Below the pieces are notes generated by a model. That model was not told the DNA's origin, searched no databases, and saw only the letters and a list, made by a program, of their open reading frames with translations. This document shows, piece by piece, positions 1-40,439 of a stretch of DNA of 40,439 nt. Within the stretch, counting starts at the first letter, position 1. Every line of letters begins with the position of its first letter. The DNA lies in contig CAMAUZ010000073.1 in the NCBI GenBank assembly GCA_945861535.1, positions 1 to 40,439 of the forward strand. The letters are read 5' to 3'. Made by a program: the position numbers and the translations under genes. Origin of the DNA: Akkermansia muciniphila (GTDB taxonomy: Bacteria > Verrucomicrobiota > Verrucomicrobiia > Limisphaerales > BJHT01).

Positions 1-429
1 TTCGTCGTCGCCACCGCCAATGACGTCTCCCAGCTCCCGCCCGAGATGCTGCGCAAGGGCCGGTTCGATGAGCTGTTCTATGTGGACCTGCCCGATGACA
101 CCGAGCGGGAGGCGATCTGGCGTATCGTCATCCGCAAGCATCGCCGTGATCCCGACGACAACGATCTCAGGCAACTCAGCCGCATCACCGAAGGTCTCAC
201 CGGTGCAGAGATCGAAGCCGTTTACCTCGAAGCCATGTTCGCCGCGTTTGAGCGATCCAAGGAACCCACCGACCTCGACATCGCCAGTGTGCTCAACGGT
301 TTCGTGCCGTTGTCGAGGTTGATGGCGGAGCAGATTGAGGGACTGCGCAAGTGGTCCTGTGGTCGTGCCCGGCCGGCTACCTCTGCATCACCGACTTCTG
401 AGCGAAAGCTCCGGAAGCTGGAGGTGTAA
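1..429 (+). CDS. Ycf46-like AAA+ ATPase, C-terminal part
   Basis: The gene enters from the left edge, so the Walker A region is not visible. The visible 142 residues begin with the sensor-1-like stretch VVATANDVSQLPPEMLRKGRFDE, which holds the arginine-finger segment (RKGRFDE), followed by the helical lid with the sensor-2-like motif GLTGAEIE. The C-terminus contains PLSRLMAEQIEGLRKW and GRARPA, an arrangement I associate with the Ycf46/FtsH-like AAA+ family of ATP-driven remodelling proteins. Its cellular role is not known from the sequence. It converges on the minus-strand ssp operon and is closed by a hairpin terminator just downstream. It probably belongs to the same integrated island, since the island boundary lies far to the right. 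Family assignment is fairly confident; function is open. Confidence 0.8.
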   Translation, partial: FVVATANDVSQLPPEMLRKGRFDELFYVDLPDDTEREAIWRIVIRKHRRDPDDNDLRQLSRITEGLTGAEIEAVYLEAMFAAFERSKEPTDLDIASVLNGFVPLSRLMAEQIEGLRKWSCGRARPATSASPTSERKLRKLEV

Positions 430-436
430 GGGGAAA

Positions 437-468
437 GGAATCCAGCTCGCGCTGGGTTCCTTTTTTTT
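437..468 (+). terminator. Rho-independent terminator of the AAA ATPase gene
   Basis: A 10-bp stem (GGAATCCAGC pairing with GCTGGGTTCC, one G-T wobble) closes a 4-nt loop and is followed by eight T residues. It begins 7 nt after the stop codon of the AAA gene. This is the clearest intrinsic terminator in the window. Confidence 0.85.
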
Positions 469-544
469 AGCTGGTAGCTACGTGATCCATCGTCTGCCGG
501 AGACTTCGAGATAGGACTCGGATCGCGCTTTTCAGCACAGGCAT

Positions 545-889
545 TTAATCGGCAGCTTCCGGGAGCCAGGCTATGACCGTTGCGCGATTGAGCCGGTGGA
601 TGTTCTCAATTGGAAGCAGAACAAATCGGTCGGTGGGTAGCAGTCCGGCTGCAAGGATTGGTAGAAATCCGGCGGCGTCTCCGTGCTCAACGGCGGCGAG
701 AAGGAGCGACAAAGTCTCCGCTTGAATCACGCGGTTGAGGTGGATACCCGCATCTTTAGCAATGTCTCGCGCCACGGTTGCCAACTGCCCGCCCCCTGAA
801 AGTTCAGCGTAGGTGACCGGCTTGTCTTGGTAGCTTTCGGTGGTTCTAAGGGCAATTTCACGAGATGGACTGGCTACTCTCCTTGCCAT
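545..889 (-). pseudogene. LysR-type substrate-binding domain fragment
   Basis: The reading frame is open from a stop near position 949 down to 545; the first ATG is at 889. The protein (114 residues from that ATG) resembles the C-terminal half of a LysR-type regulator effector-binding domain: a GGQLATVARDIAKDAGI helix, then a stretch around ETLSLLLAAVEHGDAAGFLP, which is the usual 'loop over the ligand, G-x-G-x-x-LP' region, and a closing strand RATVIAWLP. No winged-helix DNA-binding domain precedes it; the upstream DNA is occupied by a different gene fragment in another frame. It also stops about 20 residues earlier than a usual LysR C-terminus. I read it as a remnant, though a small standalone protein cannot be excluded. 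Confidence 0.45.
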
Positions 890-1077
890 GATGGCAGCTT
901 CACTGTGAAACCAGCTTGGATGTCTTTGAGCGAATTCGCGTCGAACCCATTATTTTTCAGTTCGTCTAGCGCAACCGCACCCGAGCTGATCGATCCTACT
1001 CCGAAGTGAACGAGCATTCTGGTGGATATTTCGAACGCCGTATTTTGCCGCCCAGAAGCCAAATCTCGCTCTCTCAT
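874..1077 (-). pseudogene. GHKL-type ATPase N-terminal fragment, coupled to sspA
   Basis: The ATG at 1077 overlaps the TGA of sspA in an ATGA arrangement, so this was translated as the next gene of the ssp operon. The 67-residue product has a segment ending in VALDELKNNGFDA, which matches the N-box of GHKL ATPases (E-L-x-x-N-x-x-D-A, as in Hsp90, MutL and histidine kinases): E, N and D are all in register. It is preceded by FEISTRMLVHFG, similar to the start of stand-alone GHKL ATPases found in defence loci. The family needs about 150 further residues (G1, G2 boxes) to bind ATP, but the frame closes at 874 and runs into the LysR-like fragment. It is therefore a truncated relic; the assignment rests on one motif. 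Confidence 0.5.
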
Positions 1078-2222
1078 ATTGCGAGACCTCCAGTGGGAGG
1101 GTGGACGCACCGAGGCGTGATTGCCTTCAAGAAAACGTCGAGTTGCGCGATGGTAGAAAATCGAGAAAAGCTAACGCGCAGCCCGCCTGCGGCAATCGTG
1201 TGAGGGATTCCCATCGAACGCAAAGTCTTTGAACCCTCGATCGCACCAGAAGAACACGCAGCACCGGTCCCCACGATAATGCAGGAAGCCGCTAAGTCTT
1301 CGGCGATCTCTTCACCGTCTATGCCCGGCACCGAGAAATAGCTCGTATTCGGTAGCCTTGGGACGCTTCCGGAGTGGATTACCGCCTCGGGCAATTCATG
1401 CAGTAGGCGAGACTCAAAGATGTCTCTGAGATCGCGAATTGCCTGGAGTTTCAAGTCGCGTGCTTCAGATGCAGCCGAGGCGAGTCCCGCAAGCGCTGGC
1501 GTGTTGGTCGTTCCGGAGCGAAGGCCACGTTCCTGTCCGCCACCCAAGATCATCGGTTCAAGCTCGAATCCCGGTCGAATGTAGAGGCCGCCGATTCCTT
1601 TTGGACCATGAAACTTGTGGGCAGAAAACGAGAGCAAGTCCACATCCTGCCAGTCGCCTTGCAGATCGACGGGAATCTTGCCGACTGCCTGGGTGGCGTC
1701 GGTGTGGAAGAGAGCAGCCGGGCAAAGTTCGCGGATCATTCGCCCGATTTCCGCGACGGGTTCCAATACGCCCGTTTCGTTATTGGCCGCCATGATGGAA
1801 ACCAGACCGGTATCTTCCCTCAGAGCTTCGCGCAGAGCTTCCAGCCGGACCACACCCTGCGAGTCCACGGGGACTTCAACGATCTCAAAGCCGGCACGGG
1901 CAAGTCCAGCAGCCGGCTCAGCAACCGAAGCGTGCTCGATCGCACTAACGATCACGCGCCCTGCCTTACGACCTCTGGCAAACGAAGAGAAGACCCAGTT
2001 GTTCGACTCCGTAGCTCCAGACGTGAAAGTGAAGCAGTCCGGCTCCTCGGCGTTCAGCAGCCTGGCCATCGCCGCCGCAGCTTCCCGCCGCGGCTTGTCA
2101 GCTCCGGTGAAGGCGGCTGTCGAAGCCGAGGCGTTAAAGTAACACTCGGTGAGGAAAGGCAACATCGCCTCGACAACACGCGCGGTCGGCTGGGTCGTTG
2201 CGTTGTTGTCGAGGTAGATCAT
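1074..2222 (-). CDS. sspA: SspA cysteine desulfurase
   Basis: A 382-residue PLP-dependent class V aminotransferase-fold enzyme that takes sulfur from L-cysteine as an enzyme-bound persulfide. The start MIYLDNNATTQP is the standard IscS/NifS/DndA opening. The PLP lysine is K203 in SAHKFHG, and the catalytic cysteine is C323 in GTGAACSSG. The C-terminus continues the fold to the ATGA overlap with the GHKL fragment. It lies 39 nt after sspH, at the far end of the ssp operon, so its likely partner is SspD, to which it would pass sulfur for DNA phosphorothioation. On sequence alone IscS, DndA and SspA are hard to separate; the assignment to SspA comes from the neighbouring sspB, sspC, sspD and sspFGH genes. 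Confidence 0.88.
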   Translation of the reverse strand: MIYLDNNATTQPTARVVEAMLPFLTECYFNASASTAAFTGADKPRREAAAAMARLLNAEEPDCFTFTSGATESNNWVFSSFARGRKAGRVIVSAIEHASVAEPAAGLARAGFEIVEVPVDSQGVVRLEALREALREDTGLVSIMAANNETGVLEPVAEIGRMIRELCPAALFHTDATQAVGKIPVDLQGDWQDVDLLSFSAHKFHGPKGIGGLYIRPGFELEPMILGGGQERGLRSGTTNTPALAGLASAASEARDLKLQAIRDLRDIFESRLLHELPEAVIHSGSVPRLPNTSYFSVPGIDGEEIAEDLAASCIIVGTGAACSSGAIEGSKTLRSMGIPHTIAAGGLRVSFSRFSTIAQLDVFLKAITPRCVHPPTGGLAI

Positions 2223-2261
2223 AGCGGCTCAACGTCTTTCGGCGCTTGCTTCGGTGCTCAC

Positions 2262-5200
2262 CTATTGAGTGGGGTTAAGTCCAAGCATAAACTCCACGAG
2301 GTCTGGAATGCCTTCGGATGTGTCAATGAATGGGACCTGCGCAAACACGGGGTCAGGGGAAAGCCCGACCTTTGCGAGCATATGACCGTGACCGAGGAGT
2401 CTTTCGGCACCTTCCTGGCCGAGAGCAATGACCGAGGTGCCTGCTTCTGCAACCCTGAGCACCAACTTGTTTCCCAATTGATTGCGGAATTGCATCGGGA
2501 ATACGGTGTTGTCTGGCCGTTGCGCAGCAAAGATTAGGTAAATGCCGGCTGCCCGGGCTTTCACGCTGAGGCGATTGACTGGGCTGGTGACAGCATCTCT
2601 ATACTCTTCGATTTGCATCCAGTCGGGAAACTCGTCATGGATCACCCAAATGGTTGGCAGGTGTTTTCCTGTCTTCTTTCTGTAGGATTTGATGTTGTTG
2701 ATTCCCAAGCCAGCTTCAGCAAAGAGTCTGTAGCGGCGTTCCATCTCCTCGACCATAGCTTCAAGACATTTGATTGCATTCTGAGAGTCGGTGATCACTT
2801 TTCCGTATTCCTTAATGAAATGGGGTAGTTTGGCCAGGTCCGCGTAGTCGCTACCCAGTTTCGGATCAATAAGGGCGATTTTCGATTCATCAGGGGTTCG
2901 CGTTGTTACAATGCCCAGGATGATATTTTGAATCAGGACGGATTTACCGCTGTTCGTCGCCCCGGCAACCAGCGTGTGGGGTTGTTGGAATGGATCAATG
3001 CAGATCGGAGTTCCATCCTCTTCTCTGAGACCGACAAAGACTCTTTCTTCGGCTCCTGCTTGGGGATCGGTCGAAAGGAATTTATGCAACGCGGCAGTGG
3101 TGTGCAAAACTTCCCGTTTAGGCCGGGCCACTGCAATCGAAACACGTCCCGGTTCGGGTGTTGCGCTTATGATTTTGACTCCCTCGGACGTGAAGATTTC
3201 ATCCGCGCGGGATTCCACGGCTTGAACGGTCAAGTCCTTAGAACCCTGTAGTTTAATTATTCCAGAGTTAGGCGTCAGGATTGGAGTAGAGCCTTCAAAA
3301 AACTTCGCGGGTAGCCCACGGGTTATCAACGCTTGACGAAGTTTGGCGGTGACGGTTTCAAGCCAAGCGCGACCTTCCGCTTCCGAGGTCTGAAAGGTCC
3401 CGGCCCGAGCCGCAAAGAAAGCGATAAGAGCAGACGACGTAGCGCCCGGAGTGCTACTTTGCACTGCACTCGAATCGCTAACGGATGTCGGTCCAGAACC
3501 GGTGACTTGGGCACCTGCTACCGCGCTCTGAGGTGCGATCGGCGGTGGCGTTTGCGGTTCGGATGTTGTGCTAGCCCCCCCCTGCGTATCATCTGGCGGA
3601 TTCTCTGACTCACTCTTCTTCGATGGCGCCGTCGGCTCAGTCTTGCTGGCCAAGTGATAGAGCTTTGACTTTCCGAATGCAGGATGGCCGTTGCGCAGAC
3701 GTAGCTCAGCGGTCGCCTTGTGGTTGGCGTCGTGATAGTGGATGACGAGTTCGCGAACATGCCCAGGCCCGAAAGTCTCCTGCAACGAGTCGAGGCCAGC
3801 CCTTCCTTTTCCCACCGGAATTCCCTTTACCGTGGAAACCTGCGCAGTGAGGTCGTGCGGCTCATTCACGAAGACATGGGAGTATCCCCAGATGCGGACT
3901 GTGCATTGGCGCTGCCGGATCGCTCGACGCCAGGCAACGGTATCCAAGGGCGGCTGGCCGGGCGCGACGACTGTTTGAGAAACAAGCAGGTCAGACAGTC
4001 GAGCCAGCCAGATGTCCTGGTCGATGGTGCGCGCCTCGCCGTCCATCGCCTCGGTCAACTGAGAGAGTGTGTCCATCAGTTGCTTGGCCGAAGTGCTCGC
4101 TGCTCCGCCGAGCGCGTCATGCGTGACGAACTTCGCTTCCGTCACCACAATGTCGAGGTGCATGGAGCCATCGTCATTCGTCTTTGGCGCGAGCACGAGG
4201 AGATCTGCGATGTTTGCTCCTTCTTTTTTGCCGAGCCATTGGCTGTAATCGTCGAGAAAGCACCATGCGATTGGTCGACCCGCGCCCAGCTCTGATTGGA
4301 CGAGGTAGCGGGAAAGCACCATGCCGAGTAGCTCGTTGGTGTTGTTCGCTCGGCGGGCTGCCTTGAGAACCAGGCCGCCGGAAATCTTGTTGGCGTCCTC
4401 CATGAACCGCTTGCAGAGGCGGTCAATGACATCTCCAAGTGTATCCGAGGCTAGCAACGCCTTCAGCTTTTCCTTGAGAGTGTTCACCAGCAATGTTTCT
4501 CGCGCGTCCGAGGAGATGATCAGGTTCCGACCGTGCGTCGCGGATTGGACGTAGCGAATGACTTTGACGTGTTGTGCCTCAAGGAGCTTGCGGTCGAGCA
4601 GTTCATCCTGGTTCACAACCCAAGTCGCCAGTTCGTGCGTCTCCCTGAAAATTCGCTCAACGCTCTGATCGTCGAAGTCGAGGCACCGCATAAGCACCGG
4701 ACACTTGCCAACCACCCACGCATCGTCAGCACCAGGAGCGCACAGCACCGCGAGTGAATAGAGGTAGGCCCATCCGGTTTCAGTCTGAGCGGGGCAAGCG
4801 AGTTGGAGCCGGACTTTCCTGTCGCCCTCACTCACCGGAAGGCGACGGCTCCACTGGTGAGGTTGGAGTTCCTGCGGAGTAGCGGTCTCCCTTGAGAGCC
4901 ACTCCCAAACGGGTTTCGCCTCTCGGGAAATCAAGTCGCGGCAGTATGCAATATCGACCGGCTGTGAGCGGCCTTCGCGGCGCAATCGGTTGGCCGCGGT
5001 GATGTTCACGCGGACCTTGGCGAGGAAATCACCGGAGGCTTCGGTCGGGTCTGCTTCGGTGTCCACGCCTCGCGCCACAAGATCGCGATAAATCTGCCGC
5101 AAGTGATCTTCATCCCGATGCATGAGCAGCACCTGGCAGGTGATCTTGTCATCCTCCCGTTTGGCATTGATGCGGTTGATACTCTCGACGACAGCGGTCG

Positions 5201-7700
5201 GAAGATCCGGAGAGTCGCAGTTGTAGAGCAGCACCGAAAAGTTGTCCCGCTCGTGTGGCTGGAGCCGGAGATACTCGATCATCTCGTGCTCGATCGTTGC
5301 GGCAGCCGTGCTCGACTCATCGTCGAGCGAAGGCATCGCTGACTCGCTCGATGGGTCGGGCGGTTGATGCAGGGTGTAACCGGAAAAAGCCTGAGTTACG
5401 ACGCGAGGAAACGCCTGGGTGTTCTCCCAGACCACCGTCATTTCGGGATAGAGAGGGTGCGCGAGAAGTTGTTCGACTTCGCGGAAGAAAAGCGACCCGG
5501 TCGTGCCATCCGAAAATGGTGGCCGATCCTTGCCGAGCAGTTGTTCGATGAGACCGAGAACCTGTTGTTGGCGGCCGGTAGCGGCTTCCATGCGCAACGG
5601 GTGCCACGGGCAAATGACCGCCATGGGAGGACGCCTCCCAGAGCGCTGCACTTGGACGAGACCCACCCTCAAGACGATGCGCAGCAGTTGCCGTCTGGCA
5701 TCCTGATGTTTGAGGCCGTTGATGTTGAGCAGCAGTCCTCGATACGCGGCGGCGACATCGGCAACCTTTTCGCCAGCAAGGGCGCTTTTGCGAAGCGCGA
5801 GCACCGCCTCGCCATAGACGGATTCAAATGCGGTAAAGTCCGACGAAAGCCCCGAAATCTGTTCGGGTAACAGCCAATGGCGGGAAGCGGCCCCATCAAG
5901 AGTTTCCTTCCACTGGGCAGCCAAAGATTTGATGCGGTCTTGGGCCGGAATGAACGCTCCGCGCCCACCTCCGCGAGCCACGTCGGCGAAACCTTCCACA
6001 TTCTCGAGTGACAGCGAGACAGGCAGACCTTTTCGACCGACGACTTCGTATTCAGCTACGCACTCGACCAAGGTAGTCCCGCGTTGCGCTTGATAGCGGC
6101 AAATCGCATCGAAGTCCGCTGCCTCCTGCCCAAGGACTGAACCGATTGGAAACTTCCAAGAGAGTGACAACGTAACAACCTTACGGTCCATTCCGCCTCG
6201 CTGTTTTTGAAAGACCGAGACGAGAAAATTCAGGGTCGTTGCCCGCCCTGACTTGCTCGATCCCTTGAACTTCGGCTTGTCTTTAATCTTGGGGAGAACG
6301 TCTTGGGAGTAGCTGCAAACCAGCGTCTCGGTGAACTGAATCTTCTTCTTGGTGCGAGCTTCTAGAGAGCCGTAGGCCCGCTCGAAGAACTCGCAGGCGC
6401 GCTGGTTCATCTCCATGAAGCTGTTCGGCTTCTTTTGCTGCCGCCCTTCAAGGACGACATAGGCCCCTTCGAGAGACGACAGCCCGCGAATCGCGCGCTG
6501 CACGCACTCGAAGATGCCCTGGAACAGGTCCACACATTCGATCTTCTTGCCGTGAACGAAGTCCTCCCATTCGAGATAGAGAGGAGTGTCCTTCTCCAGC
6601 GCATCTGTCCGGCGTTCAAAAAACTCTCGGAACTCCTCCGACGCGGAGCCGGGCTTGCGCGCGATTTTTGTAAGAGCATGAAGCACCAACTCGTCGTCTG
6701 GCGTAGGTGTGATCGCTTCGGCCTCCAAGGCATTGCGTGTTCGTTCCGCAAAATCTTTGGCAGATGTCTTCTTCGCTCGGTCGAAACAATGGTTGGTGTA
6801 GTTCCAATCGAATTTGAAGAGCAGGGTTTCCGTCGCGGAATTCCTCGTGCCTGTGGATTCGATGTAGTCGTGAAACGCAGCCAGGACCGGATCTGGAATA
6901 GGCGGCTGCTGGTCAGGCGACCGAAGCTGAGTGAGTCGACCCCGAAGAACATCCGGGTCCAAGAGTTCCTGGGCTAGCCCGCGCTTATCGAGGTAGCACT
7001 CCAGCGAATAGTGGCTCTTGAATTTTGCCGCCCACTGCGATGGCTGCGCCATCTTTGCCTCGTTTAGTGAACTGAAACAGTCCTCGAATAAAGGCAGACC
7101 GATAATCGGCAGAGCTTTGCCCGCGGCGCGATTGAGAACTTCGCCGCTGTGAAAATGGGTGAGAACCTCGGTAAGGAATTCTCCAGCTTTCGCCGTTGGG
7201 CAGCGTCCGGTATCGAACAGACCTTTGAGCATCGCCTCCGCTTTCCTGCGGTCTTCCGGTAGAAGATTGATGCCGACGCTCTTGGCAACGAAATCGACCC
7301 AAATGTGCGCGATCTCCTTGGCCTTCAAATCCGAAGCATCTGTTCTGTCGCTATCAGCAAGCGACGCTTCTGCGTCGTTCTCTACTTCCGCAGTGAGTGT
7401 CACTGAACCATTGCGCTCGCGATTGCGGACATTCACCGACGACTCAGACGTCGTGTGGGAAGGATCAACGCCGTGTCCGCGCAGTTCGAACTCAGGAAAC
7501 TGAATCTGGAGACGCGCAGCCCTAGCGCCGGCTGTATCTCTCGCCTGGATGAAGCCGACCAACTGTTCCGCAGAGAATCCCGAAAGGACGTGGAACGCGC
7601 CACGGAAATCCGGATCTTCTTCAAGTTGCGGCTTGAGTTTCAACAAGACGTATTCGAGTGCGATTGCCCCCACCAGGGCGTCAGGTGCTTTGATGCTCAT
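2262..7700 (-). CDS. sspH: SspH/DptH-like giant FtsK-HerA ATPase with nuclease-like motif
   Basis: This 1812-residue protein is the largest in the window. The C-terminal third is an FtsK/SpoIIIE-like motor: Walker A GATNSGKS with K1586, Walker B ending in D1689-E1690 (IWVIHDEF), and a later AAQRPD segment typical of FtsK. Before it is a domain resembling FtsK alpha (about 1450-1545). A Ser/Pro/Thr-rich linker covers about 1350-1425. In the middle, ADLLVL with D1166 followed by VTEAKF with E1188 and K1190 fits the D...ExK pattern of PD-(D/E)xK nucleases. The N-terminal 1100 residues have no fold I recognise. Its ATG overlaps the sspG stop (ATGA). In SspFGH and DptFGH systems the H protein is part of the PT-dependent restriction complex; the motor and nuclease pairing fits DNA tracking and cutting, which is inference. 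Confidence 0.82.
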   Translation of the reverse strand: MSIKAPDALVGAIALEYVLLKLKPQLEEDPDFRGAFHVLSGFSAEQLVGFIQARDTAGARAARLQIQFPEFELRGHGVDPSHTTSESSVNVRNRERNGSVTLTAEVENDAEASLADSDRTDASDLKAKEIAHIWVDFVAKSVGINLLPEDRRKAEAMLKGLFDTGRCPTAKAGEFLTEVLTHFHSGEVLNRAAGKALPIIGLPLFEDCFSSLNEAKMAQPSQWAAKFKSHYSLECYLDKRGLAQELLDPDVLRGRLTQLRSPDQQPPIPDPVLAAFHDYIESTGTRNSATETLLFKFDWNYTNHCFDRAKKTSAKDFAERTRNALEAEAITPTPDDELVLHALTKIARKPGSASEEFREFFERRTDALEKDTPLYLEWEDFVHGKKIECVDLFQGIFECVQRAIRGLSSLEGAYVVLEGRQQKKPNSFMEMNQRACEFFERAYGSLEARTKKKIQFTETLVCSYSQDVLPKIKDKPKFKGSSKSGRATTLNFLVSVFQKQRGGMDRKVVTLSLSWKFPIGSVLGQEAADFDAICRYQAQRGTTLVECVAEYEVVGRKGLPVSLSLENVEGFADVARGGGRGAFIPAQDRIKSLAAQWKETLDGAASRHWLLPEQISGLSSDFTAFESVYGEAVLALRKSALAGEKVADVAAAYRGLLLNINGLKHQDARRQLLRIVLRVGLVQVQRSGRRPPMAVICPWHPLRMEAATGRQQQVLGLIEQLLGKDRPPFSDGTTGSLFFREVEQLLAHPLYPEMTVVWENTQAFPRVVTQAFSGYTLHQPPDPSSESAMPSLDDESSTAAATIEHEMIEYLRLQPHERDNFSVLLYNCDSPDLPTAVVESINRINAKREDDKITCQVLLMHRDEDHLRQIYRDLVARGVDTEADPTEASGDFLAKVRVNITAANRLRREGRSQPVDIAYCRDLISREAKPVWEWLSRETATPQELQPHQWSRRLPVSEGDRKVRLQLACPAQTETGWAYLYSLAVLCAPGADDAWVVGKCPVLMRCLDFDDQSVERIFRETHELATWVVNQDELLDRKLLEAQHVKVIRYVQSATHGRNLIISSDARETLLVNTLKEKLKALLASDTLGDVIDRLCKRFMEDANKISGGLVLKAARRANNTNELLGMVLSRYLVQSELGAGRPIAWCFLDDYSQWLGKKEGANIADLLVLAPKTNDDGSMHLDIVVTEAKFVTHDALGGAASTSAKQLMDTLSQLTEAMDGEARTIDQDIWLARLSDLLVSQTVVAPGQPPLDTVAWRRAIRQRQCTVRIWGYSHVFVNEPHDLTAQVSTVKGIPVGKGRAGLDSLQETFGPGHVRELVIHYHDANHKATAELRLRNGHPAFGKSKLYHLASKTEPTAPSKKSESENPPDDTQGGASTTSEPQTPPPIAPQSAVAGAQVTGSGPTSVSDSSAVQSSTPGATSSALIAFFAARAGTFQTSEAEGRAWLETVTAKLRQALITRGLPAKFFEGSTPILTPNSGIIKLQGSKDLTVQAVESRADEIFTSEGVKIISATPEPGRVSIAVARPKREVLHTTAALHKFLSTDPQAGAEERVFVGLREEDGTPICIDPFQQPHTLVAGATNSGKSVLIQNIILGIVTTRTPDESKIALIDPKLGSDYADLAKLPHFIKEYGKVITDSQNAIKCLEAMVEEMERRYRLFAEAGLGINNIKSYRKKTGKHLPTIWVIHDEFPDWMQIEEYRDAVTSPVNRLSVKARAAGIYLIFAAQRPDNTVFPMQFRNQLGNKLVLRVAEAGTSVIALGQEGAERLLGHGHMLAKVGLSPDPVFAQVPFIDTSEGIPDLVEFMLGLNPTQ

Positions 7701-9262
7701 TCGCGTGAATCCATCGGGTTGATGACGTAGGTGCAGGCGTCGCTCATACGGTGCGCCAGACCCATGCCGATGAGGTGCTGAGCGAGCCTGTCTCTGTTCT
7801 TTTTGAAATCAGTTTCGTCGAAGAGGTAATTGAGCACCTCTGTCTTGGCCTCCGTCGGGCCGATCACGATCCGATAACGTTTGTGGATGTGACTCAAGAA
7901 CGCGCTCTCCTCCAGCGGTGCATTTACGTTTGCGAGCACGAGTGCACGAAGAAGATCATCTGTGGGAGCGTAGCGATAGCGGTTGGTTCCTCGTTTCGAG
8001 GCCAGGCCACATCCGGTAGCGAGCGCAGTCAGACCATCAGCAGTGCCGTTACGATATAGCCGATCAGCGAAGCTGTAGAATTTTTGAGTGAGGGTCTTTG
8101 GATCGGGCGCTTCGATGCGATCCTTCTTGAACGCACAAGTGCGAGCGAGGTGCTCAGCCAGGTATTCCTTCTTCGCCAAATCATCCAGGGCAGGATCGGC
8201 AAGCGTCTTGTGAAGTTCGGGGTCGGCGAAGGCGGATTTGTCGATGAACTTGCGAACCGCCATCGCACCAAGACCGTCGTTTTGGAGATATGAGCCAACT
8301 GCAGCCTTCCTTACGAGATCACTCTTGGGCGCGAGAATTTCACAGATGATCGAGGGCAATTGCGTATTACCCAGCCAATAGTTCGCCGTCTCAATTCCGT
8401 AGAGGTAGAGATGCAATCCGAGTAATGGCTCCAGATATTGAAAGGCGTCCTGGTCCGGAAGATTCAAGCTCAGGATTGCAGCAACGTCCTCTGCCATCCG
8501 GTCGAACGCTGGGTGCTTTTTGTAAGGAAGGTAGGTGCCTCCCTTCCAGTCGCCGCGATCAGGCTCAGGCGATGCGATCAATCGCAGGACCAGTTTGTTG
8601 CGTGAAGTATTCGGGTCGAACGAGGGTGCCAGACTTTCTCGAATCCTGGCGCGTAGCGGTTCAGAAGCGCGCGAAAGCATCAGATAGGCAAGCTCACCGG
8701 TCCGGGTGAAAACTACGCGGTTTCGCTCGAAAGAATCGCCTTTCTCCCCCAGCGCCTCATAGAGCGCCGATGGTCCAATTGGAAAAATGAACTGTGTCGT
8801 CCATCCCCGTTGCGCACGAAGTTCTACCGTAATGCGGCGCAGTAGTCGGATCACGCTGACCAATTCAGCAAACGTGTCAAAGCGAGCACGAAGATATGAG
8901 AAGTCCGATGTCAGGTGTTGTCCGAGGGATGCACCTTCCTTCATTACCCGCAACCATGTGCTCCAGCCCTCCTCGTCGCTCGCTTGAGCATTTCGGAGGA
9001 TTTCCTCCATCCGTGGGTTGTTGAAAAGCAAGTTTCGGAGTTGCAGGCACTGGTTTGCGACATATTCCGGGTTCTCCCGCGGGCGCGTTTCCGAGAGGAG
9101 TTTCCCCTGACGAAACATGGCCTCCGCCATGCCAAGAAACTCGAGCATCAATGGAGTGAGCGGCTGCCGCTCCAAACGATGGCCCCAAATCGCTTCCGCG
9201 ATCCATACCTCATGCCTGTCCTTCGATCCGAAGAACTCCTCAGTGTTTTCTGGAGAAATCAT
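7697..9262 (-). CDS. sspG: SspG/DptG-like restriction component
   Basis: A 521-residue, mostly helical protein with no motif I can tie to an activity. Its identity rests on position: it sits between the SspF-like P-loop ATPase and the SspH-like FtsK protein, joined to both by 4-nt ATGA overlaps, exactly the F-G-H order of phosphorothioate-dependent restriction modules. The strict coupling suggests stoichiometric synthesis and complex formation with SspF and SspH. Composition resembles its neighbours and I see no frameshift. In the related DptFGH system the G protein is required for restriction; whether this one plays the same part is inferred. It has no visible signal peptide or membrane segment, so it should act in the cytoplasm. 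Confidence 0.65.
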   Translation of the reverse strand: MISPENTEEFFGSKDRHEVWIAEAIWGHRLERQPLTPLMLEFLGMAEAMFRQGKLLSETRPRENPEYVANQCLQLRNLLFNNPRMEEILRNAQASDEEGWSTWLRVMKEGASLGQHLTSDFSYLRARFDTFAELVSVIRLLRRITVELRAQRGWTTQFIFPIGPSALYEALGEKGDSFERNRVVFTRTGELAYLMLSRASEPLRARIRESLAPSFDPNTSRNKLVLRLIASPEPDRGDWKGGTYLPYKKHPAFDRMAEDVAAILSLNLPDQDAFQYLEPLLGLHLYLYGIETANYWLGNTQLPSIICEILAPKSDLVRKAAVGSYLQNDGLGAMAVRKFIDKSAFADPELHKTLADPALDDLAKKEYLAEHLARTCAFKKDRIEAPDPKTLTQKFYSFADRLYRNGTADGLTALATGCGLASKRGTNRYRYAPTDDLLRALVLANVNAPLEESAFLSHIHKRYRIVIGPTEAKTEVLNYLFDETDFKKNRDRLAQHLIGMGLAHRMSDACTYVINPMDSRE

Positions 9263-11097
9263 TGTTCTGCAAGGTGGATGGGAAGCCGTTGAATCGTGCC
9301 GGCTCCGTGAACTTCGATCAGATGCAGTGATCGTGAGCCTGCTTTGAGTCGAAGGTCACGGAGGCACCGTTGTTTTAGCGACATAAAGTCGGCGCAAGAC
9401 TCCCGAGAAAAACTCGACGGCATGGCTCCATCAGCCACGCGGCAGAGGAACTCGAAGCGGGGGAGCGTGAGGGGAAAGCGAAATTCCCTACCGTTGGTGC
9501 GAAGCACCGCCTCTGGGACACTGCCGGCTTTTTTACGCAGGATCTCCAGGCCGGGCGGTTCGGAATCCAATTCGAGTTGTGCGAGATGAATGTCACTCAC
9601 CGGCGATGTCGTCAGGTCGAGTCCCGTGGCGAGGTAGACCTCGTTGGCATTCTCCGCGAGCAGCAACCCGGTCCAGATCCGATTCAGCCCCGAGGCAAGC
9701 TTGCGGAGGTGCAGGCGGGCTGGTGATTTTCCTTCCTCAAGCGGCTTGAGAATTTCTTCGAGGTATTCCCGCGCGTGATGGAAGACGGTGATTTTCCACA
9801 GCAGATATTTCTGAAGCTCCGCTTGGGATGCTTGAAGGAAAACTCGGCGTCGCTCAGCCGCTAGCTCAGCCAAAAACAAGGACATTTCTTCTTCGTCGTT
9901 GATGTCGCCGCGGATGTAGCGCTTGAGCAGCGCATCGAAGTCCGGGTTACGCTGGTTGAAGGGATCGGGCAAGACCAGTTCGTCATGCGCCGCCTTGAGG
10001 TCTCCGTCCCTCGTTCCGAAGATGAGGAGTTCATCGAGATCATTGGTCGTTTCATCTCCGACGTGGAGCATGGAAAGGAATCGGTAAACTTCGCGTTTCC
10101 GCCGATTGCTGACGGTGAGGTTTTCTCCGAAAAGAGTCCGATGCAGCGCGGCTTTATGGGCTGTCCCGGACTTCCCGATTGTATTGGCTTCCGTTCCCGG
10201 ACGAATGACTCGGTCTCTGGCGTCGGGGTGTCCTAACAAGGCGTTGGAAAGCAAGCAAAGCACCCCGCGCGTTGGCAAATGATGGCCCGTCACATCCGCA
10301 ATGCGCGCCAGCATGATGAGCTTGGCCCGCACTTCGGGGGTATTGAGCGCACGATAGTTTCTTGAGAGCGACGAAGGCTCCGAGAAGAGAGGCTTGTCGC
10401 TCTCCTCCGTGAAACAGACCCATTCCGAACGGTCGAGAACCGCACCAAGACACAGGCTCATGATCTCTTCGCTTGGGACCATGCTCAGATTGATGAGCCG
10501 GAGGCGCTGGCCGCTGTCTCTCTCTCTGCGTGCGTGAAGGCCAATCAGGGTCTTTTGCAGCCCACGGACGAGCTCGGGTGCATCTGTAGGCAGAGCCCGG
10601 AAGAGTTCATGCATCTGACCGTCGTTGACGGCCAGGACAAAGAACTCGCCGCTCTCACCGAACGCAGACTCCGCCATCCGGGTGAGCAAGCCGACATGCT
10701 CCGGGCTGAGGTGACCGTTGGTCTTTTTCCGCCATGCGGTAACATCATAGATCAAGGTGATCGTGCGCTGTCCTGCCTCAGTTTCGACGGTGACGATTTC
10801 GACCCCGCTGTGTCCTTCGGCGGACTTTCCAGTCAACGCCTGCACCAACTCAAAGCAGAGCGAGGTTTTCCCTTCTCCAGCGGTGCCCGTCAGCACTACG
10901 TTACGAAACAATCCTGTGGAGACGGGAAAACAGTCGAGGATGAGCTGTCGCGCCGGATGATCGAAAGCGAGCTTGGTAACGCCGAGATATGCAGCCAATT
11001 TTCCGACGTGCTCCGCTTGCATAGCCTCGTTGTCGGCCACAGGACCGTAGGCTCGCAGCAGCCGAATCCATTTCTCTCCTTTGGTGAGCGCTGACAT
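9259..11097 (-). CDS. sspF: SspF/DptF-like P-loop ATPase of PT restriction
   Basis: From the ATG at 11097 the protein has 612 residues. A longer frame opens at 11169, but that start would overlap sspD by 59 nt and add a low-complexity leader; the 11097 start leaves a 13-nt gap and gives a conventional opening. Walker A is GTAGEGKT at residues 71-78. A later FFVLAVNDGQ strand is a plausible sensor region, as in DptF proteins, and the next motif-like segment TLIYDVTAWR could be Walker B. SspF and DptF are ATPase subunits of phosphorothioate-dependent restriction complexes. The stop overlaps the sspG start in an ATGA. Assignment is by P-loop, size and operon position. Confidence 0.75.
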   Translation of the reverse strand: MSALTKGEKWIRLLRAYGPVADNEAMQAEHVGKLAAYLGVTKLAFDHPARQLILDCFPVSTGLFRNVVLTGTAGEGKTSLCFELVQALTGKSAEGHSGVEIVTVETEAGQRTITLIYDVTAWRKKTNGHLSPEHVGLLTRMAESAFGESGEFFVLAVNDGQMHELFRALPTDAPELVRGLQKTLIGLHARRERDSGQRLRLINLSMVPSEEIMSLCLGAVLDRSEWVCFTEESDKPLFSEPSSLSRNYRALNTPEVRAKLIMLARIADVTGHHLPTRGVLCLLSNALLGHPDARDRVIRPGTEANTIGKSGTAHKAALHRTLFGENLTVSNRRKREVYRFLSMLHVGDETTNDLDELLIFGTRDGDLKAAHDELVLPDPFNQRNPDFDALLKRYIRGDINDEEEMSLFLAELAAERRRVFLQASQAELQKYLLWKITVFHHAREYLEEILKPLEEGKSPARLHLRKLASGLNRIWTGLLLAENANEVYLATGLDLTTSPVSDIHLAQLELDSEPPGLEILRKKAGSVPEAVLRTNGREFRFPLTLPRFEFLCRVADGAMPSSFSRESCADFMSLKQRCLRDLRLKAGSRSLHLIEVHGAGTIQRLPIHLAEQ

Positions 11098-11110
11098 AGA
11101 TATGCTGGTA

Positions 11111-11962
11111 TCAGAGTTGGCAGAGCAGGCATCCTTCGCGCCGCCGTGGCGCGACTTCGAGACCACCAAGAGTCTGAGCCAGCGAGCGGTTCGGCTGGCG
11201 TTTTGCGAGACGCTCTTGAGTCTTGCGCCAATTCTCCTCGATTTGAGTCATACGATCCGGTTGCTCCAGTTCCGCGAGTGACTCGTCGCCGCACCAATAG
11301 AATACGTTACCATTCACGCGGTTGGGCTTCTCGTAAGCCTTTGCCTCGTCGTAGTAGCCCGGATAACGCTGTTTGAGTCGAACCCATTCGATCTTCTGCT
11401 GGTAAAAGCAGAAGAAGCAGCCGCTTCGGGTGCGCCCCCATTCCGTGTAGGGAGGCATGCCGAGGCCCGAATTTTCAAGGATTCGCTGAACGCCTTCGTA
11501 GTCGATTCCATCTTCTCGAAACGGAAACTCCGCACGGATGTTGGGCTTGTGGCTGATGTAGCCAACGCGTTCTTCATCCGCCCGAATACCCACATAGTTA
11601 ATGCAGTAGTCGTCGCCGATGTAATCCTCAAAGGGCTTCAGCTTCATCATCCTCGTGCACCAACGACGGTGGTTTGATGGGAGCATACCTCCATACTGGC
11701 GAAGCAAATCATCAAAGGTCGTTCCAAAGGTAGTTCGAACAATTTTACACCCGAGGTAGCCTTCCAGTCGCTCCAGATATTCGTAGGTGTCTGGTAGTTC
11801 CTTATCGGTATCATGGAAGATGTATTCCATATTCGGGACGCGATCACGGAGATGCACGGCGAGCGCCGCGCTATCCTTGCCTCCGGAGAGACTTAGGACA
11901 TGACGAACCAAGGTCGGGTCTTCCGGCCATTTATTGTCTCGAACTGGAGCTTGAGTCGTCAT
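11111..11962 (-). CDS. sspD: SspD PAPS-reductase-like sulfur transferase
   Basis: A 283-residue member of the PAPS reductase / ATP-pyrophosphatase (PP-loop) family. The nucleotide-binding loop SGGKDS is at residues 26-31, right after the first strand. Cysteines C102 (RRWCTRMMK), C182 and C185 (SGCFFC) and the C-terminal pair C278 and C281 (GCLLCQL) are candidates for an iron-sulfur cluster or persulfide relay. At 283 residues it is much shorter than DndC (about 500), which favours SspD. In single-strand PT modification SspD is thought to activate the DNA phosphate with ATP and accept sulfur from SspA. The ATG lies 3 nt from the sspC stop, so translation is probably coupled. Confidence 0.85.
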   Translation of the reverse strand: MTTQAPVRDNKWPEDPTLVRHVLSLSGGKDSAALAVHLRDRVPNMEYIFHDTDKELPDTYEYLERLEGYLGCKIVRTTFGTTFDDLLRQYGGMLPSNHRRWCTRMMKLKPFEDYIGDDYCINYVGIRADEERVGYISHKPNIRAEFPFREDGIDYEGVQRILENSGLGMPPYTEWGRTRSGCFFCFYQQKIEWVRLKQRYPGYYDEAKAYEKPNRVNGNVFYWCGDESLAELEQPDRMTQIEENWRKTQERLAKRQPNRSLAQTLGGLEVAPRRREGCLLCQL

Positions 11963-11965
11963 GGA

Positions 11966-14900
11966 TCAGGGCTTCTTGGATTTCTCCTCTGCGTTGAGCT
12001 GTGTCCAGATCGCGCGCATGGCAGCGGCCAGACCGTGGCGCCCGTGCGTAGAGAGGATCTGTTGGATTTCGGTTTCGACCGGGCGAATACGGCTTTCATC
12101 CATTCCGTTCCAATCAACGAGGTCACCGACCTCGCTCCCGTCACTCTTGGTAATAGCGATGCGGCAGGCGTGGCCGTTGAGCTTCCTCGTCGTGCCGATG
12201 AAAGTCATCTCGGTGCGCTTGAAGCGAGCGGCAGCGATTTCGAGTTGGTGGTGGAACTCCGTCTCGTCGTTGTCCAGCCATCGCTCGGGCGATTTGCGTG
12301 CGAGTAGGTTCGCGACGGATTCCACCCACGCGCGATCATCGAGCGCGACGTCAGCAAGCCGCAGGGCGAATGCTTTGAGGGCGGGTTCGGTCACGGCAAC
12401 GGCGAGTTGGGCCGCGCGGTCAGCGATGATGCTTCTCCCCGCAGGCGTTTTCGCCGCAACATCGAAAGCAGCGCAAATCGCATTTTGCAGGCGCTCGATG
12501 AGCTTCGGGTAAGCCGTCCGAATTTCGTGCAGCGCTGTGCGCAAACGGGCGGCCAGTTCGTCCGGTGTCTTGAGTCCATCTTTTCCGATGGGTGGAAGGC
12601 CACACGCTTCGGGCAACGTGGTGAAGACAAGTTTCACAGGCTCGCGGCCGTCGAGAAGCGCTCGCCGGACAGCCACGGCAGCAGCCGGAAGGTGGTTCGT
12701 CCTGCGGCAGTATTCAGGAACCTCCTGGCTGATGAAGACGGCCAACGGGCGCACGAGATCAATCAGGTCCGTCTTGCTCGCATCCCGTGGGTCGATTTTC
12801 AGCAAGTGCAAAAGCTTGGTGAAAACATCAGCGCGGACGCCGCTCAGCTCGCAGTATTGGATGTAAAAGAACTCAGGTTCCTTCGTGATCCGCAGGAACA
12901 CGTCGCCGCCGACCTCGTGAAGATAAGTTCCGTCCTCGTAGAGCGCGACACGCTGGTGGTGCGTCGCAAGATAGATGGCGAGGATGAACGGCTGGAGTCC
13001 TTCCCGGACTCCGAAGGGTGGCAGTGAGAGTGCTCGGAGCACCTCCGGGACTGGAACCAACGCGTCGGTGCCTTTGGCCTTCAGCGTCTCCGTGATGAGA
13101 GCGAGCGATGGGAGCAAATTGCACTGGTCCTTTTCCGGAGTCGGGACTCGAAACATCCAGCCGGACTCGCCCTCTACATGGAATCCGCCACCCTTTAGGA
13201 TCGAGAGATAGAGCGCCATCTCGGCCGGCCGCTTCGTGTCGTCCATGCCCAAGTGCGGTTTGTCAGACGCCGTTGCCATTGCTTCCGCCAATTTTGTTCT
13301 AGCCCCAACCGCAGCGCTGCTTGGTGAACGGCGGTTGATGAGTTCGTTCAGAACCTTCGGTGTATCAGAGTAGATTCGACGGCACTCGCCTCCAAGAAAT
13401 GTGAGCAGTTCTCGGCCTGTGGCCAATCTGCTTGGACTCGTGGACCCACGGTAAAACCATTCGATGTGCTTCCCGGTGGGGATGGCAAGATTGTCCAATC
13501 CGACGAGCCGGATTCGGAGGTTCCGTCTGGCCTGATTGATCTGGCGAGAGACTTCCTCACGGGCATACCGATCACCCGAGAGCTGCGGTGTATTTCTCAT
13601 CACCCATTCCCACGCAACCAAGTCGGTGAGTGCAGTCACAGCAGGGTCGGGCGGTTCGGCGACGGCCACGAAAAGCCCTTTGGCGAGGTTGGTTTTCCGT
13701 TCGTGTAATGTCTGTCTCGCGATGCGCTGCTGTGCTCGGTCAGCCGGCAGGATGACTCGCAGGTTCAAATCTGCGCCTTCGCCATCGAGTTGGGGTTGGT
13801 TGGCGAGAAGATCATTCAGGCCGGTGGCTGGAATGAGTTTCACCGCGGCATACCGCAGAGTCCCGGTGCGCGCGTAAAATGCGCGCGGGACAAGATGCTC
13901 GGAGCGGACGTGATCGCAGAGGCGCTTGATGCCGTCGCCTTTGCCGGACGTTGCTTCAACGGCCTTGGCGAAAAGCTCATCTAGGTTCACGGATGTGTGC
14001 GGCCAGAGGCACAATCCTTTCACGGTGCCGCGTTCGTAAATCACGCCGCGGGATCGCAGCGTCTTGATCGCGTCATCGACAGCTTTCCTCGCACCACCGA
14101 CTGACGCGCTCACGATCTCCTCCGTGGCCGGGAGGTCAGGCGCGTCCAAGAGACTGAGCATCGCCACGGTCTTGAGGACGGCTTCCTCTTCCGGCGTTTC
14201 GACCTCGGTGGAGGCCAGGACGGCTTCGATAACACCCCAGTGGGTGTGCGAGTGCCCGGTCGTAATGGTCGGCAGTAGATTCAACCGGACATAATCGAAG
14301 AGGTGATGAATTCGATAGTGCCCGGCGCTCTCGGCAGGTTGCGCAGCGTGCTGCTGAAGCGCCATCGGTTCAGACGACGAGACGAAGCTGAACAGCGACC
14401 GCTCGTTCTGGCCGAACTTGCGCATCGTGCGGACGAGCACCGGCAGTGTTGTCGGATGAAGCGGAAAGATTTTCGGCCCGAGGCCAGCGAGCGATACGGG
14501 GGCAGACGGCCCGTAGATCCCGGTCTTGAGCGCGTTCGTCATCGCTGCGCTCGACTCCCTTTGCAGCGCGTCGGGCAGTCGGTGTGTTTCGACATTGAGC
14601 GTCGCGGCGACCAAAGCAGCGACCTGCTCGATCGGTTGCGCGTAAACTATTTCCTCGAAGCGCCCCGCGATTTTGTCCCACTCACGTCTTGCTGCCGAAT
14701 CCAACCCTGCGGCGTATGCGGCAACGCCTTGATGAAGCGTGGCGACGATCACGAAGGCCTTTTCTCCGCTGCGCGCGGCTTCTTCGGCGAGTCGCTGAAG
14801 AAGGAAAACGTCTTCGAATTCAGGGTTGCGCGCGGCGTATTCCAAATTCTTGCCAAGCTCATCAAGGATGAGAAGTAGTCCCGCATGTCGGTGACGTTTT

Positions 14901-15337
14901 GCGATGGCAACGCATTCCCGGACTGCTTGCAGCACCTCTTCGGTGTCTGGCCGACCGCGACGACCGTCCCATTTCAATCCCAACGCGCGAAGGACCGTCA
15001 CGCCGAGTGGCTCGTTGTCTCCCGTCGCCAATACTGCTCCAAAAGTTGTCTGACCAACGAAACGGCGGAGATCATTTGGAAGCTCGTCCTTGGAGCCTTC
15101 CGCGATGCGAGCCAACGCCAGGGCAAAATCAGTTTTCCCCGAACCATAGTCGCCGGCGATGCGCCAGGCTCTTTGAGTGGAGTTCGCCCGAAAACCTGTC
15201 GTGATTCGTTCGAGTGCTTGCTGTGCGACAGGAGTGAGAATGTATCCCAGCGAAGAGTTCGGATCCTTGATGTCGTGCTCAAGATGAACCGACCGCATGA
15301 AGCGCGGGTGGACTCGGAGCAGTGAGGAAATTTGCAT
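11966..15337 (-). CDS. sspC: SspC P-loop ATPase of PT modification
   Basis: An 1123-residue AAA-type ATPase. The opening resembles BrxC/PglY-like phage-defence ATPases. Walker A is GDYGSGKT at 62-69 and Walker B is LLLILDE at 154-160. The rest is long helical sequence with several winged-helix-like stretches that I cannot name confidently. It lies between the DUF4007 gene (33-nt gap) and the PAPS-reductase-like gene (3-nt gap), which is the sspB-sspC-sspD order of the single-strand phosphorothioation system, where SspC supplies ATPase activity to the modification complex. The start ATG at 15337 is followed at once by a credible N-terminus. Alternative reading as a BREX BrxC is disfavoured because no other BREX gene is present. 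Confidence 0.82.
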   Translation of the reverse strand: MQISSLLRVHPRFMRSVHLEHDIKDPNSSLGYILTPVAQQALERITTGFRANSTQRAWRIAGDYGSGKTDFALALARIAEGSKDELPNDLRRFVGQTTFGAVLATGDNEPLGVTVLRALGLKWDGRRGRPDTEEVLQAVRECVAIAKRHRHAGLLLILDELGKNLEYAARNPEFEDVFLLQRLAEEAARSGEKAFVIVATLHQGVAAYAAGLDSAARREWDKIAGRFEEIVYAQPIEQVAALVAATLNVETHRLPDALQRESSAAMTNALKTGIYGPSAPVSLAGLGPKIFPLHPTTLPVLVRTMRKFGQNERSLFSFVSSSEPMALQQHAAQPAESAGHYRIHHLFDYVRLNLLPTITTGHSHTHWGVIEAVLASTEVETPEEEAVLKTVAMLSLLDAPDLPATEEIVSASVGGARKAVDDAIKTLRSRGVIYERGTVKGLCLWPHTSVNLDELFAKAVEATSGKGDGIKRLCDHVRSEHLVPRAFYARTGTLRYAAVKLIPATGLNDLLANQPQLDGEGADLNLRVILPADRAQQRIARQTLHERKTNLAKGLFVAVAEPPDPAVTALTDLVAWEWVMRNTPQLSGDRYAREEVSRQINQARRNLRIRLVGLDNLAIPTGKHIEWFYRGSTSPSRLATGRELLTFLGGECRRIYSDTPKVLNELINRRSPSSAAVGARTKLAEAMATASDKPHLGMDDTKRPAEMALYLSILKGGGFHVEGESGWMFRVPTPEKDQCNLLPSLALITETLKAKGTDALVPVPEVLRALSLPPFGVREGLQPFILAIYLATHHQRVALYEDGTYLHEVGGDVFLRITKEPEFFYIQYCELSGVRADVFTKLLHLLKIDPRDASKTDLIDLVRPLAVFISQEVPEYCRRTNHLPAAAVAVRRALLDGREPVKLVFTTLPEACGLPPIGKDGLKTPDELAARLRTALHEIRTAYPKLIERLQNAICAAFDVAAKTPAGRSIIADRAAQLAVAVTEPALKAFALRLADVALDDRAWVESVANLLARKSPERWLDNDETEFHHQLEIAAARFKRTEMTFIGTTRKLNGHACRIAITKSDGSEVGDLVDWNGMDESRIRPVETEIQQILSTHGRHGLAAAMRAIWTQLNAEEKSKKP

Positions 15338-15370
15338 GTTGGTCGGGGCGGGGAGCGGAGAGTTTATCGG

Positions 15371-16357
15371 CTAAAGGAATCGCGGTTTTTCATAAGCGGC
15401 ACGCAGATCATCGTGGCCGTTGCTTTTCCGAAGGCGGCGGAGCTGACGCAAGTTCGCCGACTCGGCGATTTGGAAACCATTCGACTGCACCCGCGTGAGG
15501 TCGGACACCCGCTCGAGAATCTCGCTTTCTGCCATTCTGAGGATGCGACCGGGACTGTGATTGCCCGCAACCAACTCCCGCAAGGCAACGGTCTGCTCGG
15601 AAGGAAAAGCCCGGTTCCACCAATCGTGGATGAAGAACGCGAAGAGTTGCTGCGGGATGGCGGTCTTCGGACCAGTGTCGAACGCGTAGAGCGTTTCCCA
15701 TTTTCCGGCCGCATTTTGCCGTTCACCCGCTTCGTGAATCAGACCTAGAACGGACAAGGCGCAGTCGAGATGATCTTCTCCTCGCGTCCCACGCGGGGGG
15801 CGGTAGCTGTGAAGAAAGACTTCCCAATGCTGTTTGAGCGTGACGATCGAAGCGGTCCTTTGATTCTGCTCCGACTCCTTTCGGAACGCCTCGACCACGG
15901 CGCTGGCGCTGAATTCTGCGGTCGGCCAGCGGTTGAAGAGGCATTCCCAAGCGAAGAACGGTGCTTGCGTGTTCCTGCTAATGAGCCAGTGGAGCAGCCA
16001 ATTGCTCGAATGATCTTCGAGGAACGGATCGAGACCGGTTGTGGGCGCGAAAACCAATTCGCCGACAGCACTCAACGACCACCCGGAGTCTTCTTTCGAG
16101 GCAATCTGAAAAGCCTCAATCCAACACCGCAGCGCCTCGACCATGTTCTTGCCGAGGCCGAGCGAGACGATGCCCTCATCAATGTTTGTGAGCGGATCCT
16201 GTCCGTCGGTGATGGCGCCGACCGCCTTGGGAATCCAAGCGACACGCAGCGGAAAGGTTTGGTGGCCTGAAAAACGAAAGCCCGGCGAAACAGCGCGCTC
16301 GGTCGAGGACGCTTGGTTTTCCAGATCTCGAATCGCTGTGTTTGCGACAACCTTCAT
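15371..16357 (-). CDS. sspB: SspB, DUF4007 protein of PT modification
   Basis: The signature FRFSGHQTFPLR, followed about 40 residues later by LGLGKNMVEALRCW, is characteristic of DUF4007, the family of SspB. SspB nicks DNA as the first step of single-strand phosphorothioation. From the ATG at 16357 the protein has 328 residues and the SGHQTFPLR motif falls at residues 30-38. The frame stays open up to 16582, with other ATGs at 16390 and further up, but that leader is Pro/Gly/Arg-rich and looks non-coding; no strong Shine-Dalgarno sequence decides between 16357 and 16390. It is the first gene of the ssp operon and is followed after 33 nt by sspC. Confidence 0.82.
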   Translation of the reverse strand: MKVVANTAIRDLENQASSTERAVSPGFRFSGHQTFPLRVAWIPKAVGAITDGQDPLTNIDEGIVSLGLGKNMVEALRCWIEAFQIASKEDSGWSLSAVGELVFAPTTGLDPFLEDHSSNWLLHWLISRNTQAPFFAWECLFNRWPTAEFSASAVVEAFRKESEQNQRTASIVTLKQHWEVFLHSYRPPRGTRGEDHLDCALSVLGLIHEAGERQNAAGKWETLYAFDTGPKTAIPQQLFAFFIHDWWNRAFPSEQTVALRELVAGNHSPGRILRMAESEILERVSDLTRVQSNGFQIAESANLRQLRRLRKSNGHDDLRAAYEKPRFL

Positions 16358-17117
16358 TCGCCAGGGCGTTTTCGGTTTCTCATTGTGCATGCTTTCAAAG
16401 CCCAACGGCAGAGTGCCGCCCTCATGGGGAGGCAGCAAGGCATGTTTTTTTAGATGTCCAAATCTTTGGCGTTGAACGCGGTTCGCCCCGCTCATCTGCA
16501 CGCTCATCAGAGAATCAAAACCATTCGGTGCATGGGCTTTTCGTCGTTCCATGGCCGCCAAACCATCATGGGTGTGGGTCATCTATTGGGTCCGCCTCAC
16601 ATTCCTTCAACGTCCTTCGTCCTCGAACCTCCGCTTCTGCCCTCAACGGCGCCAAACCCCGCTTCTAGGCCATATTCGCCGGATTCATTCACCTTTTTCT
16701 GACTCCCTCTCAACCGCTTTTTATCAATCCAGGCGCTCCCGACAACTCCCAACGACAGGGAGCGTTTCTTTGCTCGGCTTCCCGTGTGGCATCAAGTCAA
16801 CAAATCGTCCTGGAAGCTGTCCCGGCCCCATTTCGAGTTCCGGCGGCCCGAAGAGTCCGATGCAGACGACCCCTGCCGGCTTCACCTGCCAGAAAACAAC
16901 CTTCGTCCGGTCCGGGACTTCGCAGGGACGTACATTGAGGCCCAGCGGGAACCGTCCGTGACCAGCTTCATCCACGACTCCAGAAACAACACGGCGGCGG
17001 AAGCCTCACGCGCAATGCAGATCAGCTGGCAGGGGGCCGCAAAATCGTCCTTGGCGCGATTATCATCCCAAAAAGAAATCGGGCGTTTTATCGACCACCA
17101 AACACAAAACCTGCAAG
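16358..17117. other. Leader region between integrase gene and ssp operon
   Basis: About 760 bases separate the end of the integrase gene from the chosen sspB start. The ssp operon promoter must lie here, but I see no convincing -35/-10 pair. A minus-strand frame of 83 codons (16724-16975) has fairly ordinary composition, and its middle (KVVFWQVKPAGVVCIG) looks protein-like; I do not recognise it and cannot call it a gene. Confidence 0.4.
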
Positions 17118-18764
17118 CTATCGGCTCGGATCCTTGCCAAGGTCGACCCACTCGCCATTACGCACTTTGTACGCATAAGTCCTTGGGTAAGAGTTGCTCT
17201 TCTTGAACTCGACGGAAATTTTTTCACCGGCCTTGAAATGGATCGTCGCCTTCATCTTCGGAATATCGATTCCGATGCTGTCGATATGGCTCCGCAGTGC
17301 TTCACGCAAGGCTATCACTTCATTTTCGTTTTGAGCCGCGACATGCCTCAAGAATTCCAGCTTGCCGTTTACCATTTTGACCGACACCGGAATAACCTCC
17401 AACGGGAGCTTTCCGGCACCGTTGATCTCCGACTCCACCCTCGCCTTGACCTCCTTCCAATCAGCCCGGTGATCAATCAATAATCTGCTGTCCTTGGCAG
17501 CCTCCAACTTGCCAACCAAATCCTTCTTCTCCGCTTCCATCTGCTGCAAGATTCTTGTGCCCGCCTCAGAAGGAGTCGCCATGAACAGCTTGGCCGCCGT
17601 GGCCAGTTTTTCCTCCAGTTCGCCTACTCTCCCATTTAGGGCTTGGATTTCTTGGTGCGCTTGTCGCGCTGATTGATCATCAAGCCTCGAGGTCGTTGGC
17701 CCAGCCGATGCGATTACCCGGAGCAACGCCTGCTCGGTTCCATAAATCGACATCGTCGTCGGCTCGCAAATTTTCAAATGCGACCCGTGACACTGAAAGT
17801 AATGGTACCCGTTTCCCACGCACCTCACGATGCTTTCGCCGCAAAGATCGCATTTCAAAAGGTGACTCAGTGGATGCGGGTTGTTGTTCCTTTGACCCTT
17901 GTAGACGTATCGAGTTTTGATTATCGCCTGGACAGCGTAAAAGTCAGACTCCGCGACAATTGCCGGAAAGAAGCCCGGCACTTCAGGGGTGGTCCCAGTG
18001 TAAAATCCGATGACCTCCTTGGATTTAAGAATCCGTTGAATGTAGGTCGGATGCCATAATCGTTTTCCGCTCTTGCTTTTGGCGATGTTGGCGACCTTTT
18101 CCTTGATGAGAATCTGCGCTATCGACTGCGTCCCAAATCCTTCGATGTAGAGCTTGAAGATTCGACTTATCACCTCGGCTTTTGAAGGCGTGGCAAAGTA
18201 TTTTTGGTTCTTGGATTCAAGCCACGAAGGCAGCCTGATGTTGATGTGTTTGCCCTCCGCGGCAAGTTTGTTCCGATTGATCCACGACTCTTTAACACGG
18301 TAGCTCTTGACTTTGCTTTCCTCATGGGCGCGGCTCATCACCATGATCGAGACGATCAACTCGAACGGATTTGCTGCAAGCGTCTCCTTGCTGTAGCGCC
18401 GCTCATTGTCAGAAAGCGCCACAATCTCAATGCCTTGATTGATCAGGTTGAGCAACAACAACTGGGCGGACACAATGTCCTCGCGGCTCAACCGATCCAA
18501 GTTCTCCACGATCAAAACCGTGCCTTTGGGAATTTTGCCCTCCGCCACCTGCTTTTCCAACTGTCCCAATGCTCCAGTAGCAGTACGGTGAACGCCCTTG
18601 AAGGCCGATTTGCCGAGGTCTCGAAGGCGGTAATCGCTTGTGAGGGTCAGGCCATTTCTCTTGCAATACGCTTCCGTCGCCTCCGTTTGACGGCGTATGG
18701 AATCGCCACCGAGCTGTTCCATGGTGCTGAACCGGACGTAACTGATCGCCAATCTTTGCTTCAT
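17118..18764 (-). CDS. Large serine recombinase (integrase)
   Basis: From the ATG at 18764 the protein has 548 residues. The N-terminal resolvase domain opens with ISYVRFSTMEQ, giving the nucleophile S13, and continues with DSIRRQ, the ENLDRLSR motif and a QGIEIVAL strand. A recombinase domain follows (about 170-290). A zinc ribbon is marked by CDLC and FQC...C (about residues 305-345), then a coiled coil (about 375-440), the usual layout of large serine integrases. The frame extends upstream to 18812 across the presumed attachment site, but the MKQRLAISY start is typical. The gene sits right at the break in yraN, so it very probably integrated this island. No recombination directionality factor is visible in the window. 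Confidence 0.92.
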   Translation of the reverse strand: MKQRLAISYVRFSTMEQLGGDSIRRQTEATEAYCKRNGLTLTSDYRLRDLGKSAFKGVHRTATGALGQLEKQVAEGKIPKGTVLIVENLDRLSREDIVSAQLLLLNLINQGIEIVALSDNERRYSKETLAANPFELIVSIMVMSRAHEESKVKSYRVKESWINRNKLAAEGKHINIRLPSWLESKNQKYFATPSKAEVISRIFKLYIEGFGTQSIAQILIKEKVANIAKSKSGKRLWHPTYIQRILKSKEVIGFYTGTTPEVPGFFPAIVAESDFYAVQAIIKTRYVYKGQRNNNPHPLSHLLKCDLCGESIVRCVGNGYHYFQCHGSHLKICEPTTMSIYGTEQALLRVIASAGPTTSRLDDQSARQAHQEIQALNGRVGELEEKLATAAKLFMATPSEAGTRILQQMEAEKKDLVGKLEAAKDSRLLIDHRADWKEVKARVESEINGAGKLPLEVIPVSVKMVNGKLEFLRHVAAQNENEVIALREALRSHIDSIGIDIPKMKATIHFKAGEKISVEFKKSNSYPRTYAYKVRNGEWVDLGKDPSR

Positions 18765-18791
18765 TTGTAAGGGAAAAACTATCACGGATAA

Positions 18792-18811
18792 TGTTTCGTG
18801 TAAATGAAACA
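18792..18811. other. Probable attachment half-site of the island
   Basis: The sequence TGTTTC-GTGTAAAT-GAAACA is a perfect 6-bp inverted repeat around an 8-bp centre. It covers the exact point where yraN loses homology (after codon 66) and lies 28 bp from the integrase start. Serine integrase sites are imperfect palindromes next to the integrase gene, so this is the likely right-hand att hybrid. The crossover base pair is not determined. Confidence 0.6.
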
Positions 18812-19005
18812 AACACGAGGCAGTCCGCGTCGCGAAACACCAGGTCGATCTCGCCGCGGGTCGAGCGGTAGTTGGCCACGAGGAACTTGAGGCCGGCCTG
18901 TTCCAGATGCCGCCGCGCCGCCGTTTCGCCCAGCGCGCCGCGGCGCAGGTGCTCCGGCAGTTCCTTGCCCCGCCAGCGTTCGATGAGCCAGTCCAGCCAG
19001 CGCAT
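18808..19005 (-). pseudogene. yraN: yraN (UPF0102) 5' fragment, cut by island integration
   Basis: The first 66 codons encode the N-terminal half of a YraN/UPF0102 protein, an endonuclease-like fold of uncertain role. The family motifs GALGETAARRHLEQAG, NYRSTRGEIDLV and DADCLVFV are all present. The next residues should be E-V-K (with the catalytic E and K), but the sequence turns to SFTRNIIRD and the conserved half is absent. The frame then reads on into integrase DNA for about 126 meaningless codons to 18427. The start lies 6 nt after the rnhB stop, so yraN was cotranscribed with rnhB. The missing 3' half should be at the other end of the island, outside this window. Confidence 0.85.
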
Positions 19006-19011
19006 GGTGCC

Positions 19012-19665
19012 TCAAAAGAGTTTCAGTTCCGCCTGGCGCACCGGCGCGAAGCTGCGGCGATGAATCGGGCACGGCCCCAACCGCGCCAGCGCCGTGAGAT
19101 GCTGTGCGGTGCCATAGCCTTTGTGCTGCGCAAACCCGTAGCCGGGAAACTGCCGGTCGTATTCGAGCATTTGCCGATCGCGCGTCACCTTGGCCAGCAC
19201 GCTCGCGGCGGCAATCGAGAAGCTGCGCGAGTCACCTTTCACGAGTGCTGTCTGCGGCCAGCGCAGAGAGGCGACGAAGAGGCCGTCCACGAGCGCGTGT
19301 TCGGGCGCGGGTGCCAGCGCGGCGAGGGCGGCGTTCATCGCCTGATGGGTGGCCTGCAAGATGTTGATTGCGTCGATGGTCGCGGCGTCCGCTTCGGCAA
19401 TGGCGTAGCGCACCTCGGGGAGGGTGGTCAGGGTTTCGAAGAAGCGGTCTCGTTGGCGGGCGCTGAGCTGCTTGGAGTCGTTCAAGCCCGCCAGTTCCGC
19501 CGGCACACCCGCACGAATCCACGCGATGGGAAAATACACCGCGGCCGCCACGACCGGTCCGGCCAGCGGCCCGCGCCCGGCCTCATCCACGCCCGCGATG
19601 CGCACGCGCCCGTGGGCGACGTGCGCGCGCTCGAAGGCAAACCGGTCGATGGATGCAGGCTTCAT
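19012..19665 (-). CDS. rnhB: Ribonuclease HII
   Basis: A 217-residue enzyme that cuts the RNA strand of RNA-DNA hybrids and removes single ribonucleotides from DNA. Active-site residues D27 and E28 are in GVDEAGRGPLAGP. Further family motifs are ALVDG and KGDSRSFSIAAASVLAKVTRDR. Length is normal for bacterial RNase HII, and the C-terminus (HRRSFAPV) is complete. It is followed after 6 nt by the yraN stub. The rplS-rnhB-yraN order is common in bacteria; here about 540 bases of repeats separate it from rplS, so it may have its own promoter. Confidence 0.95.
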   Translation of the reverse strand: MKPASIDRFAFERAHVAHGRVRIAGVDEAGRGPLAGPVVAAAVYFPIAWIRAGVPAELAGLNDSKQLSARQRDRFFETLTTLPEVRYAIAEADAATIDAINILQATHQAMNAALAALAPAPEHALVDGLFVASLRWPQTALVKGDSRSFSIAAASVLAKVTRDRQMLEYDRQFPGYGFAQHKGYGTAQHLTALARLGPCPIHRRSFAPVRQAELKLF

Positions 19666-19840
19666 TTTGGGAAGCGGATGCTGCCGGGAAGAGGTGGAAT
19701 GCGCCGCAAAAATCCGGTGGAAAAAGCAACGGGTACGTTCTGGAGATGTTGGTGGAATAAGCGCTGCTCGGGGCGAACGCGCCGTGGCGAACCTGACGCA
19801 GAACCCGAATCCTCAAAACGGATTTGGCAAAGGAATGGAG

Positions 19841-19884
19841 GCAAAGGAATGAAGACAAAAAATTCGTTGTCCTCATTCCTTTGC
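19841..19884. repeat. Inverted repeat with 17-bp arms
   Basis: The arms GCAAAGGAATGAAGACAA and TTGTCCTCATTCCTTTGC pair at all but one position around an 8-bp AT-rich centre. A partial third copy of the arm (GCAAAGGAATG) lies immediately upstream at 19827-19837. It is a dispersed palindromic repeat, and transcribed from rplS it could fold as a hairpin. Confidence 0.75.
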
Positions 19885-20026
19885 CCAAAATTCCGCCGCC
19901 CCACTCCCGCGGGTCGATCAGCACTGCGCCGCTCGCTGCCAATGTCCACCCCGCCGTGTTCCGGGTACCTTGGCCCCCGGTTGCGCACTATCGGCACTCG
20001 GTTTTTCTCGAGTCGGCGGTTACGAA

Positions 20027-20117
20027 CGCGGCATTTACGCCGCTTCATCGTGGAGAAAGTCCGGGCGTGTGCGGACACGGTGTTACGTGCGAACGGTGAA
20101 GCGGCGTAAACGCCGCG
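20027..20117. repeat. Inverted repeat with 21-bp GC-rich arms
   Basis: Arms at 20027-20047 (CGCGGCATTTACGCCGCTTCA) and 20097-20117 match as inverted copies at 20 of 21 positions, with a 49-bp centre. The arm core GCGGCGTAAACGCCGCGCTC recurs near 33851-33872 between oppB and oppC, so it is a dispersed family. I see no coding function. Confidence 0.75.
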
Positions 20118-20206
20118 CTCCGGGCGCGTCACGGCGCTTCCCACTACCGCCAAACAAAAACCGGCGGAGCTTCGCAGCGCCGCCGGTCGCAGAAGAGGGA
20201 GTTGGC

Positions 20207-20665
20207 TTACTTCGCCGGAGCCGCCGCGTCCGTCGCAGGGGCCGGGGCGGGAGCTGGCGCCGGAGCAGCCGCAACCGGAGCTGCAGCGGGCACGGCCTTG
20301 CCGCCGACCAAGCGCAGTTCCTTTTCCTTGACCGCCGTGGCGCCCTTGCCGAGGCGCTTGCGCAGATAGGTCAGCTTGGCGCGACGCACCGCGCCCTTGC
20401 GCTCGACCTCGATCTTGTCCACGCGCGGCGAGTGCATCGGGAAGATGCGCTCGACGCCCTCGCCGTAGCTGATGCGGCGGACGGTAAAGGTCTGGTTCAG
20501 ACCGCGACCGCGGATGCCGAGCACGACGCCGGAGAAAATCTGGATTCGTTCCTTGTCACCTTCCACGACCTTGGTGTGGACCTTCACCGAGTCGCCGACG
20601 TTGAATGTCCCGACATTTTTGCGGAACTGTTCGGTTTCAATTTTGTCAAATAGGGCCTGGCTCAT
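20207..20665 (-). CDS. rplS: Ribosomal protein L19 with Ala/Pro tail
   Basis: The L19 body (about 120 residues) is clear: [30 protein letters not shown] and [12 protein letters not shown] are standard for this 50S subunit protein at the 30S-50S interface. The start ATG at 20665 overlaps the trmD stop (ATGA). A longer open frame to 20767 overlaps trmD and was rejected. The last 30 or so residues are an Ala/Pro-rich tail (repeats of AP) ending in APAK that normal L19 proteins lack. The tail is probably disordered and seems a lineage feature, as SecG in this window has a similar one. Confidence 0.95.
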
Positions 20666-21375
20666 AATGGTTTTCCTGTTTCGCCGGCGGCGACATTGCC
20701 ATCCGGCTGTTTCAATAAATCTGGTCTGCGTCCGGCAGTTCGTTGCCGGGACTGATCGGCCCGCCACCGGGCGATTTCCGCATGGTTGCCCGAGAGCAAC
20801 ACCGCCGGCACCGGCACGCCCCGGAACTCCGCCGGCCGCGTGTATTGCGGATACTCGAGCAATCCGTGGCTGAACGATTCGTCCAGCGAACTCGCATCGT
20901 CACCGAGCACGCCCGGCAACAACCGTGTCACTGCGTCGATCACCACCATCGCCGGCAGCGCACCGTTGGTCAGCACGTAGTCACCGATCGACAACTCGTC
21001 ATCGACCAGCGCTTCCTGCACCCGCTCGTCCACGCCCTCGTAGCTGCCGCAGAGCAATAGCAGATGCGGCAACTGCGCCAGCTCGCGGGCGACCGCTTGG
21101 TCGAACCGCCGCCCCGACGGCGTCAGCAAAATCACCCGCGTCTCCGGTCCCGCCAGCGCCTCGACCGCTTCAAACATCGGCTCCGGTTTCAGCACCATCC
21201 CCGGTCCGCCGCCGAAGGGCCGGTCATCCACCGTGCGATGCCGGTCGTGGGTGTAGTCCCGCAGATTGTGAATCCGCAGGTCCAGCCGTCCGGTTTCGCG
21301 CGCCCGCCCGACGATGCTCTCGTCCAGCGGCCCGGCAAACATGCCGGGAAACAACGTGAGGACGTCGATCTTCAT
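20662..21375 (-). CDS. trmD: tRNA (guanine37-N1)-methyltransferase
   Basis: A 237-residue SPOUT-fold enzyme that methylates G37 next to the anticodon using S-adenosylmethionine, preventing frameshifting. It starts [13 protein letters not shown] and has the family motifs [25 protein letters not shown] and [12 protein letters not shown], which form the knotted SAM site. The C-terminal part with YPQYTRP and LLSGNHAEI is complete. It lies 41 nt after khpA and overlaps rplS by 4 nt. rimM, often found just before trmD, is absent from this cluster. Confidence 0.97.
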
Positions 21376-21416
21376 GCCCTGACGTTGGCGGGCGAATCTG
21401 CCGGGACCGCCGCGCT

Positions 21417-21680
21417 TCAGCGGGGACGCGGCGCTTCTTCGACGAGTTCCACCGAGCAGCGCAGACCTTTGCGAAGACTGCCAACCTGCAGCAGCGAACG
21501 GATGGCCTGAATCGTCGCGCCATCCCGGCCGATGATCTTGCCGGCGTCCATCGGGTGCAGGCGCAGTTCGTAAATCGTCACGCCCTGGCGCTCGACGGGG
21601 GTGATGGCGACGGCATCGGGCCGGTCCACCAAACCCTTCACGACATATTCCAGAAAGGCTTGCATCACCCCTTCGGCCAT
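21417..21680 (-). CDS. khpA: KhpA-like KH-domain RNA-binding protein
   Basis: An 87-residue single KH domain with the GxxG loop in [16 protein letters not shown]. KhpA proteins bind RNA, often with KhpB, and affect cell division and translation. The start ATG at 21680 shares one base with the rpsP stop (TGATG), which implies translational coupling; the longer frame to 21761 overlaps rpsP and has no homology in its extra part. It occupies the common position rpsP-khpA before the ribosome maturation and tRNA modification genes. Confidence 0.93.
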
Positions 21681-21934
21681 CAAGCCGCGACCGCCGCCTT
21701 CTTGGCCTTGCGCACGAAGCTGGCGACTGTGTCGCTCGTCTGCGCGCCCTTGCCCACCCAATACGACACCCGATCGAGGTCGATGGTGTAGTTCAGGTCC
21801 TTTTTCAACGGCTGATAGGTGCCGATCTCCTCGATGACCTTGCCATCACGGGGGCTCCGGCCATCTGCCACGACGATGCGAAACACTGGAGTGTTCTTCG
21901 TCCCGATCCGTTTCATCCGAATTTTAACTGCCAT
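21680..21934 (-). CDS. rpsP: Ribosomal protein S16
   Basis: An 84-residue 30S subunit protein needed early in small-subunit assembly. It starts [20 protein letters not shown], and the body continues with the usual IEEIGTYQP and WVGKGAQ stretches. The C-terminus is a short Ala/Lys tail. The ATG at 21934 is chosen over one 24 nt upstream because MAVKIR is the conserved S16 start. First gene of the rpsP-khpA-trmD-rplS operon. Confidence 0.96.
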
Positions 21935-22250
21935 AAAATCAAAAGCTGCTGCCCGCACTCACCGCTCCGAAAACGCCTGAATACCCGAAGCCAGCCTGCC
22001 AAAATCGAATCCGATTGCATCCGGCTTTCCAAAAAGGAGGCGCAAACTAGACAGCTCATTTTCCGAACGCAAGCACTGTCTTCCGGCTTTTCGCTGCGCT
22101 GTGCGGATGACGTGTGCGGGAGCGCGGTATCTCCCCTCCCGCAGCGCCCGTGAACCGGCAGCGGGTTTGGCAAGTTCCCAAGGTTGCGGCAGGGCCGAGC
22201 CGCTGCGACCGGGGACCGGTCGCGCTCCGGCGCGCAGGTGGTCGCGCCCG
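21935..22250. other. Intergenic region upstream of rpsP with a hairpin
   Basis: No gene is visible. A perfect 8-bp hairpin (GCGACCGG, 3-nt loop, CCGGTCGC) lies at 22205-22223 just after the amidohydrolase stop; it lacks a T-run, so it looks more like a dispersed GC-rich repeat than an intrinsic terminator. The rpsP promoter should be in the part nearest 21935, but I cannot place it. Confidence 0.5.
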
Positions 22251-23222
22251 CTACCCAAGCTTGAAGAGCCGCTTGGAATTTTCGTAGAGCAGCTTTCGCT
22301 CGATGGCCTTGTTGGCGGCGAGTCGGCGCACGACGGCCATGGTGCGGCCGCCGGAGCAGCCGGGGCCGCGGCCGAGGGCGTCGGCGCAGTCGCTGCCGTA
22401 GAGGAGTTTGTTTTGATGGCGTTCGAGGAAGGCGCGGGTGTGCTCTTCGTCGCGGTTCAGCGCATTCAGGCCCGAGCCGGCGGAGAGGTCACCGAACATG
22501 TTCGGATAGTCGGTGAGGTAGCGGTCGGTGAGGCCGCCCGGGGTGACTTTACCGAGCGGGTAGTTTTGTTTTGGGTCGTGGTTTTTGTCGATGTTGCCCC
22601 ACCAAGCCTGAGCGTGGCCGATGAAATTTACCTTGGGAAATTTCTCGAGCATTTTGTGGAAGCGCTCGAAGCCGAGGTTGTAGGTCGCGTGTTGGAAGTG
22701 CATCAGGATAGGCACATCGTAATCCTGCGCCAGCCGGGCGATTTCCTGGATGTAGGTGGAGTCGCACTCCACGCCGAACTTTTGCTCGGCGATGATTTTC
22801 GCGCCGAGCTTGAGGTATTTCTCGATCTCCGTGCGGGCCTCGGGGAGGTCGGAGACTTCGTTGGCGCCGAAGACAAATTCGCCGGGATGTTTCTTGGCGA
22901 AGGCGACGACGGTGTCGTTGCCGCCGCATTTGGCGGCGAGGCCGTTGGATTTTCCGTTGTGCGTCGAGGGTCGGTCCACGGGGCGGCCGGCGGGCAGGAG
23001 AATGCTCATGGTGACGCCCATCGCGCGCTGGTGGGCGAGCAGGGCCTCGTCGGTGCGGCCGTGGTACTCGGTGTGCTGATGGATGTCGATGATCGGCTCG
23101 GCGGCGGGCGCGACGGGCGCGACGGGCGCAGGGGTGGCGGTGGTTTGCGCCAGACTATGGCCGCACTGGGCGCAGGCGATGGCGGTGGAGGCGGCGAGAA
23201 ATTGGCGGCGGGTGAGGTGCAT
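22251..23222 (-). CDS. Tat-signal amidohydrolase (Amidohydro_2 type)
   Basis: From the ATG at 23222 the protein has 323 residues. It opens with a twin-arginine signal (MHLTRRQFLAASTAIA) followed by a cysteine-containing AQCGHSLAQ region, so it is probably exported folded. The mature part has a metal-dependent TIM-barrel hydrolase pattern: DIHQHTEYHGR (HxH metal site), ILMHFQH, NFIGHAQAWW and a late LLYGSDCADA aspartate. These fit the Amidohydro_2 (PF04909) group of lactonase and decarboxylase-like enzymes. The substrate cannot be told. A much longer open frame to 24338 runs antisense to recD2 and is spurious. Confidence 0.8.
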   Translation of the reverse strand: MHLTRRQFLAASTAIACAQCGHSLAQTTATPAPVAPVAPAAEPIIDIHQHTEYHGRTDEALLAHQRAMGVTMSILLPAGRPVDRPSTHNGKSNGLAAKCGGNDTVVAFAKKHPGEFVFGANEVSDLPEARTEIEKYLKLGAKIIAEQKFGVECDSTYIQEIARLAQDYDVPILMHFQHATYNLGFERFHKMLEKFPKVNFIGHAQAWWGNIDKNHDPKQNYPLGKVTPGGLTDRYLTDYPNMFGDLSAGSGLNALNRDEEHTRAFLERHQNKLLYGSDCADALGRGPGCSGGRTMAVVRRLAANKAIERKLLYENSKRLFKLG

Positions 23223-23362
23223 GGGCGGTGATGGGTTGGATTTGGTGGCGCGGAGTTTTGCCGAGTTCCGCGGGCGGGGCGAAAGGAAAATTTCCAAACT
23301 TACGAACGCGACAGCAGCCAGCGGCGGACACAACCGCGCTCCTTGAGTTGCGGCTCCGTCGC

Positions 23363-25627
23363 TCACGCCTCTGGAAGTTGGAGCTTCCCTTGAGCTTTGA
23401 ACTTTGAGCTTTGAGCTTCGTCCCCCCGCGCGCTCTCGACTTCCATCTGGAGCCGCGCCAGCAGGCCCGAGTAGCGGTCCTCGACCTTGTGGTTGCGGAT
23501 GGCGATGCCAAGGGCTTTGCGCTGGCCGATGAGGAGGACGAGCTGTTTGCCGCGGGTGACGCCGGTGTAGAGGAGGTTGCGTTGGAGCAGCAGGTATTGC
23601 TGCGTGGCGAGCGGGATGACGACGACGGGAAATTCCGAGCCTTGCGATTTGTGAATGGTGATGGCGTAGGCGAGCGAGATCTCGTCGAGCTCGCCGTATT
23701 CGTAGGCGACTTCGCGCTGGTCGAAGCGGATGAGGACTTCCTGCTCGACGGGATCGATGCGCGTGAGCTGGCCGATGTCGCCGTTGAAGACCTCTTTGTC
23801 GTAGTTGTTGCGCATCTGCATGACCTTGTCGCGCAGGCGGAATTGCCAGCCGAACTTTTCGACGAGCGGTTCGTCGGCGACGGGCGGGTTGAGGGCGAGC
23901 TGGAGGCGCGCGTTGAGTTCGCGGATGCCGAGCGAGCCGCGGTTCATCGGGCAGAGAATCTGCACGTCGCGGATGGGATCGAGGCCGAAGCGCTTGGGCA
24001 CGCGCTGCTGCACCATTTCGATGAGCGTGAGCGCGATCTGCTCGGGGTCGTCGCGTTCGATGAAATAGAAATCGGTGTCGGTGCCGCGCGGCGCGAGTTC
24101 GGGCATGAGGCCGCGATTGATGCGGTGGGCGTTGGTGATGATGCGGCTGCCGGCGGCCTGGCGGAAGACTTCGGTGAGCCGCACGACGGGCACGACGCCG
24201 CTGGCGATGATGTGGCTCAGCACAAGGCCGGGGCCGACCGAGGGAAGCTGATCGACATCGCCCACGAGCAGCAGGGCGGTGCGGTCGGGCAGCGCGCGCA
24301 GGAGATGATTCATCAATGGGACATCGACCATCGAGCATTCGTCGGCGACGAGCAGGTCGCAGTCGAGCGGGTTGCCGGGATGATGCGCAAAGCCCGCCGC
24401 GCCCGCCTGCACGCCGAGCAGGCGATGGATGGTCTGCGCGTCGCAGCCGGTGGTTTCGGAAAGACGCTTGGCGGCACGACCGGTCGGGGCGCAGAGGCGG
24501 ACCTTGATCTGCTTGGCGCGGAGAATGAGGAGCAGCGCGTTGACGAGCGTGGTCTTGCCGACGCCGGGACCGCCGGTGATGACGAGCACGCGGCTGGTGA
24601 GCGCGGTTTTCAACGCGGCCCGCTGGCTGGGCGCGAGGTCTTTGCCCGTTTTTTGTTCACACCACGCGAGCGCCTTGTCGAGGTCGATGGGCGGATAATT
24701 CTGCGGCGCGGCGGCAAGGGCGCGCAGGCGCGAGGCGATCTCGCCCTCGGCCTGGAGAAGCTGCGGTAGGAAAATCATCGGCACGCCGGCGGGGGAATCC
24801 CAGACAACGTCGCGATGGCTGAGGGCGCGTTCGAGGGCCTGCGTGACGATGGGTTCCTGCACGAGCAGAAGCTTGCCGGCCTCGTCCTTCAACAGGTCGA
24901 GCGGCAGGGCGCAGTGGCCGTTGTTGGTGGCTTCAAGCAGCACGTGTTGCAGGCCCGCGTTGGCGCGCAGCAACGAGTCGTGGGGAATGCCGAGCTTCTG
25001 CGCGATTTGATCGGCGGTCTTGAAACCGATGCCGGTGATGTCGCGCGCGAGCAGGTAGGGATTCTGGCGGACCTTGTCGATCGCGTCGTCGCCGTAGGTT
25101 TTGTAAATGCGCACGGCGCGGCTGGTGCTGACGCCGTTGGTGTGCAGGAAGAGCATGATCTCGCGGACGATCTTCTGCTCGGCCCAGGCGTCCTTGATGC
25201 GGCGGCGGCGTTTGGGACCGATGCCGTCGATCTCTTCGAGGCGCGCGGAGGTGTGCTCGATGGTGTTGAAAATCTGCTCGCCGAATTTCGCCACGAGCTT
25301 CTTGGCATAGACCGGGCCGATGCCTTTCACCATGCCGCTGCCGAGATATTTCTCGATGCCCTCGATGGTGGTGGGCGGCGTGCTGGCGAGTTGCGCCGCC
25401 TTGAATTGCGCGCCGAACTGGCGGTCCTGCACCCAGTGTCCCTGCGCCGTGACCCACTCGCCGGGGCTGACGGACGGGAGACTGCCGACGATGGTCACCG
25501 GCTCGCGATGGCCGCGGACTTTGACCTTGAGCACTGCGTAGCCGTTGTCCTCGTTGAAGTAGGTCACGCGCTCGATCAGGCCGGAGACGGACTCGGGCGG
25601 TGGGTTGGTTGGGCTGGGATCGGTCAC
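23363..25627 (-). CDS. recD2: RecD2-type DNA helicase
   Basis: A 754-residue superfamily 1B helicase. The N-terminal OB-fold region (GLIERVTYFNEDNGYAVLKV) and helix-hairpin-helix repeats (GIEKYLGSGMVKGIGPVYAKKL, then EIDGIGPKRRRRIK) are RecD2 hallmarks absent from the RecBCD subunit RecD. Motor motifs: Walker A GGPGVGKTT with K358, Walker B with D429-E430 (VADECSMVD), VGDVDQLPSVGPG (motif III) and the C-terminal YAITIHKSQGSEF and YTGVTRGKQLV motifs. RecD2 unwinds DNA 5' to 3' and works in repair outside RecBCD. The last ~15 residues come from a tandem repeat and are probably dispensable. Confidence 0.96.
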   Translation of the reverse strand: MTDPSPTNPPPESVSGLIERVTYFNEDNGYAVLKVKVRGHREPVTIVGSLPSVSPGEWVTAQGHWVQDRQFGAQFKAAQLASTPPTTIEGIEKYLGSGMVKGIGPVYAKKLVAKFGEQIFNTIEHTSARLEEIDGIGPKRRRRIKDAWAEQKIVREIMLFLHTNGVSTSRAVRIYKTYGDDAIDKVRQNPYLLARDITGIGFKTADQIAQKLGIPHDSLLRANAGLQHVLLEATNNGHCALPLDLLKDEAGKLLLVQEPIVTQALERALSHRDVVWDSPAGVPMIFLPQLLQAEGEIASRLRALAAAPQNYPPIDLDKALAWCEQKTGKDLAPSQRAALKTALTSRVLVITGGPGVGKTTLVNALLLILRAKQIKVRLCAPTGRAAKRLSETTGCDAQTIHRLLGVQAGAAGFAHHPGNPLDCDLLVADECSMVDVPLMNHLLRALPDRTALLLVGDVDQLPSVGPGLVLSHIIASGVVPVVRLTEVFRQAAGSRIITNAHRINRGLMPELAPRGTDTDFYFIERDDPEQIALTLIEMVQQRVPKRFGLDPIRDVQILCPMNRGSLGIRELNARLQLALNPPVADEPLVEKFGWQFRLRDKVMQMRNNYDKEVFNGDIGQLTRIDPVEQEVLIRFDQREVAYEYGELDEISLAYAITIHKSQGSEFPVVVIPLATQQYLLLQRNLLYTGVTRGKQLVLLIGQRKALGIAIRNHKVEDRYSGLLARLQMEVESARGDEAQSSKFKAQGKLQLPEA
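23391..23418. repeat. Short tandem repeat at the recD2 3' end
   Basis: TTGAGCTTTGAACTTTGAGCTTTGAGCTT is made of 7-bp units (TTTGAGC and TTTGAAC). It is translated, on the minus strand, as the AQSSKFKAQGK tail of RecD2, so the repeat has become part of the gene. Confidence 0.6.
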
Positions 25628-25704
25628 GGCGGCGGCATCATTTGGGAAGAGGGCGGGCGGGGAGAAGCTTGAATTTCAGGGTGCGGGGCAGGGCGGGGCG
25701 GGAG

Positions 25705-25804
25705 GATTTGAAATTTGAAATTTGAGATTTCAGAAGGGAACGCAGGCGGTGCCCGTTCGCAGCGGGTGGGTTGATCTGAAATCTCAAATTTGAAATCTCA
25801 AATC
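25705..25804. repeat. AT-rich inverted repeat upstream of recD2
   Basis: Arms of 29 bp at 25705-25733 and 25776-25804 are inverted copies at 27 of 29 positions, and each arm is itself a run of AAATTTGAAATTTGAGATTTC-like units. The element fills the divergent gap between recD2 and the SMP-30 gene, where both promoters should be, so it may affect their expression. It contrasts with the GC-rich surroundings. Confidence 0.75.
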
Positions 25805-25857
25805 AAAGCCCCGGGCGCGGGCGTGAATGGTGGTTTGCAGGCCCGTGTCCATTGCGC

Positions 25858-26943
25858 GTGAAAATTTTTCCTTCTCCATCCGCCGCCCCAATTCACCCGC
25901 CAGCCCGGCCGTCCGCCTGTTCCCGCCGCGCCGCGTTGGGCGCGGGCGTGGCGGCGGTGACGGGGTTGATGGCAGCGCCGCTGCAACTGGCCGGTGCGGC
26001 GGCGGGACTGGCGGCGCGCTACGAAGGGTTGGCGACGGCGGACTTTCTCGGCGAATTGAAAATCGAGGCGCCCGTGGAGGGCAAGGCGTTCACGGAAGGA
26101 CCGGCGTGGGATGGCGCGGGAAATGTCTTTTTCACCAATGGCTCGCAGGCGCACATCCTTCGATGGGACACGCGGGCGCAGAAGCTGTCGGTGTTTCGCG
26201 AGCACAGCAACGGCGCGAACGGCACGGTTTTCGATGCCGCCGGGCGCCTGCTGGTGTGCGAAGCCGGCGCGAACAACCGCGGGCGTGTGACGCGGATCGA
26301 CGTGGCCACCGGCGCGGTCACGGTGCTCGCGGAGGCGTTCGCGGGGCACCCGTTGGGCGCGCCGAACGATTTGGCGGTGGATGGCAAGGGGCGGATATAT
26401 TTTACGTCCCGCCTGGCCAATACCGATCCAAAACTCGGCAATGTGAACGCGGTGTATCGCATCGATCTCGATGGCCGCGTGGCGCGCATCCTGGCGTCAC
26501 CGGAGATCGACATGCCCAACGGCATCGATCTCGGTTTGGGCGACCGCACGCTGCACCTGATCGAGTCGGACGGCCGGCTGAATCGCGCGCGCGCGATCCG
26601 CACTTACGACTTGCGGGCGGACGGGACGGTGACGAACCAACGCATCACTTTCGATTTTTATCCGGGTCGCGGCGGCGACGGGCTGTGCGTGGATGTGGCG
26701 GGCAATCTCTACGTCGCGGCGGGGCTGCACAAAACCCGTGGCACCAGCGAGACTCTCGACACCCGGCCGGGCATCCACGTCATCTCGCCGCAGGGCAGGC
26801 TGCTCGCCTTCCGCGAAACGCCCGAGGACACGCTGACCAACTGCACGTTCGGCGGGCCCGACCGGCGCACGCTCTTCATCACGAGCGGGAGATTTCTGCT
26901 GAGCTGCCCGACGAAGATTGCCGGGCGGGTGATTGGTGGTTGA
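25858..26943 (+). CDS. SMP-30/gluconolactonase-like beta-propeller protein, exported
   Basis: A secreted six-bladed beta-propeller of the SMP-30/gluconolaconase/LRE family. The N-terminus has RRAALGAGVAAVTGLMAAPLQLAGAAAG, a Tat-like or Sec signal. The mature part has the family motifs EGPAWDGAGNVFFTN, GANGTVFDAAGRLLVCEAG and GAPNDLAVDGKGRIYFTS, then DMPNGIDLGLGDRTLHLIESD and GGDGLCVDVAGNLYVAAG, each with the acid and Asn ligands of the metal site. It probably hydrolyses a sugar lactone, but the substrate is unknown. Start is uncertain: GTG at 25858, or TTG at 25852 in the same frame. It diverges from recD2. Confidence 0.85.
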   Translation: MKIFPSPSAAPIHPPARPSACSRRAALGAGVAAVTGLMAAPLQLAGAAAGLAARYEGLATADFLGELKIEAPVEGKAFTEGPAWDGAGNVFFTNGSQAHILRWDTRAQKLSVFREHSNGANGTVFDAAGRLLVCEAGANNRGRVTRIDVATGAVTVLAEAFAGHPLGAPNDLAVDGKGRIYFTSRLANTDPKLGNVNAVYRIDLDGRVARILASPEIDMPNGIDLGLGDRTLHLIESDGRLNRARAIRTYDLRADGTVTNQRITFDFYPGRGGDGLCVDVAGNLYVAAGLHKTRGTSETLDTRPGIHVISPQGRLLAFRETPEDTLTNCTFGGPDRRTLFITSGRFLLSCPTKIAGRVIGG

Positions 26944-27680
26944 GACGGATGGGGCGGAGCGGAGCGACAGCATGGTCTCAGTAGTTCCGGCGGCTCAGAA
27001 AAATCGCCTCGTGGTGAATCGTGACAAAACCACCGGAGATAACCGGCAAGATGAAATTGCGTTCGGGAGGTGGCGGGGGAAGCTGGAAGCCTTCCCGAGC
27101 CCAACCGCGGCCCGGCAGTTCCTCGCATCGGTGGGTCCCGCCTCGCTCGCCCGCCGTCGCCACACCAGGCGGACCGACGTTGAGCGGAGTTGATGTTACG
27201 CAGGCGGTGCCCCTCGTCGGGTTGTGAAAGTTTTGGCGAGCGTCTCCGGTTCGTTTTCACCCAGCTTTCGCAGGTGGCGGAGCGAGCGAACCTTTCCCGT
27301 GAGCTTGAGGCATTGGGGGAGTGAAAGGGGATCATCCGCGTGCGGCCGTCGGCGCGCAGGTTTCCAGTTATCTGGTTTCGCCGACTTCGCGCTTGGTCGC
27401 CGCGACGGGGGACGCATTGGTGCGGCAGGACGCGGCCTTTTTGGTGGTTGGGCGTCGGCGGCATACCAGCCGGGCAGGACGCTGGTCTCCCGCGGAAGGC
27501 TGGATTGGTGGTGTGTGATTCCATGCCCTGCGGGGTCTTTCTTCATGCGGAATCGCTTGGTACTGAACTTCCTGGACGATCCTCACAGGTGCTTTTTTTA
27601 GTGCGTCACCGCGGTCTCGGAGTTGTTTCGGGATTCCCTTTGACTCACTGGGGGCCTCCGTTATCCTCTCGCGCCTTGCT
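26944..27680. other. Gap between SMP-30 gene and pgk
   Basis: These 737 bases contain no protein I recognise. Short frames exist on both strands (for example 27224-27601 and 27340-27693 plus) but their products are Arg/Gly-rich with no domain and look like chance frames in GC-rich DNA. A T-rich stretch at 27593-27599 ends without a clear hairpin. The pgk promoter candidate is listed separately. Confidence 0.5.
27640..27667 (+). promoter_or_regulatory. Possible sigma-70 promoter of pgk
   Basis: TTGACT (27640-27645) and TATCCT (27662-27667) are spaced by 16 bp, a reasonable -35/-10 pair. The -10 box lies only 13 bp before the pgk ATG, which would give a very short leader, so this is tentative. 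Confidence 0.3.
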
Positions 27681-28937
27681 ATGGGAAAACTGACTGTAAA
27701 TGATCTCGATTTGCGTGGAAAACGCGTTTTTGTCCGCGTGGATTTCAACGTGCCGATGGAGGAAAAGGACGGTCAGATGGTCATCAACGACACCACTCGC
27801 ATCACGGAAACCCTCCCGACGCTCGATCTCCTGACCGGCAAAGGCGCGAAGGTCATTCTCGCCTCGCATCTCGGCCGTCCGAAGGGCCAGCGCGATCCCT
27901 CGGCTTCGCTCAAACCCGTCGCCGCCAAGCTCGCCGATCTGATCCAGCGGCCGGTCGCGTTCGTGGATGACTGCATCGGCGAGAAGGTCGAGAAGACCAT
28001 CTCGATCATGCAGCCGGGAGACATCCTCCTGCTCGAAAACGTCCGCTATTACAATGAAGAGGAGGCCAACGATCCCGCCTTCGCCGCCAAGCTCGCGGCC
28101 CTCGCTGACATCTACGTCAACGACGCGTTCGGCTCCGCGCATCGCGCGCACGCCTCGACCGAGGGCGCGGCTCGCGTCCTCGCCGAGCGTGGAGGAAAAT
28201 GCGCCGCCGGATTGTTGATGGAGCGCGAATTGAAATTCCTCGGTGACGAACTGGAAAATCCGGCGCGGCCATTTGTGGTCATCCTCGGCGGCGCGAAAGT
28301 TTCGGACAAAATCAAGGTCATCGACCGCCTGCTGGAAAAGGCCGACACGATCCTGATCGGCGGCGCGATGGCGTACACCTTCAAGCTCGCGCTCGGTTAC
28401 CAGACGGCCAAATCGCTGATCGAAGCCGACGCCACCAGCATCGCCGTGCGCGCGCTCGCCAAGGCGGCGGATCGCGGCGTGAAGTTTCTGCTTCCGTCCG
28501 ACAACGTCGTCGCGACGCCGGTGGACACGGGCAAGTTGAGCAAGAAGGGCCGCCCGATTTTCGACCTGCAAAATCCGCGGGTGAATTCTGAACCCGACAT
28601 TCCCGAAGGCACCGAGGGCCTCGACATCGGCCCCGCGACCATCGCGCGTTACAGCGACGTGTTGCGCAGCGCGAAGACGATTCTGTGGAACGGGCCGATG
28701 GGCATGTTCGAGGACAAACGTTTTGCGGAAGGCACCTTTGCCGTCGCCCGCGCCGTCGTGGCCGCGACGCAGGACAACGGGGCCAAGAGCATCATCGGCG
28801 GCGGCGACAGCGTGAAGGCGATCAATCAGGCCGGGCTCGGCGACCAGGTCACCTTCATGAGCACCGGCGGTGGTGCGAGCTTGGAATTTCTCGAAGGCAA
28901 GGTGCTGCCGGGGGTGGCGGCGTTGAGTGAGAAGTGA
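27681..28937 (+). CDS. pgk: Phosphoglycerate kinase
   Basis: A 418-residue glycolytic enzyme that transfers phosphate between 1,3-bisphosphoglycerate and ADP. The N-domain substrate motif is [18 protein letters not shown] and GSAHRAHAS also carry substrate-binding residues. The C-domain nucleotide part shows [17 protein letters not shown] and GGGDSVKA. Length is standard (about 400). It heads a plus-strand glycolysis cluster with tpiA, interrupted by a small retropepsin-like gene. Confidence 0.97.
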
Positions 28938-28968
28938 GTCACCAATCGAACTGAACTAATTTCGCCGC

Positions 28969-29385
28969 ATGGGCCAGGTCAACACACGCATCAAAGTCGC
29001 CAACTGGTTCGACCTAGAAAAGGTCGCACTGGGCGAGCGCACGGAACCGGCGCGTGCGGCCGAGGCGGAGGCGTTGGTGGACACCGGGGCGGTGCGCTTT
29101 TATCTCCGCACCTCAATCGTCAAGCAACTCGGCCTGCGCCCGATTCGCAAAGTAACGTCCCGCACGATGGCGGACGTGAGTGTCGAGCGAACGGTTTTTT
29201 CGCCAGTGGATTTGGAGATTCAAGGACGCACCGGGACGTTTGAAGTCATCGAGGTGCCGGACACGCTGCCGAACATTGTCGGACAAATTCCGCTGGAGCA
29301 GCTTGATTGGGTCGCTGACCCCGGCGGTCGTCGGCTCATTCCAAATCCCGAGCACAAACACGGCGAGTTGTGCGATGACTTTTAG
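28969..29385 (+). CDS. Retropepsin-like (clan AA) aspartic protease, small
   Basis: A 138-residue protein with the aspartic protease triad in [13 protein letters not shown] (D-T-G) and a hydrophobic region (GLRPIRKV...) after it. A flap-like strand and a second glycine motif near the C-terminus ([15 protein letters not shown]) complete the half-domain. Retropepsins are homodimers of about this size, each chain giving one catalytic aspartate. Many bacterial members have no known substrate. The ATG at 28969 is 31 nt after pgk and the gene ends 45 nt before tpiA, so it is probably cotranscribed with them. No signal peptide is visible, so it would act in the cytoplasm. Confidence 0.7.
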
Positions 29386-29430
29386 CCGCCCAGCGCAACC
29401 CTTTTTCCGCACGGACAAAACCACGAACGA

Positions 29431-30201
<771 letters not shown>

Positions 30202-30245
30202 ATCAAAATCTGCTGAACCTCCGCTGAAACATCGCTGAAAAACAT

Positions 30246-30806
30246 ATGGGTTTTATCATTGGCCTTCTCACGTTCATCATGGTGATGGACTGTCTCCTCC
30301 TCATCTTCCTCGTCCTCATGCAGCTTCCGAAAAAAGAAGCCGGCATGGGCACCGCCTTCGGGGGCGGGGCCACCGACGTGCTCTTCGGCTCCGGGGCCGG
30401 CAATGTGCTCACCAAGACCACCAAATACGCCGCCGGCATCTTCCTCGTGCTGTCGCTGATCCTCTCCGTCCTCGGCACCAACCGCGCGAAAAGCAAGACG
30501 CTCAACATCAGGCAAAAGCTCGAGCAGAAGGCCAGTTCCGCGCCGATCCTGCCGCCGTCGGGCACCCCCAACGCGCAGATCAGCCCGACGCCCGCCGCGG
30601 TGCCCGCGACCAACTTCCTCACCATCACGCCGAGCAACGCCGCCCCGGCCACGGCGGTCCCGGCCACCAAGCCCGCACCCACGCCCGCCCCCGCGCCGGC
30701 AGCCTCCACGCCGACGAACAAGCCCGCCGTAGCGGCTTCAGTTCCGACGGCCCCTGCGCCGACAGTTCCGGCGGCACCCGCCGCTCCCGTCACGCCGAAA
30801 AAGTGA
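30246..30806 (+). CDS. secG: SecG preprotein translocase subunit with long Ala/Pro tail
   Basis: The first 80 residues are a typical SecG: two membrane helices (IIGLLTFIMVMDCLLLIFLVLMQ and a later YAAGIFLVLSLILSVLGT) joined by a cytoplasmic loop with the GMGTAFGGGATDVLFGS signature. SecG stimulates SecYE-dependent export. After that comes a tail of about 100 residues very rich in Ala, Pro and Thr, absent from ordinary SecG, so the protein is 186 residues rather than about 75-110. The tail would extend from the second membrane helix, probably on the periplasmic side or as a disordered cytoplasmic arm. It is followed 10 nt later by oppA. Confidence 0.93.
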   Translation: MGFIIGLLTFIMVMDCLLLIFLVLMQLPKKEAGMGTAFGGGATDVLFGSGAGNVLTKTTKYAAGIFLVLSLILSVLGTNRAKSKTLNIRQKLEQKASSAPILPPSGTPNAQISPTPAAVPATNFLTITPSNAAPATAVPATKPAPTPAPAPAASTPTNKPAVAASVPTAPAPTVPAAPAAPVTPKK

Positions 30807-30816
30807 TGGCCAGCCA

Positions 30817-32799
30817 ATGAACGCCGCACCCCGCGTCTCCGCTGTTAAGCCAGGGAAACGGTTCGGCGTTCAGTCAGTCCTTCCTCACCCGCCGCGTTTC
30901 CCCCGAAACGCGGTGGCGCTCTTTCCGGCGTTCCCGAATCTTGCCGCAAAGAACGCAAAGAGACGCAAAAGGGAAAGGGCTTGGGAGAGTCTGGCGCGGC
31001 ACTGCTTCACCCTCCGAGAGAATCTCCTCCTCCGTCCCTTTTTGCGCCCCTTTGCGTTTTTTGCGGCAATTCCCTCCGCCCCGCTGGCGCTCGCCCTCGC
31101 CGTCACGCTCCTCCTCACCGCCTGCGCCAATCACGAACCTCCCGCTGACCTCACCATCATCAACGGTGCCGAACCCGAATCCCTTGACCCGGCCATCATC
31201 ACCGGCCAGCCCGATGGCCGTGTCGTCGGCTCGCTCTTCGAGGGCCTCACCCGCCTCGATCCCAAGACCGCCGACGCCGTGCCCGCCATCGCCGAGCGCT
31301 GGGACCTCTCGCCCGACGGCACGATCTACACCTTTCACCTCCGCTCCAACGCCGTCTGGTCCACCGGCGAACCCATCACCGCGCCGGACTTCGTTTATTC
31401 CTGGCAGCGCGTCCTCGATCCCAACACTGCCTCCGACTACGCCGGCCAGCTCTTCTACATCAAGAACGGCGAAGATTTTAACGCCGGCAAAATCAAGGAC
31501 CCCACCCAGCTCGGCGTGAAAGCCCTCGACGCCCGCACCCTCCGCGTCGAGCTCGACAGCCCCACGCCCTTCTTCCTCGATCTCTGCGCCTTCCGCACCC
31601 TCGCCGTCGTCCCTCGCGCCACCATTGAGAAGCACGGCGACCGCTGGATGAAAGCCCGCCCGCTGCCGTTGAGCGGTGCCTACACGCTCGATTTCTGGCG
31701 CGTGAACGACAAGATTCGCGTCCGCAAAAACCCCCGCTACTGGGACGCCGCCAACGTCCTGAACCAGATCGTCGATTTCATCCCCTGCGACCAGCCCAAC
31801 GTTGCGCTGAACCTCTACGAAACCGGCGCGGCCGACATCATCTGGGACAAAGGCCTCGTCCCCGCCGAACTCATGGACCTCCTGCGCAAACGCGCCGACT
31901 GCCACAATTTCGACTACCTCGGCACCTACTTCTACCGCTACAACGTCAACCACAAACCCTTCGACGATCCCCGCGTTCGCCAGGCCCTCGCGCTGGCCGT
32001 GGACAAGCAGCGCATCGTCGAGCGCATCACCAAGGCCGGCGAAAAAGTCGCGACGCATCTCACTCCGAAAGGGATGTCCAACTACCGCCCGCCCGAGGGA
32101 CTCGGCTACAATCCCGACGCCGCGCGCAAGCTCCTCGCCGATGCCGGCTTTCCTGGCGGCAAAAACTTTCCGCCCTTCCAATACCTGTTCAACAGCAGCC
32201 GCGGCCACGAACAGATCGCCATCGAATTGAAGGACATGTGGAAGAAGGAACTCGGCATCGAAATGGAACTCCGCCAGGTGGAGTGGAAGGTCTATCTCAC
32301 CGAACAATCCAAGCTCAACTTCCACCTCAGCCGCTCAAGCTGGATCGGCGATTACAAGGACCCCAACACCTTCCTCGACATGTTCATGAGCAACAACGGC
32401 AACAACCGCACCGGCTGGAACAACCCGCGCTACGACGCCCTCATCAAGGACGCCAACCGCCAGACCGATCCCAAAAAACGCGAACCCCTCCTCCAGCAGG
32501 CCGAGACCCTCCTCATCCGCGACGACCTCCCCATCGTCCCCCTCTACTTCTACGTCGGCGTCACCTTCTACCACCCCGACCGCATCGAAGGCATCCACCC
32601 CAATCTCCTCGACGAACACCCCATCAACCGCATCCGCCGCAAAGCCCCCCGGAGCGCGGGCGTCTCGCCCGCCAGTCCCGTGGGGCAGGCTTCCAGCCAG
32701 CCAGTTCACGGGGCATCCCTGCCCCGTGTTCCTTCGTCCGGCCCCGGAGCGCCCTCCCCAAAGCCCCCCCTCGCCGCCCACGCGCCCGCCCCCCGCTAG
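30817..32799 (+). CDS. oppA: OppA-type peptide-binding lipoprotein with repeat-derived ends
   Basis: A 660-residue extracellular solute-binding protein family 5 member, for oligopeptide uptake with OppB and OppC. The real protein begins around residue 85 with a lipoprotein signal: a hydrophobic stretch (ALALAVTLLLTACANHEPP) with lipobox LTAC. The body shows the SBP_bac_5 pattern (NGAEPESLDPAI, GLTRLDPKTADAVPAIAERW, FHLRSNAVWSTGEPITAPDF, RVRQALALAVDKQRIVERI). The N-terminal 70 or so residues read through an inverted repeat, and the C-terminal 50 (Ser/Pro/Ala rich) read through another; both look grafted. ATG 30817 is the only ATG in frame upstream of the signal. Confidence 0.85.
   Translation: MNAAPRVSAVKPGKRFGVQSVLPHPPRFPRNAVALFPAFPNLAAKNAKRRKRERAWESLARHCFTLRENLLLRPFLRPFAFFAAIPSAPLALALAVTLLLTACANHEPPADLTIINGAEPESLDPAIITGQPDGRVVGSLFEGLTRLDPKTADAVPAIAERWDLSPDGTIYTFHLRSNAVWSTGEPITAPDFVYSWQRVLDPNTASDYAGQLFYIKNGEDFNAGKIKDPTQLGVKALDARTLRVELDSPTPFFLDLCAFRTLAVVPRATIEKHGDRWMKARPLPLSGAYTLDFWRVNDKIRVRKNPRYWDAANVLNQIVDFIPCDQPNVALNLYETGAADIIWDKGLVPAELMDLLRKRADCHNFDYLGTYFYRYNVNHKPFDDPRVRQALALAVDKQRIVERITKAGEKVATHLTPKGMSNYRPPEGLGYNPDAARKLLADAGFPGGKNFPPFQYLFNSSRGHEQIAIELKDMWKKELGIEMELRQVEWKVYLTEQSKLNFHLSRSSWIGDYKDPNTFLDMFMSNNGNNRTGWNNPRYDALIKDANRQTDPKKREPLLQQAETLLIRDDLPIVPLYFYVGVTFYHPDRIEGIHPNLLDEHPINRIRRKAPRSAGVSPASPVGQASSQPVHGASLPRVPSSGPGAPSPKPPLAAHAPAPR
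30941..31070. repeat. Inverted repeat with ~34-bp arms inside the oppA 5' region
   Basis: Arms at about 30941-30974 and 31036-31070 are inverted copies (TTGCCGCAAAGAACGCAAAG and its complement, with a few mismatches) around a 60-bp centre. Similar GACGCAAAGGACGCAAAG arms recur between oppB and oppC. The element is translated as the leader of OppA, which gives the odd LAAKNAKRRKRER stretch. Confidence 0.8.
32643..32728. repeat. GC-rich repeat encoding the OppA C-terminal extension
   Basis: Starts with GGAGCGCGGGCGTCTCGCCCGC, a palindrome-like unit, and ends with a perfect 9-bp hairpin (CACGGGGCA, loop TCCC, TGCCCCGTG at 32707-32728). It is read in frame as the tail ARSAGVSPASPVGQAS-type of OppA. 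I associate similar stretches with dispersed intergenic repeats in Verrucomicrobiota. Confidence 0.65.
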
Positions 32800-32805
32800 C
32801 CCGCC

Positions 32806-33720
32806 ATGTACTTCCTCAAACGCCTGGTCTTCATGATCCCGCTGCTGATCCTCATCAGCTTCCTGGCGTTTGTCCTCGTGCGCGTCGCCCCCGGCGGCCC
32901 CTTCGACAAGGAACGCAAACCCGCCTCGCCCGAAATCGAGCGCAATCTCCGCGCCAAATACCACCTCGACGAACCCCTCTGGCAGCAATACGCCCGCTAC
33001 CTCGGCGGCCTCGCCCACGGCGACTTCGGCCCCTCCCTCAAATACCGCGACCACTCCGTCAACGACATCATCGCCCAAGGCCTCCCCGTCTCCCTCTCGC
33101 TCGGCTGCATGGCCTTCCTCTTCGCGCAAGGCGTCGGCATTCCCCTCGGCTTCTACACCGCCGCGCGCCGCGGCCGCTGGGGCGATTACCTCGGCAGCTT
33201 CTTCTCCCTCCTCGCCGTCTGCATCCCCGGCTTCGTCGTCGGCCCCCTCCTCATCATGGCCTTCGCCGTTCATTGGAAAATCTTCCCCGCCTCACTCTGG
33301 GAAACCCCGTGGCACGTCATCCTTCCCACCATCGCCCTCGGCCTCTACTTCGCCGGCAAGATCGCCCGCATCATGCGCGAAGGCATGCTCAACACCATGA
33401 ACGCCGAGTTCATCACCACCGCGCGCGCCAAGGGCCTCAGCGAAACCGCCGTCCTCCTCAAACACGCCTTCCGCCTCGGCGTCCTCCCCGTCGTCTCCTA
33501 CTCCGGCCCGCTCCTCGCCGACCTCCTCACCGGCTCGTTTGTCGTCGAGAATATTTTCCAAATCCCCGGCATCGGCGTCTTCCTCGTCAACAGCTCCCTC
33601 AGTCGCGACTACCCGATGGTCGTCGGCCTCGTCCTCCTCTACGCCGCCCTCCTCCTCGTCATGAACCTCCTCGTGGACCTCAGCTACAGCCTCCTCGACG
33701 CCCGTGTGAAACAAGGCTGA
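32806..33720 (+). CDS. oppB: OppB-type peptide ABC transporter permease
   Basis: A 304-residue inner-membrane permease of the DppB/OppB family with six predicted membrane helices. N-terminal helix LVFMIPLLILISFLAFVLV, then the family opening VAPGGPFDKERK with the conserved P-G-(G)-P-F/D. The EAA loop, which contacts the ATPase, is visible in NAEFITTARAKGLSETAVLLKHAFR. It starts 6 nt after the oppA stop and is followed by a 323-bp gap before oppC. Confidence 0.95.
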   Translation: MYFLKRLVFMIPLLILISFLAFVLVRVAPGGPFDKERKPASPEIERNLRAKYHLDEPLWQQYARYLGGLAHGDFGPSLKYRDHSVNDIIAQGLPVSLSLGCMAFLFAQGVGIPLGFYTAARRGRWGDYLGSFFSLLAVCIPGFVVGPLLIMAFAVHWKIFPASLWETPWHVILPTIALGLYFAGKIARIMREGMLNTMNAEFITTARAKGLSETAVLLKHAFRLGVLPVVSYSGPLLADLLTGSFVVENIFQIPGIGVFLVNSSLSRDYPMVVGLVLLYAALLLVMNLLVDLSYSLLDARVKQG

Positions 33721-34043
33721 CCACCGTCATGAATCCCGCCCGCACCATGGCCTCACGCAAGGGACGCAAAGGACGCAAAGCCGCAAAGCAGTTGCCCTCC
33801 TTAAGCCTGAATTCTGAAATTGAAAACCTCAGCGCGGCTGCGCCCGCGCGCGGAGCGCGGCGTTTACGCCGCCGAGAGCCACGACTGAAACGATGCGCTT
33901 CCAACTCTCCCGCCATGCGCACGTTTCTGCGGCGTGCAGGCCGCGCTCCTCGCCGCGCCGCAAAACCTGCTTCGGTGTTCGGCTTGAATTCATTGCCATT
34001 TCCCTCCTTTGCGCCCTTCGCGTCCTTTGCGTGAGGCTCACCC
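33721..34043. repeat. Inverted repeat element between oppB and oppC
   Basis: The 323-bp gap holds no gene. Arms at about 33750-33780 and 34006-34036 (CCTCACGCAAGGGACGCAAAG and its inverted copy, roughly 26 of 30 positions) bound it. Inside are a second pair of inverted motifs (GCCTGAATTCTGAAATT and GGCTTGAATTCATTGCC) and a GCGGCGTTTACGCCGC palindrome of the rplS-downstream family. It looks like nested insertion of dispersed repeats, which may lower oppC expression. Confidence 0.7.
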
Positions 34044-34958
34044 GTGTTTTCCAAAATGAACGCCCACCTCAGCCCCAACCAAAAAGCCTGGCTCCGCTTC
34101 CGCAAAAACCGGCCCGCCATGCTCGGCCTCATCTTCTTCGCCCTCCTCACCGCCGTCATCCTCGCCGTCCCCTGGATTTCCCCCTACAACCCCGACGCCC
34201 TCTCCGACGCCCAATTCCAGCCGCCCAGCGCCCAGCACTGGTTCGGCACCGACATCCACGGACGCGACCAATTCGCCCGCGTCCTCTACGGCGCGCGCAT
34301 CTCCCTCCTCGTCGGCGCGGTCGGGGCCGGCGTGAGCCTCATCATCGGCGTCCTGTGGGGCGCCGTCTCCGGCTACCTCGGCGGACGCACCGACGAATTC
34401 ATGATGCGCTTCGTGGACATCCTTTACGCACTCCCCTCCGTCGTCTTCGTCATCGTCCTCATCACCACCCTAGAATCCCTGGTGAAAAACTGGCTGACCC
34501 AATCCAGCTTCGGCATCTCCGCGCGGCTCCTCTTCCTCTTCGTCGGACTCGGTGCCGTCTCGTGGCTCACCATGGCTCGCATCGTCCGCGGCCAGGTCCT
34601 CTCCCTCCGTGGACGCCAGTTCGTCGATGCCTCGCGCGCCCTCGGCGCGAGCCACGCGCGCATCCTCCTACGCCACATCCTGCCCAACGTCACCGGCGTC
34701 ATCATCGTCTATGTCACCCTCACCGTGCCGGCCGTGATCCTCTACGAATCCTTCCTCAGCTACCTCGGCCTCGGCATCCAACCGCCGATGGCCAGTTGGG
34801 GATCCCTCATCGCGGAAGGTGCGCGCCAGCTCAATCCCATCCGCATCTACTGGTGGCTCCTCGTCTTCCCCTGCGCCGTCCTCGTCACCAGTCTCCTCGC
34901 CCTCAACTTCCTCGGCGACGGCCTCCGCGACGCCTTCGACCCACGCTCGGACAAGTAA
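34044..34958 (+). CDS. oppC: OppC-type peptide ABC transporter permease
   Basis: A 304-residue inner-membrane permease of the DppC/OppC family. After an N-terminal RFRKNRPAMLGLIFF segment (OppC_N domain) comes the family motif HWFGTDIHGRDQFARVLYGARISL and the EAA loop RQFVDASRALGASHARILLRHILPN, which docks the ATPase subunits. About six membrane helices are visible. It is separated from oppB by a repeat and, unusually, is not followed by oppD or oppF ATP-binding genes: a minus-strand gene ends only 16 nt downstream. ATPases would have to be encoded elsewhere. Confidence 0.95.
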   Translation: MFSKMNAHLSPNQKAWLRFRKNRPAMLGLIFFALLTAVILAVPWISPYNPDALSDAQFQPPSAQHWFGTDIHGRDQFARVLYGARISLLVGAVGAGVSLIIGVLWGAVSGYLGGRTDEFMMRFVDILYALPSVVFVIVLITTLESLVKNWLTQSSFGISARLLFLFVGLGAVSWLTMARIVRGQVLSLRGRQFVDASRALGASHARILLRHILPNVTGVIIVYVTLTVPAVILYESFLSYLGLGIQPPMASWGSLIAEGARQLNPIRIYWWLLVFPCAVLVTSLLALNFLGDGLRDAFDPRSDK

Positions 34959-34974
34959 GGCCGGAACGCCGAAG

Positions 34975-35658
34975 TTAGGCGGATTGAACCTGTCGGTTCA
35001 AGCACAGTGGACCACGCGACCAATGCTCGCCAATTACTTGAATGAACTCAGGGCGCACGAGCTTCGCCCGCTGGGTTAACCACTCGTCATCCTCGCTTCG
35101 CAGATACAGTCCCTCGACTGGGCCATCCCCATAGACCGACTCCCGAGAGAGCATCGCCCGCAATTCGCCCATCGTGAAAAATCCTCGTGCCACTTCGCGC
35201 ACGGGCTTTACTTCCGTCGCCGCGAACAACACATCACGCCGACGGGTGCTCCAGAAACGATCATTCGCATCAAGCACATCGAAGCCAAGGAACCAATCCG
35301 GCAGCCGCGTGTAAGCTATGCTGTGTTGCGCGTAGCACCACTCACCATAGAGCACCGCGCCCTTCGGAAGCTGCTCGCGCAGCCCAGTCTCGTGTCGTGC
35401 AATCCAGCCACGCAGACCTTCCCACTGTCCCCGCAACGGGCCTTCCAGAAAGTTCCCGCGATTCTGTGCTCGCAGCCGCCCGGTTTCATCGAACGAGATC
35501 CCAAGATTTGAGCCGTCAACCTTCTCTTCAACGACTAGCCGTCCGCTCGCGAGGAACGCCTCCGCCTCTGCTGGTGTCATCACTTTGTCGTCCCGCGCGG
35601 GCTGTGGGGAGAACCAGAAAAGATGGGGAGTCTTGGGGAATTTGCGGAGCATGTCCAC
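34975..35658 (-). CDS. RNA ligase family nucleotidyltransferase
   Basis: A 227-residue protein with all the covalent nucleotidyltransferase motifs: motif I EEKVDGSN with K46 as the AMP-accepting lysine, an R67 in QNRGNF (Ia), YGE with E106 (III), FLGFDVLD (IIIa, F126), PVEGLYLR with E182 (IV) and RAKLVRP with K199 (V). It also has the KFPKTPHL start of the RNA ligase family related to Rnl2-like enzymes. It should seal RNA ends with ATP. The start is GTG 35658 or ATG 35652; both leave a gap of only 4-10 nt after the PIN-like gene, so it is the third gene of the ATPase-PIN operon. The protein is short, with no separate C-terminal domain. Confidence 0.85.
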   Translation of the reverse strand: MDMLRKFPKTPHLFWFSPQPARDDKVMTPAEAEAFLASGRLVVEEKVDGSNLGISFDETGRLRAQNRGNFLEGPLRGQWEGLRGWIARHETGLREQLPKGAVLYGEWCYAQHSIAYTRLPDWFLGFDVLDANDRFWSTRRRDVLFAATEVKPVREVARGFFTMGELRAMLSRESVYGDGPVEGLYLRSEDDEWLTQRAKLVRPEFIQVIGEHWSRGPLCLNRQVQSA

Positions 35659-35662
35659 GGGG

Positions 35663-36169
35663 TCAGTCCTTCAACTCGTCCGGGCAAAGGTGCATCACCG
35701 GCACTCCGTTCGCCGCCAGCGCGGCTTCGTCATGTTTCCAATCGCTGTCGGTCGCATTCAAGATGGTCGCGGGGCCAAGCATCGCGGCACACCCCACGGC
35801 AACCGCCACGTATTTGCGATCGGAACGGTCAAACTTTGTCAGCGCCACATCCCGCGGAAACTCCTCGAAATCGAGCGCATCTGCCGCCGTCGGCGTAATC
35901 GGCACCCGCTCGCAGCGTTCCGGCTGCCACTCGTTATCGTGAAGCCACTTCACAAATTCATCACCCACGCCCGGTTCCCCCGCGAGTCGTAGGTGCCTCA
36001 TGTATTCGTCGAAGATTCTTGCTCCATCATCCACCGCTACCCGTCCGTGCTCCATGATCGCTTGCAGCGTCTCGATGCACTCCAGTTCGCATTCCGCGCA
36101 CACGTCGGCCACGCCATTGGCGGCGATGCCCACGTTCACATCCACGATGCAAATCTTCGGTAGCTTCAC
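35663..36169 (-). CDS. PIN-like nuclease, partner of the ABC ATPase
   Basis: A 168-residue protein with the PIN-domain layout: KICIVDVNV with D10 at the end of the first strand, E40 in the helix region, D117 in FDRSDRKYVAVA and D141/D143 in ILNATDSDW, which together make the acidic metal site of RNases in toxin-antitoxin and defence systems. No other domain is present. Its ATG overlaps the stop of the AAA ATPase gene (ATGA), and the RNA ligase gene starts 4 nt after its stop. The pairing with an ATPase resembles ATPase-effector defence modules in which the ATPase controls an RNase. Fold assignment is from motifs only. Confidence 0.65.
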   Translation of the reverse strand: MKLPKICIVDVNVGIAANGVADVCAECELECIETLQAIMEHGRVAVDDGARIFDEYMRHLRLAGEPGVGDEFVKWLHDNEWQPERCERVPITPTAADALDFEEFPRDVALTKFDRSDRKYVAVAVGCAAMLGPATILNATDSDWKHDEAALAANGVPVMHLCPDELKD

Positions 36170-37614
36170 GCTTTGGCTCCCTGTGCACCCTTCGTGGCCG
36201 CCATCTCTTGTTTAAGCCCAGCCTTCCGCGTCTCTGCGATGTCCGTCATCTGGTCGCCAAAGAAGTTCTTCGGCCAGTGCTTGATGCGACCGCACTTGTC
36301 TACTTGGAGCGCGCGGATGCCTGATCCATTTCCATCATCCGGTGACTCGCAGAAATAGACCGCCACATCCTCCGGCTTGAGTTCCTGCTCGGCTACGCGT
36401 CGCTGGAGCCGGCGAAGGAAATGCTCCGAATGACTCTCAATTAAGAACTGCACCTTCCGTTCGGCACCGCCCTCCTTCGTGCCAATGGCCTCGATGAACA
36501 AGTCTGCCAACTCCGATTGCACAGCGGGGTGCAGGTGCAGCTCCGGTTGCTCGATGATGATTGTCGAGTTGGGTGGCGCATAGAACGCCTGCGTCACCAC
36601 GGGCAGCACTTGCGAAACGCCAAAACCGACACCGGGCAGAGTTACCGGCTTCTTCCGCCCCGGCATGGTGAGCAGCGTTTGATACGTGTGTGTGCTCTTT
36701 GACGCACACTCAACCGTGAAATTATCTGCGACACCGAGTTTCACCAACCATCGCGCCACGACCTGTTGAAGCGGCGCGTAACGGGTCTTACCGCCGACAT
36801 TGAACGTCCTTTCTGCGCCGGCGAGCAGGGCAGCCACCGTGTTCTCGCCTTGGAAGCCAACGTCGCTCGGTGCCTGTCCGGCCCATGTGTAGGACGGCTT
36901 CGGATACTGCCGTAGCGGACCGAGATAATGGATGCTCTTGAGCACGCGCTCGAGTTCAAGTTGCAGACCCGCGAATCCGGCAACGTTCTGGAAATACGAA
37001 TACAGTTCCTCGGGGAAGCCGTAGAACCGAGCTGGGGTTGGCAGTGGCCACGCACGACCAGGACTATGCTTTTCCTTATACTCGGAAGTGACGAGGCGGT
37101 ATTTTTCGCCACCGTTCGTTCGTTCCAACCCAACACGCATCTCCGGCATCGTTTCGCTCCTTGGCGCGCTTGCGCGCGAGCTTATCCGGGCCCGCCCCTC
37201 CGGCAGGATGTAGCTGAACGCCTTGCACACTACGCGTTCGGAATCGGCCAACTGCCCGACCTTCCCATTAAATTTCATCTGTGACCAGCGGTGACGCCGA
37301 CTGTGCAGCGGATCGATCAATTGCTTCGATCCTTCGCACTTCCATTCGATCTCGAAATCTACGTCGCGGCCCGTCTCCCCGTCGAAAACGTACGAACCGA
37401 AACTCCCAAGGTGCATAATGCTCTGATCATCCGCCGTGTAGAAGACCATGCTCCGATCCGGCTGTTCCACCGTCCGCCGCAGCATCAGCAGGAACTGCCC
37501 GATGCTTGATTTGCCGGAGCTGTTGCCGCCAAAGAAAACCGTGATCGGCGCGAGGCGAAGTGGCGTGGTATCCTGCCACGTCTTGAAGTTCTGGATGCGA
37601 AGCTGAGTGAGCAT
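36166..37614 (-). CDS. ABC/OLD-type AAA ATPase (AAA21/DUF3696-like)
   Basis: A 482-residue SMC-like ATPase. Walker A GGNSSGKS (29-36) follows the standard N-terminus LTQLRIQNFKTW. A long insert (about 60-270) separates it from an ABC-signature-like stretch GVGFGVSQVLPVV, then Walker B and D-loop STIIIEQPELHLHPAVQSEL, and the H-loop region FLIESHSEHFLRRL. This is the OLD/AAA15/AAA21 group common in anti-phage modules. There is no TOPRIM domain, so the effector is probably the coupled PIN-like protein. It would be the sensor and gate for that nuclease. First gene of a three-gene operon. Confidence 0.82.
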   Translation of the reverse strand: MLTQLRIQNFKTWQDTTPLRLAPITVFFGGNSSGKSSIGQFLLMLRRTVEQPDRSMVFYTADDQSIMHLGSFGSYVFDGETGRDVDFEIEWKCEGSKQLIDPLHSRRHRWSQMKFNGKVGQLADSERVVCKAFSYILPEGRARISSRASAPRSETMPEMRVGLERTNGGEKYRLVTSEYKEKHSPGRAWPLPTPARFYGFPEELYSYFQNVAGFAGLQLELERVLKSIHYLGPLRQYPKPSYTWAGQAPSDVGFQGENTVAALLAGAERTFNVGGKTRYAPLQQVVARWLVKLGVADNFTVECASKSTHTYQTLLTMPGRKKPVTLPGVGFGVSQVLPVVTQAFYAPPNSTIIIEQPELHLHPAVQSELADLFIEAIGTKEGGAERKVQFLIESHSEHFLRRLQRRVAEQELKPEDVAVYFCESPDDGNGSGIRALQVDKCGRIKHWPKNFFGDQMTDIAETRKAGLKQEMAATKGAQGAKA

Positions 37615-37726
37615 ATCGTTTGATTCTAGCTACATGGCTGCTGAAAGGAAGCTTCCGTCCGTTGCTGGTCAGCTTTGTGGAGCAGTGGAGTCAGTGTCTG
37701 AAAATCTTCAATGACGCATGGTGAAG

Positions 37727-38353
37727 TCATGGTTTTGTCGGCATCACGTCGGGATATGGCCCGAGGAAGCGCTCCCCGTTGAAGTGGATCATGTGGTCGG
37801 GGTCTTCGGCGATCCAGACCTCGGATTCCCATGCGATGTGATTGCCGAATGACAGCATCGTTCGTCGGTTCTCGAAGGCGGTGACGAACACGAGGCCCGC
37901 TTTGCAGCCGGCGAACAGGTCCTTGAGTTCTTTGCGGCGTTTGCCGTCCACCGGGCCGGCGCTGGTGACTGCTTCGATGAGCAGGAGCCAGTTCTTGGCG
38001 CGGTGGTGGACGATGACATCGGGAATCTTTGCGGCGGAATCCAAGGTGACGCCGAGCGCGGCCAAGCCTGCGCTCTCCAAGTGGACGAACTTGTTTTCGG
38101 TGTCGCCGATGTAGAGGACCACGCCGCCGGGGGCGAAGGCGGGGCAGAAGTGTTCAATGACGGCCTTGATGAGCAGGCACCAGCGGTAACGGGGATGGTA
38201 GAAGAAAGTTCCGTCAGGCATCTGCCATCGCTGAGCCTCCACTTCCCGTCGCGGGATGCGCAGCGAACGGGCAAGTCTATCGACACCCACCGACGAAGGG
38301 TGGCAGTGCGTGTCAGTCGTTTGGTGCTGTCTTGTCCGGCGCATGTATCCCAT
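37727..38353 (-). pseudogene. BsuBI/PstI-type restriction endonuclease, N-terminal domain missing
   Basis: The 208-residue product covers the catalytic C-terminal domain of the BsuBI/PstI family: VVLYIGDTENKF, LGVTLDSAAKIPDVIV, NWLLLIEAVTSAGPVDGKRRKELK and IAWESEVWIA, then HMIHFNGERFLGPYP. The usual family length is about 310-330 residues; the N-terminal helical domain is absent. An in-frame stop TAA lies 6 bases before the ATG, so it cannot be longer. It may be a free-standing nuclease domain or a dead gene. Its start is 22 bp from the divergent XRE gene, in the middle of what was probably a methyltransferase-endonuclease pair. Confidence 0.8.
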
Positions 38354-38371
38354 TTTGGGTTATCCTAAAAT
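38352..38371. promoter_or_regulatory. Dyad in the endonuclease/XRE intergenic region
   Basis: ATTTTGGG-TTAT-CCTAAAAT is an 8-bp dyad with one mismatch, lying 4 bp before the first XRE ATG and covering the endonuclease start. It fits an operator bound by the XRE protein, as controller boxes in restriction-modification systems, but could be only a promoter-region palindrome. Confidence 0.5.
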
Positions 38372-38389
38372 CGGATGGACTCTTGGCAA

Positions 38390-38656
38390 GTGTCAAAGTC
38401 CATCTTCACAACTGAGTATGCGGTTTTCCGAGACCTTCTGCGGGAACTCCGCACCGAGAAGGGCCTCACCCAAGTTCAATTGTCCGAGACGCTGGGAATG
38501 CCCCAGAGTTTCGTGAGCAAGTATGAAACGGGAGAGCGAAGGCTCGACGTGATTGAACTCCGTGAGGTCTGTAAATCCTTGGGTGCTACGCTCGCTGCGT
38601 TCGCGAAGAAGTTGGAAACGCGACTCGCTGAGTCGAAAAAGGGAGGTGCAGCGTGA
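38390..38656 (+). CDS. XRE-family transcriptional regulator
   Basis: A small DNA-binding protein with a helix-turn-helix in LRTEKGLTQVQLSETLGMPQSFVSKYETGERRLDVIEL, a typical Xre/Cro-type domain. The GTG at 38390 gives an 88-residue product starting MSKSIFTTEYAVFRDLL, which is the usual opening for this subgroup; an ATG at 38375 would add five residues and start only 4 bp from the dyad. The gene overlaps the next by 4 nt (GTGA). It may act as the controller of its own operon and of the divergent endonuclease gene. Confidence 0.85.
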   Translation: MSKSIFTTEYAVFRDLLRELRTEKGLTQVQLSETLGMPQSFVSKYETGERRLDVIELREVCKSLGATLAAFAKKLETRLAESKKGGAA

Positions 38657-39102
38657 CGAACTTGGACTCAGGGAGCGCCACTGCGGGGAAGGCCGCATTG
38701 CTGTTGGCTGCGAAGGGACTGGGTTACATGGTCCCAACGGCGAAGCAGAAGAAGAACCTCGTCGTGGCCTTTGCGAAGCGGGACATGATTGTCTATGGGA
38801 AGGCCTTTGATGTGGTCCGCCTTTCTGCACCTGTGAACTTGGATTCATTGGAGGAAGTTGAAGCCAACCTGAGCAAGGTTTTGGTGTGCGAAATCAAGTC
38901 CACCAAGAAGGACGTGGCTGCGGATTTCCGCGGCTATTTCTTTGGGTTGACGGCTGCCGAGGTGCTTGTGGCGCAAAGTCTCAAAGCGCAGTTCCGCTTC
39001 ATCTTCGTGAACACAGTTTCGGGAGCGCACTTGGAACTGCAATTGAACGAGATTTTCGCGAAGGCACGCGGGATTTACCCGACGTGGAGCATTTCGTTTT
39101 GA
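38653..39102 (+). CDS. Small PD-(D/E)xK-like protein coupled to the XRE gene
   Basis: A 149-residue protein starting at GTG 38653, overlapping the XRE stop in GTGA. It contains AFDVVRL followed about 30 residues later by LVCEIKST (E-x-K), the pattern of PD-(D/E)xK nucleases, then FRGYFFGLTAAEVLVAQSL and RFIFVNTVSG, a plausible strand-helix finish. I do not recognise a named family. It lies antisense to the region that would have been the methyltransferase C-terminus and is probably a nuclease or a regulator with a nuclease fold. No signal peptide. Confidence 0.6.
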   Translation: MTNLDSGSATAGKAALLLAAKGLGYMVPTAKQKKNLVVAFAKRDMIVYGKAFDVVRLSAPVNLDSLEEVEANLSKVLVCEIKSTKKDVAADFRGYFFGLTAAEVLVAQSLKAQFRFIFVNTVSGAHLELQLNEIFAKARGIYPTWSISF

Positions 39103-39114
39103 TGCGGACCGTGC

Positions 39115-40305
39115 TGCCGTGAGGCGGCGGCGCTCTTCCTTCGACGTGAAGCGTTTCGTGAGCAGATACACGCCGGAGGGCACGAGCCACGTGCGCGTCT
39201 CGGCGTTGTCGAGGATGGCGTTGGGTTTCCGGGCTTCGAGCTTGGGCCAGTGGATGGTGCCGCCGTTGAAGTGGCAGGGATAGAGCAGCGGCACCGTGCC
39301 GCGTTCAGGCTCCTTCCGCAGCGCGTCCTTGAGGCGGAAGTCCACGACGCGCCCCGTCGAGACAGTCACGCCCAGCGAGGCGAGGCTGGAACTAAGTCCG
39401 TCCATGGTTGCCTTGGCCGTGGCGTGGCTGGCCGTGGAGGGGATGTGGATGAACTTCTCGGCGTCGTGCCGGTGGACGATTTCCGCGAAGGGAAAAATGG
39501 TCTCGGTGATGTCGTCGCCATGCTCTCCGCTGCTGCTGGAGATGGTGAGTTCGTGGGGTTGGTTCCGACCCTTCACCGCGTGGAAGATGATGTTTTCCTG
39601 CAGCACACTGTCATCGCGGAAGGCGGCTTGGCGGGATTCAAAAACGTGAAGGCGGCGTAACTCCAGATGACTCAGAAAGTCTTCACGGAACGGGCGGAAA
39701 TAAGGGCCGTTGCAAAAGCTCCGTGGCGTGATGCCGACGAGTTGGCCTCCGGGAACCAACAGTCGCTGAATGAGCGCGATGAAGCCGGTGTAGAGGTTGC
39801 TGGTTTCGACGCCGACGGACCGCAACGCGCGTCGCTCGGCGGAGTCGGTGCTGATTTTGCGATACGGCGGATTCACAATGGCGGCATCGAACGCGGGCGG
39901 CAGCGTGCCGAACAAATCCCCCGCGAGACGCACCGACATTTCCTGGATGAAGTCGGCGGAAAGAATGGTGAACGTGAAGCGAATGCCCGCGCCGGCGCAG
40001 AGCTGTTGGCACTCGCGCATCGTCTCGGCCAGCGCGTCCAGGATTTCGCCGTCGAGTTCGTAGAGGGTCGACTCGATGGCGCGAACCCCCTCGCGCTTTT
40101 CACAACACCGGGAGACGAAAGCCGCGGTGAGTGAGCCCGCGCCCGCACCCGCATCCAGCAAGCGCACCGTTCGCGGGAGCGCCCCAAACATCGACGCCAT
40201 GAAGTCAGCCACCGGCGTTGCGGTAAGGAACTGTCCAAGTTCCTCCTGGCGACTTCTGGGGTTTTCTATGGCCGCTAGTGTATTGTCTCTCAAAACTATA
40301 CTCAT
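39115..40305 (-). pseudogene. BsuBI-type adenine-N6 methyltransferase, C-terminus replaced
   Basis: The reading frame begins at 40305. Residues 24-36 (GQFLTATPVADFM) are motif X, 50-57 (LDAGAGAG) motif I and 145-148 (NPPY) motif IV, typical of adenine N6 methyltransferases paired with BsuBI/PstI endonucleases. Homology runs to about residue 397 (KRFTSKEERRRLTAA). After that the frame continues antisense through the XRE-nuclease module to 38845 (total 486 codons) with an Arg/Leu-rich non-homologous tail. The normal last ~100 residues, including the target-recognition part, are missing, so activity is doubtful. Start overlaps the stop of the transposase upstream (ATGA). Confidence 0.75.
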
Positions 40306-40439
40306 AATTCTTTCGGCGCGGAATTTGCGGCGGCCCGCGCCCGCTGAATCTTGGCCAGGATTTCCTCCCCCGCGGCTTTCCAGACGTAGCGCTTGGGGCG
40401 GAGATTGCGTTCCCGCAGGTAGCCTTCCATCTCGGCCAC
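40302..40439 (-). mobile_element. IS630-like transposase, C-terminal end
   Basis: The last 45 residues of a transposase enter from the right edge, ending in a segment with YLRERNLRPKRYVWKAAGEEILAKIQRARAA. This is the characteristic C-terminus of IS630-family DDE transposases (P-K-x-Y/F-x-W-x-A, then E-x-I-L-x-K). The stop overlaps the ATG of the methyltransferase. The rest of the element, and any inverted repeat or TA duplication, is outside the window. Confidence 0.75.

Follow-up and report, generated by a model that had tools for sequence, protein, structure and literature searches.

A regulator gene and a probable nuclease gene between the catalytic domain of a BsuBI/PstI-type endonuclease and a truncated methyltransferase

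Genes and features of the locus

The window, the whole stretch of DNA that we analysed, is an entire contig (C73) of 40,439 bp from a 7.9-Mb genome. The locus comprises the catalytic domain of a BsuBI/PstI-family endonuclease (R-cat, minus strand), an XRE-type regulator (XRE, plus strand), a small probable nuclease (NUC, plus strand) and a region of N6-adenine methyltransferase homology (M, minus strand), in that order. XRE and NUC thus lie between the two restriction-modification (R-M) genes and on the opposite strand, as the first-pass annotation had described.

R-cat (37727-38344, 205 aa) matches the BsuBI/PstI catalytic domain PF06616 with an E value of 1.9e-53, covering profile positions 150-315 of 317 only, and aligns with SdaI (2ixs) solely at SdaI residues 165-322. 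Full-length endonucleases are matched from residue 168 (L076, 330 aa) or 200 (L103, 346 aa), and the ~58 N-terminal residues of R-cat differ from the canonical N-terminal domain, which in SdaI serves DNA recognition. The endonuclease lacks that domain, as had been noticed from the sequence at the outset. An in-frame stop shortly before its start, noticed likewise, lies three codons ahead of the ATG at 38353 that opens the reading frame. Comparison with related loci places the likely start at 38344. The motif PD..IEAVTS is retained. Foldseek recovered SdaI from the R model and the VIA rows were uninformative; the whole model was poor (pLDDT 52.9), and its N-terminal part was predicted to have HTH-like secondary structure (pLDDT 72-81).

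Next to this start lies an operator-like inverted repeat, GTATCCCATTTTGGGTTAT (38345-38363, no strand assigned), followed by XRE (38387-38656), which matches HTH_3 (PF01381) with an E value of 3.7e-13. For XRE, comparison with L016 and L075 favours the GTG start at 38387 over the in-frame ATG at 38375. The window's 18-bp spelling of the site occurs once in the 7.9-Mb genome at two mismatches or fewer, and a promoter scan gave one weak minus-strand match over it.

NUC (38653-39102, 149 aa) overlaps the 3' end of XRE by 4 bp on the same strand. Searches of NUC gave no convincing relative among PDB sequences, no match among phage records and no usable match in NCBIfam or PHROG, and no library searched gave a match above its curated cut-off; the NUC of one related locus, L078, matched NOV_C at 18.9 bits against a cut-off of 22.1. 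The structural model has a pLDDT of 79.7. Its Foldseek list was headed by RecU, the SPARDA nuclease and similar proteins, with best E values of 0.05 (PDB) and 0.03 (viral models) in a weak list that includes unrelated folds. The first ten VIA rows, which we take to be nucleases of the PD-(D/E)xK kind throughout, included SPARDA, Hjc, D212 and I-Ssp6803I, the best Z of 6.7 lying below the caution level of 8. A motif FD...E[I/V]KST is invariant in all 13 loci with an XRE-NUC pair. Together with the model, this motif suggests that NUC is probably a PD-(D/E)xK nuclease, in line with the initial reading of the gene.

The M reading frame (38845-40305, minus strand) extends past the M homology at both ends. 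Against full M proteins of 493 or 494 aa the match covers residues 4-390; with that of L076 (genome G382) it is 85.8% over residues 4-390 of 494, spanning window positions 40275-39115, and no alignment was found below 39115. The PADLOC profile match stops at 396 of 494, leaving ~100 C-terminal residues missing, so that the end of homology first placed at about residue 397 stands. The rest of the frame (38845-39114) is a poorly conserved run-on antisense to NUC. At the other end, the ATG at 40305 falls inside a repeat (40276-40439, no strand assigned), which has 18 further copies in the genome; for 13 of these a position at a contig end could be demonstrated. In the seven copies compared, the shared part starts at the TA of 40276-40277, a junction that resembles an IS boundary and is probably of that type. 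The repeat displaces the first ~3 codons of M and provides the ATG.

Related loci and selection on their genes

Scanning a GTDB-species collection with a NUC alignment returned seven loci, four of which (L013-L016) carry R-cat, XRE, NUC and either M or its remnants, ordered as in the window. Five more, L075 (genome G348), L077, L099, L100 and L101, were added by searching relatives. In all ten composites, each from a draft assembly, R-cat, XRE and NUC have the same order and orientation. They fall into type A (the window, L013, L014, L015, L016 and L075) and a diverged type B (L077, L099, L100 and L101), so that the search for the XRE-nuclease pair inside other R-M loci, proposed with the first reading, yielded five further loci of type A and four of type B. 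Within the order, 13 of 320 genomes had a NUC match (that in G698 being a fragment and that in G447 a remote copy), as had 5 of 384 genomes in the class (profile A3) and 2 of 387 in a phylum sample.

Three XRE-NUC pairs without a divergent R-cat bring the complete pairs to 13, with identical loci counted once (L081 is L013; L097 is L015). Outside this count stand L103, which has a NUC fragment, L079, L010 and L051, where no XRE was seen beside NUC, and the remote relatives L011, L012, L017-L019 and L052-L054. In all 13 pairs, a single conserved inverted repeat close to ATATCCCAATTTGGGTTAT was seen upstream of XRE. A search pattern drawn from these same XRE-NUC loci matched 39 of 104 fetched loci, all of them overlapping fetches of the 13, and the other 65 had no match; none appeared in 100 shuffles of the window. 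The R-cat start lies 1 bp from the site in all six type-A loci and 13-15 bp from it in all four of type B, the start in L101 being an internal ATG taken by choice, as its longer reading frame would cross the operator-like site.

Intact relatives lack the intervening pair. M and R overlap with no gene between them in L021-L023 (where M is visible only up to the locus ends), L076 and L103, and L076 is 86% identical to the window in both M and R-cat. R was matched in 32 of 337 phylum genomes, the window's own included. Thirty R loci were fetched from phylum genomes, one of them (L020) the window's own, and none of the other 29 had an XRE or NUC match within spans of ~1.5 kb on each side. G611, of the same genus, contains no more than a fragment of the start of M, close to the end of a contig. 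One gene consisting of R-cat alone, in L028, adjoins an M of another, unrelated family; a second such candidate, L031, was rejected as a frameshifted full R. It had been reasoned that related loci of the same lengths would show this to be the normal arrangement. Such a locus does exist in L013 (R 204, XRE 93, NUC 149 and M reading frame 479 aa, nearly equal to the window), yet the arrangement is not the original M-R form. By these comparisons it is derived, yet stable in its lineage, since related loci share nearly equal gene lengths.

The reading frames of R-cat, XRE and NUC are open in all ten composites. Over ten pairs of five type-A loci, dN/dS was 0.019-0.042 for NUC, 0.063-0.219 for XRE and 0.092-0.232 for R; between the window and L075 it was 0.058, 0.120 and 0.127, respectively. 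Within type-A R, the catalytic part gave 0.040-0.184 and the new N-terminus 0.158-0.461. Every dN/dS value that could be computed lies well below 1, so purifying selection acts on R-cat, XRE and NUC. This rejects simple disruption or silencing of the three genes and does not support the suggestion that the locus had been silenced. The R-cat motif is altered in two of the ten composites (P to T in L015, E to Q in L101), and R of L015 loses its last residues through a frame change. The new N-terminus of R had no Pfam match in the window copy and one chance-level match (E 0.014) in that of L016. By tblastn it had no convincing match outside type A among the loci compared; tblastn of full R extends, with gaps, into the new N-terminus of L075.

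M has fared differently. It is open in four of the ten composites, namely the window (with its start from the repeat), L013, L099 and L100, and broken or absent in the other six. L014 carries a frameshift, possibly an assembly error; L015 has an internal deletion; most of the gene is gone from L016; L075 has no M; L077 retains a remnant; and in L101 the gene is cut near residue 319. The run-on tail is identical at 45-69 of 85 positions across five type-A loci, in which NUC is 91-98% identical to that of the window. The type-A pieces of M have a dN/dS of 0.07-0.12, implying that truncated M was functional or maintained for some time after capture. We consider M best explained as a legacy gene, long constrained and repeatedly lost; where it is open, life may depend on the methylase.

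Boundaries, exchange and repeated capture

Profile homology of M ends within ~12 bp of the NUC stop, at position 396 in the window and at 455 in L099 and L100, which lack ~39 C-terminal profile positions; the type-B end is uncertain by up to ~90 bp, as tblastn extends to 2237 (L099) and 1604 (L100). The initial estimate that a 0.75-kb segment had replaced the M-R junction was right as to replacement, given the intact relatives, and too low as to size. Nor do the first ~58 codons of R align to the N-domain of canonical endonucleases, which brings the length replaced closer to 0.9 kb (about 38171/38222 to 39114). Target repeats, suggested at the outset as something to look for at the junctions, were not found: no 9-bp word, direct or inverted, is shared between 38101-38400 and 39081-39180.

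The three pairs without a divergent R-cat have other surroundings. L098 consists of operator, XRE and NUC, with no BsuBI-type M or R relative in the 8 kb of this locus that was covered. NUC of L102 runs towards a convergent BsuBI-type R, which shows homology as far as residue ~280 (by profile) or ~302 (by tblastn) of 343; this end lies 17-79 bp from the stop of NUC. The NUC of L078 apparently faces a truncated PLD-type endonuclease gene in convergent orientation, and a methyltransferase fragment lies further upstream. The DNA common to L098 and L102 extends from the stop codon of NUC across XRE and further on. Intact M-R relatives and these pairs together make XRE-NUC look like a small module that captured the locus, one of the possibilities raised in the first-pass annotation. 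Distant NUC relatives adjoin methyltransferase and DEAD-helicase genes on an Agrobacterium vitis plasmid, methyltransferase and candidate endonuclease genes in two Sphingomonas, and DrmB/DrmC-like genes in a Mesorhizobium; four lie in viral contigs, two of these (L052 and L054) near AAA-ATPase genes of defence type. No restriction neighbour was seen for the NUC relatives in L010/L050 and L079.

Module and flanks have diverged to different extents in L099 and L100. NUC is identical at 144 of 154 positions (dS 0.61) and XRE at 74 of 89 (dS 0.79), against 135 of 192 for R (dS 2.8) and 273 of 462 for M (saturated), and DNA identity rises abruptly at the operator and drops again at the stop of NUC. 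This one pair suggests that modules may have been exchanged between loci. L100 and L101 show no identity step. L077 and L100 are near in R (162 of 191) and XRE (72 of 89) and far in NUC (117 of 158), which points to a break inside the module. A tree of XRE and NUC grouped L078 with type A and, opposite these, L098 and L102 with type B (96/93). A constraint keeping A and B together was rejected in a post hoc test, set after the trees had been seen (p-AU 0.036), which disfavours a single common capture for both types; the differing M junctions and this separation in the tree suggest that capture may have been repeated. A recent single insertion is rejected by type-A pairwise dS values of 0.27-2.5. 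Trees of R-cat and of the M pieces did not resolve composites from intact relatives.

Given the stable gene order, the retention of R-cat beside the operator-like site and the frequent loss of M, the locus looks like a re-purposed one rather than a wreck. From these comparisons we infer, with about even confidence, that an operator-XRE-NUC module captured the endonuclease catalytic domain and formed an XRE-controlled nuclease cassette independent of a methylase. A module of ~0.76 kb, bounded by its own inverted repeat and the stop codon of NUC, would have integrated into BsuBI/PstI-type R-M loci within this order, probably more than once, removing the 3' end of M and the N-domain of R and giving R-cat a new start codon immediately next to the operator. 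This would leave a divergent cassette in which R-cat is read to one side of the operator and XRE-NUC to the other. XRE, resembling a C protein or an antitoxin, would most likely repress both arms. During normal growth R-cat and NUC, each of the PD-(D/E)xK type, would then most likely be kept in check; a trigger such as infection would release both nucleases to work together in a regulated defence or addiction role for which methylation is unneeded. Normally a restriction enzyme is tolerated only if its methylase accompanies it. R-cat lacks a recognition domain and often M, and is unlikely to act as an unrestrained restriction enzyme with its former specificity; what keeps it safe is probably either repression or a partnership with NUC. 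The R-cat-only gene of L028, the NUC relatives that have no restriction neighbour, the changes in the R-cat motif and the weak fold scores of NUC all count against capture.

The rival that survives best, although we think it unlikely, is a variant of a C-protein-controlled type II R-M system, with XRE as controller, R-cat and/or NUC as endonuclease and the truncated M protecting the host. A small XRE gene does precede and overlap a probable nuclease gene below a conserved inverted repeat, M is open and constrained in four composites, and L028 has R-cat alone beside an M of another family. However, R-cat and NUC stay open in the six composites in which M is broken or absent, the M of the window and those of L099 and L100 lack the C-terminal profile positions given above, and XRE-NUC also occurs alone (L098). 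Slightly more doubtful still is a plain toxin-antitoxin pair that landed by chance in a decaying R-M locus, with R-cat as passenger. Such a pair would account for two overlapping genes with the regulator first, their own operator-like site and the stand-alone occurrence, but not for an R-cat open in ten of ten loci, with a dN/dS of 0.09-0.23 in type A and a start always beside the operator, nor for the strong constraint on NUC (0.02-0.07).

We regard as improbable a homing-like selfish element whose nuclease would target restriction genes and cleave module-free alleles, leading to insertion and module exchange. The discordant divergence of module and flanks in L099 and L100 would fit, as would the closeness of the NUC stop to the point where M is cut short in types A and B, and to the corresponding point of the convergent restriction gene in L102 (BsuBI-type R) and apparently L078 (PLD-type); the fold matches of NUC also include a homing enzyme, I-Ssp6803I (Z 5.5). 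But homing normally leaves its target gene working, whereas ~0.8 kb of M-R was lost here; moreover, there is no target repeat, and selection on R-cat would go unexplained. Chance decay in a defence island, giving no functional cassette, is very improbable: M is decaying and a repeat with an IS-like end cuts it in the window, but ten loci share one order, their proteins are constrained and the operator-like site precedes all 13 pairs.

Capture of the catalytic domain thus remains the reading we prefer, and of the two possibilities first offered for the module, that it silenced the locus or that it now uses the remaining endonuclease domain, the comparisons favour the second. More tentatively, the module may represent a previously undescribed class of mobile operator-regulator-nuclease modules that prey on R-M loci by insertion at the M/R junction, discard target recognition and place R-cat under the module's operator, yielding by independent captures a methylase-free, repressor-controlled effector with two nucleases. 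No literature on such a module was found among the matches listed, and the accessible part of PMC4081073 mentions neither SdaI nor BsuBI. What makes the locus of interest is that purifying selection maintains the catalytic half of a restriction enzyme, beside the operator-like site of a foreign regulator, in related loci that have a broken methylase or none. If the capture reading is true, it would provide a natural route from a restriction system to a regulated effector, and the ten composites, the three pairs without a divergent R-cat and the intact relatives would offer a testable model of defence-gene recombination.

Comparison with known systems

With the type IIP systems BsuBI, PstI and SdaI the locus shares the catalytic domain PF06616 of R and an N6-adenine M of the same families. 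Here, in contrast, R lacks its N-domain, M lacks its C-terminal part and is often lost, and the two genes stand apart with XRE-NUC between them. As the N-domain, a full M and adjacency are all wanting, the locus falls outside the BsuBI/PstI R-M type as defined.

Kpn2I is a C-protein (controller) regulated R-M operon for which the accessible part of its report describes a two-dimer C-box (PMC6237814). As far as that part of the report (PMC6237814) goes, the likeness lies in a small XRE-type gene before a nuclease gene, NUC being a predicted one, and in a conserved upstream inverted repeat; the locus has a divergent second nuclease domain and may also differ in its regulatory site, where one palindrome was seen and not a two-dimer C-box. 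A functional cognate methylase, which belongs to C-protein systems, is wanting in the six of ten loci with M broken or absent. Since M is dispensable, the locus is not a C-controlled R-M system in the strict sense.

Type II toxin-antitoxin pairs with an XRE antitoxin exist, and they resemble the module in their two overlapping genes with the regulator first, in the operator-like site and in having a stand-alone copy. Unlike them, the locus has a second nuclease arm, and its NUC has no match above a curated cut-off. Among small PD-(D/E)xK proteins (the Hjc and RecU resolvases, the SPARDA nuclease, I-Ssp6803I and NOV_C), NUC has the D...ExK motif in common and may share the fold, its model matching them with weak scores. 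By analogy, the locus would behave as a nuclease operon headed by its regulator, in the manner of C-R or toxin-antitoxin operons, to which a second, captured nuclease arm has been added.

Neighbours of composite loci and of free XRE-NUC pairs

In L014, a type-A composite (a locus with the gene order R-cat/XRE/NUC, R-cat being the BsuBI/PstI-family endonuclease catalytic domain), a UG19 defence-type reverse transcriptase (3461-5521) adjoins the R-cat end. An N6_Mtase (PF02384) gene (8092-8961) ends just upstream of the composite's N6-adenine methyltransferase, M; another type-A composite, L015, carries a short end that by eye is similar to that of this gene. In two of the loci where XRE-NUC, a regulator paired with a probable nuclease, occurs without a divergent R-cat, two more small conserved genes lie upstream of the pair (L098, 3311-4088; L102, 2942-3507), one of which appeared on inspection to encode an excisionase-like HTH protein.

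NUC and R-cat in other settings

L103 has an intact M-R operon with a C-terminal fragment of NUC (4065-4289) immediately upstream, which could be the trace of a module lost or swapped at that place. In L051, a viral contig, a NUC relative (4857-5426) has at its N-terminus a methyltransferase-like stretch, FDLLIGNPPF, possibly a fused methylase remnant. A different M-R pair, in L028, also carries the BsuBI catalytic domain with the N-domain missing: a gene of 167 aa (1441-1944) that consists of R-cat only overlaps a type II M from another family.

Other genes in the window

R-cat is immediately adjoined by a candidate defence pair, HEC-03A/HEC-03B (window 35663-37614), followed by an RNA ligase gene (window 34975-35658). 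Farther away, inspection by eye picked out a putative large serine recombinase (window 17118-18812) and a gene cluster (window 1074-16582), apparently comprising a cysteine desulfurase, an FtsK-like ATPase, a PAPS-reductase-like protein, an ATPase and a DUF4007-like protein, that resembles phosphorothioation-type (Dnd/Dpt) defence.
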